A stretch of DNA of 64,000 nucleotides from Achromobacter spanius. GTDB lineage: Bacteria; Pseudomonadota; Gammaproteobacteria; Burkholderiales; Burkholderiaceae_B. The notes beneath the pieces were generated by a model. The model ran no database searches. It was not told the DNA's origin and saw only the letters and a list, made by a program, of their open reading frames with translations. Each line of letters starts with the position of its first letter. The stretch's first letter is position 1. Position numbers and translations under genes: made by a program. The DNA is taken from positions 1 to 64,000 of the forward strand of contig NZ_CP025030.1 of NCBI RefSeq assembly GCF_002812705.1, written 5' to 3'. This document shows, in pieces, positions 1-64,000 of the stretch.

Positions 1-713
1 CCACGCCCATGCCGCGTGCGACCAAGGTGCAGATCGTCTCGTGCCCGCTGACACGGGCGCTGATGCGCCGCGCCACGCCCATCGCCTGGGCGGTTTGCTC
101 GAACACGCTGCTGATGCCGTTGTCACGGTTCAGTTCGATCTGCTCGAAAGGCAGCAGTTGCGCATAGTCCAGCGTCTCGCGCTGGCCAGCACATGCTGGC
201 CAGGCACCACGGCGGCCAGCTCGCAATGCCCGTACGGGAACACCTGCAAGCCGTCATGCCCGAAGTCCGACCCCGCCGCCACATCCGCCTGCCCTTCCAG
301 CACGGCGCGAAAGGCGGCTTGCGTCGTGTCTTCCTGCAGCAGGATGTCGATCTCGGGGTGCGCCCGGCGAAACGATTGAATCCGCGCGGGCAAGTCGCCG
401 GACAACGCCGCCACGCTGACCGCCAGGCGCACGCGCCCCGCACGCCCGTCGCAAAGCCCGCCATCTCGCGGTGCATGTGTTCCAGGTCCTGCAACAGCCG
501 CCGCACGTGCGTGGCCAGCGCGTTGCCGGCCGGCGTGGCCTGCACGCCCTTGACGCCGCGCTCCAGCAGCGGCACGCCAAACGCTTCCTCCATTTCCGAC
601 ATCCGCTTGCTGACTGCCGACGGCACGATGTTCTCGCGCGCGGCGGCCCGCGCCAGGCTGCCTTCTTCCAGGGCGGATAGGAACAACCGCAGCGATATGG
701 GATCAATGTCGCG
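1..713 (-). pseudogene. LysR-family transcriptional regulator, frameshifted and cut by the window edge
   Basis: The minus strand encodes a LysR-type regulator. A winged helix-turn-helix (ISLRLFLSALEEGSLARAAA, then PSAVSKRMSEMEEAFGVPLLERG) reads in one frame up to about 440. The effector-binding domain (RLAVSVAALSGDLPARIQSF, HPEIDILLQEDT) continues in a second frame to about 180. The next part (ETLDYAQLLPFEQIELNRDN, ARRISARVSGHETICTLVAR) reads in a third frame off the left edge. Each junction is explained by one missing base in a GC-rich run. No in-frame ATG or GTG is visible upstream of the HTH, so the start is unresolved. Either a decayed gene or sequencing indels would explain this; the intact domain sequence on both sides of each break favours errors or very recent decay. 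Confidence 0.75.
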
Positions 714-906
714 GACGTGGCTTGATGGGCCGGAGGCGCTTGGCGGACTGGATGCGCTTGATGGGCTTGGGCAGGCTTCATGGCCGAGAGTGTCCCGCGT
801 TGTTCGTGGGCGCGGTGACCCGGGTTTTCCCTAGCGCAAGACTTGAGTATCATCCGCGCTCCGGTCGTGGTTGTACGGCCCCGGCATCACCAGGATTCCC
901 GTTTCC

Positions 907-2015
907 ATGCAATGCCCCGCTGCAATTGGCAAAACCCCGCCTCCAATACGCAATGCTTCAGTTGCCAGGCGCCATTGCCCGTTTCTGCCGCGCCTGCGCC
1001 CGGCAAACAAAAAAAACAAACCATCAAAAAGCCCCCGCGTCCAAGGCCCCTGCCCAGTCCGCGCATCACAATGCGCAGGTGTTTCCCAGCATCTGGGCCC
1101 GGCTGGGCGCAAGCGCCATCGACGCCATCGTCATGGCGGTGGGGATGATCGTCTTGATCATGGCCGCCCAACTGACCTACGAAGGCCTGACGGGCAACAA
1201 ACCGCCCTTCTTGATCGCCTTTGCCGCCGGCTTGATCGGCTGGTTCCTGCCGGCTTTCATGGACGCTTGGGGTAACGGTTCGCCGGGCAAGCGTGTCTTG
1301 AAGCAGCGGGTGGTCAATCGCAAGGGCCAGGCCCCGGGCCTGCTTCGCTCGCTATGGCGCCATACCATGAAGTACACGGTGAACATGCTGCTGCCCGGCC
1401 TGTTCCACCATTTGCAGCAGATGATCTTCGGCGAACGCGCCATGCACAACGCCTTGGCGGGCACGCACGTGGTCACGCGCGATGCGAACCCGCGCGCCAT
1501 GCAGGCCGCCGTCGCCCGGGCCCCCTCTGTCACCGGCGCGGGCAAGTTCCTGTTTACGGTGTTCGGCATCCTGGCGCTGGTCGTGGTGGGCATCGTCATT
1601 GGCATCAACGCCACCGGCGATAGCAAACAGCGACAACCCGCTGCATGCCGACATCAACCGCCTGGACCTGGTCTCCGATCCCGTGCGCCGGCTCGCGGAA
1701 AACCACTATCGGCGCACGCAGAAATTTCCGTCCACGCTGGACGAGCTGGGCATCAGCGCGCAGTCGCTGGAAAGCAGCGGCTTTTCCAAGGTGGAGATGA
1801 ATCCGGTCAACGGCGTCTTGCGCTTCACGATTGCCGGCACGCCCAGCACCGACGGCAGCCCCAGCCTGGCGGGCAAGCATCTGGTCTACGTGCCGGAACT
1901 GCGCGCCGAACGCAAAGGCGGCGGCGTGCGGCGGTGGGAATGCGGCAGCGACGACATCCCCGCCAGCGACCGCACCTACTCTTGCCGCCACGACGCCAGC
2001 GCCTTCGCGCGCTAA
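907..2015 (+). pseudogene. Zinc-ribbon / RDD-family membrane protein with several frameshifts
   Basis: From the ATG at 907 the peptide would be MQCPRCNWQNPASNTQCFSC, a CxxC...CxxC zinc ribbon, if one C were restored to the C-run near 917. A second frame change lies near 1010-1030 in an A-rich stretch, and a third near 1620. The middle frame carries an RDD domain with membrane segments (SAIDAIVMAVGMIVLIMAAQ, PFLIAFAAGLIGWFLPAF) and GSPGKRVLKQRVVNRKGQAP, plus a last helix FLFTVFGILALVVVGIVIGI. The C-terminal frame (LHADINRLDLVSDPVRRLAE to FAR, stop at 2013-2015) looks like a pilin-like periplasmic tail. RDD proteins are integral membrane proteins of mostly unknown function. All pieces lie in order, so this is one gene broken by three or more single-base indels. 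Confidence 0.7.
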
Positions 2016-2106
2016 GCCGCCCGGCCTTGGTCACAAGCTGCCCTGTAAAACGACAGAACCCCGCGGCAGAACCCCCGCGACATAACCCCACGACGGAACC
2101 CTACGC

Positions 2107-3639
2107 ATGTCCGCCTTGATCGAAGCCATCCAACGCGCCGAAGACGGCAGCGACCTGCCAAAAATGCTGTCGCTATGCGAACAGGCCGTGCGCGAACAGC
2201 CTGGTTCAGCCACCGTCTGGGGCTTGCGCGCCCGCTGCCACGCCCAACGCAAGGCCTACGCCCAGCGTGACGCCGACGTGGCCCGCGCCCTGGCGCTGGA
2301 CCCGCAATGCAGCGACGCCATTGCCGTGCAGGCCGTGGTGCGCTACGACGAAGGCGACGAACAGGAAGCCTGGCGCGCCGTGCGCGACGCCCGCCAACGC
2401 GCCCCCTCCCACTACGGCTTGCTGATGGCTGAAGCCTACCTGCTGATCAACGATCGCCGCCTGGATGACGCCATCGCCAGTTGGACGCGAGCCTCTCAGA
2501 TCCGCTCGGCCGCCGCGGCGCCCCATTGCTATATCGGCTCAAACCTGCACAACGCCGGCCGCTACGCGGACGCCCTGCCCTACCACCAGCGCGCCGTCGC
2601 CCTGGCGCCCAACAATGGCGGCTTTCTGTACGACGCCGGCAACAATTACCGCCGCTTGGGCGATTTGAACAACGCCATCGCCATGTTCGACCGCGCCCGC
2701 GCCATCCTGGGCGAAGAGAACGCCATCCAGCACAACCGCGCGTCCTGCCTGCAAGCCATGGGCCGCGACGCCGACGCGGTGGAAGAATGGACCAGCCTGC
2801 TGCGACGCGAACCCGACTGGGACTGGCCGCTGGAAGGCAAGGCGCGCTCGCTACACCGGCTGGGCGCGGACGAAGCCGTGCCCCTGTGGCGCCATCTGGA
2901 CGCGCTTTCCGACAACGGCTGGGAAGGCCGCAAGGAACAAGCCCGCGAATACGTGCGCGGCGGCAAACCCGAACTGGCCGAAGAGGCGCTGCTAGGCCTG
3001 GATCCGCTTGATAGCGGCGACGCCCAGTTGCTGTTCGTGGCGGGTAACGCCCAGCGCGACCAGCGCAACTGGGAAGCCGCGCTGGCGTACTACCTGAAAG
3101 GCTATGAACTTGCGCCCGGCGATGACTTCCTGCCCGGCAACGCCGCCGACATGCTGAACTACCTGGAACGCCACGACGAAGCGCTACCGCTGGCGGAAGT
3201 GGCGATTTCACTGGACCCCGACTGGCTGAAATGGCGCCGCGTGCGCATTGAAGCGCTGACGCACCTGGACCGCGCCGACGAGGCCGTGGCCTATGCCGAC
3301 ACCACCCTGGAACGCTGGTCAGACAGCGGCCCCCTGCATGCCGAACGCATCAACGCACTGATCGCCGCCAAGCGCCATGACGAAGGGCTGGCGGCCTGCG
3401 ACCGCCTGCTTGCGCTGGACCCGGACTATCGCAGTTGGGCGCTGTTTGCGCGTGGCAGGATCTTCGGCCAGATGAAGCGCCACGCCGAATCGGCCGTGGC
3501 CTACCGCCAGGCTTCCGCGTCTTACCAGCAAAACGGCAAACCCTATTTTCAAGAGCTGTCGATGAAGAACGCGCTGGAAGCGGAAGCGGCCGCCTCCAAA
3601 CCCGCCGGATTTCTTGGCCGGCTGTTCGGCCGCAAGTAG
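2107..3639 (+). CDS. Tetratricopeptide-repeat protein
   Basis: A 510-residue soluble protein without a signal peptide, built almost entirely of TPR-type helix pairs, for example AGRYADALPYHQRAVALAPN (about 155-175), LGDLNNAIAMFDRARAIL, NWEAALAYYLKGYELAPGDD and RHDEALPLAEVAISLDPDW. It ends in a basic tail FLGRLFGRK. TPR proteins act as scaffolds for protein-protein contacts; nothing in the sequence points to a partner or reaction. It follows the frameshifted RDD gene by about 90 bp on the same strand and is itself intact, which contrasts with its broken neighbours. The tRNA-Leu gene begins 66 bp after its stop. Confidence 0.8.
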   Translation: MSALIEAIQRAEDGSDLPKMLSLCEQAVREQPGSATVWGLRARCHAQRKAYAQRDADVARALALDPQCSDAIAVQAVVRYDEGDEQEAWRAVRDARQRAPSHYGLLMAEAYLLINDRRLDDAIASWTRASQIRSAAAAPHCYIGSNLHNAGRYADALPYHQRAVALAPNNGGFLYDAGNNYRRLGDLNNAIAMFDRARAILGEENAIQHNRASCLQAMGRDADAVEEWTSLLRREPDWDWPLEGKARSLHRLGADEAVPLWRHLDALSDNGWEGRKEQAREYVRGGKPELAEEALLGLDPLDSGDAQLLFVAGNAQRDQRNWEAALAYYLKGYELAPGDDFLPGNAADMLNYLERHDEALPLAEVAISLDPDWLKWRRVRIEALTHLDRADEAVAYADTTLERWSDSGPLHAERINALIAAKRHDEGLAACDRLLALDPDYRSWALFARGRIFGQMKRHAESAVAYRQASASYQQNGKPYFQELSMKNALEAEAAASKPAGFLGRLFGRK

Positions 3640-3705
3640 CCGGGGGGCGCGCAGCGGGATGTTATAGTCACGCCCGCTGCCGACCCTTGCAAAGGGCCGC
3701 GCATC

Positions 3706-4016
3706 GCCCGAGTGGTGAAATTGGTAGACACAAGGGACTTAAAAAATTTGAGCCCTTTGGGGGAAACTCCAAAGGTGTAGCCCGTCAAACTCGGCGAACG
3801 CCCTGGACCTGTTCCGAGCCAACGCCGAGCCAAGCCCCGATTGAAAAGCCGGGGAAGGTGTAGAGAGCAGACGGCGGGCACCTACGGCCGCAAGGCTATG
3901 GTGAAGGCGTGCTCCAGACCACGAACAGCGCACCCGCGCTGGCGGCGAAAGCCGAAGTGGTAAGAAAATCCCTCGGCCGCAAGGCCGTACCGGTTCGATT
4001 CCGGTCTCGGGCACCA
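3706..4016 (+). tRNA. tRNA-Leu(UAA), interrupted by a group I intron
   Basis: The 5' exon (3706-3740) starts GCCCGAG, and the 3' exon (3965-4016) ends CTCGGGC-A-CCA, giving a perfect 7-bp acceptor stem with an encoded CCA. Joined exons form the anticodon arm AGGGA-CUUAAAA-UCCCU with anticodon UAA, a long variable arm (CGGCCGCAAGGCCG) and a T arm ACCGG-TTCGATT-CCGGT. A 224-nt intron splits the anticodon between U34 and A35, the position used in cyanobacterial and plastid tRNA-Leu(UAA). A possible extended -10 (TGTTATAGT, 3660-3668) lies 37 bp upstream without a good -35. Mature length would be 87 nt. Confidence 0.93.
3741..3964 (+). ncRNA. Group I intron (self-splicing, probable IC3 type) in tRNA-Leu(UAA)
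   Basis: A 224-nt insert with no ORF carries the group I core. P1: exon CUU pairs with intron GAG (3750-3752), placing a U.G wobble at the 5' splice site, and exon GGG pairs with CCC (3753-3755). P2 is the hairpin CCTTTGG...CCAAAGG (about 3754-3776). P4 pairs CUCGGCG with CGCCGAG. P6 is CCCCG...CGGGG. P3 pairs CCGUC with GACGG. P7 pairs GAGCA (3865-3869) with TGCTC (3910-3914). P8 is CACC...GGTG, and P9 stems are AGCGC/GCGCT and GGC...GCC. The intron ends in G (3964), as the class requires. Its size is between the Azoarcus tRNA-Ile intron and cyanobacterial tRNA-Leu introns. Splicing is inferred, not shown. Confidence 0.88.
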
Positions 4017-4074
4017 CCTGCTGCGTCCGCAGCTTGCACAGGCCAGGCGATTGCGCTTGGCCGGACGACCACAC

Positions 4075-4689
4075 TTGAACGCTCCTTCCGCCCCTGCCCC
4101 CTTCATCGTCCTGGACGCCTGCGTCCTGATGTCCGGCATTCTGCGCCGGCTGCTGTTGCGCCTGGCCGAGGCCGATGTGTTCATACCCGTCTGGACCGAA
4201 CGCATCGGCGAGGAATGGCGGCGCAACGCGGCGCGAATCTGGGATATTCCGCCCGAGGTATTGGCCGATTTCTGGCCGAGATGAACGCGAGCTTTCCCCA
4301 GGCCAACGAGGTCGACACGCAGGTGTACGAAGCGTCGTTGCGCTATAGCGACCCGAAGGACTTCCACGTGATTGCGGCCGGGTTGGCGCGGCGTGCGCGC
4401 TGTGGCTTGCAGCAGCCGCCCCGTGGTGCAGGTGCTGACCTGGAACCTGAAGGATTTCAACCGTTCGGAATTGCGCCGCCAGGGCCTGGACGTCTACAAC
4501 CCGGACCGCATGCTGGTGCAATGGTGGCAGGCCGACCCGGCGCGCATGCGCGAGGCCGTGGCCCAGATTCCCGCCGACTACATCGCCTTGGACCGCGAGC
4601 CGCTGCCGCTGTCCACGATCTTGCATCGTGAGCGCCTGTATGGTTTGAAAAGCCTGGTGGCGCGCGAGATGGTTGAAAAAGCGGGCTGA
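4075..4689 (+). pseudogene. PIN-domain protein, frameshifted
   Basis: Starting from a TTG at 4075 the peptide MNAPSAPAPFIVLDACVLMS has the first PIN-fold aspartate (LDACVL), followed by VFIPVWTERIGEEWRRNAAR. The frame breaks near 4265, where restoring one C gives ADFLAEMNASFPQANEVD, then SDPKDFHVIAAGLARRARC, and breaks again near 4405 into RPVVQVLTWNLKDFNRSELR to the stop at 4687-4689. The SDPKDFHVIAA and TWNLKDF segments match the acidic C-terminal PIN motifs (metal-dependent RNase fold, often a VapC-like toxin). No antitoxin gene is adjacent. With two frameshifts no functional product is expected unless these are sequencing errors. Confidence 0.65.
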
Positions 4690-4773
4690 ACCACGGCCTG
4701 AAACGCGGGCAAAAAAAGCGGGCCTGGGCAGCTTGCGCCGCACCAGGCCCGGAGCCAATCTTGTTCCCCGAGG

Positions 4774-6280
4774 TCAGTCGACCTCGACGAACGTTTCCTC
4801 GCGCTTCTTGCGCAGTGCCGGCAGCATCACCAGCACCAGCAGGATGGCAGCCAGGGCAAGCAGCGTCGCCGACAGCGGGCGCGTGACGAACGTGCTGAAT
4901 TCACCGCGCGACAGCAATAGCGCCCGACGGAAGTTCTCTTCCATCATCGGACCCAGCACCAGGCCCAGCAACAGCGGCGCGCCCTCGCAACCCAACTTGC
5001 TCCAGACATACCCGATGACGCCAAAGATGGCGAACATGAAGATGTCGAACACGTTGTAGTTCAGCGAATACACCCCGATCGTGCAGAACACGAGAATGGC
5101 CGGGAACAGCATGCCGGTAGGGTACGCGCAGCAATTTGACCCAGATGCCGATCAGGGGCAGGTTCAGGATCACCAGCATCAGGTTGCCGATCCACATGGA
5201 GGCGATCAGGCCCCAGAAAAGTTCGGGATGGCTGGTCATCACTTGCGGGCCGGGCTGGATGTTGTGGATGGTCATTGCCCCCACCATCAGCGCCATCACC
5301 GCGTTGCCGGGAATACCCAGCGTCAACAAGGGAATGAACGAGGTTTGTGCGCCAGCGTTGTTGGCCGACTCCGGCCCCGCCAGACCGGCGGGGTGGCCCT
5401 TGCCGAAACGTTCGGGCTCTTTCGACAGCTTTTTCTCAAGCGTGTACGAGGCAAACGCCGACAACACCGAACCGCCGCCCGGCAAGATACCCAGCGCCGA
5501 ACCCAGGGCGGTGCCCCGCACGATGGCGGGCGCCGCTTCGCGGAATTCCTGGCGGCTGGGGTACAGCGAGCCCACCTTGTCGGTGATTTCGACGCGGTTC
5601 TCTTTCTGCTCCAGGTTGGCCATGATTTCCGACAGGCCGAAAACGCCCATCGCCACAATCGCGAAATCGATACCGTCCTGCAATTCCGGAATGCTGAAGT
5701 CGTAACGGGCGACGCCGGAATTGACGTCGGTGCCCACCATGCCCAGCAGCAAGCCCAGCAAGATCATGCAGATGGCCTTGGGCAGCGAGCCCGACGCGAG
5801 CACGACCGCGCCGATCAGCCCCAGCGCCATCAGAGAAAAGTACTCCGCCGGGCCGAACGCGAACGCCACTTCCGCCAGAGGCGGCGCAAACGCCGCGATC
5901 AGGACGGTGGCAACGCTACCCGCGAAGAATGATCCGATGGCGGCAAGGGACAGCGCGGCGCCCGCCCTGCCGTTACGCGCCATCTGGTGGCCGTCCAGCA
6001 CCGTCACCACCGCGGACGTCTCACCCGGCAAATTCACCAGAATGGCCGTGGTCGAACCGCCGTACTGGGTGCCGTAGTAGATGCCGGCCAGCATGATCAG
6101 GCCGGCCGTGGGCGGCAACACATACGTGATGGGAAGCAGCATGGCAATGGTGGGAACAGGCCCCAAGCCCGGCAAGACGCCGACCAGCGTGCCCAGCAGG
6201 CAACCCAGGAATGCATAGCTGAGGTTTTCCGGCGTGAACGCCACGGAGAAACCCAGCATCAGGTTTTGTAGAAGTTCCAT
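4774..6280 (-). pseudogene. tctA: Tripartite tricarboxylate transporter TctA, large membrane subunit, one frameshift
   Basis: The N-terminal part (MELLQNLMLGFSVAFTPENL, GTLVGVLPGLGPVPTIAMLL, GTQYGGSTTAILVNLPGETS, LGILPGGGSVLSAFASYTLE, SANNAGAQTSFIPLLTLGIP) is typical of the 12-helix TctA channel subunit. At about 5115 the frame shifts: one extra base in TACCGGCATG changes YRMLFPAI into YRHAVPGH. The rest (MLFPAILVFCTIGVYSLNYN to EETFVEVD) reads in the next frame to a stop at 4774. Total length is about 501 residues, the usual TctA size. TctA and TctB form the membrane part of a sodium- or proton-driven carboxylate importer that needs a periplasmic TctC/Bug protein. Only 9 bp separate it from tctB, so they are co-transcribed. 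Confidence 0.85.
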
Positions 6281-6289
6281 TGTTGTCTC

Positions 6290-6748
6290 CTAGTTGCCGA
6301 ATGCGCTGGGCCACAGCGGGAAGATCAAGCCCAGGCCGCGTATGAACGCCAGGTAGGAGAACGCCACGAGGAACAGGCCGTTGGCAACGGCGACTTTCCA
6401 ATTGAATTCATGACTGGCAAGGCTGCTGATGAGAACCAGCAGGAATACCGAGATGTAGAGCCCCAGGTACCGCAGCGCGAAACCGTAGAACACCACGGAT
6501 CCGACCACCAGGAAGAGGATGCGGAAATCGTAGCGGCTGATCGTGGTGGTATCGGCCTTCTTGGCCAGTGCGCTGATCAGCACGACCGCGCCCATCAGCG
6601 CCAGCACGATGCCCAGCCAGAACGGGAAATATCCCGGTCCCATGCGGGCCGCGCTTCCCATGGAATATTCGGTGGCCTGTACGGAAAAGGCCCCCCCTAA
6701 AGCAATAAACATGGCTCCGGACCAAAAGTCCTGTCTGTTTCTTATCAA
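6290..6748 (-). CDS. tctB: Tripartite tricarboxylate transporter TctB, small membrane subunit
   Basis: A 152-residue protein with four hydrophobic segments (SGAMFIALGGAFSVQATEYS, FPFWLGIVLALMGAVVLISA, LFLVVGSVVFYGFALRYLGL, VAVANGLFLVAFSYLAFIRG) and the TctB signature MGPGYFP. It begins with TTG at 6748, preceded by a GGGAGA ribosome-binding site; no better start is present. It heads the tctBA pair, but the usual tctC (binding protein) is missing upstream, where 448 bp of non-coding DNA precede ilvA's terminator. The partner is probably one of the Bug proteins encoded elsewhere. Confidence 0.85.
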   Translation of the reverse strand: MIRNRQDFWSGAMFIALGGAFSVQATEYSMGSAARMGPGYFPFWLGIVLALMGAVVLISALAKKADTTTISRYDFRILFLVVGSVVFYGFALRYLGLYISVFLLVLISSLASHEFNWKVAVANGLFLVAFSYLAFIRGLGLIFPLWPSAFGN

Positions 6749-7125
6749 GCTGCAGTCTCCCTAGTCTGACGCGCCGGAACATCGCTGGAAAAAGTGGCGC
6801 GTCCTTATCTCTACGCCCCCCACCGCTGGCAAGCCGTTGGCGAAAAAGCGAAGTTGCAGATACTAAATCGCATGACGACATATCGAATATCCGTATGAAC
6901 CATGACTTTTTTGGGGATATCCCTAGTCCAAATATTGGACAGATTTTTCTCAACTCGCTTCAATTACGGCTTCCGAAATGCCTTCAATTCGCTTTCAAGC
7001 CGCTTGCCGTGGGGATGTCAGCCATCTTAAAAAAGTTCAACGGGTGGCAAAAAAAATCTGAAGCCTGATCCGCGCCGAGCAACTTTTTTTTCAACCATTC
7101 CCCTCCGAACCGCGCAGACGCACGT
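6749..7125. promoter_or_regulatory. Non-coding upstream region of tctBA with palindromic operator candidates
   Basis: No gene is seen here. The stretch is more AT-rich than its surroundings. It contains a perfect palindrome GTCCAAATATTGGAC (6926-6940), a second palindrome GGGATATCCC (6914-6923) next to it, and ATATCGAATATCCGTAT just upstream. These lie about 170-190 bp from the tctB start and are plausible operators for the transporter; the regulator is unknown. Confidence 0.4.
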
Positions 7126-7152
7126 AAAAACGCCCGCAAAGTGCGGGCGTTT
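7126..7152 (-). terminator. Intrinsic terminator after ilvA
   Basis: Read on the minus strand: a perfect 9-10 bp stem AAACGCCCGC...GCGGGCGTTT with a short loop, followed by a T run (A run 7126-7130 on plus). It lies 45 bp past the ilvA stop. Confidence 0.85.
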
Positions 7153-7196
7153 GAGGTCGATGCGGTCGGGAACGATGCGGCCTTGAGCCGCCGCGG

Positions 7197-8414
7197 TCAG
7201 TGATCGTGGTTGCTGGCCGCGAAGCCCGCGGCGTTCAGCACATCGATCACTTCAAGAATGTGTTCCGGCCCGCGCGTTTGCAGCACGAAGTCCACTTCAA
7301 CGTTGCGCACCGGCAGCGACGTGAAGGCGCGCTGGTGATGCACTTCGGTGATGTTGGCCTGGGCGTCGGCGATGAGCTTGGTGGCATGCGCCAGGGCGCC
7401 GGGCAGGTCGCGCAGGTCCACGCGGATGCGGGCCAGGCGGCCGGCGCGCACCATGCCGCGTTCGATCAGTTCGCCCAGCATCAGCGGGTCGATATTGCCG
7501 CCGGTCAGCACCAGGCCGATACGCTTGCCCTTGAAGCGGTCGCTGCCAGCTTCCTGCGCGCGCAGCAGCGCGGCCAACCCGGCGGCGCCCGCGCCTTCGA
7601 CCACGGTCTTCTCAATTTCCAGCAGCACGACGATGGCGTGCTCGATGTCGCTTTCGCTGACCAGTTCAATGTGGTCGACCAGCTTGGCAACGATCGGCTG
7701 CGTCAGCGCGCCGGGCGACTTCACCGCAATGCCTTCCGCGATGGTGTATTGCCCCTGCGGCATGGCCACGCCCTTGACGGCCGCGTACATGGACGGAAAG
7801 CGTTCCGTCTGCACGCCCACGATCTCGATGCCAGGCTTCAAGGCCTTGGCCGCGGTGGCCATCCCGGAAATCAAGCCGCCCCCGCCAATCGCGATCACCA
7901 ACATGTCCAACTGCGGCTGGTCTTCCAGCATTTCCAGCGCCACGGTGCCCTGCCCCGAAATGACGGCTTCGTCATCGTAGGGATGGATCATGATCAGGCC
8001 GCGTGCCTGGGCAAGTTCGTAGCCGTGCGCCTTGGCGTCGTCAAAGGTATCACCGGCCAGCACCACTTCGGCGCCGAAGCGGCGGGTGTTGGCCACCTTG
8101 ACCGTGGGTGTGAAGCGCGGCATCACGATCACGGCGGGCACGCCCATGCGCTGGGCATGGTAGGCCACGCCCTGCGCGTGATTGCCGGCAGACACCGCGA
8201 TCACGCCCTTGGCCCGCTCGTCGGCCGTCAGGGTCAACATGCGGTTCAGGGCGCCGCGTTCCTTGAAGGACGCCGTGAATTGCAGGTTCTCGAACTTCAG
8301 CCAGATCTCGGCGCCGAAGATGTCGGACAGCGTGCGCGACAGGGTAAAGGGGGTCTTCAGCACCTGGCCGCGCAGGTTGTCGCGGGCGGTCTGGATGGAA
8401 GCGATATCGATCAC
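7197..8414 (-). CDS. ilvA: Threonine ammonia-lyase (threonine dehydratase), PLP-dependent, with ACT domain
   Basis: Converts L-threonine to 2-oxobutanoate and ammonia, the first committed step of isoleucine synthesis. The 405-residue protein has a fold-II PLP domain: Schiff-base lysine K51 in TASFKERGA, the SAGNHAQGVA substrate loop and the glycine-rich phosphate loop GGGGLISG. One C-terminal ACT-like domain (about 330-405, RIRVDLRDLPGALAHATKLI) suggests allosteric control. It has one regulatory domain, unlike the roughly 510-residue E. coli IlvA with two. The start is GTG at 8412-8414. It is transcribed alone, ends in a strong terminator, and lies away from the ilvBHC operon at 13.6-17 kb. 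Confidence 0.92.
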   Translation of the reverse strand: MIDIASIQTARDNLRGQVLKTPFTLSRTLSDIFGAEIWLKFENLQFTASFKERGALNRMLTLTADERAKGVIAVSAGNHAQGVAYHAQRMGVPAVIVMPRFTPTVKVANTRRFGAEVVLAGDTFDDAKAHGYELAQARGLIMIHPYDDEAVISGQGTVALEMLEDQPQLDMLVIAIGGGGLISGMATAAKALKPGIEIVGVQTERFPSMYAAVKGVAMPQGQYTIAEGIAVKSPGALTQPIVAKLVDHIELVSESDIEHAIVVLLEIEKTVVEGAGAAGLAALLRAQEAGSDRFKGKRIGLVLTGGNIDPLMLGELIERGMVRAGRLARIRVDLRDLPGALAHATKLIADAQANITEVHHQRAFTSLPVRNVEVDFVLQTRGPEHILEVIDVLNAAGFAASNHDH

Positions 8415-8429
8415 GATGGGAAGATCCTG

Positions 8430-9155
8430 TTAACGCACAGGCAGAAAATTGAACAGCAGGAGGCCCTGCGCATAGTTGATGCCGATGCGGCGCGAATTTT
8501 CGCCAAGCAGGTTGGCGATCAGGTCCAGCCGGCCGATGATGGCGCCGAACTCGCGCTCGAAGCTCAGGTTCGTGGCGGTGGGAGACATTTCATTGGCCAG
8601 CAAAAGCAGTTCACCCTGATTGTTGCGGCGCGACGCCAGCAGCCAGGCGGCTGCCTCGACATTCCGTGCGGCATTGTAGACCCGCTGACCATCCAGCGCG
8701 TCGGTGGCGTACAGGCGGGTCTTGCCGTTGTGCGCCGCGATGATGGTGTCGGCCATGCCATAGATAAAGGCGCCGACGCGGTCGCCGGTGTAGTTCGGGT
8801 CCAGCGACACGGCCAGGATCTGGATGTCTCGCAGGCCGGCCAGATCGCTGGGCGGCACGCGGACTTCGATGGCGTGCTTGACGCGGTTAACGGCCGCCTT
8901 GTGATCCGCCGCGCCCGTCTTGCGCCATTCACGGGGGTTGCGGCGGTAGAGCTTGTCCAGCAGCGAATACAGGCTGTCCAGGTTGTCGCGCACTTCAAGC
9001 GTGACCGTGCGGTTGAAATCGGTCTGGCCGAACTGGTCGGCGGACATGGCTTCGCCTTTGGGGCCGCGTTGGCCCGGCCCGGGGCTGCTCATGCAGCCGG
9101 TCAGCAGCGCGGCAAGCAGCGCTGCGGCGGTAGCGCCCGCCGCCCAGCCCGTCAT
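8430..9155 (-). CDS. Conserved lipoprotein of unknown function
   Basis: About 241 residues when started at the ATG at 9153-9155. That start gives a lipoprotein signal peptide (MTGWAAGATAAALLAALLTG followed by the lipobox cysteine); the longer upstream reading would run through the pnp terminator and is rejected. The mature part has no recognised enzyme motif: an acidic/basic N-terminal helix region (TVTLEVRDNLDSLYSLLDKL), then ILAVSLDPNYTGDRVGAFIY and YNAARNVEAAAWLLASRRNN. It is likely anchored in the outer or inner membrane facing the periplasm. It ends 16 bp before the ilvA start, so the two may be co-transcribed. Function not recognised. Confidence 0.75.
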   Translation of the reverse strand: MTGWAAGATAAALLAALLTGCMSSPGPGQRGPKGEAMSADQFGQTDFNRTVTLEVRDNLDSLYSLLDKLYRRNPREWRKTGAADHKAAVNRVKHAIEVRVPPSDLAGLRDIQILAVSLDPNYTGDRVGAFIYGMADTIIAAHNGKTRLYATDALDGQRVYNAARNVEAAAWLLASRRNNQGELLLLANEMSPTATNLSFEREFGAIIGRLDLIANLLGENSRRIGINYAQGLLLFNFLPVR

Positions 9156-9219
9156 GCTTGGATCATCCGTTTTTCCCTCCGTCTGGCGCAAGACTTTACA
9201 GGAAAGGCGGCCTGGCCCC

Positions 9220-9247
9220 AAAAAAAACGGCGCCTTGCGGCGCCGTT
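9220..9247 (-). terminator. Intrinsic terminator after pnp
   Basis: On the minus strand the hairpin AACGGCGCC...GGCGCCGTT is followed by eight Ts (A run 9220-9227 on plus), 24 bp past the pnp stop. Confidence 0.9.
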
Positions 9248-9270
9248 CTTCGGTCAATCAGGCAGCAAGC

Positions 9271-11433
9271 TTATTCAGCTTGCGGTTCCGATTGGGGGGC
9301 AGCGTCGGGAGCGGCAGCGGGTTGCTGCGCTTCGATGCCACCGATTGCCTTGATGGACAGGCGCAGGCGGCCCTTGTCGTCGGCCTCGATGACCTTGACG
9401 CGGACTTGCTGGCCGACCTTCAGCACATCGTTGATGTTCGCGATGCGGTAGTTGGCGATTTCCGAGATGTGCAGCAGGCCGTCGCGGCCCGGCAGCACTT
9501 GCACGATGGCGCCGAAGTCCAGCAGACGCAGGACCGAACCTTCGTACATCTGGCCCACTTCGACATCGGCCGTCAGTTCGACGATGCGGCGCTGGGCTTC
9601 TTTGGCCTGCGCTTCGTCGACGCTGGCGATCACGATCGTGCCGTCGTCGGAGATGTCGATCTGCGTGCCGGTTTCTTCGGTCAGCGCGCGGATGGTGGCG
9701 CCGCCCTTGCCGATCACGTCGCGGATCTTCTCGGGGTTGATCTTGATGGTCAGCATGCGCGGGGCGAAAGCCGAGAGCTCGCCACGCGAACCGTCCAGCG
9801 CTTCCTTCATCTTGGTCAGGATGTGCAGGCGACCTTCGCGGGCTTGCGCCAGCGCCACTTGCATGATTTCCTTGGTGATGCCCTGGATCTTGATGTCCAT
9901 CTGCAGTGCGGTGACGCCGTTTTCGGTGCCCGCGACCTTGAAGTCCATGTCGCCCAGGTGATCTTCGTCACCCAGAATGTCGGTCAGCACGGCGAACTTG
10001 CCGCCGTCCAGGATCAGGCCCATGGCCACACCGGCCACGTGATCCTTGACCGGCACGCCGGCGTCCATCATGGCCAGCGAGCCGCCGCAGACCGAAGCCA
10101 TCGACGACGAGCCGTTGGACTCGGTGATTTCCGACACGATACGGATCGTGTACTGGAAGTCTTCCGGCGCCGGCAGCAGCGGGATCAGCGAGCGCTTGGC
10201 CAGACGGCCGTGGCCGATTTCGCGGCGCTTGGGCACACCGATGCGGCCCGTTTCGCCGGTGGCGAACGGAGGCATGTTGTAGTGCATCATGAAGCGGTCG
10301 CGGTATTCACCCATGAGCGCGTCAATGATCTGCTCGTCTTGCTTGGTGCCCAGCGTGGCAACGACCAGCGCTTGCGTTTCACCACGGGTGAACAGCGCGC
10401 TGCCGTGTGCGCGGGGCAGCACGCCCAGACGCACGCTGATGGGGCGAACGGTGCGGGTGTCGCGACCGTCGATACGCGGTTCGCCGTTCAGGATCTGACC
10501 GCGAACGATGGCCGATTCCAGCGAGAACATGATGTTGTCGACGGTCACGGCATCAGGCAGCGCCTCGCCCTTTTCAGCGGCGGCGGCAGCCAGCTTGGCC
10601 GACACGTCGGCCGACACTTCGCGCAGCTTGGCGGTGCGGGCCTGCTTGTCGCGGATCTGGTAGGCGGCGTTCAGGCCTTCCTGGGCAGCCGCGGTCACGG
10701 CGGCGATCAGGGCTTCGTCCTTGGCCGGAGCTTGCCAGTCCCATTCGGGCTTGCCAGCGTCCTTGACCAATTCGTGAATGGTGTTGATGACGGCCTGCAT
10801 CTGCTCGTGGCCGTAAACCACACCGCCCAGCATGATTTCTTCGGAAAGCTGTTGGGCTTCCGATTCCACCATCAGCACGGCGTTTTCCGTACCGGCAACC
10901 ACCAGGTCCAGCTTGGACGACTTCAGTTGCGAGGCGGTCGGGTTCAGGACGTATTGACCGTCGATGTAGCCCACGCGCGCGGCGCCGATCGGGCCGTTGA
11001 ACGGGATGCCCGAAATGGCCAGCGCGGCCGAGGCGCCGATCATGGCGGCCATGTCGGGATCAATCTCGGGATTGACCGACAGCGTGTGGATGACGACCTG
11101 GACTTCGTTGTAGAAGTCTTCCGGGAACAGCGGACGCAGCGGACGATCGATCAGGCGCGAGGTCAGCGTTTCCTTTTCGGAGGGCTTGCCTTCACGCTTG
11201 AAGAACCCACCCGGGATACGGCCGGCGGCGTAGGTCTTCTCGATGTAGTCGACGGTCAGCGGGAAAAACGTCTGACCCGGCTTGGCCTTCTTGGAAGCCA
11301 CAACGGTGGCCAGGACAACGGTGTCCTCGATCGACACCACAACGGCGCCGGAGGCCTGGCGAGCGATCTCGCCAGTTTCCAGGACGACCGTGTGCTGGCC
11401 GTACTGGAACGATTTTGTCACTTTGTTGAACAT
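9271..11433 (-). CDS. pnp: Polyribonucleotide nucleotidyltransferase (PNPase)
   Basis: Phosphorolytic 3'-5' exoribonuclease of mRNA decay, a trimeric component of the degradosome. The 720-residue protein has two RNase PH domains (1-145 and about 315-545, with [20 protein letters not shown] and [19 protein letters not shown]), an all-alpha linker, a KH domain ([20 protein letters not shown], about 555-615) and an S1 domain ([20 protein letters not shown], about 620-690). The tail is rich in Ala/Pro/Gln. It follows rpsO in the conserved rpsO-pnp order, and the 94-bp gap holds a large hairpin likely to be processed. ATG at 11431-11433 follows a GGAATA element. Confidence 0.97.
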
Positions 11434-11457
11434 GACGATTATTCCTTACAAATGAAA

Positions 11458-11498
11458 AACCGTGGCCGCTGCGACAATACGTCGCACCGACCACGGTT
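11458..11498 (-). promoter_or_regulatory. rpsO-pnp intergenic hairpin (terminator/processing stem)
   Basis: On the minus strand AACCGTGG (plus 11491-11498) pairs with CCACGGTT (11458-11465), and an inner stem GTGCGAC/GTCGCA is capped by a small loop. A short T run follows. In E. coli the same interval holds a stem cut by RNase III and used for PNPase autoregulation; here it could be that, a partial rpsO terminator, or both. Confidence 0.6.
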
Positions 11499-11527
11499 AT
11501 TGCGTCATGGGGAGCCAGCCCCGTCGA

Positions 11528-11797
11528 TCACTTGCGCAGACCGAGTTTTTCGATCAGAGCGCGGTACGAATCGGGATTGCGGCCCTTGAGATAGTCGAGC
11601 AGCTTGCGGCGACGGCTGACCATACGCAGCAGACCGCGGCGCGAGTGATGGTCCTTCATGTGTTCTTTGAAGTGACCGGTCAGTTCGTTGATACGGGCGG
11701 TGAGCAGAGCCACCTGAACTTCGGGGGAGCCGGTATCGCCTTGAGCGCGTTGGAATTGCGCAACGATATCGGATTTCTTGATGTCAGCTACAGACAT
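11528..11797 (-). CDS. rpsO: 30S ribosomal protein S15
   Basis: 89 residues, the standard size, with the S15 signature [20 protein letters not shown] and [20 protein letters not shown]. Primary binder of the central domain of 16S rRNA in the small subunit. It starts [12 protein letters not shown] at 11795-11797 with upstream AAGAGG. It is followed by pnp on the same strand. Confidence 0.97.
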
Positions 11798-12020
11798 TGA
11801 TGACCTCTTCGGACATGCGACAGGGCCGAGGTGCCCTGACGTGGTTTGGAAAAAATTTGCGTGAATTCCGGCGATAAGCGTTTTTGCTTTCTCACTGCTG
11901 CTTCAATAGCTGCCAGAATGGCCCACCACACACGGATTGCTCTGGGTTGGGGGTCACTCTGCAGCCGGACTGCCGGCGCAAAGCATCTTGCAAAATCAAT
12001 ACACTTGATAAAGCTCGGCG
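11798..12020 (-). promoter_or_regulatory. rpsO 5' leader
   Basis: About 220 bp between the proposed rpsO -10 box (12021-12026) and the rpsO start contain no gene. The length and position fit a leader in which S15 represses its own translation, as known in several bacteria with unrelated leader structures. No conserved S15-binding fold could be assigned by eye. Confidence 0.35.
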
Positions 12021-12026
12021 ATTATA
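12021..12026 (-). promoter_or_regulatory. -10 box of the rpsO-pnp promoter
   Basis: The minus strand reads AGCTATAATCG, a perfect TATAAT. No good TTGACA is present 16-18 bp upstream (GGGGTA at that place), so this rests on the -10 alone. The divergent lipoprotein gene starts 89 bp away. Confidence 0.45.
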
Positions 12027-12114
12027 GCTGATTCGCTAGAATTACCCCACAGGTGGTTTTGGGGGGCCGGTACCGGCCTGCAGCGCCCGAGCGGCGCCCT
12101 TGAGGAGCAAACAC

Positions 12115-12633
12115 ATGTCTAAATATTTCAGACCCGCGCGTACGGTCCTGGCTTCCCTGGCGATCGCCAGCCTGGCGGCTTGCGCCAACATGACTCAGAT
12201 CCCGCCCGGCACTTCCTACGGCGACGTGCTTACCCAATTCGGCCAGCCCAACTTCGAATGCCCCCAAGCCGGCGGGGGGCGCCGCGTCATCTGGACGCAA
12301 CAGCCCATGGGCCAATACGCCTGGGGCACCAACGTCGGCACCGACGGCCGCGTGGGCCAGGTGCTGCCCCTGCTGACGGACGCGCACTTCAAAGTGCTGG
12401 AAACCGGCGACTGGGGACCGGACCGCGTGCGCTGCGAATTCGGGCCGCCCGCCCAAATCGATGTCACGGGCCTGGGCGAAAAGCGCGAAGTCGTGTGGTC
12501 GTACCGGTACAAGGAAAATGGCGTGTGGAATTCACTAATGTACGTCTACATGAGCCGCGACGGCAGCAAGGTGACGCACTTCCACCCTGGCCCCGACCCC
12601 ATGTACGACGACGACAGATTCATGTGGCGCTGA
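12115..12633 (+). CDS. Small outer-membrane-type lipoprotein (OmlA/BamE-like)
   Basis: 172 residues from the ATG at 12115, with GAGGAG just upstream. Signal peptide MSKYFRPARTVLASLAIASL ends in a lipobox LAAC. The mature start IPPGTSYGDVLTQFGQPNFE resembles the SmpA/OmlA/BamE fold, where a G-x-x-x-x-x-V-xx-x-G-x-P motif opens the domain. Two further such segments (LLTDAHFKVLETGDWGPDRV, CEFGPPAQIDVTGLGEKREV) suggest a repeated domain. BamE proteins serve the outer-membrane beta-barrel assembly machine, but this is not the canonical short BamE, so the role is open. It is a single-gene unit ended by a strong terminator. Confidence 0.78.
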   Translation: MSKYFRPARTVLASLAIASLAACANMTQIPPGTSYGDVLTQFGQPNFECPQAGGGRRVIWTQQPMGQYAWGTNVGTDGRVGQVLPLLTDAHFKVLETGDWGPDRVRCEFGPPAQIDVTGLGEKREVVWSYRYKENGVWNSLMYVYMSRDGSKVTHFHPGPDPMYDDDRFMWR

Positions 12634-12652
12634 ACCCGCCATCAACAAAAAA

Positions 12653-12682
12653 CCCGCCAATAATCGCTTGGCGGGTTTTTTT
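12653..12682 (+). terminator. Intrinsic terminator after the OmlA-like gene
   Basis: Stem CCCGCCAA / TTGGCGGG with a 7-nt loop, followed by seven Ts (12676-12682). It could also work for pssA on the other strand because As precede it. Confidence 0.9.
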
Positions 12683-12719
12683 ATGGGCTGCGCTTTGAAA
12701 AAAAGCAGCGATCAGCGGA

Positions 12720-13493
12720 TCAGGACGAGTGGCCGCGGCGCTCTTGCGTCAGGCGGCGCGCCTTGTTCCAGCGCCAGCCCCACATGACCCAACCCGACAA
12801 GCCATACAGCACGAACAGCCCGAACAGCACGACCGGGGGGTCGCTGGACACGAACACGAATACGGCCACCACCAGCAAGATGCCCCAGAACGGCACGCTA
12901 CGGCCCAGCGCAAAGCTCTTGCCGCTGAAGAACGGGGCGTTGGACACCATGGTGATGCCCGCGTACATGGTCAGCGTGAACGCCACCCAAGCCATCAAGC
13001 TGTCATGGATGGGAAGCTTATTGTCCACCGCCAGCCAGACAAAACCCGCCACCAGCGCGGCGGCGGCCGGGCTGGGCAGGCCTTGGAAATAACGTTTGTC
13101 GACGACGGCGATATTGGTATTGAACCGCGCCAGCCGCAACGCGGCACCTGCCACATAGACGAAGGCGGCCAGCCAACCCCAGCGGCCCAAATCGTTCAAG
13201 ATCCATTCGTACATGACCAGCGCGGGCGCCACGCCGAACGACGTCATGTCGGACAAAGAGTCATATTGCTCGCCGAATGCCGACTGCGTGTTGGTCAGGC
13301 GAGCCACCCGGCCATCCATGCCATCCAGCACCATGGCCACGAAAATGGCGATGGCGGCAACTTCGAAGCGATCATTCATTGCCTGCACCACGGCATAGAA
13401 CCCCGCGAACAGCGCAGCGGTGGTGAATGCGTTGGGCAGCAAGTAAATGCTTCGGTGGCGGTTCTCGGAATCGCGCATGGAAAAATTGGGCAT
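12720..13493 (-). CDS. pssA: CDP-diacylglycerol-serine O-phosphatidyltransferase
   Basis: Makes phosphatidylserine, the precursor of phosphatidylethanolamine, from CDP-diacylglycerol and serine in the inner membrane. The 257-residue protein has the CDP-alcohol phosphatidyltransferase signature: DGMDGRVAR, then G and two spaced Asp in FGEQYDSLSD. It has about eight hydrophobic segments (LPNAFTTAALFAGFYAVVQA, WGWLAAFVYVAGAALRLARF, FWGILLVVAVFVFVSSDPPV). This is the integral-membrane type, not the peripheral PssA of E. coli. It lies 166 bp downstream of ilvC beyond a terminator, so it is partly uncoupled from the ilv operon. Confidence 0.93.
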   Translation of the reverse strand: MPNFSMRDSENRHRSIYLLPNAFTTAALFAGFYAVVQAMNDRFEVAAIAIFVAMVLDGMDGRVARLTNTQSAFGEQYDSLSDMTSFGVAPALVMYEWILNDLGRWGWLAAFVYVAGAALRLARFNTNIAVVDKRYFQGLPSPAAAALVAGFVWLAVDNKLPIHDSLMAWVAFTLTMYAGITMVSNAPFFSGKSFALGRSVPFWGILLVVAVFVFVSSDPPVVLFGLFVLYGLSGWVMWGWRWNKARRLTQERRGHSS

Positions 13494-13585
13494 AGTCTCA
13501 ATAACTTACAACGGACTGTGAAAGGTTAACTCATATGGCCCCGCTTGCGGGACAGAGCAAGTGCCATGCCTGAGGAAAAGGCAAT

Positions 13586-13617
13586 AAAAAACGGCATGCC
13601 CTTTGGAGGCATGCCGT
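13586..13617 (-). terminator. Intrinsic terminator after ilvC
   Basis: On the minus strand ACGGCATGCC pairs with GGCATGCCGT around a 7-nt loop and is followed by TTTTTATT. It lies 43 bp past the ilvC stop. Confidence 0.88.
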
Positions 13618-13659
13618 CTTGTCGGACGGGGCGCGGGGCCAGCCCGCGCCGGGCGTCGA

Positions 13660-14751
<1,092 letters not shown>

Positions 14752-15243
14752 TCAAATCTTCAAAATCCGTTCACCGCGTCCGATGCCGGACACGCCGGTG
14801 CGTACGGTTTCAAGGATGGCACTGCGGTCCAGGGCCTCCAGGAAGGCCTGTACTTTTTCCTGCACCCCGGTCAATTCGATGGTGTAGGACTTGTCGGTCA
14901 CGTCGATGATGCGGCCACGGAAAATATCCGCCATGCGCTTCATCTCTTCGCGTTCCTTGCCCACGGCGCGCACCTTCACGAGCATCAGCTCGCGCTCGAT
15001 GTGGGCGCCTTCGGTCAGGTCGACCACTTTAACGACATCCACCAGGCGGTTCAGGTGCTTGGTGATCTGTTCGATGACTTCATCGGAACCCGTCGTCACG
15101 ATGGTCATGCGCGACAGCGTGGAATCCTCGGTGGGCGCCACGGTCAGGGTTTCAATGTTGTAGCCCCGCGCGGAAAACAGACCCACCACGCGCGACAGCG
15201 CGCCGGGTTCGTTTTCGAGGAGGACGGAAATCACGTGCTTCAT
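14752..15243 (-). CDS. ilvH: Acetolactate synthase small (regulatory) subunit
   Basis: 163 residues from the ATG at 15241-15243, which has a textbook AAGGAGG site; the longer reading upstream would overlap ilvB and is not supported. An N-terminal ACT domain MKHVISVLLENEPGALSRVV binds valine and gives feedback inhibition; the C-terminal half (GAHIERELMLVKVRAVGKER, YTIELTGVQEKVQAFLEALD) stimulates the catalytic subunit. It lies 10 bp after ilvB, consistent with translational coupling. Confidence 0.96.
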   Translation of the reverse strand: MKHVISVLLENEPGALSRVVGLFSARGYNIETLTVAPTEDSTLSRMTIVTTGSDEVIEQITKHLNRLVDVVKVVDLTEGAHIERELMLVKVRAVGKEREEMKRMADIFRGRIIDVTDKSYTIELTGVQEKVQAFLEALDRSAILETVRTGVSGIGRGERILKI

Positions 15244-15253
15244 GGTGGCCTCC

Positions 15254-16969
15254 TTACAGGTCTTCAGAGCCAAGCAGCATTTCGGTCAGCCCACGGCCAG
15301 CCTTGACCATCGGCCACACGTTTTCGGTGCGGTCGGTGATGAAGTCCAGAAAGACCAGGCGTTCCTTGTGCTTGCCGAAGGCTTCGCGCAGCGCGGGTTC
15401 GACATCCGCCGGACGCTCGATACGCAGGCCCACGTGGCCATAGGCCTCGGCCACCTTGACGAAGTCGGGCAGCGAATCCATGTAGGACTCGGAATAGCGC
15501 GAGCCGTAATCGATCTGCTGCCATTGCCGGACCATGCCCAGGAAACGGTTGTTCAGGCAGACGATCTTGGGCGTCAGGCGGTATTGATGGCAGGTCGACA
15601 GTTCCTGGATGTTCATCTGGATCGACGCTTCGCCGGTGATAACGGCGACGTCGTGCCCAGGGTTGGCCATCTGCACGCCCATCGCGTACGGCAGCCCAAC
15701 ACCCATGGTGCCCAGGCCGCCGGAATTGATCCAGCGGCGCGGCTTGTCGAACTTGTAGTACTGGGCCGCCCACATCTGGTGCTGGCCCACGTCGGACGTC
15801 ACGAAGGCGTCGCCGCCCGTCACTTCCCAGAGCTTTTCCACCACATACTGCGGCTTGATGACTTCGTCCGAGTTGGCGAACTTCAGGCATTCCTTGCCGC
15901 GCCAGGTCTCGACCTGCTCCCACCACTTGGTGATGGACGCGGGCTTGTGCTCGGCGGCCGCCACTTCGTACTGGGCGGACAGGTCGGCCAGCACATCCTT
16001 GACGTTGCCGACGATCGGGACGTCAACGCGCACGCGCTTGGAGATCGACGACGGATCGATATCAATATGGATGATCTTGCGGGCGTTCTGCGCGAAGTGC
16101 TTGGGGTTGCCGATCACGCGGTCATCGAAACGAGCGCCGATGGCCAGCAGCACGTCACAGTGCTGCATCGCCATATTGGCTTCGTAGGTGCCGTGCATGC
16201 CGGGCATGCCCACGAACTGGCCGCTGCTGGCCGGGTAGCCGCCCAGACCCATCAGGGTGCTGGTGCACGGCGCGCCCAGTTGCGACACCAGCTTGTTGAG
16301 CTCGGGCGCGGCGTTCGACAGGATGACCCCGCCGCCGGTGTAGATCATTGGTCGCTCGGCGGCCAGCAGCATCTGCACGGCTTTCTTGATTTGCCCCTGG
16401 TGGCCCTTGTTGACGGGCGCGTAGGAACGCATCGAGATCTCGCCCTTGGGCGGCGTGTACTTGCACTGCGCGACGGTGATGTCCTTGGGGATATCGACCA
16501 GCACCGGGCCGGGGCGGCCCGTGCGCGCGATGTAGAACGCGCGGCGCATGGTTTCAGCCAGGTCCTTGACGTCACGCACCAGGAAGTTGTGCTTGACGCA
16601 GGGGCGCGTGATGCCGACGGTGTCGCATTCCTGGAACGCATCTTCGCCGATGGCCGCAGTGGGCACTTGCCCGCTGATGATGACCATGGGGATGGAATCC
16701 ATATAGGCGGTGGCGATGCCGGTGACGGCATTGGTCACGCCCGGGCCACTGGTCACGAGGCAGACGCCAACCTTTTGCGACGAGCGCGAATAGGCATCGG
16801 CGGCGTGCACGGCGGCTTGCTCGTGACGAACCAGGATATGCTGAAATTTGTCTTGCTTGAAGATCGCGTCGTAGATGTAAAGCACTGCGCCGCCGGGGTA
16901 GCCGAAAACGTGTTCCACGCCCTCATCGGCCAGGCAGCGCACGACGATATCGGCGCCATTCATTTCCAT
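15254..16969 (-). CDS. ilvB: Acetolactate synthase large (catalytic) subunit
   Basis: ThDP- and FAD-dependent enzyme that joins pyruvate with pyruvate or 2-oxobutanoate. 571 residues. N-terminal PYR domain FGYPGGAVLYIYDAIF and RHEQAAVHAADAYSR include the ThDP-activating glutamate. A central FAD domain (GARFDDRVIGNPKHF) follows, then the C-terminal PP domain (SDVGQHQMWAAQYYKF, SGGLGTMGVGLPYAMG). The ThDP/Mg2+ motif is unusual: VITGEASIQMNIQEL, where most family members have GDGS; the acid is conserved as Glu but the following Gly is Ala. NNRFLGMVRQWQQIDYG is present. AAAGGAAAT precedes the ATG at 16967-16969. It heads the ilvBHC operon. Confidence 0.95.
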   Translation of the reverse strand: MEMNGADIVVRCLADEGVEHVFGYPGGAVLYIYDAIFKQDKFQHILVRHEQAAVHAADAYSRSSQKVGVCLVTSGPGVTNAVTGIATAYMDSIPMVIISGQVPTAAIGEDAFQECDTVGITRPCVKHNFLVRDVKDLAETMRRAFYIARTGRPGPVLVDIPKDITVAQCKYTPPKGEISMRSYAPVNKGHQGQIKKAVQMLLAAERPMIYTGGGVILSNAAPELNKLVSQLGAPCTSTLMGLGGYPASSGQFVGMPGMHGTYEANMAMQHCDVLLAIGARFDDRVIGNPKHFAQNARKIIHIDIDPSSISKRVRVDVPIVGNVKDVLADLSAQYEVAAAEHKPASITKWWEQVETWRGKECLKFANSDEVIKPQYVVEKLWEVTGGDAFVTSDVGQHQMWAAQYYKFDKPRRWINSGGLGTMGVGLPYAMGVQMANPGHDVAVITGEASIQMNIQELSTCHQYRLTPKIVCLNNRFLGMVRQWQQIDYGSRYSESYMDSLPDFVKVAEAYGHVGLRIERPADVEPALREAFGKHKERLVFLDFITDRTENVWPMVKAGRGLTEMLLGSEDL

Positions 16970-17415
16970 GTTTATTTCCTTTCAGTACCGGCCCTGCAAC
17001 CCTGACTGCTGCTCGCCCGGATACGGCGGCAACGGAACCCATACCGGCTACGACAACATGATCCGGCGCTTAGCGGCTCACGGAGCCACGCCACCCGGAC
17101 ACCCTGCCGACCCGGCACACGCTCGACAGAACGCAGTGCAAACGCCCCTTGGGGACGCTGGAGGTCGAAATGGAAGCTTTGGCAACACACGCTTGTGGCG
17201 CGGCCAACAGCAAGTATCACTGCGGCAGGATGGCTGGGGAGGTGACCCGTACCATCCGCCTCAACGCGCCGGTATCGGATAGGCAGACCGGCGCAAGAGG
17301 TGGAATTTACCGCGTTGCGTCAAAGGTAGCAAATCGACGTGAAACGACCGTTGCGCGCGCGATGCAGCCGGTCTGACAGGGAAAGTCCTGTAACCATCTG
17401 ACCCCAGAATGTATG
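16970..17415. other. Non-coding leader region of ilvBHC
   Basis: No convincing gene in about 445 bp. On the minus strand a 12-codon peptide MVRVTSPAILPQ (17217-17255) contains Val, Val, Ile and Leu codons after a GAGG sequence; it could be an attenuation leader but has no codon run and no clear terminator/antiterminator pair was found by eye. Confidence 0.3.
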
Positions 17416-17827
17416 CCCCCACGCTTCGCGCCCTCCGGGCGCTCTCTGCCCCCGAGGGGGCGCTTTCCCCTTGGGGCGGCCCGGCGGGGAAAGGGAGCCC
17501 CCACGCTTCGCACCCTCCGGGCGCTCACTGCCCCCCGAGGGGGCGCTTTCCCCTTGGGGCGGCCCGGCGGGGAAAGGAGCCCCCACGCTTCGCACCCTCC
17601 GGGCGCTCACTGCCCCCCGAGGGGGCGCTTTCCCCTTGGGGCGGCCCGGCGGGGAAAGGGAGCCCCCACGCTTCGCGCCCTCCGGGCGCTCTCTGCCCCC
17701 CGAGGGGGCGCTTTCCCCTTGGGGCGGCCCGGCGGGGAAAGGAGCCCCCACGCTTCGCGCCCTCCGGGCGCTCTCTGCCCCCCGAGGGGGCGCTTTCCCC
17801 TTGGGGCGGCCCGGCGGGGAAAGGGCC
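17416..17827. repeat. Tandem array, five copies of an about 82-bp GC-rich unit
   Basis: Units begin CCCCCACGCTTCGC at 17416, 17498, 17580, 17663 and 17745 (spacing 82, 82, 83, 82). Each holds GCTTCGCGCCCTCCGGGCGC, CCCGAGGGGG and TTTCCCCTTGGGGCGGCCCG, then GGGGAAAG. These sub-palindromes would fold into strong hairpins. Copies differ by a few bases (CGCGCC/CGCACC, CTCTCTG/CTCACTG, GGGA/GGA). Open frames through it are compositional artefacts. It separates the divergent ilvB and FUSC genes. Confidence 0.9.
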
Positions 17828-17882
17828 CTAAGCCTGGAGGGCATCTATATACTTGCCGCATCGCAAGATTAGGCCTCGTCCC

Positions 17883-20192
17883 ATGGATTTGCGCATTGCC
17901 AGCATTCGCCGTTTCCTCTACAGCCACTACTTCTTCGGAGGGGTGCGCCAGGGGGTTGGCATGCTGTTGCCCGTGCTGGTGCTGGGCGGGCTGTTCGGCA
18001 ACTACACCACCGGGCTGGTCGCGACCTTCGGTGCGCAGTGCCTGGCCATCATCGACCAACCGGGCGGGCCGCAGCGCCATCGCACCAATGAAATGCTGGG
18101 CGGGGCCGCGCTGGGCACCGTGACCGTCATCATCACGGGGCTGGCGTCCACCAATCCCATCCTGATCTGGCTGGTGGTGATTGCGCAGTGCTTCGTCTAT
18201 TCGATGTTCACGGTGTTCGGCAAGCGCGGCGGGCTGATCGGCTTTGCCGGCCTGCTGCTGATGACCTTGACGATGCATTCGCCGCTACAGCCGCACGAAG
18301 TATTCGCGCACGCCGTCGCCACCTTGGGCGGCGCGCTTTTCTATGTAGTGTTCAGCCTGGGATTTTCGCGCCTGTTCTGGCTGCGCGAGGAACAGCAGGC
18401 CATGTCGGTGGCGCTGTTCGCCACCGCAGACTACGTGGCCGCCCGCGCCGCCTTCTATGACGAGACGGCCGACCTGGACGAAGCCTATCGCACCCTGATC
18501 CAACGCCAGTCCGTCATGACCGAAAAGCACCAGGCGGCGCGCGACATGGTGCTGCGCGCCCTGCCGCGCGGCAAGGGCGTGGGCGACCGTCAGCGCGTGA
18601 TGATCTGGAACATGTTCGTCGACATGCTGCAACTGCTGGACACGCTGGTCGCCACACACACCGACTACGCCGCGCTGCGTCGCACGCTGGCGGGTAATGA
18701 CTGCCTGATGTTCATGCGCGACGCGCTGGTGAAGATGTCGCTGGAACTCAACCGCATCGCGCTGGACGTGTCGCGCGGCCGCCAGGTGCAGTACCGCAGC
18801 AGCGCCAAGGCGGAACTGCGCGCCATCGAATACGAAATCGAACAGCTCAAGCAGCAAGGCCTGGGCGAGCGCGAACCCGAGATGCTGGCGCTGATCATCC
18901 AGGTGCTGCGCCGTCTGCGCAATTCGGCCCGCATCGTCGACCGCCTGGCCGACCACACGGCGGCATCGCCGGACGCCAAGCCCACCGACGTGCTGCGCAT
19001 CAACAAGTCGTTGACGCGCTTTATCTCGCGCCAGGAATTCCGCTTCGGGCTGTTGACCAGCAACCTGCGGCTGGATTCCCCGCACTTCCGTTATGCGCTG
19101 CGCGTGACGGCGGCGGCGGCCATCGCCATGACCCTGGCCAGCCGCTGGCTGTCGCCGGAATTTTCCGCGCACAACTACTGGATCATGCTGACCATCGTCA
19201 TCATCATGAAGCCCGGCTTTGCGCTGACGCGGCAGCGCAATGGCTGGCGCTTGGGCGGCACCTTGATCGGCTGCATTTGCGCGCTGCTGCTGTTCAACCT
19301 GACCGACAGCCCCGAGATCCTGTTCGCCGTGCTGCTGGGCGCCTGCATCATGGGCAACAGCCTGGTGCAACTGAACTACATGGCCAGCGCCATTTTCAAC
19401 ACGCTCTTCGTGGTGCTGGTGTTCCACTTCGTGTCGCCGGGCACCGTGTCGATGTCCGTAATTGGCGAACGCGCCATCGACACGCTGCTGGGCTGCGCGC
19501 TGGCGCTGATCTGCAGCTACATCCTGCCGTGGTGGGAAGCACGCTATCTGAAGCCGCTGGCCGCCGCCGCCACCCGCGCCAACCGGGAATACTTGCTGGC
19601 CGGGCTGCGCTACGTTGAAGCCATGCAAACGCACGCGGGGCCAGCCACGAATGCCGGCGCAAATGCGGACACGACTGCGGGCACGAATACGGCCACGACT
19701 GCAGCCGCGACTGCAGCCCCAAGCGCCGCAACGAACGCCTCCGCCACCGACACCCCCGCCGTCATCGATGCCGACCTGGCCTGGCGCCTGGCGCGCAAGA
19801 ACGTGCACATTGCATTCAGCAATTTTGCCGAAGCGTTCTACCGCATGATGAGCGAACCCAAATCGCACCAGCTCAGCGTGCCGGAATTGAACAACCTGCT
19901 GATCCAGAACCATGTGCTGGCCTCGCAGATCACGGCGGCGATACCCATTCTGGCGGCGCTACCCAAGACGCCCGAAGCAGTACAGTTGGCGCTGAACGGC
20001 ATGGTCGACCTGCTGGACGAAAAGCGCCCCCAGATCGCCACGACCCTGCCCACGCAGTTCGACACGGCCGGCGAACAGGCGGCATTGGCGTATCCGTTGA
20101 AGCAGATGCTGAAGGCAGCGCACATGATTCGCCAGGAACTGCAAGCGCTGGCCGACCCCACGCATGCCCCGCCGGTAGCGGCGGCAGCGTGA
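17883..20192 (+). CDS. FUSC-family (YccS/AaeB-like) inner-membrane protein
   Basis: 769 residues from the ATG at 17883. Two sets of membrane helices (about 25-150: GVRQGVGMLLPVLVLGGLFG, VIAQCFVYSMFTVFGKRGGL; about 405-555: NYWIMLTIVIIMKPGFALTR, ALALICSYILPWW) flank a large cytoplasmic helical domain, the layout of the fusaric-acid-resistance/aromatic-acid efflux family. The YccS-like signature NYWIMLTIVIIMKPGF is clear. Substrate unknown. A low-complexity Ala/Thr insert (HAGPATNAGANADTTAGTNT and following, about residues 583-620) interrupts the C-terminal cytoplasmic part. The gene is flanked by repeat arrays and has no operon partner. Confidence 0.85.
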   Translation: MDLRIASIRRFLYSHYFFGGVRQGVGMLLPVLVLGGLFGNYTTGLVATFGAQCLAIIDQPGGPQRHRTNEMLGGAALGTVTVIITGLASTNPILIWLVVIAQCFVYSMFTVFGKRGGLIGFAGLLLMTLTMHSPLQPHEVFAHAVATLGGALFYVVFSLGFSRLFWLREEQQAMSVALFATADYVAARAAFYDETADLDEAYRTLIQRQSVMTEKHQAARDMVLRALPRGKGVGDRQRVMIWNMFVDMLQLLDTLVATHTDYAALRRTLAGNDCLMFMRDALVKMSLELNRIALDVSRGRQVQYRSSAKAELRAIEYEIEQLKQQGLGEREPEMLALIIQVLRRLRNSARIVDRLADHTAASPDAKPTDVLRINKSLTRFISRQEFRFGLLTSNLRLDSPHFRYALRVTAAAAIAMTLASRWLSPEFSAHNYWIMLTIVIIMKPGFALTRQRNGWRLGGTLIGCICALLLFNLTDSPEILFAVLLGACIMGNSLVQLNYMASAIFNTLFVVLVFHFVSPGTVSMSVIGERAIDTLLGCALALICSYILPWWEARYLKPLAAAATRANREYLLAGLRYVEAMQTHAGPATNAGANADTTAGTNTATTAAATAAPSAATNASATDTPAVIDADLAWRLARKNVHIAFSNFAEAFYRMMSEPKSHQLSVPELNNLLIQNHVLASQITAAIPILAALPKTPEAVQLALNGMVDLLDEKRPQIATTLPTQFDTAGEQAALAYPLKQMLKAAHMIRQELQALADPTHAPPVAAAA

Positions 20193-20209
20193 ATGATGCG
20201 GTTGGATAG

Positions 20210-20389
20210 GTAGGATGGGTGCAGCGCGGGTTGGCGCCGGCAAGAACCTACCGCCGATCGCGCGCGAGACCCATCAGACACCCGCGAGCTTGTGGCTGAT
20301 CCTGTTAAGAATTCAGCGCTGCTTGATGGGTTCGCGCGTTGAGCGATTTCTTTCTTTTTTAAACGGTCTCGCGCCACACCCATCCTACG
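20210..20389. repeat. Palindromic intergenic repeat, inverted pair
   Basis: The left copy runs GTAGGATGGGTGCAGCGCG to ACCCATCA (20210-20276), and the right copy is its inverse (TGATGGGTTCGCGCG to ACCCATCCTACG, 20324-20389). Same family as elements at 20411-20860, 45849-46065 and 52831-53011. Confidence 0.8.
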
Positions 20390-20410
20390 ATCGTGCCGGT
20401 TTGCCCGGAA

Positions 20411-20860
20411 CGTAGGATGGGTGCAGCGCGCGCTGGCTCCGGCAAGAACCCCGCCGCCAATCGCGCGAAACCCATCACAATCGCACCAGATCGCCGCAAA
20501 AACGTAGGATGGGTGCAGCGCGTGCTGGCCCCGGCAAGAGCCCCGCCGCCCATCGCGCGGAACCCATCACGACCACACCAGATCGCCGCGACACGTAGGA
20601 TGGGTGCAGCGCGCGCTGGCCCCGGCAAGAACCCCGCCGCCCATCGCGCGAAACCCATCACAACCGCACCAGATCGCCGCAAAACGTAGGATGGGCGCAG
20701 CGCGCGTTGGCCACGGCCAAGAAACACACCGCCAATCGCGCGGAACCCATCACGATCGCACCAGATCGCCGCGACACGTAGGATGGGTGCAGCGCGCGCT
20801 GGCCCCGGCAAGAACCCACCGCCAATCGCGCGAAACCCATCACAATCACCCCACCTTGCG
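20411..20860. repeat. Tandem array, five copies of an about 91-bp unit of the palindromic family
   Basis: Units start CGTAGGATGGGTGCAGCG at 20411, 20503, 20594, 20685 and 20777 (spacing 92, 91, 91, 92). Each continues with CTGGCCCCGGCAAGAACC, then ATCGCGCGAAACCCATCA and a linker CGCACCAGATCGCCGC. The last copy ends in the 3' end of yaaA, whose TGA stop (20846-20848) is inside repeat sequence. Open frames across it are artefacts. No spacers of unrelated sequence, so it is not a CRISPR array. Confidence 0.9.
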
Positions 20861-21619
20861 ACGAAACACCAGTTTGTCTTCCGTTGAAACAGATGCGTCG
20901 TAGGCGTAGCCTTCCAGGTCAAAGCCGTGCAAGCCTTCCGGCTTGGCAACCTTATGCTGGATGGCATAGCGCGCCATCAGCCCGCGCGCGCGCTTGGCGT
21001 GGAAGCTGATGATTTTCCAGGCGCCGTTCTTCCAGTCCTGGAACACGCATTGCACCACTCGCGCCTTCAGCGTTTTCAAATCAACCGACTTGAAATATTC
21101 CTCGGACGCCAGGTTGACGATCACCGGCGACTTCTTGCCCTCCTGACGCTCATTCAGGTAATCGGCAATCGTCGACCCCCAATACTCATACAGGTTCTTG
21201 CCCTTGGACGTTTCCAGACGTGTGCCCATTTCCAGGCGATACGGCTGCATCAGATCCAGCGGGCGCAGCACGCCGTACAAACCACTGAGGATGGCCACGT
21301 GCTCTTGCGCCCAATCCAGTTGCTTGGCCGACAGGCTGGACGCATCCAGCCCTTCGTACACATCGCCATTGAACGCCAACACCGCCTGGCGTGAATTCGC
21401 CTGGGTGAAGCTGCGCTTCCAATGCGCGTAACGCTGCGCATTCAGCTCAGACAGCGCCGGGCTCAGGCTCATCAAGTCAGCGATGTCTTCTGCCGACTTT
21501 GTCTTCAACACCTTGATCAGGCCGGCGGCCTGATCCACGAACAGCGGCTGGGTGTGCATCTCGATATGCAGGGGCGAGTCGTAGTCCAGCTTCTTGGCGG
21601 GGGAAAGCAAAAACAACAT
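20846..21619 (-). CDS. yaaA: Peroxide stress resistance protein YaaA
   Basis: 257 residues with family hallmarks: [17 protein letters not shown] at the N-terminus, [32 protein letters not shown] and [12 protein letters not shown], then [13 protein letters not shown] near the end. In E. coli YaaA (DUF328) is induced by OxyR and limits intracellular iron and oxidative DNA damage under H2O2; it is cytosolic and DNA-binding. The stop codon falls in the palindromic repeat array. The ATG at 21617-21619 follows AGAGGAAC. Confidence 0.93.
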
Positions 21620-21634
21620 TCCAGAGTTCCTCTA

Positions 21635-22417
21635 TTAACGCGCCGTCCAGCCGCCATCGACCGAAACCGACGTGCCGGTAATTTGCGCCGCGGCGTCGGA
21701 TGCCAGGAACACGGCGGTGCCGCCGAGTTGTTCCGGGGTGACGAATTGCAGCGACGGCTGCTTTTCGCTGAGCAGTTCGCGCGCGGCGGTTTCCTGGTCA
21801 ACGCCGTTCTTCTCAGCCAGCGCGGTGATCTGTTTTTCCACCAGCGGCGTGCGGACCCAGCCCGGGCAGATGGCGTTGGCGGTGATGCCCTGCCCGGCCG
21901 TTTCCAGCGCCGTGACCTTGGTGAACCCCACCACGCCATGCTTGGCCGCCACATAGGCCGACTTGTTGGCCGAGGCCACCAGGCCATGCGCCGACGCAAT
22001 GTTGATGATGCGGCCAAAGCCCTGCTTCTTCATGTGCGGCAGCGCGGCCGCCGTGCCATGGAACACGGCCGACAGGTTCAGCGCCAGAATCGCGTCCCAC
22101 TTTTCAACCGGAAAGTCCTCGATCAGCGCGGTGTGCTGGATGCCGGCGTTGTTGACCAGGATGTCGATGCGGCCCAACTGGCGCACCGCGTTGTCGACCA
22201 GGCCACGCACCGCATCGCCCTTGGACAGGTCGGCGCCGTCGTAGATCACCTTCACGCCGTACTTCTCGGCCAAACCCGCACGTTCCTTTTCGATCGCGGC
22301 GGCGTCGCCAAAACCATTCAGGACGATATCAGCGCCTTGCTGGGCGAAGGCGGTGGCGATCCCCAGGCCGATACCGCTGGTGGAACCGGTGACAAGGGCA
22401 ACTTTTCCTTTGAGCAT
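21635..22417 (-). CDS. (R)-3-hydroxybutyrate dehydrogenase (SDR family)
   Basis: 260 residues from the ATG at 22415-22417, seven bases after AGGAG; the longer reading lacks a better site. Short-chain dehydrogenase: NAD-binding TGSTSGIGLG (about 10-19), NNAG (about 90), catalytic Ser/Tyr/Lys in NIASAHGLVASANKSAYVAAKHG, and CPGWVRTPLVEKQI. The Q-Q-K and LVASANKSAYVAAKHGVVGF context matches 3-hydroxybutyrate dehydrogenases, which oxidise the monomer of polyhydroxybutyrate to acetoacetate. It lies 15 bp upstream of yaaA and is probably co-transcribed. Confidence 0.88.
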   Translation of the reverse strand: MLKGKVALVTGSTSGIGLGIATAFAQQGADIVLNGFGDAAAIEKERAGLAEKYGVKVIYDGADLSKGDAVRGLVDNAVRQLGRIDILVNNAGIQHTALIEDFPVEKWDAILALNLSAVFHGTAAALPHMKKQGFGRIINIASAHGLVASANKSAYVAAKHGVVGFTKVTALETAGQGITANAICPGWVRTPLVEKQITALAEKNGVDQETAARELLSEKQPSLQFVTPEQLGGTAVFLASDAAAQITGTSVSVDGGWTAR

Positions 22418-22520
22418 GTGCATTCTCCTGTGGTCTGGCATAGGGACGAAAAGCGAAACGAGGACAAGTGTAGCCGCCCGCGCAGACGGCAATCATGCCA
22501 TGACCCCACGGCTGGCGGGG

Positions 22521-23726
22521 TCAAGCGGATGGAGGTTTGTCGGACGAATCCGACCCTCGCCCCGCATCGGCGGCCGAAGGCAGATCCGCCATGCCGCCAC
22601 GGTTTTCCGGCACGCGCTCCAGCAGCTTGATCAGCACCGGCACCACGCCCATGGATATGGCGACCACCACCGACAGCACGTCGCGCTGTTCCAGGCTGAC
22701 CAAGTGGTTGTCCCAGGCTTCATTGAAAATGGCGAAGCTGAATTCCCCGCCTTGGGCCAGCACCATGGCGAACAGCAGCCGGTGGTAGCGCGGCAAGCCC
22801 ATGAACCGCGCGAAGCCATAGAGGACCAGGGCTTTGATCGCCAGCAAGGCGGCAACGCAGCCGATGATGAACGTCCAGTGATCAGCCACCACCTTCAGGT
22901 TCACGGACATGCCGATCGCCAGGAAGAACAGGCCCAGCAATAAGCCCTTGAACGGGTCGATGGCCTTTTCCAGGTCGTGCCGGTAGCGGGATTCCGCCAT
23001 CAACACCCCGACCAGAAAGCCGCCCAAGCCCGCAGACAAACCCGCATAGTCGAACAATTGCGCGGCGCCCACCACCATCAGCAATGCCGCCGCCGTGAAC
23101 AGTTCATTCAATTGCGCCTTGGCGGCCCAGCCCAGCAGCCGCAGCCGGTAGGCCAACGCCACCACCGCCACGGCGATCAGCGCTTCCTTGAACGACGGGG
23201 CCGACGTACCGTCAGACCCCAGCAAGCCCGCCGCCACCAGCATCGGAATGGCCGCCATGTCCTGAAACAGCAACACGCCCAAGGCCGAACGGCCCAGCGG
23301 CGTGCGGGTCAAGCTGCGCTCATCCAGCAGCCGCAACGCCACCGCCGTCGACGACAAGGCAAGCGACAGCCCGCACAACACCGCCGCCTGCCACTCCATC
23401 CCGGCCAGATGCCTGAGCGCCGCGCCGAAAACCAGCCCCAGCAGCAACCCGCAGACCAGCATTTGCAAGCTTCCCAGCAGGAAGACCTCGCTGCGCATCG
23501 CCCATAGGCGCCTGGGCGACAGCTCAAGCCCGATGATGAACAGCATCATCACCACGCCCCATTGCGACACGTTGATCATGGTGTCGACATTGGTCACCAG
23601 CTTCAGGCAAGACGGCCCGATCAGCACGCCCGCAATCAGATAACCCGGAATGGCGCCCAGCCCAAGCCGTTGCGTAATGGGCACGCACAGCACAGCGGCA
23701 AGCAAGAGGATAAGAATCAGGTCCAT
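22521..23726 (-). CDS. Cation/proton antiporter of the Kef (CPA2) family, membrane domain only
   Basis: 401 residues from the ATG at 23724-23726 (MDLILILLLAAVLCVPITQR). About 12 helices. Kef-type motifs are present: LGLGAIPGYLIAGVLIGPS, MMLFIIGLELSPRRLW and GVLLFQDMAAIPML, where the Q-D pair matches the KefB/C ion site; then LGGFLVGVLMAESRYRHDLE and MVLAQGGEFSFAIF. The C-terminal TrkA-N/RCK domain found in full KefB/KefC (about 600 residues) is absent; the protein ends in a short polar tail, so gating by glutathione adducts as in E. coli is unlikely. It is convergent with nothing and sits 104 bp upstream of the dehydrogenase start. Confidence 0.88.
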   Translation of the reverse strand: MDLILILLLAAVLCVPITQRLGLGAIPGYLIAGVLIGPSCLKLVTNVDTMINVSQWGVVMMLFIIGLELSPRRLWAMRSEVFLLGSLQMLVCGLLLGLVFGAALRHLAGMEWQAAVLCGLSLALSSTAVALRLLDERSLTRTPLGRSALGVLLFQDMAAIPMLVAAGLLGSDGTSAPSFKEALIAVAVVALAYRLRLLGWAAKAQLNELFTAAALLMVVGAAQLFDYAGLSAGLGGFLVGVLMAESRYRHDLEKAIDPFKGLLLGLFFLAIGMSVNLKVVADHWTFIIGCVAALLAIKALVLYGFARFMGLPRYHRLLFAMVLAQGGEFSFAIFNEAWDNHLVSLEQRDVLSVVVAISMGVVPVLIKLLERVPENRGGMADLPSAADAGRGSDSSDKPPSA

Positions 23727-23854
23727 GAAACGGGATGCCGCCTTGGGTAGGGTGTAGGCCTGGGCGCGCGATGCCCGGATGGGCGAATTCTGGACAAAGA
23801 TCGGCGCCGCCGGAAGTGCGCGATGCACCCTTTCAAGGATTTTTTTCGACCCCC

Positions 23855-23884
23855 TTTACACACAGGAAAAAATTCCTGTAGAAT
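23855..23884 (+). promoter_or_regulatory. Promoter of tRNA-Ser
   Basis: TTTACA (23855-23860), 18-bp spacer, TAGAAT (23879-23884), then a GC-rich discriminator GCGGGC. The spacer contains AGGAAAAAATTCCT, an inverted repeat. About 125 bp upstream of the tRNA. Confidence 0.65.
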
Positions 23885-24013
23885 TGCGGGCTTCGCTGCT
23901 CCAACAACGAAGATCCTTCCGACCAGGGATCTTGAAGTGAAAACGAAACGTGAAGGGAAATCCTCAAAAAGGAACCCTTCAAATAAGTGATCACCGTTTT
24001 GGAACCCAGCCAC

Positions 24014-24104
<91 letters not shown>

Positions 24105-24140
24105 AGTATTTATTTCGGTGAATTCATCGAAATCCAAAAA

Positions 24141-24173
24141 AGCCCGCGCTCCCATGGAGATGCGGGCTTTTTT
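24141..24173 (+). terminator. Intrinsic terminator after tRNA-Ser
   Basis: AGCCCGC pairs with GCGGGCT, followed by a T run to 24173, 37 bp past the tRNA. Confidence 0.88.
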
Positions 24174-24227
24174 CCGTCCAGCGTGTCACGGCGTAAAATG
24201 GCGCATTCATTGATCACAGGACTAGCC

Positions 24228-24422
24228 ATGATTGCAGAGCAGGAAGTCGTTGCCCGCCGCGTCATCGTGAACAGCGCACTGGCCAGCCAACGCATGGAAG
24301 GCCTGGAACCGGACGCGCAGGTTATCAAAGACGCCGAGCTGTGGGCGTCGGGCGAAAAATCCCTTGATGACGCTATTGCCGAATACAAGGCGCGGCTCGG
24401 TCTGAATCAGCCCGTAAGATGA
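24228..24422 (+). CDS. VbhA-type (class I) antitoxin of a Fic toxin
   Basis: 64 residues from the ATG at 24228 with AGGA upstream. The inhibitory helix motif [S/T]xxxE[G/N] is seen as SQRMEG within NSALASQRMEGLEPD, followed by the family's short C-terminal helix AELWASGEKSLDDAIAEYKA. Such antitoxins insert a glutamate into the Fic active site and block AMPylation. It overlaps the next gene by ATGA (24419-24422), the usual coupling of class I Fic pairs. It lies directly downstream of tRNA-Ser, a common integration site. Confidence 0.85.
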   Translation: MIAEQEVVARRVIVNSALASQRMEGLEPDAQVIKDAELWASGEKSLDDAIAEYKARLGLNQPVR

Positions 24423-24721
24423 AATACACGGGGCAGGACGGAGACCCGTACCTGGACAAAGGCACGGGCATACTCCGCAACCTTCTGGGTATCCAAGATC
24501 AGGCTGCACTCGACAAGGCCGAGTCCAGCCTGTCTTTTTTGCAGGCCGCCAAGTTGCGTGAGCAGCCCGTCGCCGGCAAGTTCGATTTGGAGCACAACGC
24601 TGGCTACGACATCGATTGGACTGGCATTAGCCAAGCTGAAATGATCCGGGCGTCAATCGACGCCTACAACGGCAATGCGGATAGCCTCGCGCGGCTCATT
24701 CGGCAAGGCATCCACTGCTGA
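24419..24721 (+). pseudogene. Fic-family toxin relic with its catalytic core deleted in frame
   Basis: 100 residues in one frame. The N-terminal part MKYTGQDGDPYLDKGTGILR, NLLGIQDQAALDKAESSLSF and LREQPVAGKFDLEH is the normal start of VbhT/Fic proteins. It then jumps to NAGYDIDWTGISQAEMIRAS and IDAYNGNADSLARLIRQ, which are the last helices. The Fic core between them, including HPFxxGNGR, is missing, about 90-100 residues judging from the family's normal layout. The junction is in frame at the Glu-His codons (GAGCAC), so it looks like a deletion between short similar sequences. It cannot transfer AMP; the product, if made, may be inert or may still bind the antitoxin. Confidence 0.8.
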
Positions 24722-24732
24722 CAGGCGTCACA

Positions 24733-26349
24733 TCAAGCCCGAAGGGCCACAGCCCCCGTCATTGCCAAGGCTCGACCACCAGCCCCCCGCTCCATCGCCA
24801 CCGCCCCTCCACCCAGCAGCTTGAACGCACTGACCGCGCGCGTCAGGTCGGCGGCCTGATCCTGCATGGACCCGGCCGCGGCGGCGGCCTCTTCCACCAG
24901 CGCCGCGTTCTGCTGCGTTACCTCGTCCATTTGCGACACCGCCCGGTTGACCTGTTCAATGCCGTCGGCCTGCTCGGCGGATGCCGCCGCAATTTCGCCC
25001 ATGATGTCCGTCACGCGCTGCACCGAGCTGACGATTTCCTGCATCGTCGTGCCTGCTCGCTCGGCGCTGATCGAGCCCTGGCTGATCTTTTGCACCGTGT
25101 CTTCGATCAGCGACTTGATTTCCTTGGCAGCCTGCGCGCTGCGTTGCGCCAGTGTGCGGACTTCGGCCGCTACCACCGCGAAACCCTTGCCCTGCTCGCC
25201 TGCCCGCGCGGCTTCCACCGCGGCGTTCAGCGCCAGGATGTTGGTCTGGAAGGCAATGCCATCGATCACCGACACGATGTCGGCGATCTTGACCGAGCTC
25301 GACGAAATCGCGCTCATGGTGCTGACCACCTCGGACACCGTCGCGCCGCCTCGGGATGCGGTCTCGGACGCGGTGGCCGCCAACTGGTTCGCCTGGCGCG
25401 CGCTGTCGGCATTCTGCTTCACCGTGGACGACAGTTGTTCCATCGATGCCGCGGTTTCCTCCAGGGATGCGGCCTGCTGCTCGGTGCGCGAGGACAGGTC
25501 GGTGTTGCCCGCTGCGATCTCGCCCGACGCGGACGCCATGCTGTCCACGCCGGTCCGGATGTGGGCGATGGTGCCCGCCAGGTTGGCGTTCATGGACGCC
25601 AGGGCCTGCATCAACTGGCCGATCTCGTCGCGCGATGTCACGGTAACGGTGCTGGTCAGGTCATTGGCGGCCACGGTGCGCGCCACGCGCACGGCGGCCG
25701 ACAGCGGGCGGGTAATGCCGCGCGTCAGCAACACGGCCAGCAGCAAGCCGCTGATCAGCGCCACCGAGCCGATGACGATCATCCAGAAATTGGCCGTGCG
25801 ATAAGCGCTTTGGATGTCGGCCGCGCGCGCATCAATCTCGGCCCGCTGCAAGGCGGACAGCTTGGTGATCTGGTCAATGAACTGGCGCGTGGCCGGCAGG
25901 AATTCCTGGGTGAAGACGCGGTTGGCCGCATCCACGTCGCCGCTCTGCTTGGCCTTGAAGATGGCGTCGCGCGTGCGCAGGTAATCGCCTCGGGACTTGC
26001 CGATGCCTTGCCACAACGTCGTTTCCTCGGGCGTCTGTATCAGTGGCTCGATCTGCTTTTGCAAGGCGGAAGAATTCCGCGTGGACGCGGCGGCCTCTTC
26101 CGTGAAGAACGCCGCCAGGCTCGCGTCGGTGCTTTTTGCAATGGCGGTGGTGCGGGTGACGCCGGCCTGGATATTGCGGGCCCAATCGCTGATCCAGCGC
26201 TCCTTGATCAGCGAACGCTGGGTCACGGTTTCAACCGATTCATTGATGTTGGCCAGGCTGACCAGCCCAACCAGGCACATGATGATGATCATGGCCAGCA
26301 AAATGCCGAATCCCCCCGCCAGGCGGGTTCCAAGTTTCAGATTATTCAT
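24733..26349 (-). CDS. Methyl-accepting chemotaxis protein
   Basis: 538 residues from the ATG at 26347-26349 ([20 protein letters not shown]). Tar-like layout: TM1 (about 10-30), a periplasmic four-helix-bundle ligand domain, TM2 ([20 protein letters not shown]), HAMP ([20 protein letters not shown]), and a signalling domain with the hairpin tip [20 protein letters not shown] then [20 protein letters not shown]. It senses ligands and controls the CheA kinase. The C-terminus lacks the xWxxF CheR/CheB-tethering pentapeptide, so adaptation would depend on other receptors. No chemotaxis genes are adjacent. The stop lies 11 bp from the convergent Fic relic. Confidence 0.93.
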
Positions 26350-26687
26350 GCCGCGTCCAGCCATCCAGACAGGCGCGCGAATGCGGATTCGGCAGTTGCG
26401 TGCGGCCGCGCAAACCGCCGCCCACGCAAGCCAGACGCCCGCCAGCCCCTGGATGGATCTGCCCCCAAATATGGTGTTCAAAGATGATGAAAGTGCCAGC
26501 GGAGAAGTCGTGAACCGAGGGTTCTCGCAGTGGTCGAGCAGATGCTAGCAGCGGCGATTTTCACCGCAATCAAGGAACTGAAGAACGAATTGGCACAAGC
26601 TCGTCCCTTTGCAAAATCGGGTCCGGACCGCAGGATTGTGCACGCCACATCGCCGCAAAATAGACTGCGCGCGCTGTCGCCCCTCTC
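26350..26687. other. Intergenic stretch without a supported gene
   Basis: Upstream of the chemoreceptor and past the DUF2254 stop. A plus-strand frame from about 26530 ([20 protein letters not shown]) is open for some 50 codons but has no ribosome-binding site or recognisable homology; not called. Confidence 0.4.
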
Positions 26688-27965
26688 TTAATGCAGCAGG
26701 GGCTGAGCCAGCTCGCGAAGCCGGCGCTTGTCTTCATCCAGGCCCAGAGCATTCTCTGCGTATCCGAGCAAGCGCGCGGCATGCCGGGAAGCGGCCGGCT
26801 TGAATAGCGTCGGGTTGATCTCCGCCAGGCTCAACAGCGCCTTGGTCATGCGCATGTCCACTTCCAGCAAGCCCGCGCCGTCTCGGGCGATAGGGCCGAA
26901 AAAGTCGTCGAACAAATCGTCCACATCCAGACCTTGCACATAGACCCGCTGGCAGTCGGGTTCGGCCTCCAATTGCGACGAAGGGGGCTGCCCCCAGCAG
27001 GTCAGGCTTCTTACGCCCCTGCCGATGACGTCAATGGCCGTTCCGGGGTCATTGACGGCAGGCGACAAGGCGCGGGACGCAATTTCGGAAAGCACCGACA
27101 AGCCAAAGCGGGGGTCGTTCTCGAACGTGCGATGCGTGCCTAGGGTGATGGCGCCAAGAATTTCCTCGTTGGGCGCGTGGAGCGTGGCGGACGCGCTGCT
27201 AGATTCGGGCACAATCCACGCCAGCACCATGCCGACATGGGCAAAGGCGCCCGGCAGAACATCCAGATAAATCAAGGCCTGATGTTCCCGCGCGACCTCG
27301 CCCAAGGCCTGCACGTCGATGTGCTGGACGTAGCCCGTCTGGTCACTTGCCACGGCCAGCGCCGACGCGGGGGGCACGCCGGATGCCGGATAAGGGGTGC
27401 CGCCCAGACAAGGCCACTGAACGCGGTGCCGGATAGCGTCGATGGTCGCGGTTTCAACGCGGTCGATGGTTTCGCCGACCCGGCCGAGCTTTGACAGGTG
27501 ATCGATCCAGCGCAACAGCGTGTAGACGATCAGGATCACCACCGCGATCGTCACCGCGAACAGCAAGACCCGCCCTTGCGCGCCATAGGCGCCCGTGCTC
27601 AGCGCGATGATGCCCACCAAGCTGAACAGAAACGAGCCGATGAAGGTCGCCAAGGCGTTCTGCGTGGTGGTGTCCTGCATCACAAGGGTGGTTGCGCGCG
27701 GCGTTACCCCGCTGCTTGCCGCGCCGTAGGCCGCCACCATGGTGCTGAGCGAAAAGGTGGTCACCGCCAGCATGCTGGACGCAATGATGCCCAGGATCTT
27801 GTCCACCGCATCGGCGCCAATGCGGGCGGGCAGGGTCTCAGGAATGGCGCCCTTGAATATGACGGCAAGCAAGGCGGTCGCCACGCCCAGCAGCGAGAAA
27901 AGACTGGCCCTGAACCACAGGCGCCTGGTCAATTGCTTAAGCGCCCAGCGCCAACGAGCAACCAT
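26688..27965 (-). CDS. DUF2254 membrane protein
   Basis: 425 residues from the ATG at 27963-27965, preceded by AAGGAG. Four N-terminal membrane helices (FRASLFSLLGVATALLAVIF, IIASSMLAVTTFSLSTMVAA, FIGSFLFSLVGIIALSTGAY, VLLFAVTIAVVILIVYTLLR) carry the family motif SSGVTPRATTLVMQDTTTQN. A soluble C-terminal region includes GYVQHIDVQALGEVAREHQA, FGLSVLSEIASRALSPAVND and PGTAIDVIGR. Widespread, function unknown. The RALSPAVNDPGTA segment is the most conserved part of the family. Confidence 0.87.
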   Translation of the reverse strand: MVARWRWALKQLTRRLWFRASLFSLLGVATALLAVIFKGAIPETLPARIGADAVDKILGIIASSMLAVTTFSLSTMVAAYGAASSGVTPRATTLVMQDTTTQNALATFIGSFLFSLVGIIALSTGAYGAQGRVLLFAVTIAVVILIVYTLLRWIDHLSKLGRVGETIDRVETATIDAIRHRVQWPCLGGTPYPASGVPPASALAVASDQTGYVQHIDVQALGEVAREHQALIYLDVLPGAFAHVGMVLAWIVPESSSASATLHAPNEEILGAITLGTHRTFENDPRFGLSVLSEIASRALSPAVNDPGTAIDVIGRGVRSLTCWGQPPSSQLEAEPDCQRVYVQGLDVDDLFDDFFGPIARDGAGLLEVDMRMTKALLSLAEINPTLFKPAASRHAARLLGYAENALGLDEDKRRLRELAQPLLH

Positions 27966-27988
27966 CTTTTCTCCTTTCTGTGATGCGG

Positions 27989-28603
27989 CTAGGGTCCAGT
28001 AGGCCGCGCCAACTGGAACAAATCCGTGCTGCGAGCGTACCACCCGCTGCCATGCATGCGCGCCACCAAGCCCATCTCGGCCGTGTTCACATAGCCGCGT
28101 TCCGCGTCCTGCACATAGGCATCGGCCACGTGCGCGCCGAGCACCCTGCCTATCACGACGACCTGGCGCGGGCCGGTCACGATGGTGGCCTGGCTGACGC
28201 ATTCGAGCGACACGGGGCTGCCTTGGATCAAGGGCGGGCGCACATGCGCGGCGGGCAGCGCGGTCAGGCCCGCCTTGCTCAGCTCATCCACCCCTGGCGG
28301 ATAGTCCGCGCAGGTTTGGTTCATTTGCTGCATCAGGGCTTCGGGCACAAGGTTCACCACGAACTCGCCGTTTTCGATGATGTTGGCGCTGGTGTCTTTC
28401 AGTTCACCGTTTGCGCGGCGCATCAGGCCGATGGCGACGGTGGGCGGCTGGTGCCCCATGACGTTGAAAAAGCTGAACGGCGCCGCGTTGACGCAGCCGT
28501 CGCCCGATATCGTGGTGACCCACGCAATCGGGCGGGGGGTGACGGTCGAGGTCAGCAGCTTGTAGACCGTCTGCGAAGGCAAGGCGCTGAAATCAAAATG
28601 CAT
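27989..28603 (-). CDS. Flavin reductase-like FMN-binding domain protein
   Basis: 204 residues of the split-barrel flavin reductase family: TPRPIAWVTTISGDGCVNAA followed by PFSFFNVMGHQPPTVAIGLM are the FMN-contacting strands; NGEFVVNLV and the SPVSLECV strand are also typical. Such proteins either reduce FMN with NAD(P)H for a partner monooxygenase or act on a substrate directly. It begins 4 bp after the nitrilase stop, so the two form an operon. The natural substrate is unknown. Confidence 0.85.
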   Translation of the reverse strand: MHFDFSALPSQTVYKLLTSTVTPRPIAWVTTISGDGCVNAAPFSFFNVMGHQPPTVAIGLMRRANGELKDTSANIIENGEFVVNLVPEALMQQMNQTCADYPPGVDELSKAGLTALPAAHVRPPLIQGSPVSLECVSQATIVTGPRQVVVIGRVLGAHVADAYVQDAERGYVNTAEMGLVARMHGSGWYARSTDLFQLARPTGP

Positions 28604-28606
28604 GTT

Positions 28607-29584
28607 TCAAGACTCCTGCGCGCCGCCCGCGTTGGCGGTAGACACGGCGGACACTGCGGAAACGGCCCGCTTTTCGCGGGTGTCGACCTGAAGCTGGAAC
28701 ACGTCGGGCCGCGCATAGTGGCCGGACACGTCAAAGTCGTACTTGCCGCGCAGGATCTGGTTGGGGTTGATGTCGGCGTACAGAATGGTCTCGTCGGAAA
28801 AATCCGGGCCGGCCAGCACTTCGCCCAAGGGGTCGATGATGGCGCTGCCGCCCCGCATCAACACCGTGTCGGGTGCGTTGCCCAGCGAGCATTCGAAGTC
28901 TTCCGGATACGCATCGCGGCGCAGGTGCTGGCAGGCGGTCAGCACATAGCAGCGGCCTTCCAGCGCAATGTGGCGCATGCTGGGAATCCAGCTATCGCGG
29001 TCATCCGCCGTGGGCGCGCAATACAAGGCCACGCCCTGGCTGTACATGTACATGCGCAACATGGGCATGTAGTTTTCCCAGCAGATGACGGCGCCTATCT
29101 TGCCGTAGGGCGTATCGAAGACGGGCATGGTCGAGCCGTCGCCGAAGCCCCAGATCAGCCGTTCGCCCGCCGTCGGCATCAGCTTGCGGTGCTTGCCGAC
29201 CAGGCCTTCCCGGCCATTGAAATACAGCACGGTGCAATACAGCGTGCCGCCGTCGGCTTCGATGCAGCCCATGACGACGAAGCTGTCGGTATCGGCGGCG
29301 GCCTGCGCCACGATGCCGACCTCTTCGCCATCCAGCCGCACGGCCTGCCGGTGATAGCTGGCGAAGGCGTCGCGGCCTTCGGGCTTGCGCACGCCGATGG
29401 GCGCGCCAAAGGAATTGCCCTTGGGATAGCCACCCAGGAAGGCTTCCGGAAACACCAGCACCCGGGCGCCCTGCTCGGCGGCCTGCCGGATCAGCGACGC
29501 GGCCTTGTTGGCGCAGGCGACGCTGTCGGTCGGGATGGACGCCGCCTGGATGACGGCGGCCTTGAAACTCGCTTGCACGGACAT
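28607..29584 (-). CDS. Nitrilase (carbon-nitrogen hydrolase superfamily, branch 1)
   Basis: 325 residues. Catalytic triad: E47 in VFPEAFLGGYPKG, K134 in KHRKLMPTAGERLIWGFGDG and C168 in AVICWENYMPM. The KHRKLMPT...W(G)xGDG and CWENxMP motifs are those of true nitrilases, which hydrolyse R-CN to carboxylate and ammonia, rather than amidases. Cytosolic, normally forming spiral oligomers; the C-terminal 20 residues are low-complexity Ala/Val/Ser. It lies between the transporter gene and the flavin reductase on the same strand (gaps of 16 and 4 bp), implying uptake and breakdown of a nitrile or related compound. Confidence 0.93.
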   Translation of the reverse strand: MSVQASFKAAVIQAASIPTDSVACANKAASLIRQAAEQGARVLVFPEAFLGGYPKGNSFGAPIGVRKPEGRDAFASYHRQAVRLDGEEVGIVAQAAADTDSFVVMGCIEADGGTLYCTVLYFNGREGLVGKHRKLMPTAGERLIWGFGDGSTMPVFDTPYGKIGAVICWENYMPMLRMYMYSQGVALYCAPTADDRDSWIPSMRHIALEGRCYVLTACQHLRRDAYPEDFECSLGNAPDTVLMRGGSAIIDPLGEVLAGPDFSDETILYADINPNQILRGKYDFDVSGHYARPDVFQLQVDTREKRAVSAVSAVSTANAGGAQES

Positions 29585-29600
29585 GTTTCTCCTCGCTTTT

Positions 29601-31256
29601 TTAGTGGATGGGGTCTTCGTCGATGGCCTTGGCGCGGGTGTTCGGCAGGAACAAGCTGCCGATGATGCCCACCACCACCATCACGACGACCGGATACATC
29701 AAACCGCCAAAGATATTGCCGCTGGCCTGCGCCAGGTAGGTGGCGGTAAAGGGCACGATGCCGCCGAAGATGCCCGCGCCGATGTGGTACGGGAAGGATA
29801 GCGCGGTGTAGCGGATGCGGGCCGGGAACAGTTCAACCAGGTAGGACGCCACTGGTCCATAGACCATCGCGACCACGGCGGTCATCAGCACCAGGATCAG
29901 GATGATGGTGGCGCGGTCGACGCGGGCCGGGTCGGCGCGGTCCGGGTAGCCGGCCGCGCTCAAGGCCTGGGCATAGCCCGCGCGATCGAAGCCGTTGACG
30001 GTGACGCCGCCCACGCTCATGGCAATGGTCTGGTCCGGCAGCGGCGCGGCGTATTCAAAGTTGATGCCCTTGCCGACCAGGAATTTCTTGGCCTGCACGC
30101 ACACCTTCTTGTGGTCGGCATGGCTGCCGACCATCGCGGCCTGCAAGCCGAAGTCGCACGCGCCGCCGCTGGTGTCGGCATGCACGCGGACCGGCGTGCT
30201 CTGCATGGCTTGGGCCAGCGCCGGGTTGCCGGCTTTCAGCAGCACCTCGAACATCGAGTGGTAGCCGATGGCGGCAATGAACAGGCCTGCCATCATGATC
30301 CATTTGCGGCCGATGCGGTCGGACAGCCAGCCGAACAGCACGAACGTGGGCGCGCCGATGATGAAGCCGATCAGGATCAGCGTGTAGACGCTGGTCTGAT
30401 CCAACTGCACGGCTTGCTGCAGGAAGATCATCACGTAAAACTGGCCCGTGAAGTAGGTGGCGCCCTGGCCGGCGGTGACGCCGATCAGCGCCAGCAGCAC
30501 CAGGCGCAGGCTGGACCATTGGCCGAACGTTTCCTTGATGGGATTCTTCGACAGGCGGTTCTGCTGCTTCATGCGCGTGAAGACGGGCGATTCATGCAGC
30601 TTGGCGCGCACGTAGATCGAAATCGCCAGCATCACGATCGACAGGATGAACGGCAGGCGCCATCCCCATTGGCGGAAGTCCTCGGCGCTCATCGCTGCCT
30701 GGGTGCACAGGATGACAACCAGCGACAGGATCAGGCCGGCCGACGAGGTGATCTGGATCCATCCGGTCAACAAGCCACGGCGCTTGGGCTCGCAATGCTC
30801 GGCCACATAGATCACCGCGCCGCCGTACTCGCCGCCCACGGCCAGGCCCTGCACGACGCGCAGCGTCAACAGCAGGATCCACGACAAATGGCCGGCCGAC
30901 TCATAGGTGGGCAGGCAGCCGATCAGCACGGTGGCCCCGCCCATCATCACGACCGTGATCAGGAAGGTGTACTTGCGGCCCCACTTGTCACCCAGGTAGC
31001 CGAACATCACGGCGCCCAAGGGGCGAATGATGAAACCCACCGCCAGTGCGCCCAAGGCGGCCAGCAATGCCACCGTGGGGTTGTCCTGCGGAAACAGCAC
31101 CTGGCTCATGAACACCGCCAGGGTCCCGTAGATGAAGAAGTCGTACCACTCGAACAGGGTGCCCAAGGTGGACGCCACCACTACCTGGCGTTCCTCTTTC
31201 CTGCTTAGCGTCGGCGCGTCGCCGATCCGCCCCACTGCTGCCACGTTTGCTTCCAT
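29601..31256 (-). CDS. MHS-family MFS transporter with a large extracytoplasmic insert
   Basis: 551 residues from the ATG at 31254-31256. Metabolite:H+ symporter signatures: STLGTLFEWYDFFIYGTLAV, FGYLGDKWGRKYTFLITVVM, RVVQGLAVGGEYGGAVIYVA and LFGWLSDRIGRKWIMMAG. Twelve helices are expected. Residues about 343-448, between a helix ending FEVLL and one starting ATIILILV, form a polar insert with two cysteines and a YAAPLPDQTIAMSVGGVTVN segment; typical MHS members are about 430-450 residues. Substrate likely a carboxylate linked to the nitrilase. It is divergent from the IclR regulator (171 bp between starts). Confidence 0.9.
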   Translation of the reverse strand: MEANVAAVGRIGDAPTLSRKEERQVVVASTLGTLFEWYDFFIYGTLAVFMSQVLFPQDNPTVALLAALGALAVGFIIRPLGAVMFGYLGDKWGRKYTFLITVVMMGGATVLIGCLPTYESAGHLSWILLLTLRVVQGLAVGGEYGGAVIYVAEHCEPKRRGLLTGWIQITSSAGLILSLVVILCTQAAMSAEDFRQWGWRLPFILSIVMLAISIYVRAKLHESPVFTRMKQQNRLSKNPIKETFGQWSSLRLVLLALIGVTAGQGATYFTGQFYVMIFLQQAVQLDQTSVYTLILIGFIIGAPTFVLFGWLSDRIGRKWIMMAGLFIAAIGYHSMFEVLLKAGNPALAQAMQSTPVRVHADTSGGACDFGLQAAMVGSHADHKKVCVQAKKFLVGKGINFEYAAPLPDQTIAMSVGGVTVNGFDRAGYAQALSAAGYPDRADPARVDRATIILILVLMTAVVAMVYGPVASYLVELFPARIRYTALSFPYHIGAGIFGGIVPFTATYLAQASGNIFGGLMYPVVVMVVVGIIGSLFLPNTRAKAIDEDPIH

Positions 31257-31427
31257 GCTTGCTTTCCCCTGTGTTTTTAGATTGATACTGCTGTATGCAT
31301 TAACTATTATCAAACTTAAAACCGGCCCGGACAAAGCTGGGGGAAACCCGAAACCGGGTCCGGCAGGGTGCCGCAAGCGCCTGCAAGCCGCTGCTACACT
31401 GCCGCCAAACACACACTGGAGGCAGCA

Positions 31428-32294
31428 ATGGCAAGGCCCGCCGGCAAGGTAGAAAAGAACACGGAAAAGACGCCGACCGCAGCGCGCAGGGGGATTCAGT
31501 CGATTGAAGTGGGCTTCCGAATCCTGGACCTGATCCGCAAGACGGGCCGGCCGCTACCGCTGAAGGAAATTGCCGACGCCTGTGAGCTGACCGTGCCCAA
31601 CGTGCACTACTACCTGGTCAGTTTTCAGAAGGTGGGCGTGGTGCAGCAGCACGCGGACACGGGCCACTACGGCCTGGGCCCCTACGCGCTGCGGCTGGGG
31701 CTGGCGGCCTTGGAGCAGTTCGATGTGTTCACCACAGCGCGGCCCATCATGGCCGAGGTGGCGGCGGTGACCGGGCATACCGTGTTCCTGGGGGTGTGGG
31801 GCAACAAGGGGCCGACCATTGTGTATCGGGTGGAAGGCAGCCGCAGCCGGCCCTTGCTGGAATTGCGCGTGGGCACGGTGATGCCGCTGCTGTCGTCGGC
31901 GTTGGGCCGCAACTTCCTGGCGCACTTGCCGGACGCCCTGACCCGCGACCTGCTGGAGCGCGAGATGGCGTCATCCATACCCGAAAGCCAGGGCGGCGCG
32001 CCCGGCAATTCCTATACGGCGAAAGACGTGCAGGCCATCCGCGACGAGGTGCAAAAGCACCACATCAGCCGCTGCCGCCATGCGCTGCTACCGCATTTCA
32101 CGTCGCTGTCCGCGCCCATCTTCGACATGCTGGGCGAGATGACGGCGGCCATCACCTTGATGGGACCGGTGGGCGCCATCGACGACGACCTGGATTCCGA
32201 CACCGCGCGCCTGCTGCGTGAAAAAGCGCGGTCGATCTCGGCGATGGCGGGGTGGGAAGGGTCGGAGCCGAACACGGCCCCGGCCGCAGGCTAA
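31428..32294 (+). CDS. IclR-family transcriptional regulator
   Basis: 288 residues from the ATG at 31428 with GGAGG upstream. N-terminal winged helix (GIQSIEVGFRILDLIRKTGR, PLPLKEIADACELTVPNVHY), then the GAF-like effector domain (about 100-275: AAVTGHTVFLGVWGNKGPTI, GTVMPLLSSALGRNFLAHLP, ITLMGPVGAIDDDLDSDTAR). IclR proteins usually bind a small carboxylate and control a neighbouring catabolic operon. Its divergence from the MHS/nitrilase/flavin reductase operon makes that operon the likely target. Confidence 0.92.
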   Translation: MARPAGKVEKNTEKTPTAARRGIQSIEVGFRILDLIRKTGRPLPLKEIADACELTVPNVHYYLVSFQKVGVVQQHADTGHYGLGPYALRLGLAALEQFDVFTTARPIMAEVAAVTGHTVFLGVWGNKGPTIVYRVEGSRSRPLLELRVGTVMPLLSSALGRNFLAHLPDALTRDLLEREMASSIPESQGGAPGNSYTAKDVQAIRDEVQKHHISRCRHALLPHFTSLSAPIFDMLGEMTAAITLMGPVGAIDDDLDSDTARLLREKARSISAMAGWEGSEPNTAPAAG

Positions 32295-32385
32295 AGCGCG
32301 TCGCGTCCGGCGGGCGATGGCGGTTCGGGCCGCCCGTGCTCGGCGCTGCTGGGCTGCCGGACAACGACCGCGCGCGCCGCACGCA

Positions 32386-33369
32386 TCAGCTTTCCACGAT
32401 GATCTTCGCGTCTTTGATGGTCTTGGCGTACTTGCGCTGTTCCTGGACCATGAAGTCGGCAAAGCGCTGCACGCTGCCGCCGCCATCTTCCGCGCCCACT
32501 TGCGCCAGCTTTTCCTGCACGTCCGCCATCGCCAGGACCCGATCGATATCGCGGTTCATGCGCTGGACCATGGCGTCGGGCATCTTGCCGGGGCCTACCA
32601 TGCCGAACCAGATGCTGGCCTCGAAGCCCGGATAGCCTTGTTCCGCCACCGTCGGCACAGTGGGGTGGCTTATCGAGCGCTGCTGCAAGGTCTGCGCCAA
32701 CGCGATCACCTTGCCGGACTGCACCAATGGCGTGGCCGTCGTCATGCCTTCAAAGCAGTACTGCACATGGCCGCCCAACAAATCGTTCATCAGCGGCGCC
32801 GACCCCTTGTACGGCACATGCAGCACGTCGATGCCGGCGCGTGCCTTGAAAATTTCCAGTGCCAGATGCTGGGCCGACCCCGCCCCCGCCGACCCGAACA
32901 CGATTTTTCCGGGTTGCGCGCGGCACAGCTTGACCAAGTCAGGCAGCGTCTTGGCGGGTTGCGACGCGCCGCCGATCAGGATGGTGGGCGTCTTGCCCAC
33001 CAAGGCGATGGGCGAGAAATCTCGGTCCACCGAATAGGCCAGCTTGGGCTGCAAGCCCGGCGCAATGCCGTGGCTGTTCACATGCGCCATCAGCAGCGTG
33101 TTGCCATCGTTGGGCTGGCGCGCCACCTGTTCGGCCGCGATGACGCCCGCCGCCCCGGCGCGGTTTTCCACGATGACGGGAATGTTCCACATCACGCCCA
33201 GCTTTTGCCCCAACAAGCGCGCCAGCACGTCGGTGCCGCCGCCCGCCGGAAAGCCCACCACGATCTTCACCGGACCCGACGGCATGTCCTGCTGCGCCCG
33301 CGCCGCGTTGGGCAGCACAAGCGCCGCCCCCAGCGCCGCGGCGCCGGTCATGAATTGCCTGCGTTGCAT
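32386..33369 (-). CDS. Bug-family periplasmic solute-binding protein (TctC type)
   Basis: 327 residues with a signal peptide MQRRQFMTGAAALGAALVLP then NAARAQ, beginning with RRQF, which hints at Tat-like export. Bug motifs: VKIVVGFPAGGGTDVLARLL, VENRAGAAGVIAAEQVARQP, IVFGSAGAGSAQHLALEIFK and HVPYKGSAPLMNDLLGGHVQ. Such proteins capture carboxylates for TctAB transporters, but many are orphans, as here: no tctAB is adjacent and tctBA at 4.8-6.7 kb has no tctC. It precedes nothing on the minus strand and follows the enolase-superfamily gene by 72 bp, so it likely belongs to the same operon. Confidence 0.9.
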   Translation of the reverse strand: MQRRQFMTGAAALGAALVLPNAARAQQDMPSGPVKIVVGFPAGGGTDVLARLLGQKLGVMWNIPVIVENRAGAAGVIAAEQVARQPNDGNTLLMAHVNSHGIAPGLQPKLAYSVDRDFSPIALVGKTPTILIGGASQPAKTLPDLVKLCRAQPGKIVFGSAGAGSAQHLALEIFKARAGIDVLHVPYKGSAPLMNDLLGGHVQYCFEGMTTATPLVQSGKVIALAQTLQQRSISHPTVPTVAEQGYPGFEASIWFGMVGPGKMPDAMVQRMNRDIDRVLAMADVQEKLAQVGAEDGGGSVQRFADFMVQEQRKYAKTIKDAKIIVES

Positions 33370-33441
33370 GCTTGTCTCCTCGCGCCGGCCTCGAAGGCCG
33401 GCTGCTTGTTTTGAAAAGGCGCCGCCTGGTGGCGGTGGCGT

Positions 33442-34569
33442 TCAACGACTGATGCGGACCCACTTGCCAAACTTTTCAACCATGCGCTCTTCGAAGCCGA
33501 AGCCCAGCCCCGGCTCTTGATGCAAGACCACGCGGCCCAGCTTGTGAGTCAGTTGCCGATCGATCAGCTTGCGGAAATTCAACACCTGGTCGTCCCAGAA
33601 GAATTCGACGTAGCGCGCGTTCGGCGTCGCCGCGACCAGCGGCGCGTGCACGTCGTGGAACCAATGCGGGCAGACCACCACGCCATAGCTGGCGGCCGTG
33701 GCCGCAATGCGCTTCCACTCGGTGATGCCGCCGCACACCGCCGCATCGGTCTGCAGGATGCCGGCCGCGCCCTTGTCGAGCAGTTCCTTGTGATACCAGC
33801 GGCCATAGCCGATTTCGGCCGTGGCGATCGGCAGATGCGTCAGCCGCGCCAGCTTGGCGTGGCTGTCGATATCGTCCGGCCCGAAGGGCTCTTCGATGAA
33901 ATACGGCTCGTACTGCTCGAAGCGGCGGATGTACTGCATGGCCTGGGTCACGTCCTGCCAGGCGTTATTGCAGTCCATCATCAGCTCGACGTCGGGGCCC
34001 ACGGCTTCGCGCGCCGCTTTCAAGCGCGCCTCTTCCTCGCGCGGGGACAGGCGGCCGGTCTTCATCTTGACGGCGCGAAAGCCCTTGTCCACGTAGCTGG
34101 CCATTTCCTCGCCCAGGTGCTGGGGCGTCTTGCCGTCCAGGTAGTAGCCGCCACTGGCGTAGGCAGGCACGGTTTCGAGTTCCATCGCACCCAGGAACTT
34201 GTGCAGCGGCAGGCCGGCCGTCTTGGCGTTCAGGTCCCACAGTGCGATGTCCAGCGCACTCAGCGCGCGCATCACCGTGCCCTGCCGACCTTGCAGCAGC
34301 GCCTCTTGGTACATGGCTTGCCACAAGCCTTCAACGGCGTGTGAATCGCGGCCCAGCAGCACCGGCGCCAACAGGCTTTGCACGGCTGCTTCGAAGATAG
34401 CGCCGCCGGCGCTGCCCACATAGCAAAAGCCGATGCCTTCCACGCCGTCGCTTGAACGGACCTTGACCAGGCCGTAGTGGCGAGTGGATACGCTGCGGTT
34501 CGAAAACGATGTGACTTTATCCAGGGGCACCGCGGCGGCGCAAACGTCGATGGATTCAATAATGGGCAC
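33442..34569 (-). CDS. Mandelate racemase/muconate lactonizing enzyme family protein (enolase superfamily)
   Basis: 375 residues from a GTG at 34567-34569 with AAGGAG upstream; the longer reading adds an unlikely leader. Enolase-superfamily barrel: KxK acid/base motif VKMKTGR, metal ligands D (MMDCNNAW), E (FIEEPFG) and E (IATAEIGYGRWY), and a C-terminal His in CPHWFHDVHAPL, a mandelate-racemase-type His-Asp arrangement. These enzymes abstract a proton alpha to a carboxylate; several are sugar-acid dehydratases or racemases. Which reaction is not clear. It is paired with a Bug protein and divergent from a LysR regulator, a standard carboxylate-catabolism arrangement. Confidence 0.88.
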   Translation of the reverse strand: MPIIESIDVCAAAVPLDKVTSFSNRSVSTRHYGLVKVRSSDGVEGIGFCYVGSAGGAIFEAAVQSLLAPVLLGRDSHAVEGLWQAMYQEALLQGRQGTVMRALSALDIALWDLNAKTAGLPLHKFLGAMELETVPAYASGGYYLDGKTPQHLGEEMASYVDKGFRAVKMKTGRLSPREEEARLKAAREAVGPDVELMMDCNNAWQDVTQAMQYIRRFEQYEPYFIEEPFGPDDIDSHAKLARLTHLPIATAEIGYGRWYHKELLDKGAAGILQTDAAVCGGITEWKRIAATAASYGVVVCPHWFHDVHAPLVAATPNARYVEFFWDDQVLNFRKLIDRQLTHKLGRVVLHQEPGLGFGFEERMVEKFGKWVRISR

Positions 34570-34727
34570 GGCAAGCTCCTTGATGGCGGGGTTCCAACGG
34601 GCGACGCCGGCGCCTTGTGCGCGGGCGGATCGCTCTGGACGTATTCTTCCCGCCACCAAAGAAAACAACAATTATCTTCACCCATCTTTAGAATACGGAA
34701 AATCCATCTTCACGAAAGGCAAGCGCC

Positions 34728-35618
34728 GTGGACTCCCGCTTTCTTCAAACCTATGTGCATGTGGTGGAGCTGGGCTCCATCGCTCAGGCCGCGCGCCACC
34801 AAGGCTTGACGCCTGCCACCGTGCAGCAGCGACTGCGCGCGCTGGAGGGGGACGTAGGCAGCGCCCTGATCGCCCGGTCCGGCCGCACGGTCAAGCCCAC
34901 GCCGGCCGGCATCCGCATTCTTGAGCGCGCCCGCCATATCCTGCGAGACGTGCGCGACCTGCGCTCGGCGGCCAGCGACACGGAGCTTCCGGCCGGCCCC
35001 TTGCGCCTGGGCGCCACGCCCACGGCGCTGACCGGCATCATGCCGCCGGTGCTGCGCACCTGGGTGGCCCGCCATCCCCATATCGAGATCTACATCGAGC
35101 CCGCGCCCACCACCCTGCTCTACAGCAAGGTGCTGTCGGGCGAGCTGGATGGCGCGCTGCTGGTGCACCCGCTGTTTGCATTACCCAAGACGTGCGACTG
35201 GCGCGACCTGCGCCACGAACCGCTGGTGTTGGTGACGCCGGCCGACATGAAGGTGCGCGACCCGCTGGCCGTCCTCGCGCGCGAGCCCTACATCCGCTAT
35301 GACCGCAGCGTGGTGGGCGGCAAGATGGCCGACGACTACCTGCGCATGCACAACCTGCGGCCACACGTGCGCTTCGAGCTGGACGGCATCGATTCCATCG
35401 CAAAGCTGGTGGCCGAGGGGCTGGGGGTGGCGGTGCTGCCCGACTGGGCCGTCACCGGCGAACCGGCCGCGCGGGTAACGCGCTGGCCGCTGCCGGCGCC
35501 CTGCCCGGTGCGCACGGTGGGCGCGATCTGGCAGCGCGCCGGTGTGCGTTCGGAATTGATGCGCGCATTCGTCGCGTTGACGGAATCGCAGCTGGGTTTG
35601 ACGGGCGGTCAGGCTTAG
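34728..35618 (+). CDS. LysR-family transcriptional regulator
   Basis: 296 residues from a GTG at 34728. Winged HTH RFLQTYVHVVELGSIAQAAR, then GLTPATVQQRLRALEGDVGS; effector domain LRLGATPTALTGIMPPVLRT to GLGVAVLPDWAVTGEP. Divergent from the enolase-superfamily gene, with 158 bp between starts; this intergenic region holds two ATCTTCAC direct repeats about 34 bp apart (near 34674 and 34707), possible LysR-site half elements. It overlaps the convergent amidohydrolase gene by 4 bp at the 3' ends. Confidence 0.9.
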   Translation: MDSRFLQTYVHVVELGSIAQAARHQGLTPATVQQRLRALEGDVGSALIARSGRTVKPTPAGIRILERARHILRDVRDLRSAASDTELPAGPLRLGATPTALTGIMPPVLRTWVARHPHIEIYIEPAPTTLLYSKVLSGELDGALLVHPLFALPKTCDWRDLRHEPLVLVTPADMKVRDPLAVLAREPYIRYDRSVVGGKMADDYLRMHNLRPHVRFELDGIDSIAKLVAEGLGVAVLPDWAVTGEPAARVTRWPLPAPCPVRTVGAIWQRAGVRSELMRAFVALTESQLGLTGGQA

Positions 35619-36814
35619 GCGATGGCGTCCTGGCCATTGCGGGCCACGACCACGCCATGGGTCACGACCAGGCGGCGCGGCTTGCGCGTCACCACGGCCT
35701 CGGCCACACAACTGGCGTCGACCAGCACCAGATCAGCCCGCGCACCCGGCGTCAGGCCGTAGTCCGCAAAGCCACAGGCGCGCGCGGCGGCGCTGGTGAC
35801 GCAATCAAACGCCCATTCCACTTCGTCGTCGCGGCGCAGATCGTTGCGCAGGCCGATCATCATGGCGCGCGCCAGCATGTCGGGGCTGCCATACGGCGTC
35901 CAGGTGTCACGGATGCCGTCGTTGCCGCCGAAGATCGTCACGCCCGCCTCGCGGCACGCGCGCACGCCGGGCACCGGCCGCGACGGCGGCGCCGTGGTCA
36001 ATACAGCCACGTCCAGCGTCGCCAGGCGTTTGAGCAGCCCGTCCAGGCGCTTGGCGTCAACGCCGCCCAGGCAGAAAGCGTGGCTGATGACCACCTTGCC
36101 TTGCATGCCCAGCGCCTGGACGCGGTCCAGGATCAGGTCCAGCGTGAACGCGCCCAGTTCGCCGGGTTCGTGGAGGTGAATGTCGACCGGCTTGCCATGC
36201 TTCTCGGCAAGACCGAACAGCACATCCAGGGATTGGGCGGGATCACGATCGATGGCGGACGGGTCCAGCCCACCCAACACATCAGCGCCTTGCGCCAGCG
36301 CCTGGTCCAACAGGTCGGCCGTGCCAGGTCGCACCAACAACCCCGACTGCGGAAAGGCCACGGTTTGAATTTCCACGCGGCCGGCCAAGGCCTCGCGCGT
36401 GGCATGCACGCCATCCAGGTGACGCAGGCCCGCGTCGGTGTCCACATCAACATGGCTGCGGATGCGAGTAGCGCCTTCACGCAGGAAGGCCAGCGCCAGC
36501 GCGCGCGCATGGCTTGCCGCATCGTGGCCCGTATTGGCGCGCCAGGTGCGTTCGTTTTCAATGCGGTCGGTCAGGGCGGGGCCAACCGCATTCACATACC
36601 AAGGTGAATCCCAGTTGGTCTTGTCCAGGTGGGTATGGCCCTCAACCAGCCCCGGCAACAACAAGGCGCCGCCGCCATCCTCAACAAGCATGTCGGCCGG
36701 CGCCGGGATGCCCGGTTGTATTTGCAGGATGCGCCCACCGCGCACCAACACGTCGGCAGCCTCGGCGGCATCGTTTGCCACCAGGCGGACGTTTTTCAAC
36801 AGCAGGTCGGTCAT
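35615..36814 (-). CDS. Metal-dependent amidohydrolase (cytosine-deaminase-like)
   Basis: 399 residues from the ATG at 36812-36814. Amidohydrolase barrel: metal ligands in LPGLVEGHTHLDKTNWDSPW, DIHLHEPGEL and VISHAFCLGGV, and the catalytic Asp in IFGGNDGIRDTWTPYGSPDM followed by LARAMMIG. The C-terminal composite domain (ADYGLTPGARADLVLVDASC) is typical. The HTHLDK...GNDGIRDTW pattern is that of CodA-type cytosine deaminases and related isocytosine/creatinine/ammeline deaminases. The true substrate cannot be read from sequence. It is encoded beyond the LysR gene on the opposite strand with no operon partner except the downstream overlap. Confidence 0.88.
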   Translation of the reverse strand: MTDLLLKNVRLVANDAAEAADVLVRGGRILQIQPGIPAPADMLVEDGGGALLLPGLVEGHTHLDKTNWDSPWYVNAVGPALTDRIENERTWRANTGHDAASHARALALAFLREGATRIRSHVDVDTDAGLRHLDGVHATREALAGRVEIQTVAFPQSGLLVRPGTADLLDQALAQGADVLGGLDPSAIDRDPAQSLDVLFGLAEKHGKPVDIHLHEPGELGAFTLDLILDRVQALGMQGKVVISHAFCLGGVDAKRLDGLLKRLATLDVAVLTTAPPSRPVPGVRACREAGVTIFGGNDGIRDTWTPYGSPDMLARAMMIGLRNDLRRDDEVEWAFDCVTSAAARACGFADYGLTPGARADLVLVDASCVAEAVVTRKPRRLVVTHGVVVARNGQDAIA

Positions 36815-36878
36815 GGATTTTTCCCGGACGAACGAAAGCGGCCGGCCCGAAAGGCCGGCCACGTATCAGCCCAAAGGT

Positions 36879-37076
36879 TCAGACTTGCGGCGGTTCGATC
36901 CAGAAGAAGCGTTCGCCTTGGCGGACCATGTCGGCGACGCCCTCGGCGCCGATGCGGTAGTCCGAACCCATCAGCGATGCACCGCCGTCTTCATGGATGT
37001 GGATAACGGCCAGCGGGTCATTGGCCATGGTGTACCAGTAGTACCCGGGCTTGAGATTATGCAGGTCAGTAGTCAT
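36879..37076 (-). CDS. Small hypothetical protein
   Basis: 65 residues, MTTDLHNLKPGYYWYTMAND then PLAVIHIHEDGGASLMGSDY. No signal peptide or helix; rich in aromatic residues, probably a small beta-rich cytosolic protein. No ribosome-binding site; a TATACT box ends 6 bp before the ATG, so the mRNA may be leaderless. Function not recognised. Confidence 0.6.
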   Translation of the reverse strand: MTTDLHNLKPGYYWYTMANDPLAVIHIHEDGGASLMGSDYRIGAEGVADMVRQGERFFWIEPPQV

Positions 37077-37082
37077 TGCTTG

Positions 37083-37111
37083 AGTATACAAACAACACCG
37101 CCTGTACAAAA
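37083..37111 (-). promoter_or_regulatory. Promoter of the 65-residue protein gene
   Basis: Minus strand: TTTTGT (37106-37111), 17-bp spacer, TATACT (37083-37088), then the ATG 6 bp on at 37076. An overlapping TTGTAC (37104-37109) would give a 15-bp spacer. Confidence 0.45.
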
Positions 37112-37276
37112 AGACAACACAAATACAAAGCCTGCCTGACAGCGGGAACACGACACGTCATACTGCCTGCTCCTGATCTGAATTAGCTGGTGCATTTGAC
37201 ACACATCGGTTTGGAAGCGAAACGCAGTACGCGGACGTAATACGCGAACTTCTGCCGAGAGGAGAACAGCGAGCGC

Positions 37277-37774
37277 ATGAAACGGCAGTCACTTCAATTC
37301 AGCGAGCCGCTCAAGCAAGCCGTCCTGGCGGGCTTGAAAGTGCAGAGTCGCCGCATTCTGAAGCCTCAGCCCAGCAAACCCACGACGGTTTGGTATGCGG
37401 ACGCCGCCGATTCCGGCCGCTGGGTGGCAATGGGTCCCGTTCGCGATAACCCTTCAGAATTGCGAAGAACATCCAGTTGGGTCAGATGCCCCTACGGCAA
37501 AACCGGCGAGAGCATCACCCTGACCGACGAAGCGGGTAACGCATTCGCGACTGCGCTTATCGTCGGTGTACGCATCCAGCGCCTGCAAAATCTGTCCGAA
37601 GCCGATGCGCGTGCCGAAGGCACGGAAGCCCTCTACCAATCCTCCGCCCTCTTGCCTGGCGTTCCACTTCAAACAGCGTTTGCATTAACGTGGTGCGAAC
37701 GCTATGGCTCGCACGCCTGGGCGGCCAACCCTTGGGTTTGGGTGGTGGAATTCCGCGGCGCCCAATCGATCTGA
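37277..37774 (+). CDS. ASCH-like / phage morphogenetic-type protein
   Basis: 165 residues: MKRQSLQFSEPLKQAVLAGL, KVQSRRILKPQP, CPYGKTGESITLTD, VGVRIQRLQNLSEADARAEG and ANPWVWVVEFRG. This order matches small prophage proteins (often called morphogenetic) with an ASCH-like fold (ILAGxKTQTRRxxKPQP...CPYGxPGDxLWVRE...NPWVWVxEF). The LWVRE strand is degenerate here (ESITLTDE). ASCH domains are thought to bind RNA or modified bases; biological role unknown. No other phage gene is nearby, so it looks like an isolated relic or a domesticated gene. GAGGAG lies about 13 bp before the ATG. Confidence 0.65.
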   Translation: MKRQSLQFSEPLKQAVLAGLKVQSRRILKPQPSKPTTVWYADAADSGRWVAMGPVRDNPSELRRTSSWVRCPYGKTGESITLTDEAGNAFATALIVGVRIQRLQNLSEADARAEGTEALYQSSALLPGVPLQTAFALTWCERYGSHAWAANPWVWVVEFRGAQSI

Positions 37775-38051
37775 TGCGATCCGGGCCGCGCAGCCCGCGA
37801 TGATGGTGACCACCTGTAACGCACCGGTCTGACTTCACCTGATTCCACTTCATTTCAATCGATTTCAGGTTTGCATTTACCAGAGCGCAAGTACTATCCC
37901 GCGCCGCAGCACGCGCGCGTTGCCCAGCCGAGGGACGGTTGCGGATTGTCGCTATTGAGGAAGTCGCGCTTACGAATCCGCGACGGAAAAGCCCGAAAAT
38001 AGGGGCGTCGAATACTCAACTTTGCTGTGTCGCGCAGCAGGCAGGTGCAAC
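37775..38051. other. Intergenic stretch with no feature seen
   Basis: Contains short direct similarity (TGATTCCACTTCATTTCAAT next to CGATTTCAGG) but no gene, tRNA or strong hairpin. Confidence 0.3.
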
Positions 38052-38399
38052 ATGAAAAAATGGCTAATTGCTGGTGCCGGTGCCGCGGGTCTGCTGATTT
38101 CCAGCGTAGCCCTCGCCCGGGTGGACGTGGGTATCTCAATCGGCTTGCCCGGCGTGGTTTATCCAGCCCCGGTGTACGTGGCGCCCGCCCCGGTATATGT
38201 AGCGCCGCCCCCGCCCGTGTATTACCGTCCGGCGCCCGTATATGTGGCGCCTCCGGTGGTGTACCCCGCTCCGGTCTATTACCGCGGCGGCCCTCACTGG
38301 CGCGGCGGTCCGCCCCCCCGTTATTACGGGCCGGGCCCCGGTTATTACCGAGGTCACGGCCATGGCCACGGCAAGGGCCGCGGCGACTGGCACCGTTAA
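38052..38399 (+). CDS. Small secreted Pro/Tyr/Val-rich protein
   Basis: 115 residues from the ATG at 38052. Signal peptide MKKWLIAGAGAAGLLISSVA ending LARVDV; the mature protein begins VGISIGLPG and then repeats PAPVYV/PPPVYY units (about residues 38-78), ending in a Gly/His/Arg-rich tail (GHGHGHGKGRGDWHR). Similar PVYYxPxP-repeat secreted proteins are common in Burkholderiales, function unknown; the His-rich end could bind metal. It is a single gene ended by a good terminator. Confidence 0.8.
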   Translation: MKKWLIAGAGAAGLLISSVALARVDVGISIGLPGVVYPAPVYVAPAPVYVAPPPPVYYRPAPVYVAPPVVYPAPVYYRGGPHWRGGPPPRYYGPGPGYYRGHGHGHGKGRGDWHR

Positions 38400-38404
38400 A
38401 AGCA

Positions 38405-38434
38405 AAGGCCACTCTGACGAGTGGCCTTTTTTTT
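38405..38434 (+). terminator. Intrinsic terminator after the PVYV-repeat protein
   Basis: AAGGCCACTC pairs with GAGTGGCCTT around TGAC, followed by a run of Ts to 38434, starting 6 bp past the stop. Confidence 0.9.
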
Positions 38435-38617
38435 CCGTTGGGACATTGTCCGGTGCCCCATGGGAATGACGATCAGGCCGCGGGGACCCGTACCGGCTTT
38501 TCCGCCACCACGGCGGATTTTTGGGATACCTGCGCGGGTTTGCCATCAACCCAACGCGGGGATTCCTGAACAAGATCAATCCATCTGCGGGGCGCACTGG
38601 ACGCCCGCCACCAACCA

Positions 38618-38866
38618 TTATGCGGACGCATGGGCAAACTCCGGCTCACCGTTAAAACGCACACCATTGATTTCTTGGAACAATTGACGGCTTTCCTGTT
38701 CTGCTTCGTGCAAGTCTGAGAACGGTGCCTGTCCCGGCACTGTCCAGCATTTTTCCGGCGCGGTTCCGCCAACTCGGCGGGTCCATATCTGCACGCGGTA
38801 GCCCTGTTCGTCTTCACGAGCGACAGAGCATCTCACACGAAAATCTCCAATCATTCTTGAAGTCAT
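38618..38866 (-). CDS. Hypothetical protein, 82 residues
   Basis: Starts MTSRMIGDFRVRCSVAREDE at 38864-38866 with AAGGAG 8 bp upstream, which argues that it is real; continues GYRVQIWTRRVGGTAPEKCW. No signal peptide or membrane segment. No recognised domain. Between two terminators facing it from both sides, so transcribed alone. Confidence 0.6.
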   Translation of the reverse strand: MTSRMIGDFRVRCSVAREDEQGYRVQIWTRRVGGTAPEKCWTVPGQAPFSDLHEAEQESRQLFQEINGVRFNGEPEFAHASA

Positions 38867-39029
38867 GGACAACTCCTTGTTATATAAGTGAATGAAGCGT
38901 GTAGAACGCGGGTGTATTGTGCCGCATCTATCCGGCCCTTTTATTAAAAATACACAATTGCTCACATCAAAATCATGCACTCACCCGCGTAGGATAATGA
39001 GCAAAAACGACAGCAATATGTCGACATGA

Positions 39030-39060
39030 TAAAAAAAAACGGAGCCCAGAGGCTCCGTTT
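39030..39060 (-). terminator. Intrinsic terminator after serS
   Basis: Minus strand: AAAACGGAGCC...GGCTCCGTTTT with a short loop, then a T run (A run 39031-39039 on plus). 39 bp past the serS stop. Confidence 0.9.
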
Positions 39061-39098
39061 TCTTATCAGCCATTTGGCCGATGGACGCGCACAGCGCG

Positions 39099-40490
<1,392 letters not shown>

Positions 40491-41831
40491 TTACCGGTTC
40501 TTGGCGCGTTCCTGTGCGTCCAGCTCGCGCAGGAATGCCAGCTTTTGCTGGATTTTAGCCTCCAGGCCGCGATCGGTCGGCCGATAGAAGGAAGGCTTGA
40601 GTCCATCAGGGAAATATTGTTCGCCGGCGGCGTAGCCATGCGGCTCGTCGTGAGCATAGCGATAGGCCTTGCCGTGGCCCAGTTGCTTCATCAGCTTGGT
40701 GGGCGCGTTGCGCAGGTGGATGGGCACCGGCGCGCTGCCGTGTTCGGCCGCGAACTGGCGCGCCTGGTTGTAGGCGTTGTAGACGGCGTTGGACTTGGCG
40801 GCACACGCCATGTAGACCACCGCTTGCGCCAGCGCGAGCTCACCTTCGGGCGAACCCAGGCGCTCGTAGATGTCGGCGCCGGTCACGGCCAGGTCGGTGG
40901 CGCGCGGGTCGGCCAGGCCGATGTCTTCCACCGCCATGCGCACCAGGCGACGCGACAGGTATTTGGGATCGGCTCCGCCGTCGATCATGCGGCAGAACCA
41001 ATACAGTGCGGCGTCGGGATTGGAGCCGCGCACCGATTTATGCAGCGCGCTGATCTGGTCGTAGAACGCGTCGCCGCCCTTGTCGAAACGGCGCAGGTTC
41101 TGCGACAGCGATATTTCCAGCCACGCCGCATCCACGGTATCGCGGCCCGCCGACTGCGCGGATTCCGCCACGACTTCCACCGCGCTGATCAAGCGCCGCG
41201 CATCGCCATCGGCCCAGGCGGCCAACTGTTCGCGCGCGTCGGATTCGACGCGGATGGACTCGCCGTCGTCCAGCCCTTCGTTCAGCGCGTGTACCGCGCG
41301 GTCGACCAGTTGCTGCAATTCTTCAGGCGATAGCGACTGCAGCACATATACCCGGGCCCGCGACAACAGCGCCGAATTGACTTCGAAAGACGGGTTTTCC
41401 GTGGTGGCGCCGATGAAGGTGAACAGCCCGCTTTCCACATAAGGCAGAAAAGCATCCTGCTGCGCCTTGTTGAAGCGGTGCACCTCGTCCACGAAAAGAA
41501 TGGTGCGGCGGCCCTGGCCTTGCGCCACCTGCGCCACCGTGACGGCTTCGCGAATGTCCTTGACGCCGCCCAGCACCGCCGAAATGGCAATGAATTGCGC
41601 ATCAAAGCCATCAGCCATCAGGCGCGCCAACGTGGTCTTGCCCACGCCGGGCGGCCCCCAGAAGATCATGGAATGCGGACGGCCGGACTCAAACGCCACG
41701 CGCAGCGGCTTGTCAGGGCCCAGCAGGTGCGACTGCCCGACCACGTCGGACAAGGAACGCGGGCGCAGGCGCTCGGCCAGGGGCACATAGGGCCGATGCG
41801 CAGGATCGGCCGCGAAGAGATCGTTGCTCAT
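40491..41831 (-). CDS. rarA: Replication-associated recombination protein A (RarA/MgsA AAA+ ATPase)
   Basis: 446 residues. Clamp-loader-like AAA+ ATPase acting at stalled replication forks. Walker [15 protein letters not shown] (about 58-70), Walker [21 protein letters not shown], sensor 1 [20 protein letters not shown], and the MgsA C-terminal tetramerisation domain ([24 protein letters not shown] segment [36 protein letters not shown]). In many gammaproteobacteria and betaproteobacteria the order is ftsK-lolA-rarA-serS; here lolA lies 11 kb upstream. Confidence 0.95.
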
Positions 41832-41919
41832 TGGCAGCAGATGGGGGAAGACGGCAAGAAATACAAGTCAGCATTACACCATGACCGCCGCCTCCGCCCC
41901 GTGGAATGGGCGGCGGCGA

Positions 41920-42711
41920 CTAGGCCAGTTCGGGCGGCGCGAAGCGGCGGTTGGCCAGCACCGGCAGCACCTTGCGCGCATGCGCCAGGCGTTCCGGGTC
42001 GATATCGGCAAACACCAGCGCCGGCCCCTCGCCCGCACGCGCCGTCACCACGCCCAGTGGGTCCACGACCATGCTGCAACCGATATTGCGTTCGCCGCAT
42101 TCCCCGGTGGCCGCCACGTAGCAGGTGTTTTCCAGCGCGCGTGCCGTAACCAGCACTTCCCAGTGCATTTCCTTCAGCGGGCCGCGCACCCAGGCCGCAG
42201 GCAGCACCAGCAGGTCGGCGCCGTCCAGCGCCAGGCGGCGCGCCAGTTCAGGAAAACGCACGTCATAGCAGGTCATGAGCCCCACGCGCAGGCCGCCAAT
42301 GTCCAGCAGCGGGGGCAGCTCGGTGCCGGCCGTGACGTTGGTGGATTCCTTCATCGTGAAGGCGTCATACAGGTGCAACTTGCGGTATTGCGACACGATC
42401 CGCCCATCCTGGACGGTAACCAAAGTATTCCAGACCCGCCCTTCGCCCGTCGGAACGTGCACGCACATCATGGTGGCAAGGGACGAACCACGGCTGGCTT
42501 CAAGCAGCCGGGTCATGAAAGGGCCGTCCAGCGACTGGGCCGCTTTCAGCACGATTTGCGGGTCGGTAATGTCGCGGGCCAGGATGCCCTCGGGCAAGAC
42601 CAAAAGCCCCGCGCCGCCTGCGCTGGCGCGCTCCATCAGGTCAATGCAGACCTGCGCGTTTTCTTCCCAGACTCGGCTGACGGCGAACTGGCCCAAAGCG
42701 ACTTTCAACAT
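41920..42711 (-). CDS. Carbon-nitrogen hydrolase, Nit/omega-amidase type
   Basis: 263 residues. Nitrilase-superfamily triad E41 (LLVLPEGIL), K111 (SQYRKLHLYDAF) and C148 (GLMTCYDVRFPELAR). The YRKxHLYDAF and TCYDVRFPEL motifs are those of Nit proteins, which hydrolyse deaminated glutathione, and of omega-amidases acting on 2-oxoglutaramate-like amides. AAGGAA precedes the ATG at 42709-42711. It lies between rarA (88 bp) and the divergent D-amino-acid deaminase (167 bp to its start), so it may share the control region of the D-amino-acid cluster. Confidence 0.9.
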   Translation of the reverse strand: MLKVALGQFAVSRVWEENAQVCIDLMERASAGGAGLLVLPEGILARDITDPQIVLKAAQSLDGPFMTRLLEASRGSSLATMMCVHVPTGEGRVWNTLVTVQDGRIVSQYRKLHLYDAFTMKESTNVTAGTELPPLLDIGGLRVGLMTCYDVRFPELARRLALDGADLLVLPAAWVRGPLKEMHWEVLVTARALENTCYVAATGECGERNIGCSMVVDPLGVVTARAGEGPALVFADIDPERLAHARKVLPVLANRRFAPPELA

Positions 42712-42816
42712 GGCTTTTCCTTCATGGCGCGCGGTGGTTTCGCGGATTCCTTATTGTCGCGCCAACCTGCCCCTGACACAGCCTACGGGTAAGCCCTAGC
42801 TGCCGCTTGTAAATTT

Positions 42817-42849
42817 CTTTCACGATAATGAAAAAAACAAACTTTCACG
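42817..42849. promoter_or_regulatory. Operator candidate in the Nit/deaminase divergent region
   Basis: CTTTCACG occurs twice, at 42817-42824 and 42842-42849 (25 bp apart), and TTTCACGATAATGAAA around the first is an inverted repeat of TTTC/GAAA. AT-rich compared with flanks. A candidate site for the RpiR regulator encoded at 49985. Confidence 0.4.
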
Positions 42850-42878
42850 TAAATATTTTCCAGATCCGAGCGCCCGCC

Positions 42879-44177
42879 ATGACCAATTCCTCTTCCCCCG
42901 CCGCCTTGTTGGATGTGAACGGCAAAGGCCTGGGCGCGTTTCCTGAGTCCTGTACGACGGCCGGTGTGGCCGCGCTGAACTGGAACCTGTTGAACGAAGA
43001 CGTCAGCCTGCCCGTGGCGGTGTTGTATGAGGCGCGCGTGCGCCACAACCTGCAATGGATGCAGCAGTTCATGGAGGCGTACCACGTCAAGCTGGCGCCT
43101 CACGGCAAGACCACGATGAGCCCCGCCCTGTTCAAGCGCCAGATCGACAATGGCGCGTGGGGCATCACGCTGGCAACCGCGCCGCAAGTGCTCGCGGCGT
43201 ACCAACACGGCATACGCCGCGTGCTGATGGCCAACCAATTGGTGGGCCGCGCCAACATGGCCATCATTGCGCGCCTGCTGCAAGACCCCGCATTCACGTT
43301 CTTCTGCATTGTTGATTCGCCAGCCAACGCCGCCCAGTTGGGCGAGTTCTTCGGCGAGCAAGGCCTGACCCTGCCCGTGCTGATCGAGCTGGGTCCCACG
43401 GGCGGACGCACGGGCGTACGCGATGATGCGCAGTTGCAGGCCGTGGTCGACGAGATTGGCCGCTGGCCCAGCCTGACGCTGGCCGGCATTGAAGTGTATG
43501 AAGGCGTGTTGCAGGAAGAAAGCGCCATCCGCGCCTTCCTGCGCCGCGCCACCGACGCTTTGCGCGGGCTGGCCACCTCGGGCCGCCTGCGCAAGAACGG
43601 CCCCGCCGTCATCTCTGGCGCGGGATCGGCCTGGTTCGACGTGGTGGCCGAGGAATTCTCGCAACTGGATATCGGTGCGCCGCTGGAAGTGGTGCTGCGT
43701 CCCGGCTGCTACCTGTCGCACGACGTGGGCGTCTACCGATCGGCCGCGGAACGCATCAACGCCCACAATCCCGTGGCGCAAAAGATGGAACCGGGCCTCT
43801 TGCCCGCCTTGCAGGTCTGGGCCTATGTGCAATCGTTGCCCGAACCCGGCCGCGCCATCATCGCCCTGGGCAAGCGCGACGCCGCGTTCGACGCCGGCCT
43901 GCCCACGCCCGCCCTGCACTTCCGTCCGGGCCTGACGCGGCCCGACCTGACGCGGCCCGACCAAAACACGCCGGACGCCGCGCCGCAGGCGTGGAAGCTG
44001 ACCGCCATGATGGACCAGCATGCCTTCATGCAGATCGCCGACGGCGACGACATCCAGGTCGGCGACATGATCGCCTTCGACATTTCCCACCCCTGCCTGA
44101 CGTTCGACAAGTGGCGCCAGGTGCTGCTGGTGGACGAGCAGTACCGCGTCACCGACGTGGCCGAAACCTTTTTCTGA
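42879..44177 (+). CDS. D-amino-acid deaminase (D-serine dehydratase-like, fold-III PLP, Zn)
   Basis: 432 residues from the ATG at 42879 (an earlier ATG at 42828 is in frame but lies in the putative operator). Alanine-racemase-like N-terminal domain with the PLP lysine K77 in VKLAPHGKTTMSP, and a C-terminal D-serine-dehydratase-like domain with the zinc pair H404/C406 in DISHPCLTFDKW, as in yeast DSD1 and D-threonine aldolases. Members deaminate D-Ser, D-Thr and related D-amino acids through an enamine. A 15-bp tandem duplication encodes LTRPDLTRPD (about 352-361). First gene of the plus-strand D-amino-acid cluster; RidA at its far end would process its enamine product. Confidence 0.88.
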   Translation: MTNSSSPAALLDVNGKGLGAFPESCTTAGVAALNWNLLNEDVSLPVAVLYEARVRHNLQWMQQFMEAYHVKLAPHGKTTMSPALFKRQIDNGAWGITLATAPQVLAAYQHGIRRVLMANQLVGRANMAIIARLLQDPAFTFFCIVDSPANAAQLGEFFGEQGLTLPVLIELGPTGGRTGVRDDAQLQAVVDEIGRWPSLTLAGIEVYEGVLQEESAIRAFLRRATDALRGLATSGRLRKNGPAVISGAGSAWFDVVAEEFSQLDIGAPLEVVLRPGCYLSHDVGVYRSAAERINAHNPVAQKMEPGLLPALQVWAYVQSLPEPGRAIIALGKRDAAFDAGLPTPALHFRPGLTRPDLTRPDQNTPDAAPQAWKLTAMMDQHAFMQIADGDDIQVGDMIAFDISHPCLTFDKWRQVLLVDEQYRVTDVAETFF

Positions 44178-44292
44178 CCGCCCCCCGCCCGCCGCATCGC
44201 GCCTGGCCCGAGGGGGCTGCTGAAAAAATCCGGGATCCCGGCGCACACCCAATCACGCGACAACCTGTTTTTGACCCTCTGGAGAGAGAATC

Positions 44293-45852
44293 ATGAACTT
44301 CCGACCCTCCCGGCGAGGCAGTGGGCTGACCAGCCTGCTCGCGGCCGGCGCTATTGGCTTGACCGCATTGACGTCCCCCGCCCTGAGTGCCACGCCGGTC
44401 AAGGGGGGCACGATATCCGTCGCCACCATCGGTGAACCCCCGACGCTGGACCCGATGAGCAGCACCGCCGACCTGGTGGGCATTCTGACGCAGCATTTCT
44501 TTGAAACGCTCTACACGTTCGACGCCAAGTGGAACCTGACGCCGCTGCTGGCCGAGAAGATGCCGGAAGTCACGCCCGACGGCTTGATCTATACGATCCC
44601 GCTGCGCCAGGGCATCACCTTCCATGATGGGTCGAAGATGGATTCGTCGGACGTGCTGGCGTCCTTGAAGCGCTGGACCGAAACCGCCACGCGCGGCAAG
44701 GGCGCGGCCAAAGTCATCAGCAGCATCGAAGCGCCTGACGCCAACACCATCCGCATCACGCTGAAACAACCCTATGCGCCGCTGACCGCGCTGCTGGCCA
44801 TGAACAACGCCGCGGCCGTCATCATGCCCAAGAGCAAGATCGCGCCGGTGCTGAGCGAATTCGTCGGCACGGGCCCGTACCAGTTGAAGGCCCGCATGCC
44901 GGACCAGTACATCCAATTGGTGCGCTTCGAAGGCTACAAACAGCGCGAAGGCGAGCCCGACGGTTATGGCGGCGCGCGCAAGCAATACCTGGACGAAATC
45001 CGCTTCGTGCCGGTCAGCAACGCCAACACCCGTTCCGAAGCCGCCGCCGCCGGCCAGTTCGACTACGTCGACTCGCTGCCCGTGGAAGCGCTGGACAAGC
45101 TCAAGGGTGGCCGTTCCGACCCAGTGATGTTGAAGCCCTTCGGCTGGCCGCGTCTGGTGCTCAACACCAAGCAAGGCATCATGTCCAACCTGGCCGTGCG
45201 CCAGGCCGTGCAGCTGGCGCTGAACGAAGAAGACATGCTGTTCGCCGCCTTCGGCAACAAGGACTTCTACAAGCTGAACGGCGACCTGTATCCGGAAGGC
45301 TACCCCTGGGCTACGTCGCTGGGCGGCAAGGTCTACAACAAGGCCGACTCCGCCGCCGCCAAGAAGCTGCTGGACGGTGCCAACGTGGCCGACAAGAAGA
45401 TCCGCATCCTGACCAGCCAGCAGTACGAGTTCCATTACAAGATGGCGCTGGTGGCCGCGGAATACCTGAAGGCCGCCGGCTTCACGGTGGACATGCAGGT
45501 GGTGGACTGGGCCACGCTGACGCAACGCCGCCAGGACCCCGCCGTGTGGGACATCTTCATCACCCACAGCGTGTTCCTGCCGGAACCCGCGCTGATCGAC
45601 TTCCCGTCGAAAGACGCACCGGGCTGGTGGGACACCCCGCGCCGCGCCCAGGTCATGGACGCTTTCAACCAGGCGCGCACGCAGGAAGAACGGATCAAGC
45701 GCTGGGCCGACGTGCAGCAAGCCGTGTATGACGAGGTGCCGTTCGTGAAGGTCGGTGACTTCAACTCCCAATCCGCGCGCTCGCCGTCGCTGCAAGGCAC
45801 CAAGCCCGCCCCCTGGCCGTTCTTCTGGAACGCCTGGAAAAGCCCCAAGTAG
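44293..45852 (+). CDS. ABC transporter periplasmic binding protein, peptide family 5
   Basis: 519 residues with GGAGAG before the ATG. Signal peptide (MNFRPSRRGSGLTSLLAAGA, cut after LSA). Family-5 (DppA/OppA) markers: GGTISVATIGEPPTLDPMSS, LAEKMPEVTPDGLIYTIPLR, GITFHDGSKMDSSDVLASLK, FVGTGPYQLK and QAVQLALNEEDMLFAAFG. It delivers peptides or other amide compounds to DppBCDF-type permeases. The TAG stop at 45850-45852 is the GTAG of a palindromic repeat. The permease genes follow after the 267-bp repeat region. Confidence 0.93.
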   Translation: MNFRPSRRGSGLTSLLAAGAIGLTALTSPALSATPVKGGTISVATIGEPPTLDPMSSTADLVGILTQHFFETLYTFDAKWNLTPLLAEKMPEVTPDGLIYTIPLRQGITFHDGSKMDSSDVLASLKRWTETATRGKGAAKVISSIEAPDANTIRITLKQPYAPLTALLAMNNAAAVIMPKSKIAPVLSEFVGTGPYQLKARMPDQYIQLVRFEGYKQREGEPDGYGGARKQYLDEIRFVPVSNANTRSEAAAAGQFDYVDSLPVEALDKLKGGRSDPVMLKPFGWPRLVLNTKQGIMSNLAVRQAVQLALNEEDMLFAAFGNKDFYKLNGDLYPEGYPWATSLGGKVYNKADSAAAKKLLDGANVADKKIRILTSQQYEFHYKMALVAAEYLKAAGFTVDMQVVDWATLTQRRQDPAVWDIFITHSVFLPEPALIDFPSKDAPGWWDTPRRAQVMDAFNQARTQEERIKRWADVQQAVYDEVPFVKVGDFNSQSARSPSLQGTKPAPWPFFWNAWKSPK

Positions 45853-46065
45853 GATGGGTGAAGCGCGGCATGCCTTGGGCAAGAACCCGATTGCCTGCCG
45901 CGCGCAACCCATCATTGGAACGTGATGCTGTACCGGACCGGTTCGAAAGGGCCGATTCGTTGACCGTGTGGCCGAACCGTTTGGCGTTGACGACCGCTTG
46001 ATGGGTTACGCGCGGCAGGCGATGGAGTTCTTGCCCTTGGCCTGCCGCGCTCCACCCATCCTACG
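45849..46065. repeat. Palindromic intergenic repeat, inverted pair
   Basis: Left copy GTAGGATGGGTGAAGCGCGG to AACCCATCA (45849-45914), right copy the near-exact inverse (TGATGGGTTACGCGCGGCAG to CCCATCCTACG, 45999-46065). The stem could form a long cruciform or mRNA hairpin between the binding-protein and permease genes and so lower downstream expression, as repeats do in other binding-protein operons. Confidence 0.85.
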
Positions 46066-46119
46066 AGCCGCCGTGCCGAACGAATCGACGTGCCGAACGA
46101 CGCTTTTTAGGACTTTATC

Positions 46120-47061
46120 GTGTTGCGTTATCTTTTAAACCGCTTGGTCGGGCTGGTGGCTGTGATGTTTATCGTCGCGACCATTGTGTTCGTCATTATT
46201 CGCGTCACGCCCGGTGACCCGGCCGCGGTGATGCTGGGGCCGCAGGCCAGCCAGCAGGACATCGCGGCGCTGCGCGCGCAGTTGGGGCTGGACCAGCCCA
46301 TGGCGCTGCAATATGTGTCGTGGCTGGGCAAGCTGGTGCAGGGCGATCTGGGCCAGTCCATCTTCATGAACAAGCCCGTGCTGTCGGCGCTGGCCGACCG
46401 CGCCGAACCCACGATACTCCTGACCTTGATGTCGCTGCTGATCGCCAGCGCCATCGCGCTGCCCGTGGGCATTCTGTCCGCGGTCAAGCGCGGCACCACG
46501 CTGGATCAGTCGGTGCTGTCGTTTTCAATGTTTACCTCCAGCGTGCCGAGCTTCTGGCTCGGCTTGCTGCTGATGCAAATTTTCTCGGTGAAGCTGGGCT
46601 GGCTGCCGGTGTCGGGCTATGGCGGCCCGGACGCATCGCTGGCCACGCGCCTGTCGCATTTGATCCTGCCCGCCGTGGTGCTGGGGCTGGTGAATTCCGC
46701 GCTGATCACCCGTTTCATCCGCGCCAGCATGCTGGACGTGCTGCGCGACGACTACGTGCGTACCGCGCGGGCCAAGGGCCTGCCGGAAAGCAAGGTCATC
46801 TTGAAGCACGCCGTGCGCAACGCGCTGATTCCCATCCTGACCGTGCTGGGCCTGACCACCGCGCTCTTGATCAGCGGCGCCGTCGTGACCGAAACCGTGT
46901 TCGGCCTGCCCGGCGTGGGCAGCCTGGTGGTGTCGGCCGTGCTGCGCCGCGACTATCCCGTCATCCAGGGCGCGCTGCTGATCATCGCGGCCATCTACGT
47001 CCTGATCAATCTGATCATCGACCTGCTCTACCTGCTGGTCGACCCCCGGGTGCGCTACTGA
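46120..47061 (+). CDS. ABC transporter permease, DppB type
   Basis: 313 residues from a GTG at 46120 (AGGA upstream). Six helices, beginning MLRYLLNRLVGLVAVMFIVA. The permease EAA loop reads DDYVRTARAKGLPESKVILK and the first periplasmic segment PGDPAAVMLGPQASQQDIAA is typical. It forms the membrane channel with the DppC-type partner, whose gene starts 1 bp later. Confidence 0.93.
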   Translation: MLRYLLNRLVGLVAVMFIVATIVFVIIRVTPGDPAAVMLGPQASQQDIAALRAQLGLDQPMALQYVSWLGKLVQGDLGQSIFMNKPVLSALADRAEPTILLTLMSLLIASAIALPVGILSAVKRGTTLDQSVLSFSMFTSSVPSFWLGLLLMQIFSVKLGWLPVSGYGGPDASLATRLSHLILPAVVLGLVNSALITRFIRASMLDVLRDDYVRTARAKGLPESKVILKHAVRNALIPILTVLGLTTALLISGAVVTETVFGLPGVGSLVVSAVLRRDYPVIQGALLIIAAIYVLINLIIDLLYLLVDPRVRY

Positions 47062-47062
47062 T

Positions 47063-47938
47063 ATGGCTATTGCAACTTCCCCCCAATCCACCGGCAGCGG
47101 TGACCGCTGGCAGGTGCTGCGCCTGTTGGTGTCGCGCAAGACCGTGCTGTTGAGCCTGATCGTGATCATCGTGCTGGTGGCCGCCGCGCTGCTGGCGCCG
47201 TGGGTCAGCCCGTACGACCCGTTCAAGCTGTCCATCATGAACCGGCTCAAGGCCCCGGGCGCCGCCCACTGGTTCGGCACCGACGACTTCGGCCGCGACG
47301 TGTTCAGCCGCGTCATCTACGGCGGCCGCCTGTCGCTGATGGTGGGCTTTTCGGTCGTGATCGTGTCCAGCGTGCTGGGCATTGCGCTGGGGCTCATCGC
47401 GGGCTTCTTCCGCTCGGCCGACAAGTTCGTGTCGCGCCTGATCGACGCCATGATGGCCTTTCCCGACATCCTGCTGGCCATTTCGCTGGTGGCCGCGCTG
47501 GGGCCGTCGCTGATCAACGTGGTGATTGCCCTGGGCATCGTCTACACGCCGCGCCTGGCCCGCATCGTGCGCGCCTCGACGCTGGTGATCCGCGAACTGC
47601 CCTTCGTGGAAGCCGCCCGCGCACTGGGTGTGCCCACCTGGCGCATCGTCACCGTGCACGTGTTGCGCAACCTGGTGTCGCCCATTCTGGTGCAAGGCAC
47701 GTTCATCTTCGCCTACGCGATCCTGGCCGAAGCCGGCCTGTCGTTCCTGGGCGTGGGCGTTTCGCCCGACATTCCCACCTGGGGCACCATGATTAACGCC
47801 GGCCAGCAGTACATGGGCTCGGCCGACTGGATCATGGTTTTTCCCGGCATTGCCATTGTGCTGTCCGTGCTGTCGCTGCAATTGGTGGGCGACGGACTAC
47901 GCGACGTACTCGACCCGCGCCTGCGCAAGGAGCTGTAA
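47063..47938 (+). CDS. ABC transporter permease, DppC type
   Basis: 291 residues. First helix [20 protein letters not shown], then the DppC mark [23 protein letters not shown] loop [20 protein letters not shown] and end [20 protein letters not shown]. Hetero-dimerises with the DppB-type subunit. Confidence 0.93.
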
Positions 47939-47940
47939 TC

Positions 47941-49946
<2,006 letters not shown>

Positions 49947-49984
49947 CGCCATTGCCCTGACCCGATCCGACCCAGGAATCCCAC

Positions 49985-50857
49985 ATGAACATCATCCGCG
50001 ACATCGTCTTCCAGATACGCAGTCGGCGGGACGCATTGAGCGTGACCGAGCGCAAGGTGGCCGACGCCATCCTGGACGACATCATCTGGGGCGCCAGCGC
50101 CACCGTGGACCAACTGGCCACGAAGGCCGGCGTCAGCATCGCCACGATTTCCCGCTTTGCGCGCACGGTGGGCTGCGATGACACCCGCGACCTGAAAATG
50201 AAGCTGGCGCAGGCCAGCACGGTGGGCAGCCGCTTTCTGGACCCCAGCGCGCCGGCCGAGGAAAGCACCTTCTACGCGCGCATCTACGCCGACATCGAAA
50301 GCACGCTGCGCGCGCACCTGCCCACGTTTACCGAACAGCTTTTCGAACAGGCGGCCTCCATCGTGGATGGCGCGCGGATGATCTACGTGTTCGGCATGGG
50401 CGGCGCGTCCGCCGTGCTGGCGCAGGAAGTGCAATCGCGGCTGGTGCGGCTGGGCTACCCCATCGCCGTATACAGCGATGCCGTGCTGCTGCGCATGGTG
50501 GCCGCCACGCTGGACGAGCGCGACGTCGTGCTGGTGCTGTCGGCGTCGGGCCTGACGCCCGAGATCATCGGGGCGGCGCGCATTGTGAAGCAATATCGCG
50601 CCCGCATCGTCGCCATCACCGACGCCACGTCCGAGCTGGCCAAGCTGGCCGACGTGGTGCTGCCCATCCGCACGGACGAAACCGACTTCATCTACAAACC
50701 CTCGGCATCGCGCTACGCGATGATGCTGGCCATTGATTTGCTATCAACCGAACTGGCCATGCTGAACCAAGAGGAAAACCGCGAACGGCTGCGCCGCATC
50801 AAGCTGGCGCTGGACGAGCATCGCGGCGGCCCCAACCGTTTACCGCTGGGCGACTGA
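49985..50857 (+). CDS. RpiR-family regulator (HTH + SIS domain)
   Basis: 290 residues. N-terminal HTH_6 domain ([40 protein letters not shown]), then a SIS sugar-phosphate-binding domain (about 130-255: [58 protein letters not shown]). RpiR regulators normally sense phosphosugars such as MurNAc-6P, so this one may link peptidoglycan-derived signals to D-amino-acid use; that is inference. Encoded within the cluster, 39 bp after the ATPase and 14 bp before D-aminoacylase. Confidence 0.92.
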
Positions 50858-50871
50858 ACCTGGAACCCAAG

Positions 50872-52362
50872 ATGTACGACACCCTTATCGGCAACGTCCG
50901 TGTCCTGGACGGCACGGGCGGCCCCGAATATCGCGCCAGCGTTGCGCTGGCCGATGGCCGCATCGCCGCCATCGGCGCCCTGCCCGGCGCGCAAGCCCGC
51001 CAGATCATCGACGGCACGGACCTGGCCCTGGCCCCCGGCTTTATCGACGTGCATACGCACGACGACACCAACGTCATCCGCACGCCGGGCATGCTGCCCA
51101 AGCTGTCGCAGGGCGTGACCACCGTGGTGGTGGGCAACTGCGGCATCAGCGCATCGCCCGTGTCGCTGCGCGCCGACCCGCCAGACCCGATGAACCTGCT
51201 GGGTAGCCGGGACGACTTCGCCTACCCCAGCTTTAGCGACTACACGCGCGCGATCGAAGCGGCCCAGCCCGCGGTCAACGTGGCCGCGCTGGTGGGCCAT
51301 ACCGCGCTGCGCAGCAACCACATGGACCGCCTGGACCGCGTCGCCACCCGCGACGAAGTCCTGGCCATGCGCGAGCAACTGCGCGAGGCGCTGGCGCATG
51401 GCGCCATCGGCCTGAGCACGGGCTTGGCCTACGCCTCCGCCATCGAGGCGGACACGGACGAGGTCAAGCTGCTGGCCGAGGCGCTGGACGAATTCGGCGC
51501 GCTGTACACGACGCATCTGCGCTCGGAATTCGCGGCCATTCTTGACGCCATGCAGGAAGCCTTCGACATCGCCCGGCACGCCCGCGTGCCGGTGGTGGTG
51601 TCGCACCTGAAATGCGCGGGCGCGGGCAACTGGGGCCGCACGAAGGAAGTGCTGTTCACGCTGGAAAACGCCGGCCGCATGCAGCACGTGGGCTGCGACT
51701 GCTATCCCTATTCCGCCAGCTCGTCCACGCTGGACCTGAAGCAGGTCACCGACGAATTCGATATCGACATCACGTGGTCGGTGCCGCATCCCGAGCAGGC
51801 CCGCCGCAAGCTGGCCGACATTGCGACCGACTGGGGCGTGTCCTTGATGGACGCCGCGCGCCGGCTGCAACCAGCCGGCGCCGTCTATCACAACATGCAC
51901 GAGGACGACGTGCGCCGCGTGCTGTCGCATCCGCTGACGATGGTGGGGTCCGACGGCCTGCCCAACGACCCGATGCCGCATCCGCGCTTGTGGGGCGCCT
52001 TCCCGCGCGTGCTGGGCCACTACAGCCGCGACGTGGGCTTATTGCCGCTGATCCAGGCCGTGCACAAGATGACGGGCCTGTCCGCCGCCCGCTTCGGCCT
52101 GACCGAGCGCGGGCTGGTGCGCGAGGGCTATCACGCCGATCTGGTGCTGTTCAACCCGGACACCGTCATCGACCGCGCCACCTTCGCCGCCCCCGTGCAA
52201 ACCGCCGCGGGCATCGAGGCCGTGTGGGTCAACGGCGCGCTGTCCTATCGGCACGGGCAATCCACCGGCGAGCGCGCCGGCCGCTGGCTGCCACGCAACG
52301 GCGACCTGCGCGCCAGTTTCGCCGCCGCATCGCCCTATTCTTCCGCATCCACCCAAATTTAA
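50872..52362 (+). CDS. N-acyl-D-amino-acid deacylase (D-aminoacylase)
   Basis: 496 residues, the usual size. Hydrolyses N-acyl-D-amino acids to a fatty or acetic acid and the free D-amino acid. All expected metal/catalytic positions are visible: H61 and H63 in GFIDVHTHDD, bridging C90 in VVGNCGIS, H215 in LYTTHLRSE, H245 in VVVSHLKCAGAGNWGRTK and D361 in MVGSDGLPNDPMPHPRLWG. The SHHK motif seen in several relatives is SHLK here. The family was characterised from Alcaligenes, a close relative. It lies between RpiR and RidA. Confidence 0.94.
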   Translation: MYDTLIGNVRVLDGTGGPEYRASVALADGRIAAIGALPGAQARQIIDGTDLALAPGFIDVHTHDDTNVIRTPGMLPKLSQGVTTVVVGNCGISASPVSLRADPPDPMNLLGSRDDFAYPSFSDYTRAIEAAQPAVNVAALVGHTALRSNHMDRLDRVATRDEVLAMREQLREALAHGAIGLSTGLAYASAIEADTDEVKLLAEALDEFGALYTTHLRSEFAAILDAMQEAFDIARHARVPVVVSHLKCAGAGNWGRTKEVLFTLENAGRMQHVGCDCYPYSASSSTLDLKQVTDEFDIDITWSVPHPEQARRKLADIATDWGVSLMDAARRLQPAGAVYHNMHEDDVRRVLSHPLTMVGSDGLPNDPMPHPRLWGAFPRVLGHYSRDVGLLPLIQAVHKMTGLSAARFGLTERGLVREGYHADLVLFNPDTVIDRATFAAPVQTAAGIEAVWVNGALSYRHGQSTGERAGRWLPRNGDLRASFAAASPYSSASTQI

Positions 52363-52373
52363 GGAGTGCACTC

Positions 52374-52787
52374 ATGAGCAAAGCCCCCACCCCCGACAGC
52401 AACGGCATCACCCGCTACGGCGTCGCCGGCGGCACCGGCCAAGGCGGTTCACACATGCCGTTCGCGCGCGCGGTCGCCGCCGACGGCTGGCTGCACGTGT
52501 CCGGCCAGGTGCCGATGGAAAACGGGGAAGTGATTGAAGGCGGCACCGTCGCGCAGTGCCACAAGGCGATCCAGCAACTGCTGGCCATTCTGAAGGAAGC
52601 CGGCTACGGCCCGGAACACGTCGTGCGTTGCGGCGTATGGCTGGACGACGCGCGCGATTTCCCGTCGTTCAACAAGGTCTTCAAGGAATACTTCGGCGAA
52701 AACCCACCCGCCCGCGCCTGCGTGCAATCCAGCCTGATGGTGGACGCCAAGGTGGAAATTGACTGCGTGGCGTATAAGCGGCCGTAA
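52374..52787 (+). CDS. RidA-family enamine/imine deaminase
   Basis: 137 residues with AAGGAG before the ATG. RidA (YjgF/YER057c) motifs: FARAVAADGWLHVSGQVPME, HKAIQQLLAILKEAGYGPEH, VVRCGVWLDDARDFPSFNKV, FKEYFGENPPARACVQSSLM, with the substrate-carboxylate Arg in PARACVQ. It hydrolyses 2-aminoacrylate and similar reactive products of PLP dehydratases. Sitting 11 bp after D-aminoacylase, it matches the deaminase at 42879 and completes the pathway. Confidence 0.92.
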   Translation: MSKAPTPDSNGITRYGVAGGTGQGGSHMPFARAVAADGWLHVSGQVPMENGEVIEGGTVAQCHKAIQQLLAILKEAGYGPEHVVRCGVWLDDARDFPSFNKVFKEYFGENPPARACVQSSLMVDAKVEIDCVAYKRP

Positions 52788-52830
52788 GCGGCTAACGCCG
52801 GTGTGTCGAAACTGGGCAACGCCGGCTCGT

Positions 52831-53011
52831 CGTAGGATGGGTGAAGCGCGGAAGGCAAGGGGCAAGAACCCCGACTTTGAACGCGCGTAACCCATCAAAC
52901 ACCGGCCCAATTCTTCTGGGGGCCGGCCATACCTCCACCTTCGCCTGATGGGTTACGCGCGTTCGACGCCCGGGTTCTTGCGTCCAATCTCCCGCGCTTC
53001 ACCCATCCTAC
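52831..53011. repeat. Palindromic intergenic repeat, inverted pair
   Basis: Left copy CGTAGGATGGGTGAAGCGCG to ACCCATCA (52831-52897), inverse right copy TGATGGGTTACGCGCG to ACCCATCCTAC (52946-53011). The lolA stop (TAG on the minus strand, 53008-53010) is inside the repeat end. It sits between the convergent ridA and lolA. Confidence 0.85.
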
Positions 53012-53634
53012 ATTTTCACGATATCCACGCCTTGTGGCGCCGTGAATTGGAATTCCTTGGCGGGTAGCGTGGGGTTGGCGTTGATGGCCGATAGGTCCAC
53101 GCGCGTGGTCTGGCCGAACGAATCCAACAATTCCACACGCACCGGCAAGTTGTCCTTCATGCCGATATCCACGCGCGAAAAGCCGGCGTCCGCCGTGCGC
53201 GGCTTGGCGCGCAGCCAGTCTACGCCGTCCTTGGACGGCAAGGCCGACACATCGAACGACTGCTCAAGCGAGCCCGAACCGAACAGGATCGCGGCGGGCG
53301 ACGTGCCGATGGCGGCGTCGACCCTGCGTTCAGTAACTTGCGCCAGGTCCGGGTCGAACTGGAACAACACGCGACCGTCGGACACCACCAGTTGCTCATA
53401 GGGCTTCTGCACCGCCCACTTGAATTTTCCCGGACGTTGGAACGAGAACACGCCGGTTTGCGCGGGCTGCGTGCGGCCCTGGTTGTTCACCGTGTACTGC
53501 GAGAACGAACCCGTGGCCGACGTGACCGTGGCCACAAACGACTTCAACTGCTCTTGCGCGCTGGCGGCAAACGACAGCGCGGGCGCCAGGCTCAGGGCGG
53601 CGACAACGGCCAGGCGGCGAAACGTCTTCATCAT
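53008..53634 (-). CDS. lolA: Outer-membrane lipoprotein carrier protein LolA
   Basis: 208 residues with a signal peptide [20 protein letters not shown] ending SFAASA. Periplasmic chaperone that ferries lipoproteins from LolCDE to LolB. LolA features: [60 protein letters not shown] and a C-terminal [14 protein letters not shown]. It overlaps the ftsK stop by ATGA, so translation is coupled. Confidence 0.95.
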
Positions 53635-56027
53635 GCTTCCTCTCGGGCAGCGGCAGCGGCAGCGGGGACCAGGATCTCGCGGTTGCCATTGGACTGCATC
53701 GCCGACACCATACCCGATTGCTCCATCTGCTCGAGTAACCGGGCGGCGCGGTTGTAACCAATGCGCAGGTGGCGCTGCACCAGCGAAATCGACGCGCGGC
53801 GGTGCTTGAGCACCACTTCGCAGGCTTGGTCGTACATCGGGTCGGACTCCGCGTCGCCGCCGATGCCCGTGACGCTGCTGGCGCCTTCGCCGTTGTCGCC
53901 TTCGACGCCGCCTTCCAGCAGCCCTTCGATATAGTTCGGTTCGCCCTGCGCCTTCAGGTTTTCCACCACGCGGTGCACTTCGTCGTCGCTGCAGAACGCA
54001 CCGTGCACCCGCACCGGCAGGCCGGTGCCCGGCGGCATGTAGAGCATGTCGCCCTGGCCCAGCAGGGTTTCGGCGCCCATCTGGTCAAGAATGGTGCGGG
54101 AATCAATCTTGGACGACACCTGGAACGCGATGCGCGTCGGGATGTTGGCCTTGATCAGGCCCGTAATGACGTCCACGCTGGGACGTTGCGTGGCCAGAAT
54201 CAAGTGAATGCCGGCCGCGCGCGCCTTCTGTGCCAGGCGGGCGATCAGTTCTTCGATCTTCTTGCCCACCACCATCATCAGGTCAGCCAACTCGTCGATC
54301 ACCACCACGATGGTGGGCAACGGCGCCAGCGGCTCGGGCTGGTCGGGCGTCAGCGAGAACGGATTGGGGATGGGTTCCTCACGCTTGATGGCGTCGCGGA
54401 TCTTGGTGTTGTAGCCCGCCAGGTTGCGCACGCCCATCTTGCTCATCAGGCGATAGCGCTTTTCCATTTCACCCACGCACCAGTTCAGGGCGTTGGAGGC
54501 TTGGCGCATGTCGGTGACAACCGGCGCCAGCAGGTGCGGAATCCCTTCGTAGACGCTCATTTCAAGCATCTTCGGGTCAATCAGGATCAGGCGGGTATGC
54601 GACGCATCGGCCTTGTAGAGCAGCGACAGGATCATGGCGTTGATCCCCACCGACTTGCCCGAGCCGGTCGTACCGGCCACCAGCAGGTGGGGCATCTTGG
54701 CCAGGTCAGCCACCACGGGGTTGCCCGCGATGTCCTTGCCCAGCGCCATCGTCACCACCGAATGGCTGGCGTGATAGGTCTGCGAACCCAGAATTTCGGA
54801 CAAACGCACCATCTGGCGGCGCGGGTTCGGCAGTTCCAGGCCCATCAGATTCTTGCCCGGAATGGTTTCCACCACCCGGATGCTGACCAGGCTGAGCGCG
54901 CGGGCCAGGTCCTTGGCCAGGTTCACGATCTGGCTGCCCTTGACCCCGGTAGCCGGTTCGATTTCATAGCGCGTGATGACCGGGCCCGCCTGGGCCGCCA
55001 CCACGGTGACGGACACGCCAAAGTCGGCCAGCTTCTTTTCAATCAGGCGCGACGTGAATTCGATGGTCTCGGCGGAGACGGTTTCCTGGTTGGTAAGCGG
55101 CGGATCCAGCAGACTGATGGCGGGAAGGTCGCCCTCGGCACCGCCCGACGGGGCAAAAAACAGCGACTGCTGCTTTTCCTTTTCTACCCGTTCGGACTTC
55201 GGCACGACGGTAATGGCGGGTTCGATCCGCACCGGCTGCTCGTGCACCAGCTTTTCCTGCTTGGCCACGACCTGTTCCGTGCGCACGGCCTTGGCCACCT
55301 GGCCCACCTTGCGGTCTTCGCGCGCGGCGTAGGAATCGCGAACGCGGCGCACCAGGCCTTCCAGCCATGCGCCCACGCGCTCGGCCACGGCCAGCCACGA
55401 AAACGAGAAGAACAGGCTCAGGCCGATCGCCAACATGACCAGGAAGGCCAGCGTGCTGCCGGTAAAGCCGATGCTGCGGCTGATCAGATCGGCCAACATG
55501 TGGCCGATGACGCCGCCCGCGCCGCTGGCGGTCTCGGACGCGCCGGGCAGATGCGTGCCGTGGCTGGCCAGGCGCAGGGCTTCCATGCCCAGCGACCCTA
55601 TCAGCAGCAGGAAAAAGCCGATGCCCTCTTCCCAATGGACACGCGGCAGCACTTCCGGCTGTTTACCATTAGTTACTTTAAGCTGGCTGGCCAAGCGCCG
55701 GTAGCCTGCCCGAACCCGGTGCAGCAGCAGGATGACCCACCACCAGGCGGAAAAACCGAACAGATAAAGCAGGATGTCTGCTAAGTAGGCGCCCAGCCGG
55801 CCGCCGTGGTTGCGCACGACGTCACCGGGGACAGAGTGCGACCAGCCAGGGTCGGACGCGCTCCAGGTGGCCAGCACCAGGGTGAGCCAGGCCGCCAGGG
55901 CGGCAAATAGGATCCAGCGGGCTTCGCGCAGCAACGCGGAGATACGCGTTTGTAGCGGCGAAGGACCGTTGCGGGTGTTGCGCGAGGCGCGCGGGGAAGC
56001 AGTCGAGATACGCGGCATGCGGCTCAT
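53631..56027 (-). CDS. ftsK: DNA translocase FtsK
   Basis: 798 residues. Septal, hexameric dsDNA pump that clears chromosome termini and activates XerCD at dif. N-terminal membrane part with four helices ([40 protein letters not shown]), a linker about 240-320 (short compared with E. coli), then the alpha/beta motor: Walker [21 protein letters not shown], Walker [21 protein letters not shown]. The C-terminal gamma winged-helix ([34 protein letters not shown]) reads KOPS sequences. It is divergent from trxB with only 33 bp between starts; TATAAT-like sequence occurs at 56028-56033. Confidence 0.97.
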
Positions 56028-56048
56028 TATAATTGGGCGTTAACCTAA

Positions 56049-57671
<1,623 letters not shown>

Positions 57672-57675
<4 letters not shown>

Positions 57676-58001
57676 AATGGCTATACCTGGGCGTGGCGAT
57701 CATTGCCGAGATCTTCGCCACCAGCGCCCTGAAGGGCTCCGAAGGCTTCACCCGCCTGGTGCCGTCCATCATCACCGTGTTCGGCTACCTGATCTCGTTC
57801 TACTTCCTGTCGCTGACGCTGCGCGAGATCCCGGTCGGCATTGCCTACGCCATCTGGTCGGGCGTGGGCATCGTGCTGATCTCCATCGTGGGCGCGGTGT
57901 TGTTCAAGCAGCATCTGGACACGCCCGCGCTGATCGGCATCGGCCTCATCATCGCCGGCGTGGTGGTGATGAACGTGTTTTCGAAATCGGTCTCGCATTG
58001 A
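57672..58001 (+). CDS. Small multidrug resistance (SMR/EmrE-type) efflux protein
   Basis: 109 residues, four helices. The conserved membrane glutamate is E13 in [20 protein letters not shown]; other SMR marks are [40 protein letters not shown] and [17 protein letters not shown]. Dual-topology dimers exchange protons for cationic drugs. Overlaps the smr gene at its start and the next gene at its end. Confidence 0.93.
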
Positions 58002-58696
58002 CCGCGCGCACCGGGCGGTTTGGGTGGCCCGCGTCGTGGCGCAGGCAGGCGGCCTGGCTTTGCCTGGCTTGCCTGGCCGGGCTGGCTTGCCTGGGCTACC
58101 TGCCGGCCGCCAACGCCGCCGCCGACGCCACCAACGCCAACGCCAACGCTGCCGCACAGGATTTCAACCGCGCCGCCGAACTGGCCCGCTACCGCTCGTG
58201 GCTGAAGGACTTCACCCAGGATCTCAACACGCTGTCCGCCACGCGCCGCCCGCTTGGCGACGCCCAGTTGGACGAGATGTTCGCGCGCACGGTCGTGCCG
58301 GGTTCCCGGGGCGCGGGCTTCATCCGCCAGACCTTCGCGCGGCGCGGCACGGACGGCACCTACACGGCCCAATCCGGGCCGCGCCGCGTGTTCCTGGGCG
58401 TCTTGGAAAGCGGCATTCCTGCCGGCCAGGGCGGGCGTTACCCCGAGACGGACCCCGCCCTGAATGTCGCCGACCTGACCGTCTGGTACCTGCACGTGGA
58501 CGTGGGCGACATGACCAATACGTACCTGCTGTCAGGCGAACATTTCACGCCCTACCGGCTGCCCCCGCCCGGCAAGCTGGAACGCAAGGCCTACCCCTTC
58601 CTGCTGATGCAGACCGACCATGGCGCCTTGCGCCTGGGCGGCGTCAGCAGTGAACTCTGGGGCCTGATCGTCTATTTGCAAAATGCCGCGTATTAA
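57998..58696 (+). CDS. Secreted protein of unknown function
   Basis: 232 residues if begun at the TTG overlapping the SMR stop (57998); no ATG or GTG lies in frame nearby. A long basic start is followed by a hydrophobic stretch ([20 protein letters not shown]) cut after ANA, and an Ala/Asn-rich linker ([13 protein letters not shown]). The mature region has [40 protein letters not shown] and [20 protein letters not shown]. No domain recognised. It overlaps the next gene by 14 bp, so four genes from smr on are chained. Confidence 0.65.
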
Positions 58697-59816
58697 GTCC
58701 GCCCTGCGCCTGCTGGCCGTGGCCACGCTACCGCTCGCCTCTACATGGGCGCATGCGCTGTGCCAGCCCATGGCGGCATCCGGCCAACGGGAAACCGTGG
58801 TCGCCGATGTGCGCCTGGACGACACCAACACGCTGCTGGCGCTGGATGGCTCGCGCATCAAGACGTGGGAGCCCCCCGTTGGCATACGAACCGGCCAGCG
58901 CGCCACGCCCTACCTCTGGGCCGAAGCCGTGGACTGGTCCGTATACACCGCCGAACCAGGCGCCACCATCGGCCCTACCCTGCTGCGATTCGAGCGCGGC
59001 CCGGATGGCGTCAGGCATGTCTGCGGCATCGCCGAATACAGCGCCCGTGCCGTACACGAGGCGATGGAATCCGGGCAGGCCTCGCTGCCCATGCCCGACA
59101 ACGAAACGCGCTTTCTTTACGACGACGCGGGGCGGCTTGCCGGCTATGAACTGCGGTCGCGCAACGCGGCGGGCCGTGCCAACCCCACGCAGCATTTCTG
59201 CCTGCGCTATGACCGCCACGGCTGGCTGGCCGAACAGGGCGCCAACGCCTGCAACAAGCCTTCGCAACCGCTGATGCGCTACGTGCACGATGCGTCCGGC
59301 CGCCTGCTGCGCACGATTTCCTACCTGGAAAGACAAGGCGACGCGATTGAGGTCAGGGAGTTCGACGCGCAAGGCAAGCCTGCCCAGCGCACCCTGCGCC
59401 AACGGCTGGATTGGGACAACGACAGGGTGGTGCTGGGTTTGCCCTACCCAGAGCGCGCATCGGAATATTCCATTCTGGTGCTGCCCGGCCCGAACTGGGC
59501 GGCACCGGCGTTGGAGTCGTATCACTATGACTGGGCCATCGTGCAGCCCAAGGGCGATGGCCGCGAGGTCTACGCCGCCCGGCGGGACCCCACCGCCGTG
59601 CTCGCGCAGGGCAACAGCGGCCCGAACGGCCGCTTCACGCTAAGCGCCGCGCAACGTCGGCAGGTTTGGGATGCAGTGGGCCGGCACCCCGGCGGCGTGC
59701 AATGGCTATGGGCGCCGGGGCAGATCTACACACTGATGCAAGCCCTGCCCGACCAAGTCTGGCAGGCTTGCATCGACCCCGAGAACCGGCAAGCGAACGC
59801 CTGCAAGGCGCCCTAG
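58683..59816 (+). CDS. Secreted protein with YD-like repeats, unknown function
   Basis: 377 residues. Signal peptide [20 protein letters not shown] ending TWAHA. Several segments resemble RHS/YD strands: TRFLYDDAGRLAGYELRSRN, FCLRYDRHGWLAEQGANACN and MRYVHDASGRLLRTISYLER, suggesting a small beta-sheet solenoid. Four or more cysteines (C27, and in CGIAEY, CLRYD, NACNKP) may form disulfides. No catalytic motif. Probably periplasmic. Last gene of the trxB chain. Confidence 0.72.
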   Translation: MPRIKSALRLLAVATLPLASTWAHALCQPMAASGQRETVVADVRLDDTNTLLALDGSRIKTWEPPVGIRTGQRATPYLWAEAVDWSVYTAEPGATIGPTLLRFERGPDGVRHVCGIAEYSARAVHEAMESGQASLPMPDNETRFLYDDAGRLAGYELRSRNAAGRANPTQHFCLRYDRHGWLAEQGANACNKPSQPLMRYVHDASGRLLRTISYLERQGDAIEVREFDAQGKPAQRTLRQRLDWDNDRVVLGLPYPERASEYSILVLPGPNWAAPALESYHYDWAIVQPKGDGREVYAARRDPTAVLAQGNSGPNGRFTLSAAQRRQVWDAVGRHPGGVQWLWAPGQIYTLMQALPDQVWQACIDPENRQANACKAP

Positions 59817-59823
59817 GCGCTTT

Positions 59824-61914
59824 CTAGCTACTTTCAGCAGGCGGCCGGGTCGCGCCGGGACGGCGCAGATAATCCACCAGCGCCACCGTCGCGCTGTCGG
59901 GTGGCGGGGTCAGCAAAGACACCACGATGATCGTCAGGAAGGCCACCGGCGCGCCGAACACGCCCGCCGCAATCGGCTGTATGCCCCACCACAAATCCAC
60001 CGGTTGGATGCGCGAGATGCCCAGCACCGATTCGCGCAGCCACGGATGCGTGTAGGTCATATAGGCGAAGGTCACCAACAAGCCCGCCGCCATTCCCAAG
60101 GTGGCGCCCCATTTGTTGGCGCGCCGCCAGAACACCCCCATCACCAGCGCGGGAAAGAACGACGAGGCCGCGAACGAGAACGCCGCCGACACCATGAATA
60201 GAATGTCGGCGGGTTTGCGCGCCGCCACCCAGGCCGCGCCAAACGCCACCACCAGCAGCAGAATCTTCGACACCATCACGCGGCGCGCGGCCGACATGCG
60301 CGGCGACACCATCCGGTACCACATGTCATGCGACAGGGAATTGGACAAGGTCAGCAGCAGGCCGTCGGCCGTGGACAGGGCCGCGGCCAACCCGCCCGCC
60401 GCGACCAGCCCCGAAATCACATAAGGCAGGCCGCCGATTTCCGGCATGGCCAGCACCACGACGTCCGCCCCCATGCTGATTTCGCTTAACTGCACGACGC
60501 CGTCGCGGTTGATGTCGGTGACATCCAGCAGGTTGCTGTCAACCGCGCTCCAGGCATGCACCCAGTTGGGCAGGCTCAGGAAGTTGGAGCCGACCACCTG
60601 CGTGTAGACCTCGTACTTGACCAGCAGCGCCAGCGCGGGCGCCATGAAATACAGCAGCAGGATGAACAGCAGCGACCAGCACACCGACTTGCGCGCCTCG
60701 ATCACCGAGGGCGTGGTGTATGAGCGCATCAATATGTGCGGCATTCCCGCCGTGCCCAGCATCAGGCACAGCACCAGCGCCAGGAAGTTGATGCGCATGT
60801 TGCGCTGTTCCTCGGGGTCCTTGGCGGGGAACGGTTCGGCGTGCGGCGTGGCGGGCGCGGCCCGCGCCTCGAAGGTGGCGCGCGCCTGCGACCAGGCCAC
60901 CCGCGCATCTTCCACGCTGGCGGGGTAGGCGGCCAGTTCGCGCTCGACCGATCGGATGTCGACCATGGGCGCTTCGGTGGCGCTCAATTGCGCCAGGCGG
61001 CTGCGCAGCTTGTCTTTTTCCAGCGTCCAGGATTCCGGCAACGTCTGCACACGCTTGGCCATTTCATCGGCATGCTGCTGCCACAGCCGGCGCACCTCGA
61101 TCTCGGAAGGATCATTCTGCAGATAGATCTCTTTTTCGGTCACCTGCTGCAGCACCACGCCCGCGGACAACTGCGGCACGGGCATGTTCGTATGCTTGAC
61201 CGACAGCCACACCACCGGCACCAGGTAGGCAATGACCAGGATGATGTACTGGCCCACCTGCGTCCACGTGACGGCGCGCATGCCGCCCAGAAACGAGCAC
61301 ACCAGCATGCCGCCCAGCGCAACGAAGATACCCAGTTCGAACGAAATGCCGGTCATGCGCGTGGTGATGATGCCCACGCCGTAGATCTGCGCGACCAGAT
61401 AGGTGAACGAGCACAGGATGGCGCAGGCCACACCGGCCAGGCGCGGCAAGTTGCCGCCGTAGCGCGCGCCCATGAAATCGGGGATGGTGTACTGACCAAA
61501 ACGCCGCAGGTAGGGCGCCAGCAGCATGGCGACCAGCACATAGCCGCCCGTCCAGCCCAGGATGTAGGCCAGGCCGCCGTAACCCGTCAGGTACAACGTG
61601 CCCGCCACGCCGATGAAGGAGGCCACGGACATCCAGTCGGCGGCCGTGGCCATGCCGTTGTAGATGGCGGGCACACGCCGCCCGGCCACGTAGTATTCCA
61701 CTTGGTCCGACGTGCGGCAGACGATGCCGATACCCGCGTACAAGCTCACCGTGACCAGCAGGAACACATAGCCGATCCAGTTGCGCGGCATGCCCAGCAC
61801 TTCGGCCAGCGCCAGCAACAGAATCATCAGCGCAAAGCCCGCCGTGTACAGCACGTAGATACGCCGCAGCCGGATCTTGAATTCCTGGGGTGTATCTCCG
61901 CTGAAAAACGGCAT
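59824..61914 (-). CDS. Sodium:solute symporter (VC_2705-like), with an EF-hand-like loop
   Basis: 696 residues, larger than acetate permease ActP (about 550). SSS-family core: YYVAGRRVPAIYNGMATAAD followed by WMSVASFIGVAG, YTIPDFMGARYGG, LMLGTAGMPHILMRSYTTPS and GLAAALSTADGLLLTLSNSL. Two hydrophilic inserts: residues about 255-370, helical and charged (KEIYLQNDPSEIEVRRLWQQ), and residues 467-478 reading DINRDGVVQLSE, a canonical 12-residue EF-hand calcium loop. Substrate likely a short carboxylate. It follows the small subunit with a TGATG overlap. Confidence 0.9.
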   Translation of the reverse strand: MPFFSGDTPQEFKIRLRRIYVLYTAGFALMILLLALAEVLGMPRNWIGYVFLLVTVSLYAGIGIVCRTSDQVEYYVAGRRVPAIYNGMATAADWMSVASFIGVAGTLYLTGYGGLAYILGWTGGYVLVAMLLAPYLRRFGQYTIPDFMGARYGGNLPRLAGVACAILCSFTYLVAQIYGVGIITTRMTGISFELGIFVALGGMLVCSFLGGMRAVTWTQVGQYIILVIAYLVPVVWLSVKHTNMPVPQLSAGVVLQQVTEKEIYLQNDPSEIEVRRLWQQHADEMAKRVQTLPESWTLEKDKLRSRLAQLSATEAPMVDIRSVERELAAYPASVEDARVAWSQARATFEARAAPATPHAEPFPAKDPEEQRNMRINFLALVLCLMLGTAGMPHILMRSYTTPSVIEARKSVCWSLLFILLLYFMAPALALLVKYEVYTQVVGSNFLSLPNWVHAWSAVDSNLLDVTDINRDGVVQLSEISMGADVVVLAMPEIGGLPYVISGLVAAGGLAAALSTADGLLLTLSNSLSHDMWYRMVSPRMSAARRVMVSKILLLVVAFGAAWVAARKPADILFMVSAAFSFAASSFFPALVMGVFWRRANKWGATLGMAAGLLVTFAYMTYTHPWLRESVLGISRIQPVDLWWGIQPIAAGVFGAPVAFLTIIVVSLLTPPPDSATVALVDYLRRPGATRPPAESS

Positions 61915-62204
61915 CAGCGGTCTCCCCCGGCAGGGTCGGCATCTTCTTCAGCCAACTCATCAGCGCTGTTCATGACCCGGGCGTAGATACCAATGATGAT
62001 CAGATAAGCCAGGGGTGCGCCATAAGCCGCCATCCAGAAGGCGAACGGCCAGCCGATGAAATCAAAGCTGAGCCTGCGGGCGAAGAAGGTAGGCACGAAC
62101 GTCAGCGCCGCCCAGACGACAAGCAGCAACAGGATCAGCCGCAAATTGCGGCGCCAATAGGGAGTCGGGGTGGAAACAGGAAGAGGTGCGCGGGATTTCG
62201 GCAT
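61914..62204 (-). CDS. DUF4212 small subunit of the sodium:solute symporter
   Basis: 96 residues with two helices: YWRRNLRLILLLLVVWAALT and FAFWMAAYGAPLAYLIIIGI. The YWRRNLRL and GWPFAFWMAAYG motifs identify DUF4212, always paired with VC_2705-type symporters. The tail is acidic. Its TGA overlaps the symporter ATG by one base. Confidence 0.9.
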   Translation of the reverse strand: MPKSRAPLPVSTPTPYWRRNLRLILLLLVVWAALTFVPTFFARRLSFDFIGWPFAFWMAAYGAPLAYLIIIGIYARVMNSADELAEEDADPAGGDR

Positions 62205-62852
62205 AGCTAGGATGTTTGCAGACCCTACCTGGATAGCGCGAAACGCTGCGTCTGAAAAGCCCTTGCGGCAGAAATTCAGGCTTTTTATGCGACAACGGCT
62301 GGCACTACCTGGTGCCAGCCGCTGTGCGTTTTGCTTTTTTTGAGTACTGCTTTACTTTTTTTATGTACCGGTGCCGCCGGTATTTGCCCATGCAGGGCTT
62401 TGTCTCCTCACCTGCATGGGAAGAGATTCTGCACCATGTGCGGGATTGTCACACTAGGGGAATGCCCTAAGACGGAGCATTCATTTACATATTCCATGCC
62501 CCACAGTGGTGCGAAATGACCACAAAGTTCTAAATATTGGGATTTTCTGGCTGAAATCCCGGAATTGAGCCGAATTCAGGAATCCCGCCCGTCCCGAAAT
62601 ATGACGCTTGCCACCGCGCGATGCCCGGAATCGGGCGTGGCGTGCCCTCCTTCCCCCGGGGCTGCATTTCACCTGGCCAGGGCGGCGTTTATTTCTTGTT
62701 TACGCCCCGTCCCCGAAGCTATATCCCGTTTTTACCCCCCGCTCCGTAACCTGCCGGTGTCCTGCTTTGGTCACCTGGCCTGCCCGGCGCGCATCCGCTT
62801 TCGCCGCGCAGGCCCGTCGTTCGAAGGGAGCGCCGCTCCCGGGAGGAAAAAC
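62205..62852. promoter_or_regulatory. 648-bp divergent control region of the symporter and kdp operons
   Basis: No gene supported. Contains a strong hairpin CGGCTGGCAC/GTGCCAGCCG (62296-62321) with a T-rich stretch some 10 bp beyond, a perfect 10-bp inverted repeat CCCATGCAGG/CCTGCATGGG with 14-bp spacer (62387-62420), and an inverted repeat GGGATTT...AAATCCC near 62540-62562. These fit a terminator-like element and operators for divergent promoters; no clear -35/-10 pair or sigma-54 site could be fixed. Confidence 0.5.
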
Positions 62853-62951
62853 GTGGATGCCATCTATATCACCGCCTTCGCCGTCATGGCTGGGCTGACA
62901 TTCGGCCTGCTGCAGTTCTGCGCCAGCTTGTCGTCGGGAGAGCCGTCATGA
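62853..62951 (+). CDS. Small membrane protein at the head of the kdp operon
   Basis: 32 residues from a GTG with GGAGG 6-7 bp upstream: MDAIYITAFAVMAGLTFGLL then QFCASLSSGEPS, a single predicted helix. Its TGA overlaps the kdpF ATG (ATGA at 62948-62951), so it is translationally coupled. It is not KdpF, which follows intact. No known kdp subunit matches; it may be an extra small stabilising subunit or a leader peptide. Confidence 0.65.
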   Translation: MDAIYITAFAVMAGLTFGLLQFCASLSSGEPS

Positions 62952-63037
62952 ACTGGCTCTATGCATTCAGCGGCCTGACGGCCGCGGCGCTGTTCGTCTA
63001 CCTGCTGGTGGCGCTGTTCAAACCGGAGAAATTCTGA
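62948..63037 (+). CDS. kdpF: KdpF, small subunit of the K+-transporting ATPase
   Basis: 29 residues, MNWLYAFSGLTAAALFVYLL then VALFKPEKF, the standard size and the LLxALxxPExF ending. One helix that stabilises KdpABC. It overlaps the preceding small ORF (ATGA) and the kdpA ATG by one base (TGATG, 63035-63039). Confidence 0.9.
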   Translation: MNWLYAFSGLTAAALFVYLLVALFKPEKF

Positions 63038-64000
63038 TGACCGCCGAATTCATCGGGCTGCTGGTCTTGTACCTGGCAGTCCTGCTTGCGATCGCGCCGC
63101 TGCTTGGGCGCTACATCCGCATCGCCATGGAAAACGGCCAATCCAGGCTGACCGCCTGGGGCCGCCCCTTGGAACGCGGCATTTACCGGCTTGCGGGCAT
63201 CGACCCGCAGGCTGAAATGGGTTGGAAGCGCTACGCCGTGGCAGTGCTGGCCTTCAACCTGATCGGCGTCGCGATGGTCTATGGCCTGCAACGCTTTCAG
63301 GGCATGTTGCCGCTGAATCCCGCGGCCATGGGCGCCGTCACCCCGGACTCGGCGCTCAACACCGCCATCAGCTTCGTCACCAACACCAACTGGCAAGGCT
63401 ACGGCGGCGAAGCGACGATGAGCTACCTGACGCAGATGCTGGCGCTGACGGTGCAGAACTTCGTGTCCGCCGCCACCGGCATCGCCGTGCTGTTCGCGCT
63501 GATACGCGGTTTGTCGCGCCACAGCTCCGCCACGATCGGCAACTTCTGGGCGGATATGGTCCGCTGCACGATGTATGTGCTGCTGCCGCTGTCCTTCGTA
63601 CTGGCGCTTGCGCTGGTCAGCCAGGGCGTCATCCAGAACTTCAGCCCCTATCAAGACGTGCAGACTGTACAAGCCCTGCATTACGAGCAGCCGCGCGTGA
63701 ACACGGACGGCCAGCCCGTGCTTGATGCCTCGGGTCAGCCCGTGATGGATTCCGTGACGACATCGACGCAGACGCTCGCGATGGGGCCCGTAGCCTCGCA
63801 GGAAGCCATCAAGCTGCTGGGCACCAACGGCGGCGGCTTCTTCAATGCGAATTCGGCGCACCCGTTCGAGAACCCCACGCCGCTGGCGAACTTCCTGCAG
63901 ATGCTGGCCATTCTGGCGATTCCCGCCGCGCTCTGCTTCGCGTTTGGCGAAATGGTCGGCAGCCGCCGCCAGGGCATCGCCATCCTGGCGGCCATGACGG
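63037..64000 (+). CDS. kdpA: Potassium-transporting ATPase KdpA subunit (partial, runs off the edge)
   Basis: The first 321 residues of the K+-selective channel-like subunit of KdpFABC, the high-affinity uptake pump made under K+ limitation. First pore loop SFVTNTNWQGYGGEATMSYL, second pore loop LGTNGGGFFNANSAHPFENP, and helices GLLVLYLAVLLAIAPLLGRY and YVLLPLSFVLALALVSQGVI. The periplasmic segment QPRVNTDGQPVLDASGQPVM is a short repeat-like insert. The frame is open to the last base; kdpB and kdpC should follow beyond the window. Confidence 0.96.
   Translation, partial: MTAEFIGLLVLYLAVLLAIAPLLGRYIRIAMENGQSRLTAWGRPLERGIYRLAGIDPQAEMGWKRYAVAVLAFNLIGVAMVYGLQRFQGMLPLNPAAMGAVTPDSALNTAISFVTNTNWQGYGGEATMSYLTQMLALTVQNFVSAATGIAVLFALIRGLSRHSSATIGNFWADMVRCTMYVLLPLSFVLALALVSQGVIQNFSPYQDVQTVQALHYEQPRVNTDGQPVLDASGQPVMDSVTTSTQTLAMGPVASQEAIKLLGTNGGGFFNANSAHPFENPTPLANFLQMLAILAIPAALCFAFGEMVGSRRQGIAILAAMT

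Follow-up and report, generated by a model that had tools for sequence, protein, structure and literature searches.

The question raised by this locus is whether a tRNA-Leu(UAA) gene interrupted in its anticodon loop still yields a working tRNA in Achromobacter spanius, and how the insert came to lie there. The window, that is, the whole stretch of 64 kb analyzed here, was searched with ARAGORN, which called a tRNA-Leu(taa) at 3706-4016 with a 224-nt intron (3741-3964) after linear position 35 when introns were allowed, and no tRNA at 3706-4016 when they were not. Twenty shuffles of 5 kb of the region gave no call (introns of 150-400 nt allowed), and the exons, GCCCGAG...GGGACUU (5') and AAAAUCCC...CUCGGGCACCA (3'), were called as an ordinary tRNA-Leu(taa) when joined in silico. 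The insertion site is between nt 34 and 35, as in tRNA-Leu(UAA) introns of subgroup IC3. Here, nt 34/35 refers to standard tRNA numbering, and half-tRNAs are given in linear positions of the mature gene; linear 33 is C32, and thus the 7-nt anticodon loop is linear 33-39. A previous sequence-only reading of this DNA had proposed a split between U34 and A35 by 224 nt, and ARAGORN gave the same boundaries. We are highly confident that the window contains a working tRNA-Leu(UAA) gene with a small group I ribozyme at nt 34/35, in which UUA decoding is splicing-dependent and which is inherited vertically in the genus; its structure, boundaries, single copy and distribution are directly established. 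The parts of the gene, all on the forward strand, are as follows.

3706-3740, forward: 5' exon of tRNA-Leu(UAA), nt 1 to U34 (ARAGORN with introns, and sequence)
3741-3964, forward: group I intron, 224 nt, last base G3964 (ARAGORN, covariation and R1 match)
3965-4016, forward: 3' exon of tRNA-Leu(UAA), A35 to CCA (ARAGORN; joined exons give tRNA-Leu(taa))
3738-3752, forward: P1, with C3738-G3752, U3739-A3751 and U3740.G3750 at the 5' splice site (read from sequence)
3754-3775, forward: P2 hairpin with GAAA loop, both-side changes at 9 of 9 pairs (hand-drawn structure, alignment count)
3780-3879, forward: P3, 3780-3786 with 3873-3879, crossing P7, 96.9% of cells paired (alignment count)
3791-3828, forward: P4 (3791-3796/3823-3828), P5 (3800-3801/3818-3819) and P5a (3805-3807/3813-3815) (alignment count)
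3829-3859, forward: P6 (3829-3831/3857-3859) and P6a (3835-3839/3850-3854) (alignment count)
3865-3914, forward: P7, 3865-3869 (GAGCA) with 3910-3914 (UGCUC), 100% of cells paired (alignment count)
3880-3902, forward: P8, 3880-3882/3900-3902 plus 3887-3889/3894-3896 (alignment count)
3919-3960, forward: P9 (3919-3922/3957-3960), P9a (3927-3940) and P9b (3944-3953) (alignment count)

Two group I hallmarks, U3740.G3750 in P1 and G3964 as the last intron base, were read in the window itself. A secondary structure of 58 pairs (P2-P9b) was written by hand and then counted over an alignment of 32 introns: that of the window, 16 more from Leu(UAA), ten from Leu(CAA) and one from Ser(UGA) of its family, and four distant ones, the introns from beyond the family including L012 (Rhizobium), L021 (Bradyrhizobium) and L003 (Clostridia). 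Over the 58 pairs, 94.3% of cells were paired, and changes on both sides occurred at 38 pairs (183 such cells). The covariation value was 0.304 versus 0.116 in shuffles, with none of 500 shuffles reaching the observed value, and pairing fell to 28.9-43.1% when the partners were slid. The core helices P3, P4, P6, P7 and P8, with the crossing of P3 and P7, were upheld by this covariation. P7 was paired in all 32 introns, its two middle pairs being G-C and C-G in the window clade versus C-G and U-A in five introns; the G-C pair at columns 138/213, which we take to be the guanosine site, was also present in all 32. Energy folding of the single sequence, a method that cannot hold P3 and P7 together, was modestly better than for shuffles (z -2.32 and -2.50). 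By structure and boundaries, the insert is confirmed as a group I intron. The sequence-only reading had listed the U.G in P1, the P3, P4 and P6-P9 pairings and the terminal G, and had described the intron as intact-looking: P1 and the terminal G are read in the sequence, P3-P9 are borne out by the 32 introns, and the intact appearance is supported. Most Leu(UAA) rows combine exon CTT with intron GAG in P1, with some exceptions, and 224 nt leave no room for a homing endonuclease gene. The intron shares with the cyanobacterial tRNA-Leu(UAA) introns the same tRNA, the same position, the small size and the same core helices. It differs from known tRNA introns in its P7 (GAGCA/UGCUC), in belonging to a clade missed by the Rfam model RF00028 and in being general in a whole genus. 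Its P9 region is presumably longer than that of the Azoarcus intron.

The sequence-only reading had expected a significant Rfam group I match ending at 3964, which was not obtained: RF00028 matched neither the window nor the 521 bases surrounding the gene (E<=10), and nothing in the whole genome. At E<=0.1, this model scored 62.4 bits for L012 and, below its own cut-off of 50, 45.0 bits for L021 and 39.2 bits for L003, and missed all seven betaproteobacterial loci given to it as well as the Vallotia locus L022. Since RF00028 finds aligned relatives but misses the betaproteobacterial ones, we took its miss in the window as a limit of the model; Rfam recognition is a detection criterion, not a defining feature of group I introns. 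The lack of a covariance-model hit, which had been named as evidence against the intron, is thus true to the letter for RF00028, but its cause was put in the model. A covariance model built from the 32-intron alignment (R1) picked up the intron family readily and matched the window at 3740-3964 with 252 bits, the window being among its own training sequences. A pattern search of genome contigs gave 19 loci, mainly intronless tRNA-Leu genes, together with two introns (L003 and L012).

Second, we asked whether the genome has another tRNA able to read UUA. The 55 other tRNA matches were all typed, the leucine ones being TAG, CAA, CAG (three) and GAG, and a pattern search of the genome for an intronless tRNA-Leu(UAA) yielded only Leu(CAA) and the split gene; an intronless copy elsewhere in the genome was ruled out by this typing and search. 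To our knowledge, the UUA codon is read by the UAA anticodon only. As no other tRNA-Leu(UAA) turned up in the genome, the intron has to be removed for UUA to be decoded; the second intact gene that the sequence-only reading had named as possible counter-evidence was not found there. The same pattern search in 40 genomes (up to 2 mismatches), of which 20 carry a window-type Leu(UAA) intron, found an intact intronless Leu(UAA) in none of these 20, the lone match, in G029, being a cut half. A candidate second functional copy at 6411585 was rejected, as it lies within a 17.9-kb overlap of the contig ends: window positions 1-17914 correspond to G000:C1:6407873-6425783 (L084, L109) with 0 substitutions and 19 gap openings, and neither the tRNA nor the intron differs between the two ends. 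The contig end therefore repeats its first 17.9 kb, as expected for a circular chromosome left untrimmed. Other genes have indel errors at the window end of the contig; close to the window start, the LysR, RDD and TctA genes are broken or shorter than their longer counterparts at the other end, and thus look affected by sequencing errors. Downstream of the tRNA (window about 4055-4693; L084:6928-7566) is a PIN-domain gene, just below the Pfam cut-off, a homologue of which was present near the intron-bearing tRNA gene in 4 of 41 loci searched; a role for it was considered and set aside.

These data bear on whether the locus is a dead insertion, with an intron that no longer splices and a tRNA pseudogene. 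Such a possibility, with which the negative Rfam result would agree, appears extremely remote, given that this is the only UUA-reading tRNA found, that the joined exons are normal and that compensatory changes keep the core pairs. By analogy with well-studied group I introns, the precursor of the working gene would be transcribed whole and its intron would fold; external guanosine would then attack after U34, and the freed U34 would attack after G3964, so that the exons are joined into a normal tRNA-Leu(UAA).

Third, we analyzed the distribution of the intron. R1 matched all 43 genomes of the genus, 108 of the 268 family genomes, and 41 of 250 and 27 of 299 genomes in draws from the order and the phylum, respectively (these draws include the genome itself and some relatives, and searches of more than 40 genomes were run under stricter filters). 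ARAGORN typed 34 of the 43 matches in the genus, all as Leu(UAA), and nine were untyped. The earlier view that the intron is unusual or sporadic in this lineage does not agree with these numbers, nor with its presence in several tRNAs of the family. The gene and tRNA-Ser(UGA) were on one contig in 41 of the 43 genomes, 2.8-34 kb apart (median 10.3 kb), and on different contigs in G173 and G178. Based on this linkage, the intron-bearing gene looks vertically inherited within the genus. The variable stretch between tRNA-Ser(UGA) and tRNA-Leu(UAA) (G000:C1:6404174 to 6411585; 41 genomes) is a likely hot spot of gene gain.

Beyond the genus, we compared the intron with an rpoB tree of 57 family genomes (of an initial 60, two had no match and one had a broken gene, and these were dropped). 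Window-type Leu(UAA) introns occurred in 20 of the 57 genomes and required 10 changes on this tree, versus a mean of 16.7 and a minimum of 10 in 1000 shuffles. Distances between Leu(UAA) introns were weakly correlated with rpoB distances (Spearman 0.34; 3 of 999 permutations as high), and the Leu(CAA) introns did not clearly track rpoB (Spearman 0.14; 108 of 999 permutations as high). The same-contig linkage and the rpoB comparison together indicate vertical inheritance in the genus, with gains and losses across the family. In an intron tree of 97 rows, in which several deep branches are weakly supported and the Azoarcus and Anabaena references are provisional, introns were mostly grouped by tRNA and not by genome. 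Arg(CCU), Leu(CAA) (with the untyped L178 inside) and Ser(UGA) introns formed one clade each, and Leu(UAA) introns formed several, those of g43 being a lineage separate from the window clade in the same family. The Ser(UGA) clade was apart from the Clostridia Leu(UAA) intron (L003), which lies on a long branch. AU tests covered 61 of the 97 rows, leaving out the g43 Leu(UAA), Arg, Ile, Thr and untyped introns, L003 and both references. They rejected a sister relationship between a genome's own Leu(UAA) and Leu(CAA) introns (four genomes; p 3e-5), gave similar values for the two placements of Leu(CAA), within the Leu(UAA) introns or as their sister group (p 0.505 vs 0.646), and did not give significance to a transfer from g1 to G050 (L065) suggested by the tree (p 0.273). 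Two loci from other orders of the class, L232 (G512) and L233 (G658), were close to the window clade, with 238 and 223 bits with R1; L233 is Leu(UAA), and L232 reads by eye as Leu(CAA).

It is improbable that the intron descended vertically from an ancestor common with cyanobacteria, followed by many losses. The shared site with cyanobacterial and plastid introns, which is well established (PMC4033280), is consistent with such descent, as are the clustering of presence on the species tree and the correlation with rpoB. Against it are the patchy distribution, the separate Leu(UAA) lineages in one family, the close matches in other orders and the replacement of whole genes in two relatives, G029 and G016. 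The question of vertical inheritance versus transfer, which the sequence-only reading had raised, thus receives a divided answer: inheritance looks vertical in the genus, distribution is patchy in the family, and in these two genomes the whole gene arrived on an element.

The native intronless tRNA-Leu(UAA) of G029 lies in two pieces, with positions 1-41 at 30707-30747 and positions 33-85 at 75524-75576 of one contig. G016 has a related element in the same arrangement, the integrase being 92% identical to that of G029. The halves are about 45 kb apart in G029 and about 51 kb in G016, and a complete intron-bearing tRNA-Leu(UAA) is located 160-162 bp inside the left end of the element (162 bp in G029). 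In the G029 element, an integrase gene adjoins the right half, and further genes encode a coupling protein, TrbE, TrbI, TrbL, ParA and ParB domains, and a DUF3363 protein with a relaxase match just below the cut-off; by gene content, it is a putative integrative and conjugative element. Cargo of these elements (L333-L335 in G029, L336-L339 in G016) includes, by eye, a kdp-like gene run, and a DUF1016/YhcG nuclease in G029. The only sequence common to both junctions in G029 and G016 is CTTAAAATC, the anticodon loop plus two bases. In each genome, the native tRNA is split with this short core and not rebuilt, the element brings its own intact tRNA of that isotype, and the pattern search gave no intact intronless tRNA-Leu(UAA). 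The native halves of G016 have acceptor GCGTCCA on both sides and are near-identical to the intronless genes of G091 and G035; unlike them, the element-borne tRNA has acceptor GCCCGAG. Both cases are whole-gene replacement by an element. Because the acceptor stems differ in G016, homing of the intron only was ruled out as the sole mode of spread. In G029 and G016, the host may need the element's tRNA, and the integrase may act at this core. Among 30 integrase loci, four adjoin a tRNA-Leu 3' half (that of G016 was seen whole), and all four have an intron-bearing tRNA-Leu of the same isotype on the same contig, although most elements came to light through inspection of the surroundings of intron-bearing genes, which biases any statement that every tRNA-Leu-splitting element has an intron.

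With these elements in view, we tentatively consider the intron as a disguise, by which the element's tRNA-Leu copy would be no attachment site as DNA and a normal tRNA as RNA, the window gene being a domesticated copy. Elements attacking the 7-nt anticodon loop of tRNA-Leu would carry their own copy of that tRNA; an intronless replacement would offer the element's integrase a second attachment site, and an intron within the core would remove this site from the DNA and leave the RNA unchanged. The intron interrupts exactly the stretch common to the element junctions. Such masking would account for introns in the integrase core, for the spread of whole tRNA genes and for the tolerance of C-G at the 5' splice site in a sister clade. 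Positions, half-tRNAs, cores and gene content were observed directly; in this reading, integrases would still act at this core, the intron would block them and the window gene would derive from an element.

More specifically, an element may have split the ancestral tRNA-Leu(UAA) of the window lineage and later been lost, its replacement tRNA becoming domesticated and the intron being kept as an interruption of the core. We regard this history as doubtful. It has a living counterpart in G029 and G016, where both junctions are present, and in G455 (another family), in which a left half is followed downstream by an R1 match whose 5' exon reads Leu(UAA), with no ARAGORN call. Among the genes compared, all 21 intron-bearing ones had acceptor GCCCGAG (19) or GCCCGGG (2), and 7 of 22 intronless ones had GCCCGAG; in G128, the intron-bearing gene has, at a distance of 1.1 kb, a piece of a diverged integrase (78% over 161 residues). 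On the other hand, there was no half-tRNA relic in the 64-kb window or in 30 tRNA-Ser(UGA) neighbourhoods of the genus, half-tRNAs at other Leu(UAA) loci were confined to 3 of 55, all outside the genus, and the linkage to tRNA-Ser(UGA) and the seven intronless genes with the same acceptor type also speak against it. Moreover, the window intron begins with AAAA, so that its 5' junction still reads CTTAAAA, 7 of the 9 bases of the integration core.

A similar relationship between introns and elements was observed for tRNA-Leu(CAA), for which arrangements were read in 14 of 20 genomes (G138, G059, G198, G207, G070 and G050 gave no clear arrangement). Half-tRNAs occurred in six genomes. Left halves in G053, G102, G035 and G237 cover positions 1-39, ending in CTCAAAA, with an intron-bearing tRNA-Leu(CAA) 187-196 bp further on. 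Right halves start at CTCAAAA beside an integrase in G091 and G200, and in G053 and G035 by position only; both junctions were read in sequence in no single genome. The pattern search gave no intact intronless Leu(CAA) in these six genomes. In a second type, found in eight genomes (G103, G202, G105, G209, G122, G002, G208 and G013), an intact intronless tRNA-Leu(CAA) is followed just 3' by a gene for a 355-aa integrase (G013 has a truncated one), with an inverted, intron-bearing Leu(CAA) 2-17 kb inside. At the far ends seen for this type (L328, L332 and L326), the repeat starts in or just before the anticodon loop. Since the second type keeps the native gene intact, a replacement is not needed, which argues against a simple rescue role. 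G030, G045 and G199 (with a broken copy in the last) also have the 355-aa integrase next to an intronless Leu(CAA), and R1 lists no Leu(CAA) intron in any of them; these three genomes are counter-evidence to a strict link between integrase and intron. Elements of this second type in L325-L332 contain TrbJ- and TrbL-like genes (L327-L330), relaxase-like genes (L327) and a type II methyltransferase (L320/L330), and PADLOC named one type II methyltransferase when run on nine element genes. In G091 (L319), two intron-bearing tRNA-Leu(CAA) copies are 5 kb apart in direct orientation, and the far-end repeat of one element type seems to be the left end of another, i.e., the elements appear to be in tandem.

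At the 5' splice site of the Leu(CAA) introns, C34 faces G in place of the U.G pair in 24 of 24 rows (23 distinct loci, as L205 repeats L078), with the intron GAG retained. The loci are as follows.

Leu(CAA) introns with C-G: L071-L080, L143, L144, L146-L148, L150, L151, L153, L156-L158, L185, L205 and L212

The core of these introns is nevertheless conserved. As tRNA-Leu(UAA) can also read UUG, poor splicing of Leu(CAA) may be tolerated. This clade makes the U.G rule testable in nature.

Several known systems resemble parts of these findings. Group I introns have been recorded in alpha- and betaproteobacterial tRNAs (PMC4033280), and also in tRNA-Ile2 of Acidovorax and Burkholderia (PMC8450103). 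The mycobacteriophages with tRNA-dependent lysogeny (Guerrero-Bustamante and Hatfull 2024, PMC10865867) are like the G029 and G016 elements in having a tyrosine integrase at the element end and a split host tRNA. Unlike these phages, the G029 and G016 elements are putatively conjugative and their replacement tRNA is interrupted within the core by a group I intron, a term absent from that paper; no element of the mycobacteriophage type was seen in the window itself. The group I introns of tmRNA (Nawrocki, Petrov and Williams 2025, PMC11915505) also lie in the loop of a tRNA-like gene that is a favourite integration site. Their rule, as given there, is a U at -1 that pairs with G, together with a G at the intron end; the exceptions (15 of 883) have C at -1 paired only with A, in contrast to the C facing G in Leu(CAA) introns. 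In IStrons (PMC4227781), a group I intron likewise renders a DNA element harmless to the host, but intron and transposon form one chimera, whereas the element of the relatives carries an intron-containing tRNA gene. Taken by itself, the window locus is unremarkable within the tRNA-Leu(UAA) intron family and falls in a clade that the Rfam model misses; novelty rests on the variant in relatives, for which no description was found in the literature searched. No paper on the combination of this intron with a tRNA-splitting element was found in a search that left most subscription-journal papers outside.

If the intron masks an integrase site, a bacterial tRNA intron would have a function beyond neutral persistence. 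If true, this would also provide a mechanism for patchy spread, in which the moving unit is the tRNA gene on an element and not the intron alone, would extend tRNA-dependent integration from mycobacteriophages to conjugative elements, and would make the host dependent on the element's ribozyme for a codon.

Finally, introns were observed in other tRNAs and on plasmids. In the family, the same ribozyme family occurs in Leu(UAA), Leu(CAA), Ser(UGA), Thr(UGU), Arg(CCU) and Ile(CAU), where Ile(CAU) is our reading of matches that ARAGORN labels Met (otherwise for L194, L200 and L201), the Thr site was read by eye, and four matches are untyped (L145, L178, L198 and L199). Introns at nt 34/35 were seen in tRNA-Ser(UGA) (L082, L162-L169) and, by eye, in tRNA-Thr(UGU) (L161), and L255 is by eye a tRNA-Arg(UCU), which ARAGORN calls Ser(gct). 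By eye, tRNA-Ile(CAU) has two intron sites, nt 33/34 and 36/37, in different genomes, the loci compared being L191, L224, L225 and L253 versus L189, L227 and L254. A sequence about 70% like the window gene was present in 1284 plasmid records, 955 of them from Escherichia, Klebsiella or Salmonella. Two such plasmid regions (L020 and L023) are near aac(3)-IId and read by eye as tRNA-Leu(UAA) with an intron, with different boundaries in ARAGORN; an intron-bearing copy on a plasmid may mark the origin of that DNA segment. Intron-bearing tRNA-Leu(UAA) genes were also found near trbI-trbG on a Bradyrhizobium plasmid (L021) and near rpsU and thiC on a plasmid of the symbiont Candidatus Vallotia tarda (L022).
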